Shown here: piece by piece, positions 1 through 64,000 of the stretch | How the letters are laid out: each line of letters starts with the position of its first letter | How positions within the stretch are numbered: the stretch's first letter is position 1 | Source of the DNA: Isoetes taiwanensis | Lineage: Eukaryota > Streptophyta > Lycopodiopsida > Isoetales > Isoetaceae | Assembly: GCA_021234155.1 (NCBI GenBank) | Contig: JAJEKV010000001.1 | Span: 929,927 to 993,926, forward strand | Reading direction: 5' to 3' | Length of the DNA stretch: 64,000 bases | Notes under the pieces: generated by a model | The model's database searches: none | Told to the model about the DNA's origin: nothing | The model's input: only the letters and a program-made list of their open reading frames with translations | Translations under genes and position numbers: made by a program

Positions 1-105
1 CAATCCATCAATAAACATGCCAAACAATGTAGGTGATAATGGGCATCCCTGTTTTACCCCTATATTACTCTCGACACTGTCAAGGATAATCTCAGAGAAT
101 GGCTT
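1..105 (-). mobile_element. LINE reverse transcriptase fragment (window edge)
   Basis: Read on the minus strand, about positions 58 to 1 translate as GVKQGCPLSPTLFGMFIDG. This is the conserved 'G.KQGCPLSP.LF...ID' block of LINE-type reverse transcriptases, which lies a little before the catalytic YADD motif. The rest of the element would lie left of the window. The same block recurs near 49,281-49,345, where the downstream part of the reverse transcriptase is visible in decayed form. The piece is too short to assign to a LINE clade. Confidence 0.75.

Positions 106-106
<1 letters not shown>

Positions 107-192
<86 letters not shown>
107..192. repeat. (GA)n microsatellite, about 86 bp
   Basis: An uninterrupted GA dinucleotide run separates the LINE fragment from the tnp2 exon. 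The translated Arg-Glu repeat on this stretch is an artefact. In copy B the corresponding place has two GA arrays separated by about 245 bp, so this single array may be a contracted form. Confidence 0.95.
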
Positions 193-196
<4 letters not shown>

Positions 197-225
197 TTCA
201 ATAAGAAAAAATGAGCGAGTCAAAA

Positions 226-800
226 TTATACCTGAAGAAACTTATGCCAATCATGTGATTTTAACCCTGTGAGGATACCCTTCTTTGTAAATGCCTTTTG
301 CAAAGAGGCCCCATATCCAGTTGGGGTGCGCACCTTTGCTATTCTTTTGTTCACTTCAACAAGTTGCTTCTTCCCTAAAACCCATGAGCCCTGTCTCCAT
401 GTTAAGGTTTTCCTGCCTTTCCTCTCGATAGGCCAATACTTTTTTTTGACTTTCTGCTCTTTGAGATCCATTCTTGCAGCCAGTGTTTCCCATTCTCCTG
501 TTAAATGATTCCATAGGAAATGACTGACATTTTTGAAGATGTGCATCGGATCAAGTAAATGAACCACCTCCAAGTCAGTCCAATATTCCAACCTATAAAA
601 TATGGATAATCTCTTCATTCCAGGAGGAAATTCTACATTTGCATCTCCATAACTTGTCAGATAATTCACATGGGGATTCATTTGCTGCCAAGCATCCAAC
701 CAATCCTGAGGTGTCCATCGCTTTGGCTTTGGTGTATCATCAGACCCACGTGCATGATGGCCCTCTGTCAAGTATTTCTTATGCCCAGCACAAGGCGCCC
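226..800 (-). pseudogene. CACTA/EnSpm tnp2 transposase, C-terminal exon
   Basis: The minus-strand reading frame contains GHKKYLTEGHHARGSDD, then EYWTDLEVVHLLDPMHIFKN, then a segment ending ILTGLKSHDWHKFLQ. These match the order and spacing of landmarks in plant tnp2 (Transposase_21) proteins: the 'GHR.FL' block, the 'EYW..L.VRH.LD.MH..KN' block and the 'L.G.KSHD.H' block. In autonomous CACTA elements this protein binds subterminal repeats and catalyses cut-and-paste transposition in the nucleus. Here it is one exon of a gene whose upstream exons lie at 6.2-10.4 kb, and the 5-kb gap between is filled by other elements. The open frame runs to 897 but homology starts near 800. The protein is about one third of a normal tnp2. 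Copy B has a frameshifted counterpart at 49,822-50,370. Identification is firm; activity is very unlikely. Confidence 0.85.
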
Positions 801-897
801 AAAAAACAATCACTATTAGTTTTTTACAACAGTTTTTACATGAAACCACTATAAAAAAAGAGATGTTACTAAGTGGGTTAATGTGTTGAATAACCAT

Positions 898-2233
898 TAA
901 TAGTTACATTATGTGGTTCTTATGTATGATTTATCATTCTAGTTTGTTATAATAGTTAAGCATCATGGTTCTTTGTGATAGTTTGTTTGGTTTATAGTAG
1001 TGCTTTATTGCTCAGTTTTAAGTATGTGTATTGATTAGCAAGGCTGTAAACCATTAACGAATTCGATTTTGATTGTTTGTGTAACTTAAAGTGCTTTTCT
1101 AATGAAATTAGCTACCTTATTTCATATGAACTAAGGTTGTTTCCTACAATAAAATGTTGCAGTTATTTATTATAGAACATGGACTAACTACCAATAGTTT
1201 TTGCATTAAGATAGTGAATGTTTGTTGTCGTAATTGACATTAGATTAGTGAACAAAATAAGGCATACTTTAAGTTGGAAACCATTGCCATTTCAAGTTAT
1301 AAACGATGATGAGTCCTCTATCATATTGTTATTAATGGTTTTTGGTCCATGTAATTGTCATTTAGATTATGTCACAATTAAAATGCCTATTTAATCATCA
1401 TCATTCATGATTATCACCATCTAATTCTAACGTTTTGTTCTTTTTATTCAAAATAAATAACATTCTTCATAATTTATACTATGTGCAATAATTATCTTTT
1501 CTTTTGTTTTTCTCTTTTCTTTTGTTTTTTCATTGAGTTCTTTCTGTTCCTCACAACAGTTTGTAAGCTTTGCTTTTTGGGAATCGAACCCAAATAAGTC
1601 CATAAGGCATCCTGCTTAGCTCTTAAAGTCTTAGTTGTTGAAATGACGATTAAGCACGAATGATCAAACAAATACTGAGACGAAATCACTTCTTGTTGTC
1701 GTTATATAAGAATAAGATGCAAGCCCAAGTAAGAATGAACACTTACTAGTATTATAGCAAGATATATCGAGTGAAAGGCAACCGATATATCGATCTACTA
1801 GCAAGATCACAAGAAAAACATCAGTCGGAGGCCAAAGATAATTCGAGGAAAAATGCTTGAGAAGCTTGGGCAAGGGGAATGCTTGAGAATCATGTGCAAG
1901 GCCCTGTAAACTGCACCAAAAGAGGTAAAAAACACACAGACAAAGTAAGGTAAAATTTTGCCTACATATTTCCTGCATAGAGGCAACGATTCAGCATCCA
2001 ACCATTCTTGGCAGACACTGAACCAAGTGGAGAGAAAGTTAAAGCAAAATATAGAAAAGTGATTAGCAAGAAAAGAAAAAGTAAGAGCAAATGATGAACC
2101 CATGGAGGTAGAATCCGGCATCCCTCATGCAGGCTGGTCTGGCGAGCCAGATCGAGCATCCCATGCGCGCCCTTGCCGCTTCGATGAAACTGTAAGGAAC
2201 TGTAAAGAACTTAAAATAACCGGTGCTTCGATC
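898..2233. other. AT-rich spacer, no gene recognised
   Basis: This AT-rich stretch lies between tnp2 exons, and I see no protein similarity or structural RNA in it. It is conserved in copy B (about 50,416-51,800), so it was in place before the two copies diverged. It is probably a tnp2 intron or an older inserted element. Confidence 0.4.
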
Positions 2234-2259
2234 GGCTCCCGAAATTGAGTTCAGGAGCC

Positions 2260-2525
2260 AGCCGGGTTCGCCCAAGCGAACCCAGAAAATTCGCCAAGCG
2301 AACCCGCCATCTTGACGTGGTATTTGCGTGGCACTACTACCCATCGGTTCGCCCTTAACCCGAACGGGTTTAGCCAACCGTCTTAACCGACGGCGGTGCA
2401 TTTATTAAGTAGGGGCATTTATTACCCCCTGCCGGGTTCGCCCAAGCGAACCCACCGGCAGGGGCTAGATGTCAGATTTCGTAGGGGATTTATTACCCCC
2501 TGCCGGGTTCGCCCAAGCGAACCCA
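2260..2525. repeat. GC-rich hairpin cluster, left arm of the TIR element
   Basis: The 20-nt imperfect palindrome GGGTTCGCCCAAGCGAACCC (8-bp stem, 4-nt loop) occurs at about 2,263, 2,433 and 2,505. The last two are embedded in longer mirror-like GC-rich arms (CCCCTGCCGG on the left, CCGGCAGGGG on the right). The two longer hairpins are near-exact direct repeats about 72 bp apart. Related hairpins occur on the other side of the captured gene at about 3,340 and 3,418 and in diverged form at 3,490-3,560. Confidence 0.75.
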
Positions 2526-2730
2526 CCGGCGGGGGCTACATGTCCTCTTTTTCTTCCGATCTGAATCCATCTCTAGATCTAAGCCAGATACTTGGAATCG
2601 GAATGCATTTTCTCGACAGCCCAATAAGAGCAAATTTGGAGCTTCAATCCGGAGGATCTGAGCCGTTTGATTCTTGGTAGATGTGGGTATTGCCCAGTCG
2701 TAGATTTTCGGGGAAAATTCCTTACGGGGG

Positions 2731-3318
2731 TTGGAATTGGGGGTTAATGAAGAGCTGGATTTATGCCAAGGCCGTGCTGCAGCGGCGAGGGGGCAGAATG
2801 AACAGGGCATCAAGGAGGAGGAGGACGAAGAGGCTGAAATTCTGCCGCCAGGGTCGTATGATCTGATCGAAATGGATGCCATGGAAATTCTGGCAGAGCA
2901 CACGCATTTCTGCGAGATCTGCGGCAAGGGATTCAAGTGGGATGCAAATCTGGAGAATGCACATCTTGCCGCCATGGCGCGAATACAAAAGCGGCTGCCA
3001 CGCCCGGCCACAAGGCGAAAAAAATAACGAGAATCATCTCTCCAAACAGAAGCGATTTTCCTGCCCGTTTGAAGGCTGCAAGCGGAATAAAAAGCACAAG
3101 AAATTCCAGCCTCTCAAAACTGTTCTCTGTGTCAAGAATCACTACCGCCGAACTCACTGCCCTAAGATTCTCATCAACAGCAAATGCAAAATTAAACGAT
3201 TTTCTGTTGTTGCAGATCTCAAGACTCATGAGAAGCACTGTGGCAAAGAAAAATGGCAGTGTTCTTGTGGCACCACTTTTTCCAGAAAAGATAAGCTTAT
3301 TGGCGTGGGTCATCGATC
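2731..3318 (+). pseudogene. STOP1-like: STOP1-like C2H2 zinc-finger transcription factor fragment
   Basis: STOP1-family proteins are nuclear C2H2 zinc-finger regulators of acid and aluminium tolerance in plants. The frame starting at 2,731 gives an acidic lead and then [20 protein letters not shown], the hallmark start of finger 1. A second frame then gives [52 protein letters not shown] and [15 protein letters not shown], matching fingers 2 to 4 in family order. A frameshift near 2,950-3,030 destroys the histidine half of finger 1 and the linker after it. The finger 3 region has lost an expected cysteine (LINSKC in place of the usual TCSRC). The sequence stops after KDKL, so the usual C-terminus is missing. 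No promoter or complete N-terminus is visible. Homology is strong but the gene is clearly broken, and it lies wholly inside the TIR element. Confidence 0.85.
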
Positions 3319-3585
3319 CGCCCCCCGCTGACATTGGCGTGGGTTTGCCCAAGCGAACCCGGTAGGGTCACTGGTCCCACACGCTTGACTCCTGCCGCGC
3401 GACTTAGCAGGGTTTGGGTTCGCCCAAAGCGAACCGGCAAGAATGCCTTGCGGCGATTGCGCCCCTAACCGTCATGCCACGCCCCTCGGGTTCGGGCCTG
3501 GCGAATCCGGGCGGGTTCCGCCTGGCGAATTTTGGGGTTCGGGCCAGGCGAACCCGCTTGGCAAGTTGACTCAATTTCGGGAGCC

Positions 3586-4184
3586 AATAAAGTGGGCGTA
3601 AAATAACGATCAAATCAGAGCAACAAAAAATTGCAGAAATAAGAAACTAGCGTACCTCATGTGGCCTAGACGCTTCCAACCACCACTGCGCAGAACAAAA
3701 ATACTAGAGTAATATTCTAATATTTACTCTAGGTAACCTCTTCAAAAACAGAAGAAACAGAGGGTTTGTTTCAATAGCAGTTATATCCTTGTTGAAACTT
3801 CTTCGGTATTATTGAATCCACTTTGCTACTGATTGGTTGTCCACTGAATCCAAACTTTAGCGCCCAGCTGCTATGCTTGTTTCAGAAATAGAAGAAAGTA
3901 GCAATAACTTACAGAGAAACCGAATATGGAAAGAATGTGCAACTCAATATGCGACTCTAGAGACAAGATAGGAAACCTTTGGAAAGCCTTCAAAGGCACA
4001 AAGAAAATAAAAAGAGGAAGGATCTGCCAGGCGAGACTCCCTGCGCTATTCTTACCTAGTCTCCTGAGATTCACGAAGTAGAGGCGGAATATGGAGGCAA
4101 AGTGGAGAAGCCCTCATAGCGGCAAATGGATGATGATAGAGAAAAGGAGAGGGTAATAATACTAGCCTATAAATGTATTTACCT
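3586..4184. other. Spacer, nothing recognised
   Basis: Unique-looking sequence of moderate AT content between the captured-gene element and the MITE. I see no coding similarity. It is conserved in copy B at about 53,110-53,710. Confidence 0.4.
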
Positions 4185-4385
4185 ACACCGCGCCGGGCAT
4201 GGTATTTATCAACCACCGTAATGTTTGAACCAAAAAAAATACACGAGGTTTTTGTGGACTTAACCAATTTTTGAGTGAGTGTCATGTTAAAACCACATTG
4301 AGAGAAAAAAAATACGGTTTTTTTTTTAGGTTCACGCTGGTTCAAACATGACGGTGGTTGATAAATACCACGATTGACACCGCGC
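4185..4385. mobile_element. MULE-type MITE with 9-bp target-site duplication
   Basis: Inverted arms of about 33 bp (TGGTATTTATCAACCACCGT then ..ATGTTTGAACCA) face each other at 4,200-4,232 and 4,339-4,371 with only two or three mismatches. The unit is flanked by an exact 9-bp direct repeat, ACACCGCGC, at 4,185-4,193 and 4,377-4,385. A 9-bp duplication is typical of Mutator-like elements. The element proper is about 183 bp, has no coding capacity and would fold back on itself. In copy B only the left arm survives before a foreign-looking GC-rich segment begins. Confidence 0.8.
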
Positions 4386-6060
4386 ACGTTATATTGGTGG
4401 GTCGCTTTCTTTCTTTTTATATGGTTCCGTATATGCTGGCATATATGCAAATGTACTGAGAAATAATATGAGTTACCAATGTTGGGCGGGTTCTCTGAAA
4501 TAATATGTACAGAAAGAAATATATAACAAAATCAACAACCAGGGGCTTGAACCCCAGCTAAACCATTAATCCACACGAATCTCTCGTCAAACAATAAACA
4601 TTTTCACAAAAAATCCATGCAAAATAACATTGCTAATAATGGGTTGATCGTTGTTCTTCTACAGTTAGCTAGACATGGAAGGCCATTATATTGGTTTCTG
4701 TAGAGGTCATTGGGCTTATATTCTGATAGATGCATGAACATACAATAATACTAAAACCCCCATTGACTCAGAATATTACTGCCTGGTATATTCCATAAAA
4801 TATGTTTAAGAACGCTATGTGCCTACTTCTTAGGAGAATACCCCTTCCCCACCCGTGAATGGTATATTCCATGAATATACCATAAAATATTGGAATAGCA
4901 CATCCCTCACCCTTTGTGCCGCATTTCCCAACAAAAAAATATATATTCCTTAAAAAAAATCTAAAACAAAGGGCGAGTTTACCAGAAGGCAACCCCAACA
5001 TATTCCTTCATTATACATCCACAATCCTTAAAACTTGTTATATTAATAACCCTTAAACCTCTAAGGCTTGCCATAAATCAGTGAGTTTGCCAAAAGGCAA
5101 CCCCAACATATTCCCTCATTACAAATACACAATCCTTGAACCTTGTATTACCAACCAAATCCTTAACACCCAAGATGCCTATTCTCAAGGATGCTTTTGA
5201 GCCTGTTTGATGTTGGAACCTGAACATACGTGCGCCAACACCATAAGCAAATGATAATGTCAAGTTAAAAGGCCACTTTGATTAGACATTCAAAATAAGA
5301 TCTCTTAAGACCAGCTTCTTATTGCTCATTCTACCAATATTATATAATGAACCAATTGTTCTCGGATGCCATTATGCCAAACAAATACTATGGTATGTCC
5401 TCGAAAACACTTCAGGTTGAGTTTTTCAAGCTTGATAGTAATTGAGTCACTAATACCAGGCCAATGCAATTCTACCGCCACTGAAACACCAGCAAAATAC
5501 CATTCGGCATTTAACGTAGTCCCAGGATCATGCATCTTTGCCGCCACTGGGGAGACCTCCACATCATCATGCCACATCACCAAATTGATGACTTTACCAT
5601 CCTAGTCATCTGAGTTTCCACATCACCCATATTTGACTTAAAGTTCAAAAATCCTAGCACAGTGTGGCTCTGCTGTTGCTAAGACATCACTATTAGGTAC
5701 CAGGACTGTGTGGCTCTGCCATGGCTAGTCACCTATTTTGGGAACCTAGTTTGGGCACAAGACAGTGTGGCCATTCCACCATTGCAAGCGCCAAGTTGGG
5801 CACCAAGATGTATTAGCAGTGGATTGGATACCAAGATTGACATCATGACTTTTTAATTAAATACAACGCAATTCAATGTATTGAGCCATATTGCGCGAAA
5901 GCTAACTAGCTTATGGACCATATCATTAATCATAGAGTTGTTTTATCAAACCAATAATAGTTTTAATGAACTATTATATTATGCATGAAACACTCTCATA
6001 AACCATAACTAGTTTTAATAAACCACTATCATATTTAAAACCAACGTTCATAACCACTAT
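4386..6060. other. AT-rich spacer with diverged short repeats
   Basis: No gene is recognised. Phrases such as 'ggcaaccccaacatattcc' recur at about 4,989 and 5,097, and 'tgtggctctgc' at about 5,663 and 5,710. From about 5,920 to 6,150 the motif AAACCACTAT and close variants recur many times, reminiscent of the subterminal repeats that CACTA transposases bind. That reading is tentative. Confidence 0.35.
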
Positions 6061-6204
6061 CAATCCAAATAAACCACTATGATATGTGGTTTTCCTCTAT
6101 CAAATAAAATCATGCATAAAAAACCACATATATTATGGTTTTTAGATGATCTGACATTGGTTAAATATAATAGTTTAATTTTAGGCCCCTTGTGCAGTAT
6201 ATAT

Positions 6205-6485
6205 TTGTTTTTTAGATGTTTTGACTTATAAGACATTAAGCTGGTCCCACAAGTTGGACATCCACATGCACCACTTGTTTGCAGTCCTGCAAAGGAGAAT
6301 ACAAAGTAAATTATAAGAATACTAGTTAAAATTTGATATAATTTTGCATTATACAAGTACATCATACCTGAAGCTTCAGAAAAACCTGGATAGTCATGAA
6401 GAGTAAAACACAACATTCCATGGAATGTAAAGTCATGTGGACTTTTAGATATGTCATACATATGCCAATTGTCGCTCTTGCTCAT
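6205..6485 (-). pseudogene. tnp2 transposase, two central exons
   Basis: On the minus strand the first exon (about 6,485-6,369) reads DISKSPHDFTFHGMLCFTLH followed by DYPGFSEASG, and ends at a GT donor (gtatga). The second (about 6,290-6,205) follows a CTTTGCAG acceptor and reads GLQTSGACGCPTCGTSLMSY. The two join into the tnp2 segment 'F..R..LL.T.NDYPG...LSG....G...CP.C', with the zinc-binding CP.C pair intact. The intervening 78 bp is therefore a small intron. Between this piece and the upstream exon (7,901-8,217) an ORF1-only LINE has inserted. In copy B the region is rearranged and frameshifted. Confidence 0.8.
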
Positions 6486-6539
6486 CTTTGTTGGTTTCTG
6501 TTGTTCTTTGATTTACCTTGGTCTGTGCTCCCCAAGTGT

Positions 6540-7745
6540 TTGTCCTTCCTCTCCTCACTTACGGCCTAGTAAAGCGTCAGCATGACCCGGAAGATTAAGC
6601 GCATGACTAGGGAGACCCGCAAATTAAAAAATCTGATTCACGCACCTGCGGGGGCCTCGACAAACCCTATGACCCCACAATTGAGCCATACCTTGAGGCA
6701 GCCCCTTCTTTGGGCCCCGTCCCCATCGACCCATCCTTAGGTGCATCTTTTAGCTGCGGCCTTGGGCGGGATTGATGCTCAACTCGATGTTTGCCTTCAG
6801 GGATGCTTGCCGGGATCCACCACGGTTAAAGCTCTACAGATTATTCTCCACAGAGACATCTGCCGGTTGCCACTAGAAATTTGGGTACAACTTCTTGAGT
6901 TATTGCTTCGGTCTGCAAGGGCCGCATTTCGACCGATCACAATAATGTTTCACCAACCTCTAGCACAGGGCCCTCGCCTGAGCATGTGAGTGCTATGCCT
7001 GCGGCCGATGCTATGCCTGGGACTGATGAACCGGTCTCAATACCCGCACAGCCTCCACTTGTGGATTTGTTGCCCACTGCCCATGCCGAGGTCCCGCCCG
7101 AGTTTGGTAGGGCCACAGAACATCCATCGACCCTTACTTTGCGTATTGTAGGTCTGAAAGAGACGGGTAACTCGCCTGCTACAGATGAGGCTGCCTCTTT
7201 TTTCAGTCAGGTGATGCACATACCTGCCGACGGCATCCTTTCGGCCCAGCGGGTTGGAGCAGCACGACCCAACCGCCCCCGTCATCTCTTGGTCTGTTTT
7301 CAGGATGCTCTTTCCAGGCTGCACATCTTACGGCATGGCAATCATTTGAAGGGAACCACCTTCTCGCTCAGGAAGATTTGACCCCAAAGACGCGGCTTTG
7401 CAGTGGAAAGAAGAGCTATGTCGAGTCTGCTGCTTCAGCCTCGCCAAAACGGAAATGGGCGATTATTGTATAGGGGAGGCCGGGGCTATCATTCGGGATC
7501 GATTAACTTTCTTGTTGATCCCCGGACGATTTTGACATAGCCACGGGCTCCTTGTTTTTGGGTTGGTTCAGTTTCCTTTATTTGTGTGTTGTAACGGGGT
7601 TTAGACCCCATGTTCTGTTCTGGTTTTTGGGCTTCGGGCCTCTGTTCTGTTAGGGCTTATGCCCCCTTTGTTTGTTCTGGTCCCATAACCCGATTGGGTT
7701 CCGTGGACGTTAAAAATTTCTTCCTTCCTTCCTTCCTTCCTTCTA
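6540..7745 (+). mobile_element. LINE remnant with ORF1 only (ORF2 absent)
   Basis: Two overlapping frames encode an ORF1-like protein. The clearest part, 7,100-7,400, includes LTLRIVGLKETGNS, then ILSAQRVGAARPNRPRHLLV, then ILRHGNHLKGTTFSL and DLTPKDAALQW. This pattern (R..GL.E, R.G, RPR.++V.F, +LR....LKGT, LTP) resembles the RNA-binding domain of L1-type ORF1 proteins. Instead of the endonuclease and reverse-transcriptase ORF, the sequence passes almost at once into a 3' end: GGACGTTAAAAATTTC followed by (TTCC)n at 7,721-7,743. It is therefore an internally deleted, non-autonomous LINE. Frameshifts near 6,980 and 7,380 break ORF1. It is missing from copy B. No target duplication was found. 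Confidence 0.7.
7706..7745 (+). repeat. LINE 3' terminus: GACGTTAAAAA plus (TTCC)n tail
   Basis: The LINE ends in GACGTTAAAAATTTC followed by about six TTCC units instead of poly(A). The same GACGTTAAAAT signature precedes the CTAT tail of the SINE at 10,973-11,011, and a variant GACGATAAAATC precedes a TATTC tail of another LINE on the minus strand at 33,755-33,722. Confidence 0.8.
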
Positions 7746-7900
7746 TAAAATCTCAAGTTCTTCCACCAGAGGTTCTAGGTAGACGTCCATATTCTTCACT
7801 TTATATTTCTCTAATTATTATATTTCATGCTTAATACAAAGTATCCTAGTCCATGCTTAATATATAGTGGTATAAATAAATTTGAATTAAAATACGTACC

Positions 7901-8217
7901 TGGAATAATCAGTGTCAACATGATATGGCCAGGCTTTGTGGCCATCCATGGTGGAATATTATAATTTATAATTGTCACAGGCCACACGCTATGTGAAGAT
8001 GATCTAGAACCCCATGGGTAAACACCATCAATCCCTAGTCTAAGCCTAATGTTCCGAGCTTCCGATGCAAATATAGGCCACTTTTCTTCTATCTGTTTCC
8101 ATGAAGCTCCATCTGCAGGGATTCTCATTTTCCATCAGTGCTTCGATGCCTTGCATGATAATCCATAAATTCCGCTAGTGTTGGCGATCGAAAAGTATGC
8201 CTAAGGCGAGGAATAAT
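7901..8217 (-). pseudogene. tnp2 transposase exon, downstream half of interrupted exon
   Basis: The minus strand reads IIPRLRHTFRSPTLAEFMDY, then after a one-base frameshift near 8,127 MRIPADGASWKQIEEKWPIF, ARNIRLRLGIDGVYPWGS, SSSHSVWPVTIINYNIPPWM and ATKPGHIMLTLIIPG. This is a textbook tnp2 core: 'RHPADG.AW..FD...P.FA...RN+RLGL..DG..PFG..S...S.WPV.+..YNLPPW'. The exon ends at a GT donor (gtacgt) at about 7,900. Its natural continuation on the 5' side is at 9,375, because a LINE inserted between them. The frameshift means the transposase is dead even without the insertion. Confidence 0.9.
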
Positions 8218-9374
8218 GGGCATATGACCATCCCCTTTTCTCACAGGAGTGTTGCGGGCTTGGGATCATGTGCGTGTGCTCTTCCAGCTAGATTATGCCT
8301 CAGTTTATCACCACTCTTCTCCTTTCTTGTGGGTTCCTTTACCCCCTGCGCACTTGCCCTTGGCTGCCACTGTGCATGCTCGGACGCAGGCCCATTGGAG
8401 GCGAGCTGCTGTGCTCACCTTGGAGGATTGGTATTGGGGTGGCCAGCTAGCTTCGTGGGAGTTCTTTTCGAGCTTCGCTTTTGCGCTGAGGCGTGTTGAC
8501 CGGGCTATCACGGGAGCACGTGGCGGGAGTATTCCGCTACACATACCTATAGTCCCTCGGGGATGATGTGGTGGTGCGAGGTTTGGAAGAAGGTTCATCC
8601 CGGATGTTGTGTCTTCTTGCTTTGTGCGGTTGGCTATTCATGACACACTGCCCCTTCAGGCAAGTGGTCTCTCAGCTTCCGGGTTCGATGGCCTTCGGTT
8701 TGGGCGTGGACATGGAGCTCACTTCCCCACCGGAAGGTTAGGGTGCTACGTGGCGGGCGGTGGTGCAATTTGTATCGGTGAATGCCCTTGTGAGTTGGTT
8801 TAGGCGGTGTGAGCCCTCTCGCCCTTGTTGTGGCCTTCATTGTGAAATTTGTGGAACATTGTGCGGTTTTATGCCCCTCACTTGCGGTCGCCTCGGGATT
8901 GGGTTAGGGCTCTATATTTTAGGTGATATTGACTAGCTGCCGATTGTTGCCATGTGTATCCTGGTGCTTGGCCGCTTGCGGCAGCAAGCCTTGCATCTGT
9001 GCGTGGCTTGGTTGGTGTGGCTGATTTGGAAGCGGCGGCAGTTGTGGATCTTTCAGGGGATTCAGCAGCCTGCAGCCTCTCTCGATTCCTCGACTTCGGT
9101 ACAAGCTATTTCAAAGCTTTTACGGTGTTCGAGTAGTAGTAGAGCGGAAGTTTGCCATTTGGCGGGACTTCTTGGGTGTTGTAGATGGTGATGGTGGGGT
9201 TTGTGCAAAGATGGAGAGTTGCGGTTTTTTCCGCGGAGTTTGTTGTGGAGTGTCGAGGTATCGTTGTCTCTTTGGGGCGATACTCCTTCCTCCTCACTTG
9301 CTTTGTAACATTACCATTCTTTTAATATATTGATGCCACAGTTCTTCAAAAAAAAAAAAAAAAGGGCATATGAC
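8218..9374 (+). mobile_element. 5'-truncated LINE insertion with 11-bp TSD, inside tnp2 exon
   Basis: An exact 11-bp direct repeat GGGCATATGAC flanks the insert (8,218-8,228 and 9,364-9,374). The insert ends in a 16-nt poly(A) run at 9,348-9,363, the signature of target-primed reverse transcription. The 1,135-bp body carries broken plus-strand frames. One contains AWLVWLIWKRRQLWIFQG, resembling the 'W..W..RN..IF' region found after the zinc-binding domain of plant LINE reverse transcriptases. Removing the insert and one repeat restores the tnp2 reading through KMLRHMP to IIPRLRH. Copy B carries the same insertion (56,241-57,314), so it predates the A/B split. Confidence 0.85.
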
Positions 9375-9945
9375 GTAACATTTTTCTTGCCACCTTTGTC
9401 TTTCTATCTTCCTCATAACGTGCCTCCTTACATTTTGGACATGATTGATAGTTTGCATAATCATTGTGAAACAAAATACAATAATTAACGCATGCATGCA
9501 CGATATTATACTCTAGTCCAAATGAACGCAATAACTCTCTAGGAGACAATGCCCATCTGGTAATATTTTGTCAAGCAAACTACAAAAAAGCCAAGTAAGC
9601 ATATACACATAAAACTTCAGTTTAACATAAGGACTTGCACTTATGTACCTGAAAAGTTCAGAGACACTATTGTTGGTCCAATCAACTTTGTGTTGGAGAT
9701 TTAGAATGAGCATATATGTTGCAAGACAAGAAACACGAGCATTTGGGAACAAGGGCCTACTTGCCTCATCATGGAGATATGATACTTTTTCCCGAGTTGA
9801 GTTGTCATCTCCACTTGCATCATCATTGTTTTCACGTCCACTAATTTGTTCATTTATAGGAAGGAAATTTTTAATGGTATTGTGAATCTCAACTTCGCCA
9901 ACGAAAGCACTATGTGAACAAGAGGCTCCTTCTGAGGCCTATATG
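9375..9945 (-). pseudogene. tnp2 transposase, upstream exons
   Basis: From high to low coordinate the minus strand gives HDEASRPLFPNARVSCLATY, LILNLQHKVDWTNNSVSELF, a short intron (about 9,650-9,583, GT donor and TTGTAG acceptor), KILPDGHC, then PRELLRSFGLEYN, VHACVNYCILFHNDYANYQS and CPKCKEARYEEDRKTKVARK. This is the tnp2 stretch 'LPEGN.LP.S.YEAK......Y..I.AC.NDC.L+...Y.....C..C...RY'. A one-base shift occurs near 9,535 between the LPDGHC and PRELL parts. The cysteine pairs that likely bind zinc are present. The exon is cut at its 3' side by the LINE insertion. Confidence 0.85.
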
Positions 9946-10049
9946 GACCACAAAGAATAGAATCAAAAGCAAGACAATATGGAGGGGAAATAAAAGCAAT
10001 TTATAATGGGAAGATAATATAATAATAAAAAGGATTAGTTTATTGAAGC

Positions 10050-10386
10050 AACTTACGCTATTTTCATCTTGTTCGAGGTCATGTCCTTCATCAATTTGGC
10101 TTGGTCGGCTCGGCCAAAGACCATACTTGCCTTCATGTTCTTGACGAATCCGATAAAATCGATTTGTCTTGCCTTGACATTTATTGCACCAACAACTGCC
10201 CCGACGGAGATAAAAAGCTTTGTTTGGATCTCATCTAGCACGTTTTCTACTTGGTTGATGAGACGACGATGACGATGAGGATGATGGCTTTGATAAGGCT
10301 CCATAAGATGATGAAGATGACAATTTCGTTAATATACGACGTGATAAGCAATCACCCCTCACATTGCTAGAATTAGAACTTGACAT
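10050..10386 (-). pseudogene. Probable 5' exon of the tnp2 gene
   Basis: A minus-strand frame starts MSSSNSSNVRGDCLSRR, runs through a serine-rich stretch ending HQPSRKRA, and in another frame continues SCWCNKCQGKTNRFYR. The C-x-C-x2-C cluster near the N-terminus and the position just upstream of clear tnp2 exons suggest the amino-terminal part of the transposase. The frame is broken by a stop after SRKRAR. I have no direct family match for the serine-rich part, so the assignment rests mostly on position. Confidence 0.45.
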
Positions 10387-10674
10387 TGTTTTAAACCTGA
10401 TCACTAATTTCAATGAACATAAATAGTGAGAAAAACCATCTTGAATAAAAGCATTGCACAAAAAAATTCAACCATATACCACACAATTTTGTTTGTTGTA
10501 TTATACTAGTAAAAGTGATGGGTGTTGCAAATTGGTATAAACTATATACATATGGGTTATAAAATGTTAGTACCTCGAAATGGGCAAGAAAAAAAAACAA
10601 ACAAACCATGATTATAAAAAACAAGGGCAAGGGTGCCAATTTATATGAAATAGAAGGGCAAATAAACCATCATT

Positions 10675-10777
10675 ATAAACAAGGTGCTGCGCACGAGGGG
10701 TTGCCCTCTGGGGGCCCGAGAGTGTGTTTTCATGGGTTCTATCTCTGGGGGCCCGAGAGTGTGTTTTCATGGGTTCT
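10675..10777 (+). repeat. Dispersed repeat with internal 37-bp tandem duplication
   Basis: About 65 bp starting TAAACAAGGTGCTGCGCACG is also present in reverse orientation at about 26,160-26,225. Within it, a 35-bp segment (CTCTGGGGGCCCGAGAGTGT and on to GGGTTCT) is repeated exactly at 10,706-10,740 and 10,743-10,777. The SINE follows immediately. The 26.2-kb copy lacks both the duplication and the SINE, so it serves as an empty-site reference. Confidence 0.8.
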
Positions 10778-11011
10778 GGGCTTTTAGTCTAGTGGTAATA
10801 CACTAGGTCTAGCAACTATAGGTCTCGAGTTCGAGACCGCCCGGAATCGCACTCTGAACTGTTGGGTGTCAAAACCCACAGACCCAATGTAAAGTGGTTG
10901 GGGGCAGGGCCCAACAAAGCAATGTAGTGTGGTGTGTGGTCACATGTCCAGTTGGATGCTGCCTAGTGGCGTGACGTTAAAATACTATCTATCTATCTAT
11001 CTATCTATCTA
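10778..11011 (+). mobile_element. tRNA-derived SINE
   Basis: The element has an RNA polymerase III internal promoter: an A box TAGTCTAGTGG at 10,785-10,795 and a B box AGTTCGAGACC at 10,828-10,838, spaced as in a tRNA. A tRNA-unrelated body of about 130 bp follows, then GACGTTAAAATA and a (CTAT)n tail at 10,985-11,011. It has no coding capacity. Transposition would need a LINE-encoded reverse transcriptase, and the GACGTTAAAA end matches that of the LINE at 6.5-7.7 kb. A second copy is at 58,733-58,945 (orthologous) and a third, minus-strand, at 59,571-59,807 (private to copy B). Confidence 0.85.
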
Positions 11012-13059
11012 TTTCGTCGTTTTCTGGTGGGTTTTGTTTGTTTTATATGGAGCCGTGTAATTCAATGTGCATATAGACATCATCCTGCAGCAAAGGAATG
11101 ATCATCTAATATTAACCTTTCAGAAAAGATGTATGTTGACGTACAACTTTGCTGGAAATTATAGATGACTATATGCTATTGTAGTATCATAGCAGCTTGT
11201 AGTCTTTACAAGCCCTAATTACATATTGAGAACATGATCATCCTTTTGAGTGGCCGCTTCAGATTGAAGATCTAACTTTATGCTACCTCACCTGTTTATA
11301 GAATTTCTACTAGAGTTACCGTAAACCTGTTGCACTAAGATCTCAAACATTGCAAAGAAAAACAAGGGCCCTCGTGATATCACTACACTCGATGTAAACA
11401 TGAATGAGAAGCATCTCAATATCCCTGACCAATAATGCTAATCAATGAGATGGAATATATTATTGTTGAGAGTATTCCAGTTGTAAATCTTCTGTGCCAG
11501 GCTATTTGCAAGACTATAGTTGTGGATCTCCACCAATCGAGGACAGTAGTGAGCCACGACCTCTGCTGCCAACACTGCAAATTGGTACTCCAGAGGCATT
11601 ATTTGAAAGGTAGCATATCAATCATATACTTTTTCAACAATTCCTGAAAAACAATTGGAGAGAAAGGAGAACCAACCCAGGAGTATAGATTGGGAAGCTC
11701 CTCAGGTGCCACATCCATTATATCTGCAGATTATAAGATGCGGCATTGCTCTAGCAACGCCGGAAGTTCTTCAAGTAATATCCAGAACATTTGTCAAACA
11801 CCCTGAAATCATGTATTAATAGCAATTGCGCATACCTATCAACGTAGTTGCCAGGGTCAACTTGCAACCTTCTAACGATTAAGCTACATGAGTCACATCA
11901 AGAATAAATTATTAAGGCAAACATTTCCATGATGCACATTTGCACATGCAAAGCAATCAGTAGTAATATGGATGAAACAAGAGAAACAAGTACAAGCCTA
12001 GGAAGCATTAATACTTAAGGCATCTATTAGTCGAATTGCTTAAATGTGTGATAGTCCCGCTCACTTCTAAAGCGAGAGCAACCGTAAGGAATGAGACATC
12101 AATGTCTGCTCCAATATCCACGAATAATACGCTACCATGGCAAATGAAGTGCCAAGCAAGCTCGAAAGACAAGTATGCAAGATACAAATAAGGTGAAAGT
12201 TTAGGTAATCTACAAGACACTTTGCATGGTGGCCTTTGCCGCCGTGAAGTTGGGAAATGTGTGGGATGCAAATGTGTGAAGCTACTCATATTTGCAGCTT
12301 TGTGGCAGTGTTATTCAACTTCACATGTTTTCAGTCGTTGTTAAGCTTGGTTTAGTGTATGCATGCAGTGCTAATAAATAATGTTTGCATGCTAAATTTA
12401 AGGAAAATTAAACAGGGTTAGATTTCGGTTTGTGCATATATTATACTCTGCTCAAGATAAAGTTTAGAAGTTCCTAGCTTTTGGCCATTGCTTCTTCTAA
12501 AGCACAACTCACATAACAAAAAACTAGATTTCCAGTTACAGCGTGATTTCTAAGAACGAATCGTAACACTCTGGGCAGTGGCCTACAAGCAAAACATCAC
12601 CCAAGTTTTACTCACATTTCATTATCAGGAGCTCCCTTTGCTGCCACGCTGTGTGCGTCCGTAGGAAGACTTCCTCCAGTAAACTGAAGATGTTATAGAA
12701 CGTTTATAGCCTTGGCTATAATGTAGATAGATGTTGTACCATAACCATAGGCATTTAGCACATCATTAGAATCTATTGGCTTAGTTGTGTCACCAACTTG
12801 TTTAAAATTGTGCCCTTCATAACTCATGGTTTATAATCTTCCTGACCATGGGCCACCGCTTGTCGCAGTCAATCGATTTTCTTTGCACAGTATAATTAGC
12901 AGCAAGAAGTATGAGAAACTAAAAATAAATGTACTACAACGAACATCAAAAGGGATTGACAATTCGGAATTTGAAAGGTTTAATGGAAGGTGAAGAAACG
13001 TTTGACATGTTCAAAGAATGTACAATGCACATCAATAAATTGTGAACTTCAATAAGTAC
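11012..13059. other. Spacer, no gene recognised
   Basis: No coding similarity is visible in six frames. The small reading frames at 11,435-11,647 (+) and 12,008-12,289 (-) have no recognisable domain and are not preserved as open frames in copy B. The region is collinear with about 58,950-61,165 apart from the extra SINE there. Confidence 0.4.
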
Positions 13060-13210
13060 CATTCAGAATTTTGAGGACAGATAAAATATTCGAGCATTCT
13101 GACGAGGTGGCAAACCATGTTTCTTGCATATTTATGAATATATCAAGAGCTTCTTTGTCGTAGTCATGATGGATAAGTCCAGCAATCATTCTGTTCGAGA
13201 CTCCAAAAAC
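13060..13210 (-). pseudogene. Possible PPR-protein fragment
   Basis: The minus strand reads NRMIAGLIHHDYDKEALDIF followed by INMQE and SVLKILNG. This fits the plant pentatricopeptide repeat pattern 'WN.MIAGY...G...EAL.LF..M...G..P...T...VL.AC'. PPR proteins bind organellar RNA and are very numerous in plants. Only about one repeat is visible, with no start and no neighbouring repeats. Copy B has a weaker counterpart near 61,170-61,310. Chance similarity cannot be excluded for such a short piece. Confidence 0.45.
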
Positions 13211-14960
13211 GAAACAATAATTACCATAATCACTATGCTTGCACAAATTCGAAAGTGGTTTGGGTTGATTCCAATGTTCTCAAATGTTGGTTCAGATGCT
13301 GGATAACATGGGGCCAGAACTGCAGGGGAAAATAATATATGATCAGTAGGGACAATCCTTCAAAAGGAATGGAGAAAATTGACATATTACCTGGTCACAA
13401 CATCCTTGAGCCCTCTATGATGTCCCCGCCCATTCTACAGGGGAACAGCTCCATTCTCGCCAGGAACAAAAGTTGTATGTGGGTGGGATGACATAAAGAC
13501 ATAATGTATGAAGTCTACTTACGCCAACTTATTGTAAATCACCCGTGCTTTGGGCAAAGCATTTCCTGTAGCATTGGCAAGACCAAGGGCAAGACACCAT
13601 AAACATCATATCTTTCTCACAGATAGATAGGATCTAATTACTATCCGGGACAATCTTTGACAATATTATCAGAAGTTCGAGGGTTATTTCTGTGCTTTTC
13701 TCGCACAAAGGTCCAAAGATTTAGGTTCAATCGAATTACGCCATCCGCGACATACATGCTAGCCATGCAAAGAGACAACATTAAAACACAATATGCCATG
13801 TTTAAAAACAGGCACATTCACGCTTAATGAGCATGAATTGAGACTAACATCTAAAGGATAGAAATTTGACTGTGCTTACCTCACACTCCAGCTTGGCTTA
13901 AGAGTATTAGATAGATGTTCCTCGCTCAGACAAAAAAGCAAGCAAATACAAAGAGAAATAAATCTATCTGCAAATCGCTTGAAACATTACAAATAGTCCA
14001 GATTGTGCTAAGGAACCGCTCTATGCAACCCGCAAACATACAAAAACATTGAGCATAAAGAAAAAGTGAATAGATGAGAAATAAAAGAAAGCTAAGTTAT
14101 TCACAATACCATGCATGTTACTCAAATGATCAAAATGACAAAAGTGAAGTTTAGAAACACCTATCTATTCTAGAAGCCTAATGCCTAACAAATGAATCGA
14201 GAAAAGACTTGCGATTTAAATCTAAGGTAAGCATTTGGCTTTTCGTGATGCGTAGACAACCTAGAAAATGTGAAGTTGAAGTAAGCAAACCCATAGCCAC
14301 AAATGAAAGTGGTAAATTTTTGCAAGCACTGTGTGAGAAGTGTTACACTTACCGGAATTTGTAGCTAGATTGATTCATAGCTACCGCCGTGGATATATGG
14401 TGGCGGATATGCTAGGCATATGCACGCCTTTTATGTTCTGTGGGTGCAAAACATGCATCAAGCCAAGATGCGAGACAACGACCACATAATCGCCATTGCC
14501 GGAGCTCCATGATTTTGCTACAGAGCAAGAATCTCTGCGATGGCAACTCCCTAAGCAACTAAGCAAATAAAGCTAAAGGAAAAAAGACCTAAACCAGATT
14601 GAATCTTAGCCTTTGGGATCAATATCAAACAATCGGCCCCGCTTGCTCGAGCAACCATGATTCTTCAAATCGAAGACTTAAGCAAAGAACCACGGTTCTT
14701 CTAAGGCTCTACCTAGCTGCGATGCCAAATCCCGTGTATGAAGCCAACCTTGAGGTCTGTTGAACAGACTCGTGAGAAATTATAGACACGATGGCATCAT
14801 CCCGGAAAGACGCTTTGCAAACCGCTTTTGACATTTGAAGCACCTCAGGCTCTAACCAAGAAGAGCTCCCACGGCTTGCTGCACTCCGCCGATCCATGGC
14901 CGATCTTCCCAGGATTCAAGAGAAACCGTTACCCGCTTTTGTACCTCCGGCCAACGACAC
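13211..14960. other. Spacer, no gene recognised
   Basis: No protein or RNA gene recognised. Positions 13,308-13,519 are missing from copy B, where a 1.3-kb repeat sits instead. The remainder matches 62,745-64,000. Confidence 0.4.
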
Positions 14961-14964
14961 ACTC

Positions 14965-15092
14965 GCGACATGGCATTTACAGCAACAAGAGTTTTTAGCA
15001 AATCACCAAAGATATCTTAGGTATATTCTAGCATATACCTAGGATATGCTAAAACCCACATAACCAGGGTTTGCCCCCTAGGGGCAACCCAA
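14965..15092 (+). repeat. Stem-loop repeat, copy 1
   Basis: This segment shares about 125 bp with 22,436-22,560 in opposite orientation. It begins GCATTTACAGCAACAAG, continues TTTTTAGCA, and contains a 15-bp stem with a six-base loop at 15,012-15,047 (arms ATATCTTAGGTATAT and ATATACCTAGGATAT, one G-T mismatch). After ACCCACATAACCAGGG it ends in a second palindrome, GGGTTTGCCCCCTAGGGG followed by CAACCC (15,067-15,090). Several stem differences from the other copy are paired, so the hairpin is maintained. Class unknown. Confidence 0.75.
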
Positions 15093-15113
15093 AAACAAGG
15101 GCAAGGGTACCAA

Positions 15114-15499
15114 TTTAGGGCGGAATCACATTACGGCAGTGCCCAAGAAAGATATCTGCGACTTTGGGCCTCCGTTGGGCGATGCCCGGGCACGCCATTT
15201 CGTTGTTGTCATATTAGGGTGCCCAAACAGAGCAAGGAACAGATCCACGCCGAGCTGTCCGCAAATCAAGGAGATCGAGTTTGAAATCGCCGCTTGGGAT
15301 CGTGGTGCCCAAGTTTGGGACGATTTTGGGCACCCGAGAACCCCCGACCAAAAACGAGGGGGTGCCCAAGCCAAAATGGCTGTTTGGGCACTCAAGTATG
15401 ATATGTGGATGTGCCCAAAATCTCCATGTTTCATGATCTGATTGGCTTCATCAGTAAATGCACGATTGGCTGGGCACGCTAATGTGATTCCACCCTTTA
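15114..15499. mobile_element. TIR MITE, Harbinger-like, TTTA target duplication
   Basis: Left end GGGCGGAATCACATTACGGC (from 15,118) and inverted right end GGGTGGAATCACATTAGCGT (ending 15,495) form terminal inverted repeats of about 25 bp with few mismatches. TTTA flanks both ends (15,114-15,117 and 15,496-15,499), compatible with the 3-bp TWA duplication of PIF/Harbinger elements or a 4-bp variant. The 378-bp interior repeats the word GTGCCCAA or its complement many times and has overlapping frames on both strands, but no known transposase. Confidence 0.7.
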
Positions 15500-17699
15500 T
15501 GTGAAATGGAAAGGCAAGAACTAAAAAAAAAAATGTAAACTAAAACTATCATTGAATTGCAACGAAAAAAAAAGCCATTATGCACATACCTCGAGCTTAA
15601 ATCTTGAGTTGGAAGATCACCCCGCGTACCTCCGCTTCCTTCACATTGTAATTTTCGACATCACCAAATACCATCACCCATCAAGAGTTCTGAAATGAAT
15701 GAGAAACATTCACAAAACTAGCCGAAATTCTTTTCCATTTTTGGATTTGTCAATGCGTTTACTTCGGGTTTCTGCATTTACTTTGTTGTAATATTTCTTA
15801 TTTGCTCTCCGGTGTCTTCCAATGGTTCTCGCCGTGGAAAAGAAGATTTAGTGGATGAGCCCACCATGTGAAGACTTGAAAATTTCCTTGGCGGTGTGCC
15901 CCAAGACATTTTGGTCGCCTCGATGATCGAAACTAGAAAGACGAGTTCAAGAAATGTTGATCCAAACACGCCCTCCAAGGCATCAAATCACCAAGAAATG
16001 AAAAGGAAGGGAAAGGAGAGGTAACAATAACTTTCTGCCTTAATTGCTCTCTTTGTGCAATGTAAAGCAGATCACTGTCACTATCTTGGACATTTTAGTT
16101 TAGAATAGCAGATCACTGTCACTATGTTGGACACTTTAGTTTAGAATAGGCTATTATCTTTTGTCTATCTGCTTATATTTTGTTCAAATCCATAATCTTT
16201 CTGAAGAAGCCATATGAAGATTAGATATTATCATGGTTACCGTAAAGCATTTGTTCTTACTTCTGCATTCAGTTTTTAGGAATTACCGTTTTTAAGGTCA
16301 GAATCCATATCCCCTTTTCATTATCATGTGTGATATTCAATTGCCATAAACTTATGTCTGCCAGGCTAAGCTTGGGAATTTCTATTTTCTAGTATGAAAA
16401 AAAGTGTGCACTTGCTTTAATATGTAGCAAAATAACAGGGGGTTCCAGGGGGATTTGATATAGATATAATTCTTGAAACCATAGACCATATCCCTAAAAC
16501 AATTCAATGGGTTATTATAAAAAAAACATAGATTTAAGATAAAAAAATAGTCACATTAGCTCACTTTGGTTAGATTGGTTAAAGTAGTCTTATTAGGACA
16601 TTGAGTTATTTTGGTAGAGGTTCGAATCCCCGTATTTCATATTCTAAAAGCTTAAGTGAAACCGTATAGAGGCTCGATATACCATCAAAACCTTAGGCAA
16701 ACTCGTATTCGACATCTTAAAATCATAGGTGTCCCCAATCATAATTGAGCATAATCGAAACGAGAGGTGTCCACAGGCTCCAACATACGATCCGGGCTTG
16801 GCCGGATGATCCGTGATCCGACGGCGTGGTATTCGATTAAACTCTCTGAGAAAACGTATAATCCATTGATAGACCGTGGTAATTAGAATAACGACCCCTT
16901 AATAGTATAAATTCACTTGTGATTGCTAGTACTTGTATGCAGTTGTGTGGCATAAGCAGTTTAGCAGATCAGCCAAGGCAGTAAATAGTAGGTTCCACAG
17001 CGCAGGTTATTTAAATAGAACCCTGCCTATGTTGGTAAATAGCAGACTAGATTTGATACAAATGTAAGGTTTAGCTTCCATTAAGTTCCATAACTCAAGT
17101 TTTATCACTTTTCGTTTGAATTTTCAACAACATTTTTTGAGAGTTGGAGTTGTTCACTTAGACCAATCTCCATTTGACACCCATTTCATCTGAAGCTAAC
17201 AAGGGTTCTGAATCGTCCAGGTACTAATTGTGGATGCTGCATCTTGCATAAAGTAGGGATGAATATCCTTTTATACTTGTAGCACATTGTGAGGAGAGTT
17301 TTCTGAAACGTCATTCTTCTCTCAACGAATCCCTCACATTCCTCTTGTTGTTGTTACTTTTCAAGATAAATGTGTTCCTCAACAAGAATCTGAGATTATA
17401 CCTAGGTCATAGGGCTAGTAAATATTCTCGTGATCCCTACATCATGGCCATATTTCCCATGAAGTGAGATATTTGCATTTATAAAAGCTCTCACAAGAAC
17501 ATGTTGGACTTGAAGAGCAGGGTCGGTTTTCTTATCTCAGGCCGGTTCTGTAGTTTAAGAGACAATACTTCTGGGTTGCAGTAGTTTACTTTGTGAACAA
17601 AGAATCGCGTTGTCTTCCTGATCTGTTTCATGAAATATTTAAAAAACTATGCAGTCCCCTTATGCATCTTTTATTTACATGTTTTTATTCCTATCCCAG
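15500..17699. other. Spacer with one tRNA-like remnant
   Basis: No coding similarity is recognised. An imperfect 53-bp tandem duplication (phrases 'agatcactgtcactat' and 'acactttagtttagaatag') occurs at about 16,068-16,150. Confidence 0.35.
16557..16629 (+). repeat. tRNA-derived SINE head or tRNA pseudogene
   Basis: TAGCTCACTTTGG at 16,557-16,569 resembles a pol III A box, and GGTTCGAATCC at 16,619-16,629 is an exact B box. The region between them does not fold into a clean anticodon arm and there is no matching acceptor stem, so a functional tRNA is unlikely. It may be the head of a second SINE family whose tail I cannot define. Confidence 0.5.
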
Positions 17700-17955
17700 G
17701 TTGAAGCATTGTAGACGATCAGCTGATTCCCCCAATGTTCCAGAGGCTGAAACATCAAAACAAGGAGCAAAAAGAAAATCATCCAGTTCGATTATCTTGG
17801 ATCGGCATGTTGTTTTAAGTGCTTCGTCATCATCTGCAGAGGAAGATGAATCAGATGGTGAAGGTCCTTATCCGGCCCATGCGGATATTGAGAAAAATAC
17901 TACTGAGATTGACTTGTCATACAATGTGCAATTTCAGAAATTATCTAACTCCGAG
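17700..17955 (+). pseudogene. Possible exon of unknown gene
   Basis: A 256-bp open segment is bounded by a good acceptor (CTATCCCAG) and donor (GAG|GTATGT). It encodes a hydrophilic sequence with ADSPNVPEAETSKQGAKRKS, a serine run, and an acidic SSSSAEEDESDGEGPYPAH patch. It looks like the disordered region of a nuclear protein. I do not recognise the family and found no partner exon nearby, so it may be an isolated remnant. Confidence 0.35.
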
Positions 17956-20074
17956 GTATGTCTTTACTTGATTTACTTGTGCAGCAGAATTTGTACTTCC
18001 TGTAGCTTGTCCTCTTGAAGTCCCAACTGTAGGCTAAGAAGATATAATGTTCACATTCAACACCTGGCCATCATTATAGCAATCATCTACAGGCAATATG
18101 GCGTAGATAGTCCCGAGCTGCTATAGCCATCCATAATCCAATTCATTTCCAACAAAGAATTCAACACAGCCAATTTTAACTTTGTCTAAGTCTTCTACAA
18201 TCCGCCATCTAGTTTGCCTCATGCCATATCTTCCTATAGAGGCAAGGCTGCTTCCTCCTGGAGCAAATTGTGTTGCCTTGAGTCACCTCCTGCAACATAT
18301 ACCTCATCTTCATGATCATAAACTGAAATGGTTTGCTGAAAAAAATGAAACATCAATTAATGCTGCTTTATCAAGCTTTGTGGTTTGGTAGGATTTACAA
18401 AACGGATTACTAGCCCGGACAAAGATGCATTTCCAGAGAAGCTTTCTTTGAACGCCGAGGAAGCCTGTTCCAATTATTCCACAATGTATCAAGTTAACTC
18501 AAATAAATTGAAGTTCCATTTCCCATTTTCTTACCTCAAACTCTGCTAAAGTGCGGACGACATCATGCGGTGGTGAAGGTGGCACTTCACGTATCTCTAC
18601 AATCTATGAGATGCACTCCAATTCTTGCTCTTGCCTCCTGTATTAAGCCCTCTTGAAAGACTAAATTGTCAATCATGTGCACGGTTCAATATACGCTTCC
18701 TGAGATGGAGGTCCACAGCCTGCATTTTCTTCTTTTGAGCTTGTACCTTTTTTTTTAAGTCTAACCACCCATCTTGGATGCAAGCAAGCGTCAAATGAAG
18801 TTTTGATCCAAGTAAGGAAGGAACACCTTCAAACATTGCTCCTGGCACCCACAATCTCAACCAAATTAAATTGAAGAGGATCAAAATGTATAGTAACAAG
18901 TGTACTACCAAGCATAATAATAGCCTCTCTTTAGTTTCATAAAAGCTAGCTCCAAATAAAGATCTGGTTCAAGTAAAGAAGCAAAGCAACCTTAATGTTG
19001 CTTTTCGGAACCACGATCGAAGTAAAAATGAACTGGAGGGGATCAAAATATACCTTAACAAGTGTAACTGTCGCACCTCTCTCTAGTCTGTATTCCAGAA
19101 AAGCTAGCTTCAAGTAGAGATTTAATTCAAGTAATGAAGCAATAGCACCCTAATATTGCTTCTAGGACTCACGATCTAAATCAAATTGAACTGAGCTAGA
19201 TTAAGCATGGTGTCTTGCAAGGGTAATTTGGCCTAGAATTAATTCTGGAACAAGACCTACGAGCCACCTTGAAGAAACTAAAAAATATCTTCATTAGATG
19301 CTTCGTTTTGCAAGATTCTCTCTGCTTGGGGAAGCTGTGGCTATCAAGCAACATGAAGCCAAAGGGTAGTGTTAGACTATTTTGATGTGTTGAGGCTATA
19401 ATCTTCCTTGCAAATCCACAATGTTTTCGTCTCATAGACCTTTGGGTATACCTTAGATGTTAATGGATCTTTTTTGCAGTCTTTCCTTCTTTTCTTCTTC
19501 TTTCCTGCTAACTCCATATGTGAAATGACTAGTTGTAAGCCCTTATGCAAGTTATATAATGTTTTGTAATGGACCACGCCCTAAATCGGACGGCTGAGAT
19601 CGTTCAATCAAATCGGACGGCGTAAATGTTTCGTTTTAAGTTGCTTTAGGTTTTTTCTGCAAGAGCAGCATGGGCCGCCCGTTCTGATGCCTGCTGTAGC
19701 CATGGAGGTGGATCAACTGCTGCTTATGGCTTGGACATGGCTATGGCGGAAGCTTTAGCTTTTGTAACAGGAACAGAGTTGACTGTTACTAAACATCTCT
19801 TGCTGAATCCGATGAGCCCTTAAAAGTCGGGCCTGTAGATCATTTTGGTGAATAGAAAGCAAAGATAAGCCATCACGATTTGTTGCATCTTTGTTAGCGT
19901 GAGAAAAACCCCAACAAATTGATGCACTTTCGAGTTATCCAGAACTGGCATCTGATGTAGAAATTGCAGCAGCGGCAAAGCTATAAATGTGCTGAGATAA
20001 TAACCATCGTGGCATGACATTCTTGATTCAACGTGGTCTCAATGGAGAATGCTTATACTTAAACTCTAATCCTG
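17956..20074. other. Spacer, no gene recognised
   Basis: Small unrelated reading frames only. Three diverged repeats of about 130-200 bp containing 'gctagct', 'caagta' and 'gaagcaa' occur at about 18,760-19,200. Confidence 0.35.
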
Positions 20075-20450
20075 CAAAAGATTTGTCATCGGGATTTTAA
20101 GCTGAAAGACGTATTGCTAGATGGAAGCATTGCTCACCAGTTAAAAATTTGTGACTTTGGTTATTCAAAGGTAAGCAGCTTCCTACTTTGCATGTATATT
20201 CTTTGATGGGCGATGTTTATAATGTGCATGTATGCAGTCTTCTCTACTGCATTCTCAGCCAAAATCAACAGTTGGGACACCAGCATGCATAGCACCAGAA
20301 GTGTTATCTAAAGAGGAGTATGACGGTAAGGTATGTGTGAATCTTCTGGATATTTTCATTCCAAGAAGTTAGTTTTTCTTATCAACGCAAATGACCAGTT
20401 CTACATATTGTAGATGTCTGGTCCTGTAGCATCACTCTATTCCATAGTTC
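20075..20450 (+). pseudogene. SnRK2-type protein kinase fragment, introns retained
   Basis: SnRK2 kinases act in abscisic-acid and osmotic-stress signalling. Exon one (20,075-20,170) reads [20 protein letters not shown] then [10 protein letters not shown], holding the HRD catalytic loop and the DFG motif. After a 67-bp GT-AG intron, exon two (20,238-20,330) reads [20 protein letters not shown] then [11 protein letters not shown], the activation segment. Following a third acceptor (TTGTAG, 20,408-20,413), VDVWSCSITLF begins the next exon but runs into a stop. The exon borders match those of SnRK2 genes. There is no ATP-binding lobe upstream and no C-terminal domain downstream, so this is a truncated pseudogene from a genomic (not mRNA) copy. 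Confidence 0.85.
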
Positions 20451-21788
20451 AGATTAAAGGCAAAGTATGACTATTGCAGAATGTGGCTAAGGTAATAACT
20501 AAAACCCTAACATCTTTGTTGGTTTCTGCCATATCCTTGGCCATTCTCAAGACAAACACGGATGAAAGCATTTTGCAATTGTAAGAGTTTGGTTACATCC
20601 CTCCTGACATTGATATGTGTTATATCTGATCTGTCACGTCCCATGCTATGTTTGCTTCTGAGGTGCATTTTTTGCTAACCCTAGGTTTTAATTTTCACTG
20701 GACATGAGTTTATGTTTTGATCTACATCCATTCATTTCTATTGGTGCTCTATGCGATCTACTCTGCCATGATGGAATTACAAAGAATTTGACAAGTTCCA
20801 TATTTGCTATCTATACCATAGGTAATAAAAATGCTGGATCAAGCATTACAAAATGTTTCTTTTCAATCATCTAGGATCAGACCAACAAATTCTTACAAAA
20901 TCTCTGCAGTGTATTCATTCTATTTGCTTTATTGAAGCTCTTCAATTTATTCAAGTATGCAGAAAGCCGGTTCAGAGAATTGCGGTTCAGAGAATTGCAG
21001 AAAATAAACAGTATGCACAATCATTTTAGCAAATAGGCATATTAAGTGTCAATGGATTTGAACCTAGCAACTTGCAGGATGAGATCATCATATGCAAAAC
21101 TGTATATCATGGAACAGGTAATTGGACAATGCTCATTAAATACATGGCGCATTTTATACACATCCTACATTTGCCTTTGCACTATTCTCTGTGATATAGT
21201 TAGCATTTAAATATTAAGCCTGAGGGTACTGCATATTAAAGATGTAACAAGAGTAAGGATTAATCTCTTTAGAGACTCTTATACACCTTATCTCCAAAAC
21301 TAACACGTTCTACTTCATTTTGTTTTGCAAATACATCTGTGTTTGCATGTTGTCTTAATGTGTTTGCATCTGTGTCATAATGTTGTCTTATGCGCAATAA
21401 ATACATTATATACCAGCAATACTGAGCGTTATTTATATTCCATATTAGGTTTATTGCAAGGACAAAAAATTGTAAAGTTCATGTTTAATAGTTCATGGCT
21501 CCTGTCTGTTCACGATCTGTACTGAAAAAGGCAAAATCAAGTTAATGCAATTGATGCTATAGAGTTCTAAGGGCCATTTTTGAAGAAAGCAGGTCTGAAT
21601 GGTCCCCGGGACCACTCTAGTGTTAAAGCATATTTGGATACAATGTTGCGATGGTATCTTCATATGCTTACGAATGTTGCGAATAATCTCACATGGTGAT
21701 GTTGGATTGTATTTGTTTATCAGCGAAAACTTGGGTAAACTGGTTTTCCATCACGCTGGCCTAGGTGTATATATGGCATAGTATAACA
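20451..21788. other. Spacer, no gene recognised
   Basis: AT-rich sequence after the SnRK2 fragment. A 17-bp unit (GGTTCAGAGAATTGC) is tandemly doubled at about 20,971-21,000. I could not find the missing kinase exons. Confidence 0.35.
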
Positions 21789-22130
21789 AAGGCCTTTCTT
21801 GACTGTGTCAAGAAAAACAACTTAAAGTGAAAAACACAAGCTTGAGGGCCTTTATTGACTCGCGAGTCGAGAAAGGCCCTCAAGGCCCCTGAGCGCCTTT
21901 CTTGACTCGCGAGTCGAGAAAGGCTCTCAAAGCCCTCTGAAGGTCTTTCTCGACTCGCGAGTCGAGAAACATAGCCCAGAGCCAAAAAAAAAAAAAAAAA
22001 AAATAGAAAAAAAAAAGTTTTTTGAGGCCATTTCTCGACTCGCGAGGCGAGAAAGGCAGCTTAGAGCGAAAAACGCAAGTCTGAGGGCCTTTCTCGGCTC
22101 GCGAGTCGAGAAAGGCAACTCAGAGTGGAA
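21789..22130. repeat. Tandem array of near-perfect palindromes
   Basis: Five strong palindromes centred at about 21,862, 21,909, 21,957, 22,042 and 22,101, plus a decayed sixth at about 21,802, share the core CTCGACTCGCGAGTCGAG extended by TTT and AAA. The one at 21,946-21,969 is perfect over 24 nt, and the first extends over 38 nt with two mismatches. Spacers repeat a phrase like 'agcgaaaaacgcaag' then 'ctgagggcc', so the basic unit is about 50-60 bp. A poly(A) stretch interrupts at 21,984-22,018. No reading frame fits all units. Confidence 0.9.
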
Positions 22131-22435
22131 AACACAGTTTTCAGGGTCAGAGGCTATCTTTGCAGGGGTACCATTTGTTCACAAAACCTATTAAACCAAT
22201 CTAAACCTATGCATTAAAGTTATGAAAGCTATACATTAAAAATATGTAAATCTATGTAATAAACCTATGAAAGCACATTTAAATGATTAAACCAATGTAA
22301 ACCTATGCATTAAACCTATTAATATGTAAACCTTACATTGTGTTAGGAATTAATGTCCCCATTTTGTGTTTTAAACCTTCAAAATGGATTAAGACAAGGT
22401 GTAAAGTATATCATGATTTTTGAAAAGTTAATTTT

Positions 22436-22560
22436 ATGGTTGCCCCTAAGGGGGCAAACCCTCGTTTATGTGGGTTCGTGGGATATACTGAGTATATGCT
22501 GGAATATACTCAGTATATGTTGATGACTGCTAAAAACCCTTTGTTCCCTGTAAATGCACG
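22436..22560 (-). repeat. Stem-loop repeat, copy 2
   Basis: Reverse-oriented partner of the repeat at 14,965-15,092. The hairpin (22,483-22,518) has perfectly complementary 15-nt arms, ATATACTGAGTATAT and ATATACTCAGTATAT, around a six-base loop. The terminal palindrome GGTTGCCCCTAAGGGGGC at 22,439 corresponds to that of copy 1. Flanks on both sides differ from copy 1. Confidence 0.75.
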
Positions 22561-22616
22561 GTCAGTTGCGTTGTGGATCAAGGATGTTTCGACCCGTAAT
22601 GGCGGGCGGCTCAATC

Positions 22617-23372
22617 GATGAATAAGAACACGCGACAAGGAGCGATAAATTTGCTTATGGCTATATAGAAAAAAAGAGTTCGAATTAGAAACAAGAGGGT
22701 GAGCATCCAACGGGTTCTCGTTTTTCCAGCTGTTTCTTCATATAGTAGCGTGTATAGCTAGCCTTGCCTTAGGTTTACGTCTTTCCGGTGAATCCATGCT
22801 TATATCTAAGCGCCTCAAGCTTTTCCGGGTGTTCTATCATCAAGTATTGAGACATATATAGGGGAAAATACTCCTTCGTTAAGCTATCTACGGTTCGTGA
22901 GATTCAAAGAAGAGGTTGTAAAACCCAAAGATCGACCATGTCCATGTTGGTAGGCAGGCTGTAAAATCCAGCACTGACCATGTCCAATCTGATGAATAAG
23001 AACACAGCAGGGAGCGATAAATTTGCTTATGGCTATATAGAAAAAAGAGTTCCGGAATTAGAAACAGAGGGTGAGCATCCAATCTGGGTTCTCGTTTTTC
23101 CGGCTGTTTCTTCATATAGTAGCGTGTATAGCTAGCCTTGCCTTAGGTTTACGTCTTTCCGGTGAATCCATGCTTATATCTAAGCAGCCTCAAGCTTTTC
23201 TGGGTGTTCTATCATCAAGTATTGAGACATATAGCAGGGGAAATACTCCTTCGTTAAGCTATCTACGGTTCAGAGATTTAGCAGAAGAGGTTGTAAAACC
23301 CAGCACTGACCATGTCCATGTTGGTAGGCAGGCTGTAAAACCCAGCACTGACCATGTCCATGTTGGTAGGCA
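22617..23372. repeat. 374-bp tandem duplication with inner 41-bp repeat
   Basis: Unit one (22,617-22,990) and unit two (from 22,991) are about 95% alike. Each ends in a 41-bp sub-repeat, 'gtaaaacccagcactgacc' onward, present twice (23,292 and 23,333 in unit two). The differences between units fall mainly at CAG and CTG sites. For example, 'cccagcactgacc' in unit two reads 'cccaaagatcgacc' in unit one. Unit two contains an open frame of 121 codons with no recognised domain. Confidence 0.85.
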
Positions 23373-23669
23373 TGATATTTTGGTCAGACCATGGCCACAT
23401 CCAGATCCATTGGAACCCATGCTTCCTATATATTAACGAGATGCGAGACCATGATATAGTGTCATGGAGGCTAGGCCTGGAATAGGTACCTTTTTCTCAC
23501 AAATCTCATCTCAGGACATTCTAGAAGGCACAACATATCTCTGTAGTATTATAGAAATTGTGAAATGCTAACGTTGTTGTGCACAGACCTTGTCTTGCTT
23601 AATTTCTAGTATTTGTGTAATGTGATTCAATACTCTGTATGTTCGCATGATTGCCTTTCTTATTTTCAG

Positions 23670-24391
23670 GCGGGTTATTCGCTGTGTCAAGTTATGTTCA
23701 GTTGCAACATGAAAGGGTTTAAGATGGAAGTTTCCATTTCTTCAGTTTTTTCAGGAAAAATGCCAAGTTGATCCTCCTCGGGCTGGAGAAGTTCGAATTA
23801 AAAATTACTCACACTCCGCTCTATCACACAAATGTTACATGCTGGGAAGGATATATGATTCTATTGTGCTTTGCACTTCAATCTGTTGTTATGTATCAAG
23901 ATCGAAAGTAGTCCGCCATTGCAGTCTTTGGTCTAGGTGCACTTGGACTTGCAGTGAACGTGCTGTTAAGGTTTTTCAATTTATATTAAACGTAATGTTG
24001 CACATGTGCATTTTATTGACACAATTATTTTTATGCAGGTTATGATAGGTGCAAAAATGGCTGCTGCTTCCAGAATAATTGGCATTAATACCAACCCTGC
24101 CAAGTTCAACAAGGGTATTTATTTATCACTCTCATTCTTTACTGCAAAATAGAGATCATATCTTGCATATGTCTTGTTCGCATTTGTTTAACACCCAAAG
24201 CTCTCAGGCAACTGATCTTTCAAATCCAAAGAATTGGATAAGCCAGTTGAACATGTAGTCTAGATTGTTTAAGGAAAGGAGCCCCGCTGGAAGTTTATTT
24301 AACTCTATATATATTACAGGTAATTCAAACGATGACATAGGGGATGTAGACTACAACCTTGAGTGTCTCAGAAATAAAGAGGTGATGCAAT
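23670..24391 (+). pseudogene. Zinc-containing alcohol dehydrogenase fragment, introns retained
   Basis: Medium-chain zinc ADHs (class P ADH or class III/GSNO reductase in plants) oxidise alcohols or S-hydroxymethylglutathione with NAD. Pieces appear in gene order: RVIRC (23,670), CQVDPPRAGEVRIK followed by a frameshifted HTNVTCWEG like the 'CHTDVYFWE' zinc-ligand block (23,755-23,850), SAIAVFGLGALGLAV, the NAD-binding GxGxxG segment (23,912-23,956), VMIGAKMAAASRIIGINTNP then AKFNKG (24,039-24,113), and DVDYNLECLRNKEVM (24,343-24,390). Most pieces start after an AG acceptor, so this is a genomic copy. The long segment between the zinc ligands and the Rossmann fold is missing, the catalytic Cys is lost and stops occur. 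A clear pseudogene; I cannot tell class P from class III. Confidence 0.85.
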
Positions 24392-24709
24392 CAACATGAT
24401 GAATGCTATCACATCATTATCTTTGGAAAATTTGATGTGCCAGAAGCAAGCGTAAAACATATTCTTTGTGCTTTTGCTCATTCAAAAGAACATATGGTAA
24501 AGTCTTCTTCAATGATTTATTTCCCATAATTGCTATGAATTTGAACATGTTAAGAAGTTGAAATGCAAATAAGAAATATTTATCATACAAGCTAAGCATC
24601 AAATGATGTATAAGGTTTGACAGCATTAGGTTACAGGAACTTGAAGGTGGGACAACATAAGGTTGTGTAAAGCTCACAAACAATGTGATGGAATAAATGT
24701 CTGGGTGAA
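24392..24709. other. Spacer, nothing recognised
   Basis: AT-rich sequence after the ADH remnant. No further ADH exon is visible. Confidence 0.35.
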
Positions 24710-25017
24710 AGCATGCTAGGGTGTACCATCTAAAGTACTTTTTAGGGAGTGCGAAACTACCCAGAAAAGTACCCAGCACTGGGTACTGGGAACTTGCATA
24801 AATGCTGCAATAAATAATAAGTTTGAGAGTTAATTCATTTATATTAGTCTCTAATAGTATTGTTATCCTCTAGTACTATATATTGACATGTTACTGACCT
24901 TCAATTCAAAATTTTTTGATTGATTTTAATGGAAAGAGAAAACAGAAAGTACCAATTTTAAAAGTACCCAGTGTAGGTACTTTTGAGGGTTCCAAAAGTG
25001 GTACACCGTAGCATGCT
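24710..25017. mobile_element. hAT-type MITE with 8-bp target-site duplication
   Basis: The 8-bp word AGCATGCT lies at 24,710-24,717 and 25,010-25,017, flanking a 292-bp unit whose ends are inverted: AGGGTGTACCA on the left and TGGTACACCGT on the right (10 of 11 matched). Eight-bp duplications are typical of hAT elements. The interior is AT-rich with repeated 'agtaccca' words and no coding capacity. The duplication is itself a palindrome, which slightly weakens it as evidence. Confidence 0.75.
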
Positions 25018-26159
25018 TTTACCCGTCTGATAGATATAACATCTCACTTGCAATTGCAATATGAAGTATTAGTGCAAAAAGTATTGTGGCAATAGATGTG
25101 TCTAGGGCCCAACTGATATGCAGGTTTCATTATATGCTCAACATGACAAGGCTTTTTTGCTTTACAAAGATGCAATGATATGCAAAATGAAATTACATCC
25201 TCAAGCATTTTCAAAGCATGTGGTAGCGTTGGAGTTAAAGAGCATGACAGGTGCATGCGTGAACTTGTTGCGAAACCGAAAATAATATGTTTGCAAGGCA
25301 TGAAAACATGGAGGAGACTCGTGCAGTCTTTGATAAGCCACCTGAAGGGACGTGGCATTATGGCTTAAAATGATAACAGGATGTGCCTTGGGTGATGACG
25401 ATCTTGGTATGGCTGTAATTTGCCTCTAGAGTATGCAGCACTATGACAAGATCGGGCGAAATATCTTGCTCACTGCAATCCTTAGTGCAATGCTAAAATT
25501 CCATAGCATAGACATATATCTATATCATTGTATGCGCATGTTGCCCTTTTGGGTCATACTTTAGGAGCTAAAGGTATATTTGAAAGCTATAAGGCAACCC
25601 ACATCTACACATGGATGATTTTACTCATGCTACAATGCATGGGAACATTAGAATTAGGAAGATATGAAGATTAATTTTTTCTTAACACATTTCGTTCATT
25701 TAGATTAAAACATAATTTTTTTATACCACTCTGGTAATAATGATAAATAAAAGTGGTGAACACAAAGCTTGCAGAATTTTTCCAATGCAAGATGTGTTAA
25801 GTGGTGGAGTTTAAGGTTTACTAAATGGAAGGCTATCTTTGGAAGCATTTTAGATCCAATATTATTTTTCCTCTCGTTTAGATATTAGCCTATTGCATTT
25901 ATCTTTTAAGAGTCTAGCTTTGTGGATATATTAGAGTTTGCTTGCTTTATAAAGTACAGAGTCATAACTTCTAGGTACCATAGTTTTTGTTGATTCTCAT
26001 TTCCTTAGCAAGTAGAGAGTTCAGATTTGTATTAATACTTGTGGACTAGTTAATGTTTGTTGAATTTGCTTGTTTAATTGTGCAATTTCAAAGGGATCTG
26101 ATACGAAATACCGTGCTGAAAACTAGTCACTCAAATCTGCTTATCTGACACAAAAAGAC
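25018..26159. other. Spacer, nothing recognised
   Basis: No coding or structural feature that I can support. Confidence 0.35.
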
Positions 26160-26235
26160 GAAACATGAAAACACACTTTCGGGCCACCGGAGGGCAACCC
26201 GTCGTGCGCAGCACCTTGTTTACCTTAGAATAAGA
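26160..26235 (-). repeat. Dispersed repeat, empty-site copy
   Basis: Reverse complement of the repeat at 10,675-10,777, with about 60 aligned bases including AAGGTGCTGCGCACGA and AGTGTGTTTTCATG. It then continues directly with TTTCGTCTTTTTGTG, which matches the sequence after the SINE tail at 11,012. It therefore shows the state without the SINE and without the 37-bp duplication. Confidence 0.75.
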
Positions 26236-26404
26236 AATATATGCCTCGAAAACGTACACCCTAGCAACATAATGTGAAACTTGTGAAAATAGCTGCAGAC
26301 ACATAAGAAGAGAAATTGGGGACGTATAAATAAACGTCAAATTATAATCCTATATTAGCATTTATTTTTTTACCCCGCTCTTTTTCTGTACCCCGCCTTT
26401 TTTC

Positions 26405-26520
26405 CCTGCCCATGCTTGAAATTTAAAATTTGGTACATACCTTTGAGACGAAGAACTCCGCCTTTTTTTTCCCGCTCATGCTTGAAATTTAAAATTTGGT
26501 ACATACCTTTGAGACGGAGA
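26405..26520. repeat. 65-bp tandem duplication
   Basis: The phrase GCTTGAAATTTAAAATTTGG and the following 'tacatacctttgagacg' occur twice, at 26,413 and 26,479, each preceded by 'cgccttttttt'. The overlapping reading frames on both strands are by-products of the repeat. Confidence 0.85.
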
Positions 26521-27373
26521 TCCTTTGTACCACATAGCCATAGCTCCGACCGAAGAAGAGTTGAAAATTTTCTAGAACCTCGGCCCAGCCATACCTTCCA
26601 AGAAGCCTCCGTTGTCATCTATGGCAGAGCGGGATATGCTTTTACCGCAATCAACTTCTCTGGAAGAATTAGAGCGAAATTAGAGGGGCAAAAATTAGTG
26701 GCAGTTACAGACAGTGATGCTTTGGCCGCTAAGGCATCAATCCAGATCCGGATAGGCACCAAGCCGTTGTTGAAGAGCGCACTGCAGTATTGCTCCCAGA
26801 TTTGTACATGTTCCCATATCGCAAGCTCCGCCTGCCCAGAACTCAAATACGTTTAATGAGTTTAGAAAGGAATGCTCAGGCGGAAGTATGGCTATGCTTG
26901 CTTCTCGTTCTTCCAAAGTAAATGGATATGGCTGAAGCTGGTGCATTCCGCAGAGTGGTTTTCTCTATGAACGAACCAGAATAGGAATTTGGACCCTTGG
27001 ATCCGGCTCTGTTAATCTCTCCTTGGATCGAAAAAGGCACAGGTATGCCATAGCTTTTTCCTTCCTTTTCTGTCATAGCCATAGCCGTAGCTTTTCCCTT
27101 TTTTTCTTGCAAGCTCCAATCCAAGCACTATCCAGCATCCAGGATTAAACGCCGGTGGATCCTAAATTAAAACAGCAGCCACAAAGCTCAGATTTGGGAG
27201 AATAGAGATTGATTCGCAAGATTGGTCCATGGATGTTGGCACAAGCTCAGACAAAATAGGGCACATTTTGGATCCGGGATCTTAAATGGGTGCTGATTTT
27301 TCTCCTCCCGGCCATGACGAAAGGGGCTTCAAATTGGAATGAAGAACTTGTTCTAAATTCCCCTAGTAGATAT
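26521..27373. other. Spacer, nothing recognised
   Basis: Small open frames exist on both strands (for example 26,619-26,846 minus), but none matches a family that I know. Confidence 0.3.
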
Positions 27374-27640
27374 TCAAGAACTAAAAGCCTGTGGTGAAGC
27401 CCATTTCAACCGTTGCAATACAATATCCCCTAATTTGAAGCGAGGTTTCGTGGTGTTACTTGGATGTACTTGAACTTCATTTACAAAAACTTGATCGCGT
27501 CTTTCGGGCCTTAACTTCATCGATTTAATGGCTACCTCTAATCCATCAATTCCTTTAAAAAAATTTCCCCAAGCTTCTTTCCCCAAAGTCTTTTGTGGGC
27601 TAAACCGCTTTTGTCGCCTCCTTCAACAACCCCGCATCTT
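27374..27640 (-). pseudogene. Receptor-like kinase N-lobe fragment
   Basis: Two minus-strand frames joined by a shift near 27,560 give a degenerate glycine loop (MGKEAWGNFFKGIDG), then EVAIKSMKLRPERRDQVFVN and EVQVHPSN. 'VAIK' with the ATP-anchoring lysine followed by 'F.NEV' is typical of subdomains I to III of plant receptor-like kinases. Glycines of the loop are lost (expected G.GGFG..F.G). It lies 0.9 kb downstream, in the minus-strand sense, of a C-lobe fragment, so the two are not one collinear gene. They are parts of rearranged or tandem RLK copies. Confidence 0.6.
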
Positions 27641-28021
27641 GGTAAAATCCCCGGCCTCCAGGATAGACTTCGTTGGGAGTCATTGGGATGTTGATAGATG
27701 CATAAAGGAGCACCGGAATGTTGGAATGTTGTATACTTTATGATAGTATACATGCCCAAAGGAGTTGGGAAGAAGAGTCGAGGTTCAATCGCCTTCATTT
27801 TCGAAAGTGCTTTATGATTGAAAGGGCCTAGGTGACTCTCCTCCTCTGGGATGAGCCCATCTTTGAGCCCATTCTCGCACACGGCTTAGAAAGAAAGAAA
27901 GAAAAGAAATTATTTAATTAATGATATTTATTTGTATTTATTAAATCATTTAATGTATTTTAATTGTATTATTTATTATATTATATTTATTTATTTTATT
28001 ATTTACAATGCTTACTTTTTG

Positions 28022-28285
28022 ATTCATCCCCTCCCCCTTTTCCCCTCCCCCTTGCTATCTTCTCTTTGCCCTCCCCTCTTCAACTTTGCTCCTCCCCTTG
28101 TCATCCCATTTTGCCTCCCTCCCCTTTGCCCCTCCTCCTTATCTCGTTTGCCCTTTGCCATCCCCCTCACCCCTTCGCCCCTCCCTCCCCCCTTTGTCCC
28201 TCCCTTGCCATTCGGTTTGCCCTTTGCCACCCCCCCCCTCCCCTTTGCCCTTGCCCCTTGCCCGGCCACCCTCTATTTTTTTTTT
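28022..28285 (+). repeat. Pyrimidine-rich tract, about 260 bp
   Basis: The plus strand is almost wholly C and T with periodic 'CCCCTTTGCCCCTC' words. Proline- and leucine-rich reading frames here are compositional artefacts. Mirror-symmetric purine/pyrimidine tracts of this kind can adopt triplex (H-DNA) forms. Confidence 0.85.
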
Positions 28286-28507
28286 CACTCTTCTCCCTTG
28301 AATCGGTTGTAAATTTTATGAGAAAACATGTGAACTAGTTGTTGTTCTTTAACGTGAATTTGTATTAGTGTATGATGTGTAATTCTAATCAAGCATTCAA
28401 TTCCAAATTTTTTCTTTAGTATGAGTCCATTTTAGGTCACGAGTTTAAATTTTGAGATTTGACCCACTTTAATTAAATGCCACTTCAATATGAATTATGG
28501 GGGAATA

Positions 28508-28822
28508 GTCTCTTTGCCTTCTAGCATTTGAACCCTTGTAGACATGAAGGGCCTTAGTTTAGGATCTCAATTGGTGCAAAGAATGGAAACCTCAAGCATC
28601 CTCCTTGCTTCATTAACATCAAAGGAACCCTTTAATTTCTTATCTACACCCATTGTAGTCCCATATTTCACGCATCTCCTTATGGCAGAGCTTATCACCA
28701 GAAAGAATTTCTAGTAGTACTACTCCAAAACTATAAACATCACTTTTGATGTCAATTTCATCACCTTCACACAGTTCAGGTGACAAGTAACCTGGAGTTC
28801 CACGTATTGTGGTAACTATCAT
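28508..28822 (-). pseudogene. Receptor-like kinase C-lobe fragment
   Basis: The minus strand reads [20 protein letters not shown] then [19 protein letters not shown] (subdomains VIII and IX: GTPGYLAPE and [11 protein letters not shown]). After a frameshift it continues [27 protein letters not shown], a stop codon, then PKLRPFMSTRVQMLEGK, the final 'P..RP.M..V..MLEG' motif of plant RLKs. Frame and stop defects show it is a pseudogene. The exon starts after an AG-like junction near 28,822. The subfamily cannot be fixed. Confidence 0.85.
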
Positions 28823-29814
28823 TCATTTAAATTGAATTTATGTCAGGATTTTGGACCATTTTCGCACTACAACTTTTTCTCGGGTTAGTAAATTTGCATC
28901 AAGAATGTGACTTTTTTTTATAACAGCACAACATGAATGCATTAAAAATTGAAAATATTTTACATATGTATGTCGAGTGACATAATGCCAATTACTTCTC
29001 AGAAGTAACGCCTAGAGATATCATAGCTTTCTTCCTCACTTCCACAGGTATTGTAACCCTAACAGTCTTGTTTGAGATGACCTTTGGGGTCCATGAAAAC
29101 AAAATAGTATCTAACTCAACCTAATCATCCCCTTCAATGGGGTTTCTCTTCTATCTCTTTGTCCAACAGTCTCTATACCTTTCTTCCTCTGTCATTTGCA
29201 TTTGGCGGGTGCTTGGACACCACCACTCCACCACGAACTTTGTTCACATTGCGGTCACCTACTTCTTTGCAAACATCCGAGATGGTGTAACCCATCCAAT
29301 AATGGTATATCTCTTTCTTTCTGGTACTATAAGTGCAAAATTGATGGCAAAGCAAGTCATCTTTGGGATCATAATCCTCCAACCGAGATATTTAGGCCTT
29401 CCTTTCCTAGGACCAACATAGTATTTTTCATGTTGGAGGAGCCATGGAGCTTGCGAATACTACTAACCCATCATCAACTTCCTCGGTGTTATCAAATCTC
29501 TCCACCTAGTCTTAGGTAGCCATCCATCTTCGGTTCATCGAGGAGGATGTCTACTTGTCCCAATCCATGCACATGTGTCCAATAACCGTCAATGCAAGGT
29601 TGGTATCATCGAGGTTATTTTCCAATGCTTGATGTATTCGGAAATGCCGGGCCCAATGTGCTTTGCAATGAATCCACCTCTACAAAAGGCTTAAGAGCTT
29701 TGGTTGACCCCTTTGAATCAGAGGGTTTACCATTTTCATCTTAATTGCCATATAGGTACTTTCTTTCTCATCTGGCCTCCATTTATCCGGGGATAGGTTC
29801 TCGTGCGTGCAAAA
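28823..29814. other. Spacer, nothing recognised
   Basis: Several small frames exist. On the minus strand at 29,173-29,382 one reads NVNKVRGGVVVSKHPPNAND, which I cannot assign. Confidence 0.3.
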
Positions 29815-30245
29815 TTCAAATTTCGGCGGTGATAAAGTAAAAAATATGTATTTTTAATAAAATACGATTTAACGATTTTTAAACATCGCCACTGGAAAAA
29901 AATTACAGACGCGAAAACAACGTGGAAAGCCGCGAAATTTTTTGGCGGCTGTCTGGACAAACAATGAAAATCAAGCGTTACCTAACGCATAAAAATAAAA
30001 TAAATATTCCGCCAGACGCAAAACCTTTCAGCGTCGCGCAGCGAATTCTTTTTCTCATATCGCATGTCTGGCGAAATACTTCCACGCAAAGATCTGAAGG
30101 TTTCGCGTATATCTGGGATTTTTTTGGTACTGTGATTTTACCGTTTTCGCTTTAAATGTTTTCCGCGTTGTTTCGCGACGTGCGAAAATCTTAAAGCGAT
30201 GCCGAATTTTTTGCCGTATTTTTTACGCTTTATACTGCAAATATG
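29815..30245. repeat. CpG-rich island with imperfect inverted ends
   Basis: This 430-bp island is dense in CGCGAAA-like words, unlike its AT-rich, CpG-poor flanks. The ends are loosely inverted: 'ggtgataaagtaaaaaata' at about 29,826 mirrors the complement of 30,215-30,240, and ACGCGAAAACAACGTGGAAA at about 29,909 mirrors the complement of 30,155-30,177. It may be a diverged foldback transposon. Foreign or contaminating DNA is an alternative. Confidence 0.5.
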
Positions 30246-31174
30246 TGCCAGATCATACAATCATAGCACGTATTCGTGATAAAACGTACATCGTGATTGA
30301 ACCTATCCTGCATTTATCATCGAAAGGTCTCATCTTCCATTGCATTATTGGCTTATTTCCCATGACCCGGAAAGTGTAATCAAGAGGTCTAGATTGAACT
30401 TCCATATCAAGAGCATAACCTCCGATAACAATCTTACGCCAATATGGCCCGCCTGGGAATGCGCGACAGCTGATCTCAGTTAGAAAACATAAAAATGAAG
30501 AAAATCAAATAAACATTTCATTTTACCTCTTCTACAACTCTTATAGACCGCTAATCCTTCGAACGCGAAAAAGCCCGCCCCTTTCTACCTTAAACCGCTC
30601 TTTCATCGTTATTTTACCCTCCGGCTTCTAGCGAGCACCTCCGCTTCAGGTTGCGGCTATTAGGTCGCTGAGCAATGAGAGAGGGAGAAAAATATTTAGG
30701 GTAAGGTCTAAACCCTTAAAAAATTTTGTTTTGGCCTTATTTTTTTAACGTCCGACGCGTCGCACACAAGCAAAGGTACAAGACGCCCAAAAATGGTTAC
30801 GTGATAAGCGCACGAAAACAACCCTGGTCTATAGTGACATACTTGAAGTGCTTTGCTCCATAGTCTACCCTAGAACTGGGTTGAGATATTGCAGGTACCT
30901 GTAGTTCGAAGCAAAGCATTCACTTCCTCCAATATGATCTTACGGGTACAATGGGATGGCAATCTCTTTCGACAACTATTTTTTTCCCGTTGATCTTTCC
31001 TACTTTTATGTGGCATATTCTCACATTGATTTCAACATATTTTTCAAAACCTCCCTAGCGGCCAGGATCCTAGAAGTTGGCCTCAACATGCCATTATTTC
31101 CATGTAATGCAATTTTGCTCCCTTTGCATGACTTGCTTGCCAATTTTGCCAAGATGAAATTGGAATGCTATGAA
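30246..31174. other. Spacer, nothing recognised
   Basis: No coding similarity found. A CpG-containing stretch continues to about 30,780 and then gives way to AT-rich sequence. Confidence 0.3.
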
Positions 31175-32425
31175 TATGTAGCATAATACCAGGGTTACTT
31201 TTTTAGATTTTTTATCGCTTTTTCATATGGTTTTTCTATGATTTCGTTGTTGTATTCGTTGAGGTGTACTAAATAGTATTTCTAGAGTGCACCCTTTATG
31301 GGCCGTTGATTTTCGTTGGTTGGAAAATCCGAGGGTTGTTGTCTTTCTCTGCATGTGTTTGTGCATGAACATTGTGCAAGTGTGTGCATGTGCATGTGCA
31401 CATGCATGTGCATGTGTGTGCATGTGCATGTTCATATGCATGTGCATGTGTATTGCATGTATGCAAGTGCAAGTGCATGTGCATGTGTGCATGTGTGTGC
31501 ATGTGTACTTGCCCTCTGGATTCTTATTGCCGGAGTGGATTTACTACCACGAGATGGATTTTTGCTCACACTTACAAGGTATTTTGTTTTTAATGTTTCT
31601 TCGGTTAGCATAATTTTTTTTACAAGGTATTGGTTTCCTGATTCTACAATGTAGTCCGCAAAACCCCTTTTGTTTCCTTCTTATGCTTTGCTGCAGATTC
31701 AAGTTTAGGCCCTCCGTTTTGCTTTCAACTCTTGGATATTTCTGGCTTAGGATTGTTCATAGCAGCCACCTTTAGCTTCAATCAACAAACGGATTCTTAT
31801 GCACACAATAAAGGATTATTCCGGCCTTTTCCATGTCAATGTGATCAGTCAAATAGTGGCCACAAGAATACATTTATATTGTAGGTTTCGATCTTTAATG
31901 AACCGTAAAGGTGAATCATGCATTACCTTTAAGCTAGAGATGGAGCATTCAAAATCATATGGATTGATAAACAATGGTGTCATTGTGAAAGAGAAATAGT
32001 TATAGCGAAGTAACAATATGTAGCATAATAACAGAGGGTTTCTTTTGTGTTGTAAAAACTTTATGACTTTCGTAATAATGGGATCAATCTGCTCTATCTT
32101 TATGGTAACTTTAACTTATGTTCTATTTGTTTTATTGTGATCAAATTCAAAAGCTACAGTGATGAAAGCCTCAAATGAATTCTAGTTTTTTTCTGGTTTG
32201 AATTCTAAATTTTTGTCTGCAGGCGTCCTAAGGCCCCCGAAGGGCCAAAATTTTGGACAATTAACATCCAACATATAAAAGGTAAATCCCCAACACATAA
32301 CAACCATTAACATTAACAACTATTACATAACTACCATTGACATAATTAACATAACCATTGGGTCCAACACATTTAAATTAAAATCCCTTTAAACCCCTTT
32401 GGTTTGGGTGCATATTCACCGGGGT
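31175..32425. repeat. Dispersed 1.25-kb repeat, copy 1
   Basis: Collinear with 61,418-62,740, from 'atatgtagcataataccaggg' to 'ggtttgggtgcatattcac'. It includes a TGCATG microsatellite, a second 'atatgtagcataata' word at 32,018, and at its right end the left arm of a foldback element. There is no open reading frame of note. The repeat is probably a mobile or segmentally duplicated unit, but no target-site duplication is visible. Confidence 0.75.
31370..31506 (+). repeat. (TGCATG)n / (TG)n-rich microsatellite
   Basis: Alternating purine-pyrimidine TGTGCATGTGCA words make up almost all of this stretch. The His/Thr- and Cys/Met-rich frames here are artefacts. The sequence type favours Z-DNA. 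Copy 2 (61,606-61,755) differs in unit number and order. Confidence 0.9.
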
Positions 32426-32811
32426 GGCGTGGGGCAGCCGAGCCCTCATAATTGTTTTTTGCACTGAAATCAACACCATATAGTATTTCGCTTGAAATCT
32501 TATAGTATTTTCTTAATCTTATTATACAAGATAGCAAATTTTGTACTTGCATACCCCACAAACGAGGAACTTTACGTGCGGTATAGATTAAGGAATAGGG
32601 GTGAATATGCCTATCCAACAGCTCTCGTTGCCCGAAGTCACCCCCCGTGTGAATATGCACCCAAACCAAAGGGGGTTTAAGGGGGATTTTAATTTAAATG
32701 TGTTGGACCCAATGGTTATGTTAATTAATGTCAATGGTAGTTATGTGTTAGTTGTTAATGTCAATGGTTGTTATGTGTTGGGGATTTAATTTTTATATGT
32801 TGGATGTTAAT
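32260..32811. mobile_element. Foldback element with about 165-bp inverted arms
   Basis: The left arm (32,260-32,425, starting ATTAACATCCAACATATAAAA) is repeated in reverse complement at about 32,640-32,811. The arms are about 90% alike and include the words ACCATTGGGTCCAACACATT and CCTTTGGTTTGGGTGCATAT. The loop between the arms is about 215 bp with no coding similarity. The structure resembles a foldback or long-TIR MITE. I cannot identify a clear target duplication. Copy 2 of the wider repeat in copy B carries only one arm. Confidence 0.75.
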
Positions 32812-33720
32812 ATTACGTGGTTATGTGTTAGTTGTATCCATGCAACTTTACATATCCATGCCCCTAGTAGTAGGTATTTTTTTTTTTTTTTTTCTTTGGA
32901 ATTTTTCATCTTGAAGTGCAAGCTCATGAATGGAGTACATGTAAGTCCTCCTCTCATCACACGTATAATCTTGGAAGGTGGCTCTTTGCTTCCACCAATT
33001 CATCAATTTCAAACTTCGAACACAATTATCCCAACAACATTCTATTCCCCTTACCTTAGTCGAGCTTCACATGAACAATCACTACTTGACTTGGACCTTT
33101 TGCTGGATAATGTTTCACCCGAAAGTGTGCCCTCTTCTCTCAGAAAATATGGTCCTGGCAGCTATTGGAGGTGCATTAAGAAAATTAGTGTCATCCACAA
33201 CCCTCCGGCTCTAGTAAAAGAATTCTCCTATAAACTCAATGCGGGGCTATAGAGGCATGATGCATGGAATCTCCAATTGTTTAATACAAAGCAAAGGCAA
33301 TCGGGGTGATTTTACCTTTTTCCTTCCATTTTTCTTCTAAAATTTTTCTTCTAAAATTGTTATGGCCACACCCACTTTATCCTCTCTAACCTTTCATCAT
33401 TGACGGCTTGGATAGGATCACCTAGTATGATAGTTCCTTCACCTACTAGCTCCTTATTGCATTGCCGCTTCACTTTCACCTTCTTATTCTTCCAATCCAA
33501 CCTAAGCGGAGGATAATTTGCTTAGTAGTCTCAGCCTCAACACCCTTTGGGTGGTCCACACCATTGACCTACAAGAACAATGTTAACAATGGGGTAACAA
33601 TGTGATAAGAACATGTGGTAACAATGTTGATACATGTTGGGGGAATAGGTATTACATTTTTACCTTTTTAGGATCCACGCGTTTCACCTATATAAGTTAA
33701 ATGTCTTAATATTAGTTCGA
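32812..33720. other. Spacer, nothing recognised
   Basis: The plus-strand frame at 32,752-33,252 contains EQSLLDLDLLLDNVSPESVP but has no family match that I can name. Confidence 0.3.
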
Positions 33721-33721
33721 A

Positions 33722-34789
33722 AGAATAGAATAGAATAGAATATGATTTTATCGTCCCCAGGAGACCAACTGGCCTATGGGACCTAAGTACAAAGAGAGCA
33801 GCGAAGCGATTACTACCAGATTAAAACCCCCACTAAGGGTTTTAGGAAAAACCTTAGTAGCAATAAGGATGCCGATATCTTTGCAAATTATATACATAAT
33901 CCACAAGTACAGCTGAGGTTAATGTCTGACGGGGGGCATGGCGAGTCCGCGTATCCATTACCTCCGAGGTACGATCCCAACAAGCCCTCTGAGGCCGTTG
34001 CCGGTAAGCTCATGCAAGGCCCGATGGGGCACAAATGCGAAACATACCGAGAGAGCCTGACATGTCAGAAAGACGCCCGGACAGGCCGAAGGCGGCGACT
34101 TTCATCCTCAATGGCTCGTTGGCCACAAGATTGGCGGACTCGTCCTCACGGCTCCCGAATCCATCTCCCCTGCCCTCATCGCGGAGGTGGTGTGCACCGT
34201 CTTGAATGGAAGCAATCACCCCCGCGCTTTTCATGGGTAGATGGGTGCAATGTAGTGGTGTGGCCCCCGTGAGCATGGGATTAACCTGCTGTCGATAATT
34301 TGCCACCTTGACATGGACAAGGCCTCGTGATCCCAAAGCTTGGCCATAAAGCAAGCATCCAAGTGCTTCTTCAAATGCGCGTTCCTTGATGTAATGCAGA
34401 CTTGGTCCACATCTGCGTGCCCTGCATTCCATAGCGAGAACCACTGGGCTTGTTTGTCTTTCCAAAGAAGCTTTAGTGTTGCTGGCCCATCACCACCGCC
34501 AAAGCAAGGTTGGGCGGCCGGCTTCATCCATAGCCACCACCTTCCGGAAGTAAATAATGGGATGTTCCATCGCAGCCCTCCAGAATGGAAGGGCTTTTGT
34601 CTCACGGAGCAAGATCCGATATGGGATAGTGGATTTCACTCCAGTGCGGGCCAAGAAGGCCTTCTGTACCTGCTCTAGATCGTTCCAAGTGGTGAGGGAT
34701 ATCACTGGCCCCCACACTTCTGCCCCATAGAGGAGGACCGGTTCAACCAAGGCCCTGAACAAGTGTGCCTGGTGACCCCATGCATACAA
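33722..34789 (-). mobile_element. LINE 3' fragment, reverse transcriptase C-terminus
   Basis: The minus strand reads HLFRALVEPVLLYGAEVWGP then ISLTTWNDLEQVQKAFLART and YRILLRETKALPFWRAAMEH. This is the region after the reverse-transcriptase core in many LINEs ('+..A+V.PVLLYG.EVWG....W..+E..Q+.FL...LG'). Further decayed frames (WFSLWNAGHADVDQVCITSR) follow, and the element ends in GACGATAAAATC plus a (TATTC)n tail at 33,755-33,722. It is truncated at its 5' side at about 34,790. Stops and frameshifts make it inactive. The end resembles that of the 6.5-7.7 kb LINE and the SINE. Confidence 0.85.
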
Positions 34790-35954
34790 CTAACCTTGCT
34801 TGTGATTTACGTTGTTTTGCATTGCATGTAGGGCTTTCCAACAAAGTAATTATGAGAATAGATTAAAGGGAACTTCAAAAAATACAAAAAAAAAAACATT
34901 AAATGGGCAAATATACGTTGTAAGTGCAGCCAAAAATAGGTTGTAAGTATAGCTTAGGTGTAGATAATTATGCAAAATTAATGATAACATAAGGTGTATG
35001 GTAGTAGTACTAAAGAGGTAAGTATAGGTCGTAATTCTAGATAGGCCAAAGTTGGTTGTAAGTATAGCTGAGGTCTAGGTAATTATACAAAATTGATGAC
35101 AAAACAGGTTTTAAGTATAGCTGACATGTGAGTAATTCTATCTTATATTATAATGCTATTGTGTAAGTGTTGGACCCAGCCCTAATTTGGACGCTCCAGA
35201 TTCGACTAAACTGATGGTGAAGATCATAAGCTCTTTAGGGTTTGCGAGGGCGGCTATGGCACCCGCTTCACTCCTTAGTTTCTAGAACAATCATTCATCT
35301 GTTATTCTATTCGTGGGCAGGGTGGTTTGGGATATTGAAGAGTTCTATTTCTTTCAAATCCAGCAGAGTTCCGTTTAGTTGAAAAAATTTGTGGGCGGAC
35401 TGGCAATTTCAAACGAGGGTTTTTTGGTTAAAGTAACTAATGTAACCGATGACGTTTAGGCTTCCCTTTGCGGAGCTCTAGAGTGTTTACCAGAGGCTGT
35501 GGGGCGAGCAGTCATCACCAATTTGATTTCCACTATTCTGCTTTGCATTTCTGCTCCCAGATCAAAAAAATAACGGACTTCTTAGTTCTGTATTCCACCA
35601 GAACAATTTTCCTAATTTCGACACTGCCCAATGCTCCATGCCAGCGATTATCTGATATGGCTGCTACAGGTAATTTTGAATTTTCGTGGTTGTTTTTGTT
35701 TGCATGTATAGCTATGGTTCCAGCTTTACTTTGTTTGAAATTGTATGCAGCTATATACGGCAAAAAATCTCGCATGCTTGCCTTCTACCCAGGCCACAGG
35801 TCTTGCCATTCTGTTGAACTGTAGGAACAATTTGCCTCAGTGATGCTCATGCCACTATAGATGAATTGAGTTTAAAAGGATTGGATTTTATAGCTAACTA
35901 GGAAGTGGAGAGCTCAGTAGCAACTCTGCAACTCTTATAGTGAATTTTGATTGT
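34790..35954. other. Spacer with diverged tandem repeats
   Basis: Between 34,905 and 35,130 the phrase 'ggttgtaagtatagct' and its neighbours 'gtagataattatgcaaaatt' recur about 120 bp apart in diverged form. The plus-strand frame at 35,468-35,824 (containing YGKKSRMLAFYPGH) has no secure assignment. Confidence 0.4.
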
Positions 35955-36172
35955 GCTCTTCAAGGTGACTAACAGTTATTAGCACACAAAAATGGACAAC
36001 ATCAGATGAGTATATAAACATGGCAAAGCAGGGTGCATTAAGCCCTTCTGATTATGCTTGAATTTGCCCTCTTCATGGTGACTAACAGATGGAGTCCTCA
36101 TTTGCATTTGGCACACAAAGATGGACACCATCAGATGACTATGTAAACATGGAAAAGCAGGGTGCATTAAGG
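35955..36172. repeat. Two-unit tandem repeat, about 120-132 bp
   Basis: 'ggtgactaacag' (35,964 and 36,078), 'cacacaaa.atggac' and 'aaagcagggtgcattaag' each occur twice in the same order. The second unit carries a small insertion. Confidence 0.8.
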
Positions 36173-38660
36173 TCTTCTGCAGACTTTGCGCTTGGTGTTC
36201 TCCATGCAGCCAGTTGATATGATAAGATTTTAAACATAAGGCAGTTTACTTCAGGATGGTGTACATAAGACAGTTTGCTTCAGGATGGTATGCCAATCAG
36301 GTAAAGATTCATTCTCGTAGCGTTAATTTTTCGTGCATTTGTTATACCGTTCGCTCTTATGCGAAATTAAAAGGCAATGACAATTGACCTTCCCCTGTGG
36401 CTTAGGGAAGGCTACTAGAGTGCATATTAGGACAGCTTAAAAATAAAGTTGTTAATGGGGGATACAATATAAGATCATTCACAATGATAGCATGTGATTG
36501 CCAAGATTAGGAGGTCAAATGGAGATCTTCTTGCTGCTGAAATTCTGTTGTGTTGCCTTTGAAGTTACATTTTGTTTGAAGTTGAATTTCTTGCAAGCAT
36601 CTTTAGTCTGCCGAGATTGCCATGTTTTGGACTTTACCAACCTAGAGCATTTTTGTAGTTGATAAGATTTTTATACAAACTTATTTTCTAAATCTTCTCG
36701 ATATGCATTGTTTCACACGCTTTTGATTGTTTCCACACATTTTGGGGAAATAATTTGAACAGATTGTCCTGTATCTGAAGATGCAAATTATGCCTATAAA
36801 CTTCACAGTGGGTCAATGCATGAATTCCACTAGCACATGCTCAAGGATGTAGGATTGAGCGAGAATAAATTGCGCATGTTAATAGTTTTGCAAGCGTTTT
36901 CTCGACCATCTTGCACAATAGAAAGATTATCCAATGGCCACATGCTACCAACATGAATGGTAAGTTTGGTAACATTACTTTTGCATATATAAGTGGATGT
37001 GATGTTCTGGATGTTAAAATGCAATAAAACCAGTCGTGGGCAAAAAGATTGGGCCATTCTTTCTGATAAATGCTTTCAGATTGGATTTGACATATTTTTG
37101 CAATAAGCATGGGGTCTAAACAGGATGTATCAACTTCTAAAGGTCAAGCACTTGCAGATGAGAACAGGGAAGAAAGAACTACGGTGGAGATTTGGTTTGC
37201 GAATGCTCCCTTCACTTATGTTAGGCACTCATATTGGATTTTTCTCTTTTCCTACAGGATGTAGCAAAGACCATCCTGCTTCTAAGCTAATAGGTGCTAA
37301 TATATCATATTACTTTGCAATTGTCATCGCTCCAACTTTGCTGCTACTGAAAGATTTTCTCTCTCATTAACATTGGTTGCATAATAGAAAGATTATACAA
37401 TGGCCATTTTAGGAATTGTGTTAGACACCATACCACATGGAGGGCACCAAGGAAAAATGACATCATAATTCTTGCCATTAATATGGGCAAAACATAACAT
37501 CCTGTTGTGTTTGGCATTCACGTTGGCTTGCAAGTTTGCTGCTTGGGGACAATTGTTTTTTGTCACATCTACCAATGTTCTCTCCTTCAGACACAGTACA
37601 ACAACATAATAGGGGCAGGGTTATATGTAATGGGAACTGGACCACTAAGGATTTATAGTTTGATGTATATAAGTGGTCCTGCAAGTGAAGGTATTGGCAT
37701 AGACATGGAGTCAAAGTGCTTATATGTAATAGAAACCAGTGAGAAGAACATGCCTGCCTATTATAGCAATGCTTTTCACCGCTTTTTCTTTACAGGGTAG
37801 CTTATTTGTTAATGTGAATTATCCGTCTAATACAACACAATCTTAATGAATCCTTTTTTTCTTTGATTGTTTTCTACTAGAAACCCCTTTATTTTGTTAG
37901 CAACATTGTATATAACCTCCCAAAATGCCAAATTCAATGCTTTTGACTCTTCAATGTCGACGCTCATGATGCAATTTTTAATGGATGCACATGATGCTCC
38001 AGGAAAATTTGTTGAGGTCATGTACAACTACACATCAATAATACAAAAAAAACCGCTAAGAAAAGAAAACAAAAAACATACAACACATTATGACTCCAAG
38101 AATCTTTGTGAAGCATAATATTATATTCTCTCATGTCATTTACAAGTTCCCAGCCTATGCCCAGCAACGCTGGGCACCCTTACTAGTAGAGAATTAATGA
38201 TAACCTAGGGCGTAATTAATTCAATAGAAGTAATGATAGCTAATTCGTATGATGTGATGGAATCATAATTACAACCGCGCCTATACGAAACCTTGTATGC
38301 AACTACTATATCTTGCATGAAACCCCTTCATTCCTTCAACCGCCCATCCTTTTCTTCCTTCTAGAGCCATTTTCTTCCTTCCTTCTAGTGCCATTTTCTT
38401 CCTTCCTTCCTTACCATGGTGAGCCATCTTTGCCTGCCCATCCCGCCAAGCTCCATCCCATCCGGACTCGCCGGAGGGGCTAAGAAGGGAGATAAAAAAT
38501 TGATCAAGAAATCCATTCCCCACTCCATGAGTGCGCTGCGGGCTGCCTTCCGCACCATAGATCGGATGAATGCGAGGACTTGTTTATTGGGGGCAAGCTT
38601 CTGGGGAAAGTGAGTATCTCGGCACCAGCTCTAGCAGCCCGGAGTCCCCCCATACATCGC
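36173..38660. other. Spacer, nothing recognised
   Basis: 'atagaaagattat.caatggcca' recurs at 36,918 and 37,384. Positions 38,340-38,410 carry TTCC-rich repeats. No gene is supported. Confidence 0.3.
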
Positions 38661-38676
38661 GAGATTAGGATGAAGA

Positions 38677-38877
38677 GTGGAGAAGGAGGTTGAAAAGCGT
38701 GTAAGAAATGGAGGAAAAAAAAATGAGGAGTGGCAAGAACAATTGGAGGAAGAGAAGAAAGATTATAATGGGCGCCCTCTACTCCTGGATGATGAAGAAG
38801 TTCGCGAAGCCATCTTTGAAGAGATGGCAGATGAAAGCTCAGAGGAAGAAGGGGAGGAGGAAGAAGAGGAGGGCTGA
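38677..38877 (+). CDS. Small acidic open frame, unknown
   Basis: A 66-codon frame is rich in Glu and Lys and ends in an acidic tail (ADESSEEEGEEEEEEG). The middle, LLLDDEEVREAIFEEM, could be part of a coiled or charged region of a larger protein, but there is no recognised domain, no clear splice sites and no upstream exon. It may be a fragment of a real exon or chance. The poly-T run just after the stop suggests a retro-insertion tail on the minus strand. Confidence 0.2.
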   Translation: MEKEVEKRVRNGGKKNEEWQEQLEEEKKDYNGRPLLLDDEEVREAIFEEMADESSEEEGEEEEEEG

Positions 38878-38902
38878 TTTTTTTTTTTTTTTTGTTATTT
38901 AG

Positions 38903-41900
38903 TTTTTGTTCAGAAAGTGAGCTGGGCATCTCAAAAATGTCCTCAAATGATGATTATGAATGGAGCTAGGCATCTCCTTAAACTGCCTAGAACTTTGTAA
39001 TTTTGTGGCTGATAGCGCCAACTCTAAAACCAAAAAGGCCTTATATGTAAATTATTTCAATGGCAATACAAGGATTTACTGGCTGTAATATGTTTCTTTA
39101 GTTTCTACTCTAACTTTAAAGCAGTACTGTAATTTCTTCAGAAGCTGTTTTGAATGCTGACTCTTTCATTCTTAATTTTGAGAGAGCTCAACTGAAATCA
39201 TGCCAGTGAAAATATGTTTGTGCAAAATGTTTAAATTGTATTGTAGTCCCAATACACCGACGTGAATTGCATACAGTAACTAGCTTTCTTATCTTAATAT
39301 TTCCTCTTACAACAAAGACTTTTGCTAATTTTATTAATGCATTAAATCAGTTTACACTTCAAAAGACTTCTGCTAATGCCAGTAGTGCATTTAAATTACA
39401 AATGAATGGAGTTCGTTGGCGTGGTAAAAATCACTAATTTGTTTTCTCTCTAACTTACAGATTTATGAATTGATTACGGCGATATTCAATTGAACATACA
39501 TCGCCGCGATATTCAATTGAAGTTCCTCCCGTGGCGGATGGGACATTTCTTGCGTGGCCTATGCCAATCTTATAGTTTCATGGCCGGCCTTTGATATTTA
39601 CTGCCATATTAATCGCTTGATGAGATGTGGTGGGGGTGGCTACAAGCATAAAGGCTTATTCAATGAGTTGTGCCGCGTTCGAGGGGCTTGAAATGGAGAA
39701 TGCTCACCGAAGAGCGTTGCAGTGCAGCGAAGTCATTTTGGGTAATATCATAATAGGCAGCACCATCCGATTTGCATGTTCTTGTGTGCCAGCCTCTGTT
39801 ACAACAAAGATTTGAGACTGCTGTGCGGCATTTGAGACGACCGAGAACAACATACGGATGAATAACAACAGATGTAATTAAAACAATGTAAAAAAAAGTG
39901 TCTAGTGTTTTAAATTCCTGAATGGTCTGGTCTGCAGGCCTTATAGTTTTGAAATTTTGAATGAATGGTCCGGTATGCAAGCCGTTTTAGTTTCATACAT
40001 ATTACTTAATCAGCTTGAGCATCTTAGTATAAGCACTCAATCTACTTTTCTGATGCATCTTCCTCTATTTCTTCAAGAAAAATGAAATTCACCTTCTTTA
40101 AGCGAATTACCTGGCCATGCAACAAAGGTCGATGATGCTTTCACCGATTGTGTCTCCATCGGGATGCCTTCGGGTAATGCCCGTCGCCGATTGAAATGGC
40201 AACTGGTTACTAGGATCTTCACATGATCATTTCCAAGAGGAACTCCATGGCATACCGCTCCGGATCGACCGATTCTATCTTGCAATTTCCACCCTCCTCT
40301 TCAAATTAAATTGCCAAAGATGTAACATTCTCTCCAACGCTATTCAATCTCGTGAAGATTATGGGATTAATTTGGAGCTTGGGATCTGGAAAGTAGATGA
40401 ACTTACATGAAGGCGACATCGGCTCCGTACGAGCTTCTTCCCAGTTCTTCCAGTTCTTCGAAGTTCTTCCGTTTCTTCGAAGTTCGAATGGCAAGAAAGG
40501 CTGGAGGCAAGATTAGATGGTAGTTTCAAATTATCCATTAATTATGCTTTGCTTTTTTAGCGGGCCGAGTGAAATCTTATGAAATAAAACGGCGTGACAT
40601 GTAGGGTTGAGTTGGTTGGTGCGTTGGGATTGCATAAAGTCTTTCTAGAATCTAGTGCAATGGCCTTTGGAGCCTGTTGCATATTCTGAAATAGTAATAC
40701 ATTAACTTCATAAGTTGAAGATGTTAATGGCTTGTGAGGTGTATGTGCATTTTATTGCCAAATATTAATGGGCTTCATTTTCCGAATCTTGCACTTTTTA
40801 AAGACAAAGGGAAGCATTTAACCCTATTGATTTAAGAGAACAACAACTCATTATTACCAAGGGAATGGAATGTATCTTTTGTGGAAATTCATGCTAGAAA
40901 AAAATTTATTATTTATTGAGCTTAAATGCAATTTTTACATTACATGGGATGACGAAAATTCCAATGTATAATTTGTCAATACTAGTTTCTTTATTGGGCA
41001 AAGCCTACCCTACTCTTTACAAAAATAAGGGCAAAACCATAGTGCTTTAGGCAACTTTTTTTTTTTTTTTTTTGAACAGTTGAAACAAAGGGTGGTGCCA
41101 TCTAGAAAGTTATGTAAACCTCATTACCATAATATGGAATCGGACCCAAGTTTGGGGGTTTCTTTGTGTTTTTGTATTTATCTTGTTTTACTTTCCTATA
41201 AAAGTTCCATTATAAGCGACAATGTGTTATTATGGTGTTATGTTGAAATATTTTCTTTTGACTTGTTTAAAATACCAAAAGACAATATGATATGCCCTTC
41301 CATTCCTTATGTGTACATCACTAAACTAAAACAAGTTGATAAAATTATCTCAAATGACTTTCAATTGAGAGGACATGAGAAATGTAGAGGGAGACGAAAA
41401 AGCCATCTTTGGCGATAAGCACGCTTGATTATCAAGTAATCACATAATGATATTAGGCAGAATGTATCCAATCGAGATTCGAGTCAATCTTGAATATTGG
41501 CTCACAATCTTATAGACACTACAATATCAAATGCCATCTTGCATTTGATTTTACCACAAAAGAACTCATAGATCGCGATAAGATGTGGCATGCCAAACAA
41601 TGCTATACTTGCCAAAAATATAGTTTGCTTATGGAAGACTGAGATATGATCATGTGGATTTGAAGCCTATTTTGAAGATGAAGAATCTTTGCAAATATAA
41701 CTAGACATGTCATGTATACTGCATATGTCTAATACGGACATTGCTTCATATAAAGCTGTTGAATCATGGTTTATATTTGTTCTCATGGGGAATAATAAAG
41801 CACACAATGCTCTCAATACATCACGCCTCGCGCATTTGCATTGTAACCGCATCATTCGCGGCACTAAAGGCCATGCCTAACCCATAAACATTGTTGTAGA

Positions 41901-43905
41901 AAATTCCTACATCAAAAAATAGACATCATCTTGTTTTTAAAAAATGGAGTCAAAAAAGGCGTAACATAAAAGCAGGGAACTGGCAAACTCATATCTAGCC
42001 TTTAATGCTATTCAACATTGACAAAAGGGATTATATTACTGAAACCTCAAAGTTGTAGGATGGTGGTACATATAGGAATAAAGTGAAAAAATATATCAAT
42101 TTTAACCTACCTGCTAGGCAATGAAGGGCAAATACAATCCAAAATGAAATCGCCCAAGATCATTTCAAGCCGGGCCGTGATCCAAGGTCAGATCACCAAC
42201 TATGTTTGTTGGAAACGTTTGCACTAGTAGCCTCGTCTTATCTCGCATGCCAATTCTCACAACAATTTAAATTAGCACAAAATGATTAGTTAGAGATGGA
42301 TGAAGGGAGGCATAACTTAATTTCATTTGTTCTCAGAAGTCAAGTCCCTCGACAAACGTTTCTCTTCCGCCCGCTTGCAAATGTTCATGGTAACACGCCG
42401 GATTGCTTGGGATAGCTGGCGGAAAACTCCGAAGTCGTAAAACGATCTTGACATGACTTACTCACTGCCATTATTATTTGAATAGGTATTAAACTTACAT
42501 CTTCATATTCCCCGACTGTGAGAACCATCATTCCATGCAAATTCCAAAACAAAGCCAGAAGTTTTCGCTAAATTTCTTCTCTAGTGCATCGCATACCCCT
42601 TGCAACATAACGTAAACGTTATAATTCCCTTCCACTTAAACCTAGGGTTCTACCTAACTTTGTTCCAACCGCAAAGCCGAACGACCATTAAACAGCTTTG
42701 AATCGCCATAATAGCTCGAAAGCACCCCGCACTTTATGGTAGATTGGTGAAACAAGCAGAACAAAATATTATGAACTTTAGATTAACCTTGATATACCGG
42801 GTTCTTACCTCCATCGCATGCAACCGCATCGCATAAAACGCAGGTCTCGCGGAAAACATAAGTAATGGAAAAAGGGATGACAAATATGCAAGGGAAGAAC
42901 ATCTCCCCGCCATAGACACCGGAGTTTCGGCTGCACCGCTTTCAGCAAACATGAAAAGAAGATCGCAGCCTACAACATTCTCAAAGCGAAGGATTTGTCC
43001 ATAGCCGGAGCAAATCGCCTACACCGCCAACTTATAAAGCCGTTCAAAAGGATTTTGTCCTAGTTATAACTAGTGATACCCTTGTTGCCGCGAGCTCAAG
43101 ATATGCCACCGCCCATAGCAAAGAAGAGGAAACACGCCTACGCTTTTATCCTGACCGCCAGGCGAAATGAAAGGTGCGCGCAATCGCCAGGAATTCGCGA
43201 AGCTTAATTTCCCCGCCGAGGATTCAAAATTTCAGAGAATCCATCGACTAAATTGATTTTGGGTGACGGCACTCCATTATCGGCATAGCTAGAATTGCGT
43301 ACTTTTGTGCGGGGGTTAGGCAACCCCGCTAAAACAAAACAATCCAGGGCAATAAACATTGACATAAAAGCAAAAGGATCATTATTGATGTCTCTATACT
43401 TTCAATTGTGAAGAAATTAAAAATTTAGGATATTATCAAATTTGTTTAGTGTAACTCATGCGGACTGGCCGCTTAACTAAAGAAAACTGATGCCGTAAAA
43501 TTGTTCATTTCAAAGAAACCCAATCTGACGTAATTTAAAGAATTAAATAGCAGATAGTTTGAAAAATTGCAAATCGACCGCTCAAAAATTGAAAGCAAAA
43601 GGCGGTGGATCGCCATATAACAACAACTTATAACTAAAGTTTGAATCAAAATCTCCTTCTGCTGCGTTTCGTTTCGGTTAGTGCACTACAATATTGCAAC
43701 CAACAAGTACCTGGATTTATATAACTCGCGGCATCTCACATCAACCTTTATTCACATAATCCTCGGTCTCTATTACCACCTATCTACCCTTATATTATAA
43801 AGTTTTTAGTATGTCATGAAGCAAACCTCAATTTGGATCTGCTGATCATCCTGATCATCCAGCGTCGAAGATGTATCGCCACCACTTCCCACCATCGTGG
43901 ATTGG
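38903..43905. other. Spacer, no gene recognised
   Basis: Five kilobases with only short, unconvincing frames. The word GCGATATTCAATTGAA is doubled at 39,479 and 39,507. A T-run of 20 lies at 41,055-41,074. From about 39,600 to 43,600 many isolated 'cgcc' and 'gatcgc' insertions in otherwise AT-rich sequence resemble the altered spelling seen in copy B. Confidence 0.3.
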
Positions 43906-43909
43906 CCAT

Positions 43910-45495
43910 ACTCTTAACTCAAGAGGAAAGGGAAAAGGAAAAGGAAAGAGAAATGGCAGCGAAAGGTAAAAAGCACTTTAAAAAGGAAAAGAAGGAAAAG
44001 GGAAAAAGAGCACCTAAAAAGGGAAAAGGTTAAAAGGGAGAAAGAAAGGAAAAAGCACACTATGAAAGGAGAAACAGGGAATAGGTAAAAGGGAAGGGAA
44101 AAGGGTTTATGAAAAGGGTCGAGAAGGAAAGGAAAAGGAAAAGGAAAATAAAGGGAAAATAAAGGAGGACGAGGGAGCAAAAGGACAACGGAAATGGGGA
44201 AGAGAAAAAATGGGAAAAGAAGAAAAAGGCGCTGCGCGATGCAAAAAGGGAAGAGAAAAGGAAGGGAAAAGGGAAAGGAGAAGGAAAAGAAAAAGGTAGG
44301 AACTAAGCGCGGGAAGGAAAAGGCATAAAAAAATAGAAGAGTGGAATGAAGGGAAAAAAAGGGAAGAGAAAGGTGAAAAAAAAGGAAGGCAATGAAAAAG
44401 GAAAGGGAAAAGAACAAAGGAGGAAAAGGCAAAGCAAAAAAAGGCACAAAAATAAAGGGAAGTGAAAAAAGCACCTAAAAAAACCCAGAAGAAAAAAAAA
44501 AAAGGTGGGGAAGGATATGGGGAAAAGAAAGGAGACGAAAAGTTGAAATGGCCACCAGAAAAAGGGAAGTGGAAAAGGTGGGGAAAGAAAAAAAAATGAA
44601 GGAAATGACACAAAAAAAGGGGAAGAGAAAAGGGAGGGAAAAAGGGAAAGGAAGGGAAAAGAAAAAAGGGAGGGGAAGCCAGGAAGGTAAGAAAAAAAGG
44701 CATAGAGAAAATTAGAAGAGAAATGGGGAAAAGAGAAGGAAAAAATGAAGAGGGAAAGTGCGAGGAAAAGGAGAAAAAGTGGAAGGTACAAAAAAAAAGC
44801 AGAAACAAAGAATAAAGGGATGGGTATGGCTAAAAAAACAAAAATAAAGGAAGGGAAACAAAGGCACCTGAAAAAAGAAGAAAAAGGAAAGGGATGGGAA
44901 AAGGGAAAAGAGAAAAAAGAAAAGGAAAAGGAAAACCCTTGGTGAGGAAGAGGGGGGAAATGAAGGGAAAAAAGCGGAAGGAGGGAGAGAGGAAGGGGAA
45001 AAAGGCCATCGGAAAATGGAAGGGAAGGGAAAAGTAAAAGGAAGGGGAGGGAGGGGAGGGGAGGGGAGGGAGAAAAGAAAAAGGGAAAAAATGTAAAAAA
45101 GAAGGACTAAGGAAACCCGTGTGGAGTATGGAATAAAGGGAATGAGAGAAAAATAAGGTAAAATAGGATAAGAGGGGAGGGGACAAAGGAAGAGAAAACA
45201 AAAGCATAAATAGAAAAATAGGAAAGGGGAAGAAAAAAAAACGGAAAAAGGGGTGGAGGAAAGGGTGAAAGAGGAAAACAAAAAGTAAAGGCCACAAAAA
45301 TGAGAGAAAAGACAATATGAAAGTAGAAAAATAAAGACATTGAAGGTAAAACAACAAAAAAAAAAGGAAAAGGGAAGATGTTAGCATTTAGAATAGTGGA
45401 AAAGAAAAAAGGTAAACGGTGGAAAAAGAGGAGAAAGGAGGAAAACAGAAAATAAAAAATAAAATCATGGAAAAGAAAAAGGAAAAAGAAATAAG
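43910..45495 (+). repeat. 1.6-kb homopurine tract
   Basis: The plus strand is overwhelmingly A and G (GGGAAAAGGAAAAGG words), with only scattered C or T. The long Phe/Ser/Pro/Leu-rich frames on the minus strand are purely compositional and should not be annotated as genes. The tract is unusually long for a purine run and could form triplex DNA or stall sequencing. Confidence 0.95.
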
Positions 45496-47880
45496 AAGGC
45501 AAAGTGAAAATGTGGCTAACTCTCTTTAATTGTGTGGATTTCACTACAAGAGGATGGGGTTATAGTGGCCAAATCGCTAGGTCAAGACATGTTAGCTCTT
45601 TATCACACAAAAGTGCTCCCCTCAGGTCATGGACATAGTGTCAAATATTGTATCAAAAGGAATAACATTTTCATAAGTTTATAATTTACTCTTTATGTGC
45701 ATTTGTTGCAACAACTTCTAAATAGTGTTGTTCCGGAAGTGCCAGGAAATCTTTTCTTGGGGAATTTGTAAATAAATCATTATTCAATATTATAACTAAT
45801 ACTTCGGATGGAATTGAAGGGAAATTCCATTCATAGATTTGAGACAATTTTAAATCGATTTTTAGCGCCGCATTCCGCTAAGGATAATGAGGAGTATTAA
45901 TAACTACATTACACAACTTAATATCATAGGAACAATGGCAATACCATTAACAATACTAACCAATGCTATGAATGTACTCAATTTGTTCACATAGGATCAT
46001 GCGTCAATGTCGCCTATCCTTATCATCATCAGATAAAATGTAAAGCCACACCAGATTGCTGAATGATCACTGCGATGTTCTCGTGAGCCTTCATCTTCAA
46101 TGTAATCCCCTATTATATCCATGAATGTCGACATTACGAATTGAATGGAGATCTGGTGCCATAATCGGTTTCATTATCAATCCCATATCTCGAACTCGCC
46201 ACCGGTGATTCTAGAGGAACCCAGACAGCCATTATTACACTCAAAGGGAAACTCACCATGAAAATAACCATCTTCTTTATACACAAATTTTTGCCCTTCA
46301 CTATCAAGTATCATCTTCCGCCACGTAAGCGATCTTTCAAGAATCTCAACTTCACTTTCTTCCAATCTAACATCATATTCGTGATTGCGCAATAATGGCT
46401 CGCCATGATCACTCATCACCATCACCATCACCATCACTCATCACCATCACCATCACTATCACTATCACTATCACTCATCCTCATCCCCATCCCCATCATC
46501 CCTCATCCCTCATCCCCTTTCATCCCATTCCCATCACCTTCCTTCTATATTATCGCCATGATAAATCAATCACACGCTTCCTTTGGTCGACAATGTACAA
46601 CAATCCACCACTTTGAAGCTTCATTAGGATTTTCGAAATAAATATTCCGCTTCAACTCGATGGAAAGACAAATGGTTCTTTCATCTCTCGTGCAATACGC
46701 TTGAGGAATCTACTGAAATCCCGATGCATGACTTAAGTGTCTGCCACTCTCAGATATAACTTTGAACCGCCAGGCTTCAAGATATTCACATGGAAGTACG
46801 ATAGTCCACCCAATGATATCCAAGTATGGTTCCAACATAGTCAAGACATTTTCCCGTATGCTGCTGTCCTATTGCTAGATTGGCTTTTCTCACTCAAATT
46901 GTGCAAGAATGCCGTAATCGTCGTAACTCTATGTTTATCAACACTGCCACGCGAAGTGGTGTCCATATGCCCACATTGAAGTATGCTTAGCCTAATATAA
47001 AAAATATTATTATAAGTAAAATGTCACTTAAAAATAAAACTAAGAAGGATCAAGATTTCATAATCACGACCTTCCTACAAGGGCAATCTCGCAATCATCA
47101 TCCGAGCATCACTTTGGTTCATCTTTTAGTTTCATCCATACGAGCCAACAACCAACAACATTCCAAGTAAAATCTAATCGGCCCTCGGATAACCTATCTT
47201 CTTTTAGCAACTTCACAAGTCCTCCATGGTTGTAAGCTTGCGATTATTAATGACAAATGTGTGCTTATTGGGTACAAGCATGCCATCGCCATGTTTCGCT
47301 TCTATTCCCTGTCTTGTAATACTGGACGGATCTCCCTCGGGTTCTTCCTTTTCCCATAATTTGCAATTCCATCAGATGGCATGAGTCATGGCATCATTTA
47401 GATGCTAAGTTTCCTCGTGACAAGATGTCCTCCACCATGCAGCCCTCCTATTACTAAATGAACTTTGAGCACCTTCATATAACTTCTAGAAAAAAACATC
47501 CACTGGCTAGGAGCAAGTCCAAAATCTAACTGGTCTCATTTGGGATGCATTAATAGATGTACCTCAGATGGGCACGCTATTTACTTACACTTAGAATTGG
47601 TTACAAATGTAATACCCACTTGCATAAATATATGTTTAGTTGTACCTCAGAGGGTCAAAACAACCTGTAAAATTCTTTTCAATGTCACAAAGCAAGGAAT
47701 GTCTTCCTCCTCCATATTTGATATCTCATCCACTTCAATTCCTTTGAAGACACCCATCTTGCAAATTCTAATCTAATCGGTATATATAATGCTCCCACTT
47801 GTGGGCTCAAGAAGTCCCCTATCACATGGTAGTATATGCAGAATGTGCATGAAGTATAATTAAATATGCTGTAACATAAA
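45496..47880. other. Spacer with a possible decayed gene
   Basis: On the minus strand at 46,177-46,437 a frame reads LRNHEYDVRLEESEVEILER and FVYKEDGYFHGEFPFECNNG. It looks like protein sequence by composition, but I do not recognise it. Flanking frames at 46,560-46,960 (minus) are broken. Confidence 0.3.
46405..46512 (+). repeat. (CATCAC)n / (CCATCA)n microsatellite
   Basis: Short-period CATCAC and CATCCC repeats give His-rich and Ser-Pro-rich frames that are artefacts. Confidence 0.9.
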
Positions 47881-47889
47881 TTATAAATG

Positions 47890-47970
47890 CAGAGAGAGAG
47901 AGAGAGAGAGAGGAGGGAGGGAGGGAGGGAGGTGGAGGGAGGGAGAGGAGGGAGGGAGAGAGAGAGAGAA
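47890..47970 (+). repeat. GA / GGGA-rich microsatellite
   Basis: A GA run followed by (GGGA)n and another GA run. It lies 1.4 kb before the GA arrays at the start of copy B. Confidence 0.9.
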
Positions 47971-48299
47971 AACGTGTTGTGTCTATTGGGGAGGCCTCCT
48001 GCGGCCTATTAGGACAAACAAAACCAATAATGTCATAAAACAATGATGAGTTTCCGAAGTCCTCATCTAGCTCATCAATTCTCAAAACTGTGATCTACAT
48101 CAACTGCTGAGATTCCTAGATATGTATCCTAATTTGTGCAACTCAATCGATACTTCCCTATGATGTCACCTAAGGATAAAGAATGAAGGGAGGTCTCATA
48201 CCTAATTCCATATTTTGCTCCTGAGTTCCTTGTAAGCACACAACATCGCAATGTATGATCTTCTATCTTCTACTTCTAGCTGTGGTCACATAATTTGTA

Positions 48300-49385
48300 A
48301 TATCTCAGATGTCTAGGTAATATGTGTTCCCATCTCCTACCACACCCAAGTGTGAGCTAAGTCTCATCCCTAAATTGCATGTCTCTTCAGATATATATTG
48401 TCTCGTATCTAGCTCCCATGTCAGTGGGTTGATATCTCCGCCTATACAAGATCATTTTGGTCTTTGGTTGCTTCCATTTTCCCATGCACTTTGCATTATC
48501 CATTGTCTCAACCGAAGTCCACTTGGATTATTTCCCTCCCACGATTCCCACTTTCCAAGCCACTTGCTACATCATGTAATGCTCTTTAACTCACCGGGAT
48601 AGAGCCTTTTAGTGATTCTTGAGTCATCCATCTAGCACCTTCTTGAGATATCAATGTAAAACACATCTCACAATTAAGCTTCCCTTCACTTCCACTAGCA
48701 TCATGGATATGGTGTTTGAGCTTTGACTCTCTAATTCTAGTCTCAAGAACTTCTTCAAGACCGCCCAATATCATCCCATAAATATTGTGGGAGACTTGGC
48801 CCCCAAATTCCTCATACATCCATAGCACCACACTCGTATTTGTGAGACTGAAAACAATTTTACCTTTTAAAATGCTATGACCAAAGATGTGGGATCTCCC
48901 AGACATGCTCTCGCGAATGCAAAGCTCGCTGCCCCCATCAATCCTCTCCGAGTGATACATGCTATTCCATCTATGGTTGCGGCTAAAAACAAGTCCTAAA
49001 TACTTATGTGAATCCTCTCACACATTTCAACTATATCCCTTTGTACCTGAAAACATTTTCAAGCCAACAACACACCGAATCATTATACCCTTGGTCTTGT
49101 CTAGGTTTACTTTGCATGCCCGCCTTTATCACGTAAACCCACCCCATCTAAGTAAGCTTTCTCAAGATGTGTTCTCTCGCTCTCGCAAAATACATGCACC
49201 ATCCCAAGATACATCAACAGTTAAAATTCACATACCCATGTATCTCCATGCCTCCCGACGCTTAGTATGTAAATATTCTTCGAATCCATCAACAAACATG
49301 CCAAACAATGTAGGTGATAATGGGCATCCCTGCTTTTACCCCTATATTACCTCTCATTAATCATGATAATCCTTTAGAATGGCTT

Positions 49386-49386
<1 letters not shown>
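48300..49386 (-). mobile_element. Decayed LINE reverse transcriptase
   Basis: From high to low coordinate the minus strand gives the 'KQGCPLSPTLF' type block (about 49,345-49,285), then FVDGFEEYLHTKRREA, SKPRQDQG and FRYKGI, the region where YADD and 'K...M' blocks should be. The open frame 48,960-48,586 follows with SERIDGGSELCIRESM and HSILKGKIVFSLTNTSVVLW, matching the 'L..R...+.A......W...K..+F..LV.PVVLYG.EVWG' region. Frameshifts and stops are frequent and the catalytic YxDD is not readable. It ends against the GA array. Confidence 0.7.
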
Positions 49387-49468
<82 letters not shown>

Positions 49469-49711
49469 TATTTTACGCCAGAGACACAAGATCCTCTAGG
49501 ATATATACGACGCCCCCTTCAAGGAGCAACTGTAGATGTATTTTTTACGTCAGAGTACGCTTCAGCATCCTTCTAGGATATAATGACCTCTTCAGTATAC
49601 CTCACCCCTACAAGCATACTGGGCCAAAGGTCCTAGGGATGTTAAGATCCTAGTGAGGTTCTCAAACTAGACTAATGTGCTAAAATTTTAGGACTAACCA
49701 CACGTAATCAA

Positions 49712-49761
<50 letters not shown>
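49387..49761. repeat. Two (GA)n arrays with 245 bp between
   Basis: GA runs at 49,387-49,465 and 49,712-49,761 bracket unique sequence that copy A lacks. In that sequence the words 'tgtagatgtattttttacg' and 'gatgtattttacgccagag' are partial repeats of each other. Confidence 0.9.
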
Positions 49762-49765
<4 letters not shown>

Positions 49766-49821
49766 TTCAATAAGAAAAAATGAGCTAGCCTCTAAAAAAT
49801 TACACCAAGAAACCATGCCAA

Positions 49822-50415
49822 TCATGTATCTTTAACCCCTGAGGATACCCTTCTTGTAAATGCCTTTGCAAAGAGGCCCCATATCCAGCTTGGGGTGACC
49901 TTGCTATTCTTTTGTTCACTTCCAACAAGCTGTTTCTTCCCTAAAACCCATGAGCCCCTCGCCTCCATGTTAAGGTTTTCCCTCAGCCTTTCCTCCCTCG
50001 AGCAGGGGCCAATACTTTTTTGACTTCTTCTCAGCCTTTGATCCATTCTGTACTCAGTTGATTCCCATTCTCCTCGCTAAATGATTCCATAGGAAATGAC
50101 TCCATTACTTTTTGAAGATGCGTAATCTATCAAGTAAATGAACCACCTCCAAGTCACCCAATATTCCAACCTGGCAAAATATGGATACCCTTTCATTCCG
50201 TGAGGAAATTCACATTTGCATCTCCATAACTTGTCGATAATCTTCATGGATTCATTGTCGCCAAGCATCCAACCAATCCCCGGTGTCCATCGCTTATTAT
50301 TTTGGTGTATCATCGCACTCCACGCATGATGGCCCTCATTGCGGCGACATTTCTTATGCCCAAACATACCAAAACAATCACTATTAGTTTTACAACAGCT
50401 TTTACATGAAACCAC
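49822..50415 (-). pseudogene. tnp2 C-terminal exon, copy B
   Basis: Counterpart of 226-800. Pieces such as EGHHAWSAMIHQNNKRWTP, EYWVTWRWF and KARGSWVLGKKQLV are readable but in different frames, with far more indels than copy A. The 'LDPMH' block is garbled to LIDYASS. Not functional as written. Confidence 0.75.
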
Positions 50416-51809
50416 TATAAAAAAAAGAGATGTTTACCAAGTGGGTTAATGTGTGTTGAATAACCATTAATAGTTACATTATGTGTTCTTATGTATGATT
50501 TATCATCATCTCCCAGCCTTGTTATAATATTAAGCATCATGGTTCTTTGTGATAGTTTGTTTGGTTTTAGAAGTAGTGCTTCATTGCTCAGCTTTAAGTA
50601 TGTGTATTGATTAGCAAGGTCGTAAACCATTAATCTAATTCGATTTTGATTGTTTGTGTAACTTTAAAGTGTTTCTTTTCTAATGAAATTAGCTACCCAT
50701 TTCATATGAACTAGTTGTTTCCCTACAATAAAATGTTGCAGCGACATTATAGAACATGGACTAACTACCAATAGTTTTTGCATTAAGATAGCAATGTTTG
50801 TTAGCGTTGTAATTGACATTAGATTAGCTGAAACGCACAAGGTATTACGGTTGGAAACCACCGCCATTTCAAGTTATAAATCCATGATGAGTCCTCTATC
50901 ATATTGCTACTGTTTTGGTCCATGTAATTGTTTCATTTAGATTATGTCACAATTAAATGCCTATTTAATCATCATCATCAATATTCATGATTATCACCAT
51001 CTAATTCTAACGCTTTGTTCTTTTATTCAAAATAAATAAATATCTTCGCTAATTTATACTATGTGCAATAATTATCTTTTCTTTTGTTTTTCGGTTTTTT
51101 CATTGAGTTCTTCGCTCCTCACAACAATTGTGTTTTGTTTTCGGGAATCAACCCAAATAAGTTCATAAGGCATCCCCGCTTAGCTCTAAAGTCTAGTTAA
51201 GTTGAAATGACGTATTAAGCGTTCTAATGATCAAACAAATACCGGTATCTTTAAATCACTTCTTAAGTTGTCGTTATATAAGAACAAGATGTAAAGCCCA
51301 AGTAAGAATGAACACTTACTAGTATTATAGCGAAGATATATCGAGTGAAAGGCAACCGATATATCGATCTACTAGCAAGATCACAAGAAAACATCACCGA
51401 GGCCAAAGATAATTGGCGGAAAAAAAAATGCTTGAGAAGCTTGGGCAAGGGAATGCTTCGGAGAATCATGCAAGGCCTCAGAACCGCCACCCAAAAGAGG
51501 TAAAAAACATACGCACAAAGTAAGGTAAATTTGCCTACATACTTCGGGTGATAGAGGCAACGATTCAAAGATTCCAACCATTCTTGGCGACATCAACCAA
51601 GTGCGGAGAGAAAGTTAAAAGCAAAAATATAGAAAGTGCCGGGATTAGCAAGAAAAGAAAAGTAAGAGCAAAATGATGAACCCATGGAGGTAGAATCCCA
51701 GCATCCCTCATGCAGGCCGGTCAGCGAGCCGACGTGCGCATCCATGCGCCGCCTTTCGCCGCCTGATGAAAACTGTAAGGAACTCAGGAAGAACTTAAAA
51801 TAACCGCAT

Positions 51810-53125
51810 TTGACGCAATTCCGAATCGAGTTCAGAGCCAGCCGGTTTCCAAAGCCAACCTGTGTTTACCAGCGAACTCCCCCGATCGCTTCAAGTGAAC
51901 CCGCCATCTGACGCATACCGCTACATCATTCCATCGTTCTGCTTAACTAACTCTGGTTAATAACCGGGTATGGAATCGACAAAGGCATTTATTAAGTAAG
52001 AGATGATTACCTTCGTTCGGGCCTAAGCCAACCTTAACGGGCATAGGGGCTTATGTCGATTGTGGGATATTTTCATCTCGCTCCGCCTGGGTGTTTAACC
52101 CACGGGCCGGGCTACATGTTCCTTTTCTTCCTCGACTGAATCCATCTCTAGATCTAAGCCGACACTTGAATCGAATGCATTTTCTACGTACCCAATAAGA
52201 GCAAAATTTGAGCTCAACCGAGGATACCTCGCTTGATTCTCTACCGATGTGGGTATTGCCCAATTCGTAGGATTTTCGTAGGAAAATTCTTTACGTGGGT
52301 TGGAATTAGTTAATGAAGAGTCGGATTTATTAAGGCCGGCCGGGCAATGGGCAGGGCGTAATCGAATCGTGGCATCAAGGAGGAGGAGGACTTAAGAGGT
52401 CAATCGGGCCAGTGGTCGTATGATCCGGGACGAAAATGGATGCTATATGGAAATTGGCAGAGCACACGATTAGATCTGGGCGTATATTCAAGTGGGATGC
52501 AACTGGTGAATGCATTACGCGCTACCATGGCGACGTATCACAAAGCCCTACCGCCTTCGCCCGCCACAAGGCTTAAAAATAACGAGAATCATCTCTCCAA
52601 ACGTAGCTTATTTTCCGCCGGTTTGAAGGTCGCAAGCCAATAAAAGCACAAGAAATTCCAAATTTCTCAAAACCGTTTTCCTCGCGGTCAAGAATCACTA
52701 CCACAACCATCACTTAAGATTCTCATCAACAAAGAATGCAAAATTAAACGATTTGTTGCAGATCTCAAGACTCATGAGAAGCACCGGCAAAGAAAATGGC
52801 GTGTTCTTGTAATCCACTTTTCCGTAAAAGATAAGCTTATTGGCGTATCATCGGACTACCGACATTGGCGGTTCGCCTAAGCCAACCCTAGGCTCACCGG
52901 GTCCTAATATCAGCTTTGACCGCCACCGACACTTAATCGGTCAGTCTCGGCCTTTGCTTAACCCCGGAAGAATAATGCCATCGCGAGCGCATTGGCGCCA
53001 TCGAACCGCTTCATGCCACGCCCTCGCGTTCGCCTCACGCGGTCCTGGTTCTCGCCTGGCGAGCTTTGGGTTCGGCCACGTAACCCGGCTATTGGCAAGT
53101 TGGATCTACCCCTCGAGCCAATAAA
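51810..53125 (+). mobile_element. TIR element with STOP1-like fragment, copy B
   Basis: Counterpart of 2,234-3,585. The inverted ends are no longer exact (about 51,812 'ccgaatcgagttcagagcca', about 53,100 'ctcgagccaata'). STOP1-like pieces (for example AACGAGAATCATCTCTCC at 52,573 and AAGACTCATGAGAAGCAC at 52,765) survive between about 52,310 and 52,840 but are more broken than in copy A. Confidence 0.7.
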
Positions 53126-53774
53126 GTGGGCGAAAAATAACGACAAATCAGAGCAACAAAAATTGCGCAAATAAGAAACTAGCTGTACCTCATGTGCCTG
53201 TGGACGCTTCCAAACTTCAATCGCTACAGAACAAAATACTAGAGTAATATTCTAATATTTACTCTAGGTAACCTCTCTTCAAAAACGAAAACAGGGTTTG
53301 TTTCAATAGCAGCTTATATCCTCATGGAAACTTCTTCTATTATTGAAACCACTTTGCTACCGGGATTGGTTGTCCATCGGATCCAAACTTAGCCTACCTA
53401 TGCTTTGTTTTAAATAGAAGAAAAGTAGCAATAACTTACGAGAAACCAATATGGAAAGAATGTAACTCAATATGCTAATTTAGAGACAAGATAGGAAACC
53501 TTTTGGAAAGCCTTCAAAAGCACAAAGAAAATAAAAGAGGAAGGATCTCAGCCTGCGCGACTCTCCCCGCTTTATTCTTACTCTTAGTCTCCAGATTCAC
53601 GGGCGCAGAGGCTAATATGGAGGTAAAGTGGAGAAGCCCTCATAAATGGATGATGATAGAGAAAGTACAGAGGGTAATACTAGCCTATAAATGTATTTAC
53701 CTACACTGGCCGCAAGGCAGATGACAACCAATCGTAATGTTTGAACCAAAAATACATCGTAGGTTTTGTGGATC

Positions 53775-54145
53775 AAATCACCTTGCAGTTGCCGAAACGT
53801 CATTTTCAGTGTTCCGTCTCCGTTCGCTGACCAGTTTACACCGCCTACTGGTCGCACCACGCACAGGCCGCTTCGCCAATCTCTCATGCCCGCCGCCACC
53901 CAGCCGTTCTTCCGGCCGCCAGCACAAACGTCCGGAACCCCAAACCAATATCAACACCAACCCGCCTGCCGGCCAGCCCGTCGACTCTGCCCTTCCGCCA
54001 CGCATGGGCTGCCGTCACGGTTCCAGCGTCAGCTCGGCATTCCAGATGCCAAACACCGTCCCCACACGGTCATCCGCCCATCCACCACAAACCGCTCAGT
54101 GAGAAATCCCTCCCACTCCCAGCCTGTTCACCAGCCCACACATCC
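53775..54145. other. GC-rich segment of foreign composition
   Basis: About 370 bp with high GC and many CCG and GCC words, open in two plus-strand frames (53,737-54,102 and 53,766-54,188). The frames are Pro/Arg/Ser-rich with no recognised domain. It abruptly replaces the part of copy A that runs from inside the MITE (about 4,240) to about 4,900. It may be an insertion or a chimeric join. Confidence 0.6.
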
Positions 54146-56240
54146 TCACCCTTTGTGCCGCATTTCCCAACAAAAATATATTCCTTAAAATCTAAACAAA
54201 GGGCTTAGCTTTTTACTCGTATAAGTGCAAAACCTACCATATTCTTTCATTATACATCCACAACTTGGGTAAACTTGTTATATTAATAACCTTTAAACCT
54301 TCTAAGGTTGCCATAGTTGAGTTTGCCAAAAGGCAACCCCTAACATATTCCCTCATTACAAATACACAACTTGAACCTTGTATTACCAACCAAATCCTTA
54401 ACACCCAAGATGCCTATTCTCAAGGATGCTTTTGAGCCCGCTTTGATGTTGGAAACCCCGAACATAATGCGCGCCCAACACCATAAGCAAAACAGATAAA
54501 TGTCAAGTTAAAGGCCACTTTGATTGACATTCAAAAATAAGATCTCTCTTACATCCTACTTCTTATTGCTCATTCTACCAATATTATATAATGAACCAAT
54601 TGTTTCTGGGATGCCATTATGCCAAACAAATACTATGGTATGTCCTCTAAAACACTTCAGTTGAGTTTTTCAGCAGTTTTGATAGTAATTGAAGACGGGG
54701 AAGACTGGTATGTTGGTGCAATTCTACCACCCGAACACTTCGAAATAGTGGGGCAATTATCTCGGCATTTAACGTAGTCCCGTGGATCATGCATCTTTGC
54801 CGCCATCGGGAGACCTCCACATCATCATGCCACATCACCAAATTGATGACTTTTACCATCCTAGTCATCCGAGTTTCCACATCACCCATATTTGACTTAA
54901 AGTTCAAAAAATCCTAGCAAGCAGGGTTTCACACAAGGCTAAGACATCACTATTAGGTACTGTGGATCCGGTAATGGCTCGCCTTGGCTAGTCACCTATT
55001 TTGGGGAACCTAGTTTAGGCACAAGATGCTGTGGCCATTCCACCATTGTAAGCCAAGTTGGGCACCAAGATGTATTAGCGTTGGATTGATACCAAGATTG
55101 GACATCATGACTTTTAATTAAATACAACGCATTCAATGTATTGAGCCATATCAAGGCTTAAAGCTAACTAGCTTATGGACCATATTATTAATCATAGTTT
55201 TTATCAAACCAATAATAGTTTTAATGAACTATTATATTATGCATGAAACACCTCATAAACCATAACTAGTTTTAATAAAACTTTCACTATCATATTTAAA
55301 ACCAACGCTCATAACCACTATCAATCCAAATAAAACCACTATGATATGTGGTTTTCCTCTATCAAATAAAATCATGCATAAAACCACATATATTATGGTT
55401 TTTTAGATGATCCGACATTGGTTAAATATAATAGTTTAATTTAGGCCCCTTGTGCAAGATATATTTGTTTTTAGATGTTTTGACTTATAAGACATTGCCG
55501 GGTCCCACAAGTTGGACATCATCAAATTATTAAAAATTCACTTGTTTGTAGTCCCGCAGTTGAATAATACTCAGTAAATTATAAGAATACAGTTCTCATT
55601 TTTATTTTTATTAAAAGTACATCATAAAAGTCCAAAATAAAAGTCATGAAGGACGATTAACATTCAATTTTAAGATAAAGATAATGCTACCGGGGACCAA
55701 AAATATATATAAAAGTTCATATGCACCCCTTTTATTGAAATATTCAAGTTCTTCCAAGAACTCAGTACCTTTTAGGTGGTTTTTTGTCATTCATATTTTT
55801 AAGGACACCCTAACATTCTTTACCCATCCACATTTCATGCTTGTTTACAAAGTATCCTTAGTCCATGAGAATATATAGTGGTATATAAGAATACTAGTTA
55901 AAATTTGATGAATAATTTTTGTCAACATGATATGGCAAGCTTTTAAAACCCCATCCATGCGGAGTAAATTATAATTTTATAATGGAATGTAAGTCATGTG
56001 GACTTTTGATATGTCATACATATGAACCCCCTGGTAAACACCATCAATCCCTAGGTTCTAGGTAGACGCCCCGATTCTTCATGCAAATATAGCCATCCCT
56101 TCCCTTCTATCTGCTTCATGAAGCTCCGATCCCAGGATTCTCATTTTCCATCATCCGCGGCTTCGATGCCTGCATGATGGGAATCCATAAATTCCGGGCT
56201 TAGTGTTAGCGACAGTGCATGCCTTAAGGCGAGGAATAAT
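54146..56240. other. Copy B spacer with rearranged tnp2 region
   Basis: Collinear with about 4,900-6,300 and then 7,750-8,217 of copy A, with the ORF1-only LINE missing. The tnp2 central exons are represented only by frameshifted remnants near 55,440-55,530. From 55,980 to 56,090 segments appear in an order different from copy A. Confidence 0.6.
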
Positions 56241-57314
56241 GGGCATATGACCATCCCTTCGAGTGTTAAGGTTGCATCGGCAGCGCGGTGCTCTTCCAAC
56301 TAGATTACGCCTCACTTATCACCACTCTTCCTTCTGTGTCTCTTTACCCCGCTGCGACTTGCTCCTTGGTCACATCGCATGCTCTGACGCGAAAGCCCAT
56401 TGAGCAGCCACGCGTTCACCCCGGAGGATTGCATTAGCGGTCGGCTAGCTTCGCGGGGAGTCTCCGAGCTCGCCACCGAGGGGCGCGAACGGGTTATCTT
56501 GTGGGCTACGTATGGTGAGTATTCCCGCCACACCTATAGCCCCTCGGATGATGTGGTGCGCCTGGTGCTGTTCATCCCGGATGTTGTGTCTTCTTGCTTC
56601 AGCGCGCTGGCTATTCATGACACACTGCCCCCTTCGTGCAAGTGGTCTCCGTAGCCTCCTGTTCTCGATGGCGCCGGCTTGATCGCGGACATGGAGCTCA
56701 CTTCCCCAATCAAGGTTAGGGTGCTTCGGCGTGTGGTGCAATCACCGTATCGTAAGTGAATGCCCCGCGAGCTGGCCGAAGTCGCGGTTCTCTCGCCTTT
56801 GTTGTGGCCTTCTATCATAACGTATTGCCCGGTTTTATGCCCTACCTGTGTCAGCCTGATTGGGTTAGGGGCTCCTCGTTTAGGTGATATTTACCCAGCC
56901 GCCAGCTTGCCGCCCATGTGTATCCTCCGTGTTTGGCCGCCTATGCAAAGAAGCTCGCATCCGTATGGCTTGCTGGTGTGGCCGGATTTGGGAAGCGCGG
57001 CAGCTTGTGGATCTTTCAGGATCTTCAAAGGTTCGCAAAATTCTCCGATTCCTCGACTCGTACGTGCTTCGTCGCTCGGGTGTTCCCTGAGTAGAGCCAA
57101 GCTCGCCATTTTCATGGACTTCTTGGGTGTTGTAGACGGTGATGGCTCCGGGCTTTGTACGCCAGTGAGAGCTGTTTTTCTCTCAAGGAGTTTGTTGTGG
57201 AGGTCGAGGTATCGTCTCTTTGGGGCAAGAGACTTTCCTCACTTTGCTTTGTAACATTACCATTCTTTTTAATATATATTGATGACACAGCTTCTTCAAA
57301 AAAGGGGCATATGA
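56241..57314 (+). mobile_element. 5'-truncated LINE insertion, copy B
   Basis: GGGCATATGA occurs at 56,241 and 57,305, flanking the counterpart of 8,218-9,374. The poly(A) tail is only about six bases (57,298-57,303) against 16 in copy A. The body is about 80 bp shorter and heavily altered at CTG/CAG sites. Confidence 0.8.
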
Positions 57315-58380
57315 TCGCAACATCTTTCTTGCCACCTTTGTCTTCTATCTTCCTCAGTTTTAACGCAAGGCCTCTTACATTTTGGACATGATTGATAGTT
57401 TGCATAATCATTGTGAAACAAATACAATCATTAACGATGCACGCATCTATTATACTCTAGTCCAAATGAACTTAAATAACTCTCTAGCCTCTCTTCCTGG
57501 ATTTTGGGAGACAATGCCCATCCGGGTAATATTTTGTCAAGCAAACTACAAAAAGCCAAGTAGCATATACACATAAAACTTCGGGCCAAATGATAAGGAC
57601 TTGCACTTATATGTACCCTAAAAGTTCGTGAGACACTATTGTTGGTCCAATCAACTTTGTGTTGGAGATTTGTAATAAGCATATATGTTGCAAGACAAAG
57701 AAACACGAAAGTACGGGAACAAGTGGCCTACTTGCCCCATCATGGAGATACTTTATTTACTTTTCCCTCGAAGCCGAAGTTGTCATCTCCACTTGCATCA
57801 AATACTGCTTTTCACTGCATTCACCAATTTGTTCATTTATAGGAAAGAAATTTTTTAATGGTAATCGCAACCAACTCTAACGAAGCACTATATTATGTGA
57901 ACAAGAGCTCCCTTCCTCGAGGCCTATATGGACCACAAAGAATAGAACGGGCAAGACACTGTGGAGGGGAAACAAAGCCACCTTATAATGGGAAGATAAA
58001 TATAATAATAAAAGGATTAGTTTATTGGAAGCAACTTACTTATTTCATCTTGTTCGAGGTCATGTCCTTCATCAATTGGTTTGGTCTACTTCTGCAAACA
58101 AAGCACCATAATTTTGCCTTCATGTTCTTGACTTAACTGAGCAACCGATTTGTCTTGCCTTGACATTTATTGCACCAACAACCACCGACGGAGATGCAAG
58201 TTTTGTTCGATCTCGCCCAGCACGCTTTCTTGCACTCTTTGGTTGATGAGGACCTAATTTTATGATCGCATGGGAGGATGATACTTTGATAAATCTAGCA
58301 AGCATGAAGATGACACCTCGCTAATATACTTAATGATAAGCAATCACCCCTCACATTGCTAGAATAGAACTTGACATTGT
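57315..58380 (-). pseudogene. tnp2 upstream exons, copy B
   Basis: Counterpart of 9,375-10,386. Fragments such as CLATYMLITNLQHKVDWTNN and SFGLEYN are readable, and MQTINHVQN corresponds to the other frame of NYQSCPK. A 22-bp insertion near 57,490-57,512 and several frameshifts set it apart from copy A. Confidence 0.7.
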
Positions 58381-58732
58381 TTTTAAACCCGATCACTAAT
58401 TTCTACGAACATAAATAGTGTGAGAAAACCATCTTGAATAAAGTGCTACCGCAATAAAAAAATTCAACCATATACCATAATAATTTTGTTTGTTGTATTA
58501 TACTAGTAAAAGTGATGTGCTGTAACAGAAGTAAACTATATACATATGGGTTATAAAATGTTAGTACCAAATATAAAAACAAGGGCAAGGTGCCAATTTA
58601 TATGAAATAGAAGCGGCAAACAAACCATCATTATAAACAAGGTGTCACAAGACAGGGGTTGTTCTCAAATCTCGAGTGTGCTTTTCATGGGTTCTATCTC
58701 CTCGGGGCCCTCGAGTGTGTTTTCATGGGTTC

Positions 58733-58945
58733 TCACGCTAGTCTAGTGGTAATACACTAGGTCTAGCAACTATAGGTCTCGAAGTTCGGTGACCGCCGTA
58801 ATCGCGACTGGAATCGGGTTGGGTGTCAAACCACGTGACGCACGTAAGTGGTTGGGGCAGGCCCAACAGCAACAACCAGCTTACGCCGCCGGTGGCGCAT
58901 CGCTAAAATACTATCTATCTATCTATCTATATCTATCTATCTATA
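58733..58945 (+). mobile_element. tRNA-derived SINE, orthologous copy
   Basis: Counterpart of 10,778-11,011. The A-box region (GCTAGTCTAGTGG) is intact, the B box is altered (AGTTCGGTGACC), and the tail is (CTAT)n with one interruption. The GTTAAAATA motif is spoiled to 'gctaaaata'. Confidence 0.8.
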
Positions 58946-59570
58946 TTTCAATAAGCTCGTGGGTTTCGGTTTTGTTTTATATGGAGCCGCAGTAATTCAA
59001 TGTGCATAGACATCATCCCCAAAGAAAGGAATGATCATCTTAATATCAACCTTCGTAAAAGATGTATGCGACGCATAACCACGTGGAAATTATTATGTGA
59101 TGACTATAAGGCACAGATCATAGCAGCCTTGTAGCCCTTTACAAGCCCTCAATTACATATTGAGAACATGATCATCCTTTGAGGGCTTCGTATTTGAAGA
59201 TCTAACTTTTTATGCTACCACCGGCTTATGAATTTCACGGAAGCTACTTAAACCGCACTAAGATCTCAAACATTGCAAAGAAAACAAAGCCCTCGCATAT
59301 CACTACACTCGATGTAAACATGAATGAGAAGCATCTCTCGAATACCCCTCGACCAATAATGCTAATCTAAACATGGAATATTATTGCTGAGAGCATTCCA
59401 GCCAAATCTTCGCCGCTATTTGCAAGACTCTCATAGCCGTGGATTTCAAATCGAGGATGAGGAGCCACTTACCTCTCGCCGCCAACACCGCAAATTGGTA
59501 CCTGCAGGCATTATTTGAAAGGTAGCATATCAATCCTCATACTTTTTCAACAATTCTCAAAACAATTGGA
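58946..59570. other. Copy B spacer
   Basis: Collinear with about 11,012-11,655; no gene recognised. Confidence 0.4.
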
Positions 59571-59807
59571 GATAGATAGATAGATAGTATTTTAACGCCA
59601 CGCTCACTAGGCAAAGATCCAACTCCGAGATGCACTCACACACCATTACTCATATTGCTTGTCAGCCCCCGCCTTCAACCACTTTACATTAAGGCCTGCG
59701 GGTTTTGACACCCAACAGCTTCATAAGGATTTCCGCGCCTCTCAACCTCGACCTGGCGGCTGTTGTATCCTGCTGTATTACCACTAGATCAAACCGTGAC
59801 GCCCAAC
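59571..59807 (-). mobile_element. tRNA-derived SINE, insertion private to copy B
   Basis: On the minus strand this reads as the same SINE: TTGATCTAGTGGTAATAC (A box), the body with CTGTTGGGTGTCAAAACC, then GGCGTTAAAATACTATC and a (TATC)n tail. In copy A the matching place (11,650-11,665) is uninterrupted 'attggagagaaagg'. In copy B 'attggaga' precedes and 'ttgagagaaagg' follows the insert, consistent with a short target duplication of about 7 bp. Confidence 0.85.
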
Positions 59808-61417
59808 TTGAGAGAAAGGAGAACCAACCCGTGAGTATAGATCGAAGCTTCCTCAGCTACATCCATTATAATTCCAGATAAGTAAGATGCTACATTGCTC
59901 TAAAGAATACTTTAAATTCTTCTTCAAGTAATATCCTAACATTTGTCAAACACCTCAACCATGTATTAATAGCACTGCACATACCTATCAACGAGTTGCC
60001 GTGGTCAACTTGCAACCTTCTAACGATTAGCCATGAGTCACATCAAGAATAAATTATTAAGGCAAACATTTCCATGATGCGCCATTCGGTATACGCAAAG
60101 CAATCAAGAGTAATATGGATTTAGTCAAGAGAGTCAGCACAAGCCTAGGGAAGCATTAATACTTAAGGCATCTATTAGTCGTAATTGCCGAATGATAGTC
60201 CCCGCCAATTTCTAAAGCGAGCACCCGAAGGAATGAGACATCAATGTTCCGCCCAATATCCATCTTAATACTACCATGGCAACGAAGTGCCAAGCAAGCT
60301 CGAAGACAAGTATGATACAAATAAGGTGAAAGTTTAGTAATCTACAAGACACTTTGCATGGTGGCCTTTGCCGCGGAAGTTGGGAAATGTGGGATGCAAA
60401 TGTGTGCTACTCATATTTGCGTACTTTGCGGGCGTTGTTATTCAACTCACATGTTTTCACCGTTGTTGCTTGGTTTAGTGTATGCGCGCAAGCTAATAAA
60501 TAATGTTTGCATACGCTAAATTTAAGGAAAAATTAAACAGGGTTAGATTTCGCTTGTGCATATATTATACCCGCCAAGATAAAGTTTAAGTTCCTAGCTT
60601 TTGGCCATTGCTTCTTCTAAAAGCACAACTCACATAACAAAAACTAGATTTCCGGGCTGATTTCTAAAGAACTTAATCGTGAACACTCTGGCAAAGGCTC
60701 GCTAAAACATCACCCAAGTTTTACTCACATTTCATTATCGAGCTCCCTTTGTCGCCACTGCAAAGGCCCATAGGGAAGATTTCCTCCAAGAAATCGAAGA
60801 TGTTATAGAACGTTTATAGCCTTGGCTATGTAATGTAGATAGATGTTGTACCCATAACCATAGGCATTTAGCACATCATTAGAATCTATTGGCTTAGTTG
60901 TGTCACCAACTTGTTTAAAATTGTGCCCTTCATAACTCATGGCTTATAATCTTCCCACTATACACCGCTGCCGCAGTCAATCAGCTTTGCAATGATAATT
61001 AGCAGCAAGAAGTATGAGAAACTAAAAATAAATGTACTACAACTAACATCAAAAGGATTGACAATTCGAATTTGAAAGGTTTAATGGAAGGTAAAGAAAC
61101 GCTTGATTACGTTCAAAGAATGTACAATGCACATCAATAAATTGTGAACTTCAATAAGTACCATTCTAATTTGAGGACGATAAAATATTCGGAGCATTCT
61201 GTAATCCAGGTGACAAAACCATGTTTTTGCATATTTATGAATATATCAAGAGCCTTTGTCAGAAGTCATGATGGATAAGTCCAAAGAATCATTCCTCGCT
61301 CTCGAGACTCCAAAACTTAAAACAAATAATTACCATAATCATCATGCTTGCACAAATTCAAAGTGGTTTGGGTTGATTCCAATGTTCTCAAATGTTGGTT
61401 CGAAGGCCGATAAATAT
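59808..61417. other. Copy B spacer with PPR-like remnant
   Basis: Collinear with 11,666-13,305. The PPR-like fragment lies at about 61,170-61,310 on the minus strand and is more broken than in copy A. Confidence 0.4.
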
Positions 61418-62740
61418 GTAGCACAACAATGGGTTACTTTTAGATTTTATACTTTTCACATGGTTTTATATGATTTCGCTTGTTGTATCAAGTTGAGGTA
61501 CTAAATAGCATTTCTAGAGTGCACCCTTTATGGGCCGTGATTTCATGGTGGGAACAACCGAGGGTTGTTGTCTTTCTCAGATAAAATTTGTGCATGAACA
61601 TCGCGGCATGTGTATGCATGTGCATGTGCACATGCATGTGCATGTGTGCATGTGCATGTGTATTGTGCATGTATATGCATGTGCAAGTGTAAGTGCAAGT
61701 GCATGTGTGCATGCATGTGCATGTGCATGTGCATGTGTGTGCATATGCATGTGTACTTGCCCCCTTGGATTCTTATTGCCGGAGTGGATTTTACTACCAA
61801 TGAAAGATGAATTTTTGCTCACACTTACGTGGTAGGCTTGTTTTTAATGTTTCTTCAAGCTAGCACTTTTTTTTTTTACAAGGTATTGGTTTCCCCGATT
61901 CTAATAAATGAAGCCGAAACCCCTTTGTTTCCTTCCTAAGATTTGTCGCAGATTCAAAAGAGTTTAGAGTTTAGGTCCTCGCTTGCTTCCAACTTTGGAT
62001 ATTCCTGGTTCACGATTGTTCATAGCAAACACTTTTAGTTCAACCAACAAACTTGATTCTATGCACAATAACAGCTGATTATTCCACTCTTTCCATGTCA
62101 ATGATCACCAAACAGCGGTTACCAAGAATGCATTTATATTGTAGGTTTGAAACTTTAATCGAACTTACATAAGGTGAATCATGCATTACCTTTAAGCTAG
62201 AGATGGAGCATCCAAAATCATATAGGATTACAAACAATGGTGCCGCAGTTATGAAATAGCTGTAGTGGAAGTAAATAATATGTAGCATATCATCAGGGTT
62301 TCTTTGTGTTGCAAACTTTATGACTTCTTCGTAATAATGGGATCAATCCGCTTTATCTTTATGGTGGTAACTTTTATTTATGTTCCCATTTGTTTCATTG
62401 TGATCAAATTCAAAGCTACAAAGTGATGAAAGCCCTCAAATGAATTCTAGTTTTTTCCTCGGGTTTAAATTCTAAAAATTTTCGTCACCCTGGGGACGTC
62501 CCTATATTCATAAGCCAAAACTTTTTTGCAACACAAACCATTAACATTCAACATATAAAATTAAAACTCTAACACATAAATCAACCAACACACATAACAA
62601 ATCCAATGGCTTACCAACAACCAACACATAACTAACAATTAGCCATTACTAATTAACAACCATTTGGGTCCAAATTACATTTAAATTCGTAATCCCCTTA
62701 AACCCCTTTGGTTTGGGTGCATATTCACACTGGGTGACGC
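61418..62740. repeat. Dispersed 1.25-kb repeat, copy 2
   Basis: Counterpart of 31,175-32,425, in place of the 212 bp at 13,308-13,519 of copy A. It begins 'aatatgtagcacaacaatggg' and ends 'ggtttgggtgcatattcaca', then returns to copy A sequence at 'gacgccaacttattg'. It includes the TGCATG microsatellite at 61,606-61,755. Confidence 0.8.
61606..61755 (+). repeat. (TGCATG)n / (TG)n-rich microsatellite, copy 2
   Basis: Same sequence type as 31,370-31,506, with a different arrangement of TGTGCATG words. The overlapping His/Thr and Cys/Met frames are artefacts. Confidence 0.9.
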
Positions 62741-64000
62741 CAACTTATTGTAATCACCCAAAGCTTTAAAGCAAAGCATTCCCTCGTAGGCATTGGCAAG
62801 ACTCAAGGGCAAGACACCTCATAAACATCATATCTTTCTCAGCGATAGATAGGGATCTAATTACTATCCGTGACAATCTTTGACAATATTATCGTAAGAA
62901 GTTCGAGGTTATTTTGCGCTTTTCTCGCACAAAGGTCCAAAGATTTAGGTTCAATCTAATTTCGCCATCCATGACATACATGCTAGCCATGCAAAGAGAC
63001 AACATTAAAACACAATATGCCATGGTTTAAAACAGCACATTCACGCTAATGAGCATGAATTATATCTAACATCTAAAGGATAGAATTTGATCAGGCTTTA
63101 CCTCACACTCCACCATGAAGAGTATTAGATAGATGTTCCTCTCTGGGCTTCCTCAGATAAAAGCAAGCAAATACAGAAATAAATTCCACCCCAAGAATCG
63201 CTAGAAACATTACAAATAAATTGTATTGTGCTAAGGAACTGCCTATGCAACCTCGCAAAACATACAAAACATTGAGCATAAAGAAAAGTGAATAGGATGA
63301 GAAATAAAAAGAAAGCTGCTATTCACAATACCATGCATGTTACCTCAAATGATCGCTTCGACATAGTCAAATGACAAAAGTGAAGTTTCTAGAAACACCT
63401 GCCTATTCTGTAGCTTCCACGCCTAACAAATGAATCGAGAAAGACTTTGCAGATTTAAAATCTACAAGCATTTGGCTTTTAGGATGCAGACACAACTCTG
63501 AAAATGTGAAGTTGAAGTAAGCAACCCATAGCCACAACAAGTAAGTAGTAATTTTGGTAAGCACAAAAGAGAAGTGTTTGGCACTCAATTTTAATTTGTA
63601 GCTAGATTGATTCATAGCTACCGCCGTGGATATATGGTGGCTTGAGCATAGTATATGCAATCGCCTCTTTATGTTGCTGTGGGTGCAAAATATAGTATCG
63701 CCACCATGCGCATAACGTGCTATCTACATAATCGCCATTGTCGAGCTCCGGATTTTGCTACAGAAAGCAAGAATCCGATGGCAACTCCTGGCAACTAAGC
63801 AAATAAAGCTAAAGGAAAAAGACCTAAACCGTGATCAATCTTAGCCTTGGGATCATCAATATTATCAAACAACGGCCCCGGCTACTCGGGAGAAAGCAAA
63901 CTATGATTCTTCAAACGAAGACTTAAGCAGCAAACCACTTGCTCCTTCTGCTCTACCTAGTCAAGCATGCCAAATCCCGTGTATGAAGTTAACCTTGAGG
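62741..64000. other. Copy B spacer to window end
   Basis: Collinear with 13,520-14,755; no gene recognised. The duplication continues beyond the window. Confidence 0.4.

Follow-up and report, generated by a model that had tools for sequence, protein, structure and literature searches.

Two copies of one sequence lie in the same orientation at either end of this stretch of DNA, and they differ in a peculiar way. The earlier note had compared them by eye and found long identical runs broken mainly where the left copy (copy A) has CTG or CAG; it proposed that a base-caller had been confused by plant methylation in a segment that was not polished, and regarded a biological mutation process aimed at these sites as the less likely alternative. 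The question raised by the locus is therefore whether the spelling of the right copy (copy B) belongs to the plant or to the way in which its DNA was read.

A tandem array and its copies

The window analysed is the whole stretch of 64,000 nucleotides (C907:929,927-993,926) within a 1.66-Gb assembly. We also examined flanks of 60 kb upstream and 80 kb downstream (204 kb in total), across which no run of N is present at any join. Once the flanks were added, three tandem units of 46-50 kb each could be seen, with copy A inside unit 1 and copy B forming the left half of unit 2. In window coordinates these are:

About -8,856 to 40,577, forward strand: unit 1, which starts 8.9 kb before the window
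1..40576, forward strand: the part of unit 1 within the window, containing copy A (1-14,755), its spelling mostly good
40,577 to about 86,685, forward strand: unit 2, in the window at 40577..64000 and extending past its end
86,685 to 137,052: unit 3, wholly downstream of the window

Insertions private to unit 3 lie at 114,582-118,367 and 120,951-128,110. Rfam (at gathering scores) and tRNA scans of the window were empty. A reverse-strand frame at 226-903 has some likeness to a CACTA transposase but is not claimed as one, with no Pfam family up to E 10 and no PDB match up to E 1.

When the window was compared with itself, 1-14,755 and 49,283-64,000 were joined by collinear blastn blocks of ~78-92% identity, in which gap openings were about as common as mismatches; MAFFT with a stiffer gap cost gave 390 gaps and 2424 mismatches, in an alignment that by eye had partly misaligned stretches. 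For counting, the two copies were tied together by a chain of 501 exact anchors, each at least nine bases long, which left 492 blocks; breakage rates are based on the 457 that do not exceed 30 bases on either side, the other 35 of the 492 being dropped as longer. The ten strings quoted in the earlier note were all found, 0-2 bases from the positions given and one of them also elsewhere, but the pair at 31,636 and 61,891 does not involve copy A: it belongs to a dispersed element carried by copy B and homologous to 31,170-32,430. The copies also differ in structure:

6367..7821, forward strand: stretch found in copy A only, without counterpart in unit 2; only its first 100 bases are at the matching place in unit 3
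61410..62737, forward strand: the element in copy B, missing at the corresponding place in copy A and present at the matching place in unit 3

Context and kind of the differences

In aligned ground, 34% of copy A triplets are broken in copy B. The tabulation by trinucleotide, which had been suggested as the check on the pattern, showed that the differences are spread unevenly: CTG was broken at 87 of 96 sites and CAG at 89 of 108, compared with 55/281 for ATG and 53/296 for CAT. CG was broken at 154 of 233 sites, and the rates for triplets containing it were 36/42 (CGG), 40/46 (GCG) and 37/54 (CCG). Among isolated sites, breakage was 44/46 for CTG, 51/60 for CAG and 61/107 for CG, against 356/1721 for 21 control triplets. 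Compared with these controls, the excess has a p of 1e-48 for CTG and CAG together (CWG, 95/106) and of 3e-15 for CG, with the rate lower for CG (57%) than for CWG (90%). CWG was broken more often than ATG and CAT in all 15 kb-bins of copy A, some of which hold few sites. Some results run against this reading: when sites are counted from copy B, its CTG (41/50) and CAG (52/71) are often broken too, a block-touch test (239/388, random mean 131) was weaker than the site test, and at the 31,170 element control triplets were themselves high (TTG 3/7, CAA 5/10) beside CWG (9/9). Pipeline bias was rejected as the cause by simulation: errors placed uniformly, at roughly half the breakage seen between the copies, gave 0.14-0.20 for the 15 triplets shown when passed through the same code.

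CTG and CAG thus make up the stronger half of the pattern, with CG sites and homopolymers affected as well. CG and CWG are the symmetric methylation contexts of plants (CpG and CHG in PMC8514461, as far as extracts of that paper go). Against the pattern, 149 of the 457 short blocks lie away from CG, CWG and homopolymers of copy A, and 108 of these are likewise away from them on the copy B side.

The kind of change was as telling as its place. One-base indels (n=94) fell within runs of at least four bases in 47% of cases, compared with 8% of random bases, and within runs of at least three in 63%, compared with 22%. In neutral bases (n=4779) there were 65 indel blocks, 41 complex blocks and 11 single-substitution blocks, and from copy A to copy B one and the same motif was replaced in many different ways. 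Replacement spectra were drawn from small single-motif blocks only (29 CTG and 31 CAG blocks between copies A and B, 95 and 92 between units 1 and 2). From unit 1 to unit 2, CCG was gained in 31/95 CTG blocks and CGG in 9/92 CAG blocks (Fisher p 1.5e-4); between copies A and B alone, the corresponding gains were 11/29 and 0/31. We read this asymmetry of outcome as suggesting that one strand dominates. Against it, CTG and CAG counts in copy B are unskewed (87:108, p 0.15), and the mirrored replacement pattern was not seen upstream in the one pair tested.

The patch and the copy at fault

Comparison of unit 2 with unit 1 located the damage. Neutral triplets were broken at 72/718 before 42,000, at 1693/7676 between 42,000 and 66,834, and at 413/7036 thereafter; for CWG the figures were 4/9, 272/317 and 256/366, respectively. 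Judged by this alignment, the patch of raw-read-like quality is about 25 kb long, with sharp ends at 42,000 and 66,834:

42000..64000, forward strand, ending at 66,834 past the window: raw-read-like patch, which includes copy B (49,281-64,000)

The stretch singled out by the earlier note, 49,281-64,000, therefore lies inside the patch, which begins about 7 kb earlier and ends later than had been supposed. Composition alone placed the start near 41,790; against a uniform signal, the 4-mer score is near or below zero in several 1-kb bins of the patch (for example those at 47,001, 49,001, 50,001 and 61,001). An excess of CGC over GCG was dropped as a sole mark of raw reads because the opposite skew is strong 8-52 kb upstream (GCG 86, CGC 36 in one 4-kb bin, for example), and sliding CWG density over 1-41,500 was too noisy to locate raw patches. 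A purine-rich tract at 43,914-45,530 was considered as a read failure and rejected: it is real sequence that matches unit 1, with ~62-80% of unit-2 bases per 500-base bin in exact anchors.

The remainder of the array is not free of such changes. In most pieces compared between units 1 and 3, CWG and CG were broken far more often than ATG and CAT (for example 78/135 and 54/155 versus 9/133 and 12/149), which indicates that milder damage of this type affects much of the array and that polishing was patchy; the stretch 16,838-19,134 is clean between these units (CWG 2/61). A tandem duplicate in unit 1 has similar changes:

22612..22985, forward strand: the first of two tandem copies of 374 bases, its spelling departing from that of the second in the way seen in the patch

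Here 11/17 CWG of the second copy are broken in the first, with CG at 16 versus 9. The duplicate (22,612-23,360) was rejected as a false join, since unit 2 also has it (68,669-69,412).

A pairwise comparison of copies A and B by itself gives no direction, and nothing was found that favours copy B as the true spelling. Direction was provided by a gene fragment and its dispersed copies:

2867..3331, forward strand: STOP2-like C2H2 zinc-finger frame in copy A (Pfam PF23115, E 5.9e-20; PF23118, E 5.2e-10)
52401..52877, forward strand: its counterpart on the copy B side, scattered across several frames

The STOP2 family is one that points to a plant. None of the six pieces of at least 25 aa from the counterpart matched Pfam, and tblastn still shows its homology to the frame. 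A genome search with the zinc-finger piece gave nine matches, of which three are on C907 (copy A, copy B and unit 3) and two on C1038 (98% and 95% to copy A), with weaker ones on C1041, C1030 and C1031. About 760 bases around the frame (2,544-3,304) match a dispersed C1038 copy, L032, at 97%. Compared with L032, copy A breaks 3/33 CWG, and the CWG sites of L032 itself are broken at 26/29 in copy B and 18/28 in unit 3; the second C1038 copy gave 3/33 for copy A and 20/23 for copy B. The spelling of copy A is therefore independently supported over some 760 bases. With this agreement, and with the Pfam-matching frame kept in copy A, it is scarcely credible that copy A was altered and copy B is true. 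The number of open frames of at least 100 aa (21 in A, 12 in B) is not decisive, because there are 13 in a stretch of unit 1 that lies outside copy A.

Origin of the differences and structure of unit 2

We conclude that the spellings of copy B are almost certainly reading mistakes in uncorrected sequence, presumably nanopore sequence, rather than the work of a biological mutation process. Confidence in an error origin was already high and rose slightly because the independent copy supports copy A and the edges of the patch are sharp. Methylated cytosines are the most likely trigger of the misreads, judging from the contexts affected. On this account methylated plant DNA was read by nanopore and 42,000-66,834 would be little more than the raw output, probably ~25 kb from a single read or from the low-coverage tail of a contig, in which the base-caller would misread cytosines in CWG and CG as well as homopolymer lengths, and polishing would leave the errors unrepaired; the rest of the array would have reached consensus quality, some errors persisting in these contexts. 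The base-caller explanation put forward in the earlier note is thus supported and fits the context, the indels, the asymmetry between CTG and CAG outcomes, the C1038 copy and the sharp edges, the role of methylation being the inferred part, and it needs amending in that CG is also hit, about 25 kb is involved, other units have milder damage and the copies differ structurally. PacBio CLR was considered as the platform and set aside on its error behaviour; CLR errors are not known to be bound to motifs.

Natural divergence, with methylated CpG in one of the copies decaying by deamination, might seem to suit the data, because copy B has CCG or TCG where copy A has CTG, formally a change of C to T at CpG in copy A, and because CG sites so often differ (154/233). 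We consider it very improbable, however. TpG and CpA outside CWG are hardly affected, as ATG and CAT show; deamination simulated in either direction gave tables unlike the one observed; the changes are rich in indels, to judge from the blocks in neutral bases; and the independent C1038 copy sides with copy A. The dinucleotide transitions without indels that CpG deamination or RIP-type mutation would leave were not what was found, and in our view the context table refutes deamination. A new mutation or editing process aimed at CWG and CG in one copy would explain the strong motif dependence, but it would also have to alter homopolymer lengths, turn a single motif into a variety of spellings, and have abrupt limits at 42,000 and 66,834, within a repeat unit. 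We regard it as still less probable than deamination, in keeping with the earlier ranking of a biological process below an artefact.

Modification-mediated nanopore errors have precedents, and extracts of two papers provide the comparison. Dcm motifs accounted for ~70% of nanopore consensus errors in one benchmark (PMC6591954), and base-callers fail at motifs of modifications absent from their training (PMC6591954, PMC10687267). In Listeria the damage fell at GCTGG and GCAGC, where the kind of modification is unsettled and known 5mC counts did not differ between good and bad genomes (PMC10687267). Like the errors described here, those are concentrated at motifs and accompanied by homopolymer errors (PMC6591954, PMC10687267), and the Listeria motifs have a CWG core (PMC10687267); unlike the Dcm and Listeria cases, any CWG plus CG is affected here, as in plant methylation, and at the rate of raw reads. 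In PMC9749173 plant methylation is suspected, and extracts of its main text have no mention of CHG. A search of titles and the starts of abstracts found no paper on this CWG pattern, which we do not claim to be unpublished.

The end of the patch coincides with a change in the structure of unit 2, which is a mosaic that resembles unit 3 up to 66,834 and unit 1 beyond that point. On the left, as in unit 3, the element at 61.4-62.7 kb is present and the A-only stretch 6,367-7,821 is missing. On the right, as in unit 1, 20,756-25,136 and 33,725-38,183, largely missing from unit 3, are present and the insertions of unit 3 are absent. At the switch itself, 2.7 kb of unit 1 (18,078-20,756) is missing. 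Neutral diagnostic substitutions, in a test that needed exact ~19-base matches in unit 2 and in which 392/487 sites matched neither unit, gave five for unit 1 and one for unit 3 on the right. On the left they gave three for unit 3, two for unit 1 and 15 undecided, and the assignment of that side is therefore based on structure.

The switch in structure and quality at a single point suggests a false join and two real units. We give a false join at 66,834 an even chance; that no run of N marks the point counts against it. The left of unit 2 would then be a raw tail that reads into the beginning of unit 3, and at 66,834 the assembly would have attached to it a contig which opens within the right half of unit 1 and continues into unit 3, so that the locus itself may consist of just two units. 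The rival is a genuine triplication in tandem, in which unequal exchange made the middle unit mosaic and its left half stayed unpolished; it has the same error origin as our best explanation. The unit junctions at 40,577 and 86,685 are alike and both lie outside the raw patch, which makes at least two tandem units likely and led us to raise a triplication from unlikely to somewhat short of even. The insertions private to unit 3 are also in its favour. Against it, the structural switch falls exactly where raw quality ends, and the loss of 2.7 kb there suits a false join better. In extracts of a study of false duplications, divergent haplotypes are the main source and read errors a minor one (PMC9516828). 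As in that study, error-rich and clean copies adjoin on one scaffold here; false duplications are defined there by depth and k-mer tests (PMC9516828), and the one proposed here is a candidate from the assembly sequence. Part of the tandem array here is probably real.

Biologically the finding is ordinary. Raw tracts of this kind make copies look divergent when they are not, create spurious pseudogenes and possibly add spurious gene copies, and the edges of raw patches can be located without reads by tabulating, for near-identical repeats, how CWG and CG sites fare beside neutral triplets. Damaged stretches might also, with a probability a little under even, serve as an accidental record of methylation. 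If this is true, the breakage of CWG along the patch (272/317) would mean dense CHG methylation throughout, the STOP2-like fragment included, and unpolished tracts in plant assemblies could be mined for methylation by setting their CWG and CG sites beside those of clean copies.

Irregular sequence within the array

22,612-23,360: 374-base tandem duplicate, present in unit 2 of the array as well

The tandem duplicate carries CWG/CG spelling changes (altered CTG/CAG and CG sites, read as probable nanopore base-calling errors) in its first half, relative to the second. An irregular, purine-rich tract of 1.6 kb lies at 43,914-45,530. Because most of this tract anchors to unit 1 too, we rejected read failure as its origin and regard it as real sequence.

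Composition skew upstream of the array

From about -52,000 to -8,000, before the window start (sequences L009-L014), many 4-kb bins show a strong opposite composition skew, with GCG exceeding CGC and CGG exceeding CCG, and these bins hold few CWG per CG. The skew could reflect raw-left sequence of the other strand, or could be natural.

Dispersed repeats and an open frame

226-903 (-): open frame of 225 aa
31,170-32,811 and 61,410-62,737: dispersed element, with further copies near -30,686, 77,209 and 107,978

The open frame, whose look presumably resembles that of a transposase, gave no matches when searched against Pfam and PDB. The dispersed element, found at multiple sites in the array and flank, has inverted repeat arms (32,260-32,424 and 32,643-32,811) that are 94% identical. 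A STOP2-like zinc-finger gene fragment at 2,544-3,304 is likewise a dispersed repeat, with near-identical copies spaced 65.6 kb on C1038, another contig of the assembly, and weaker copies on three further contigs; perhaps a mobile element is its carrier.
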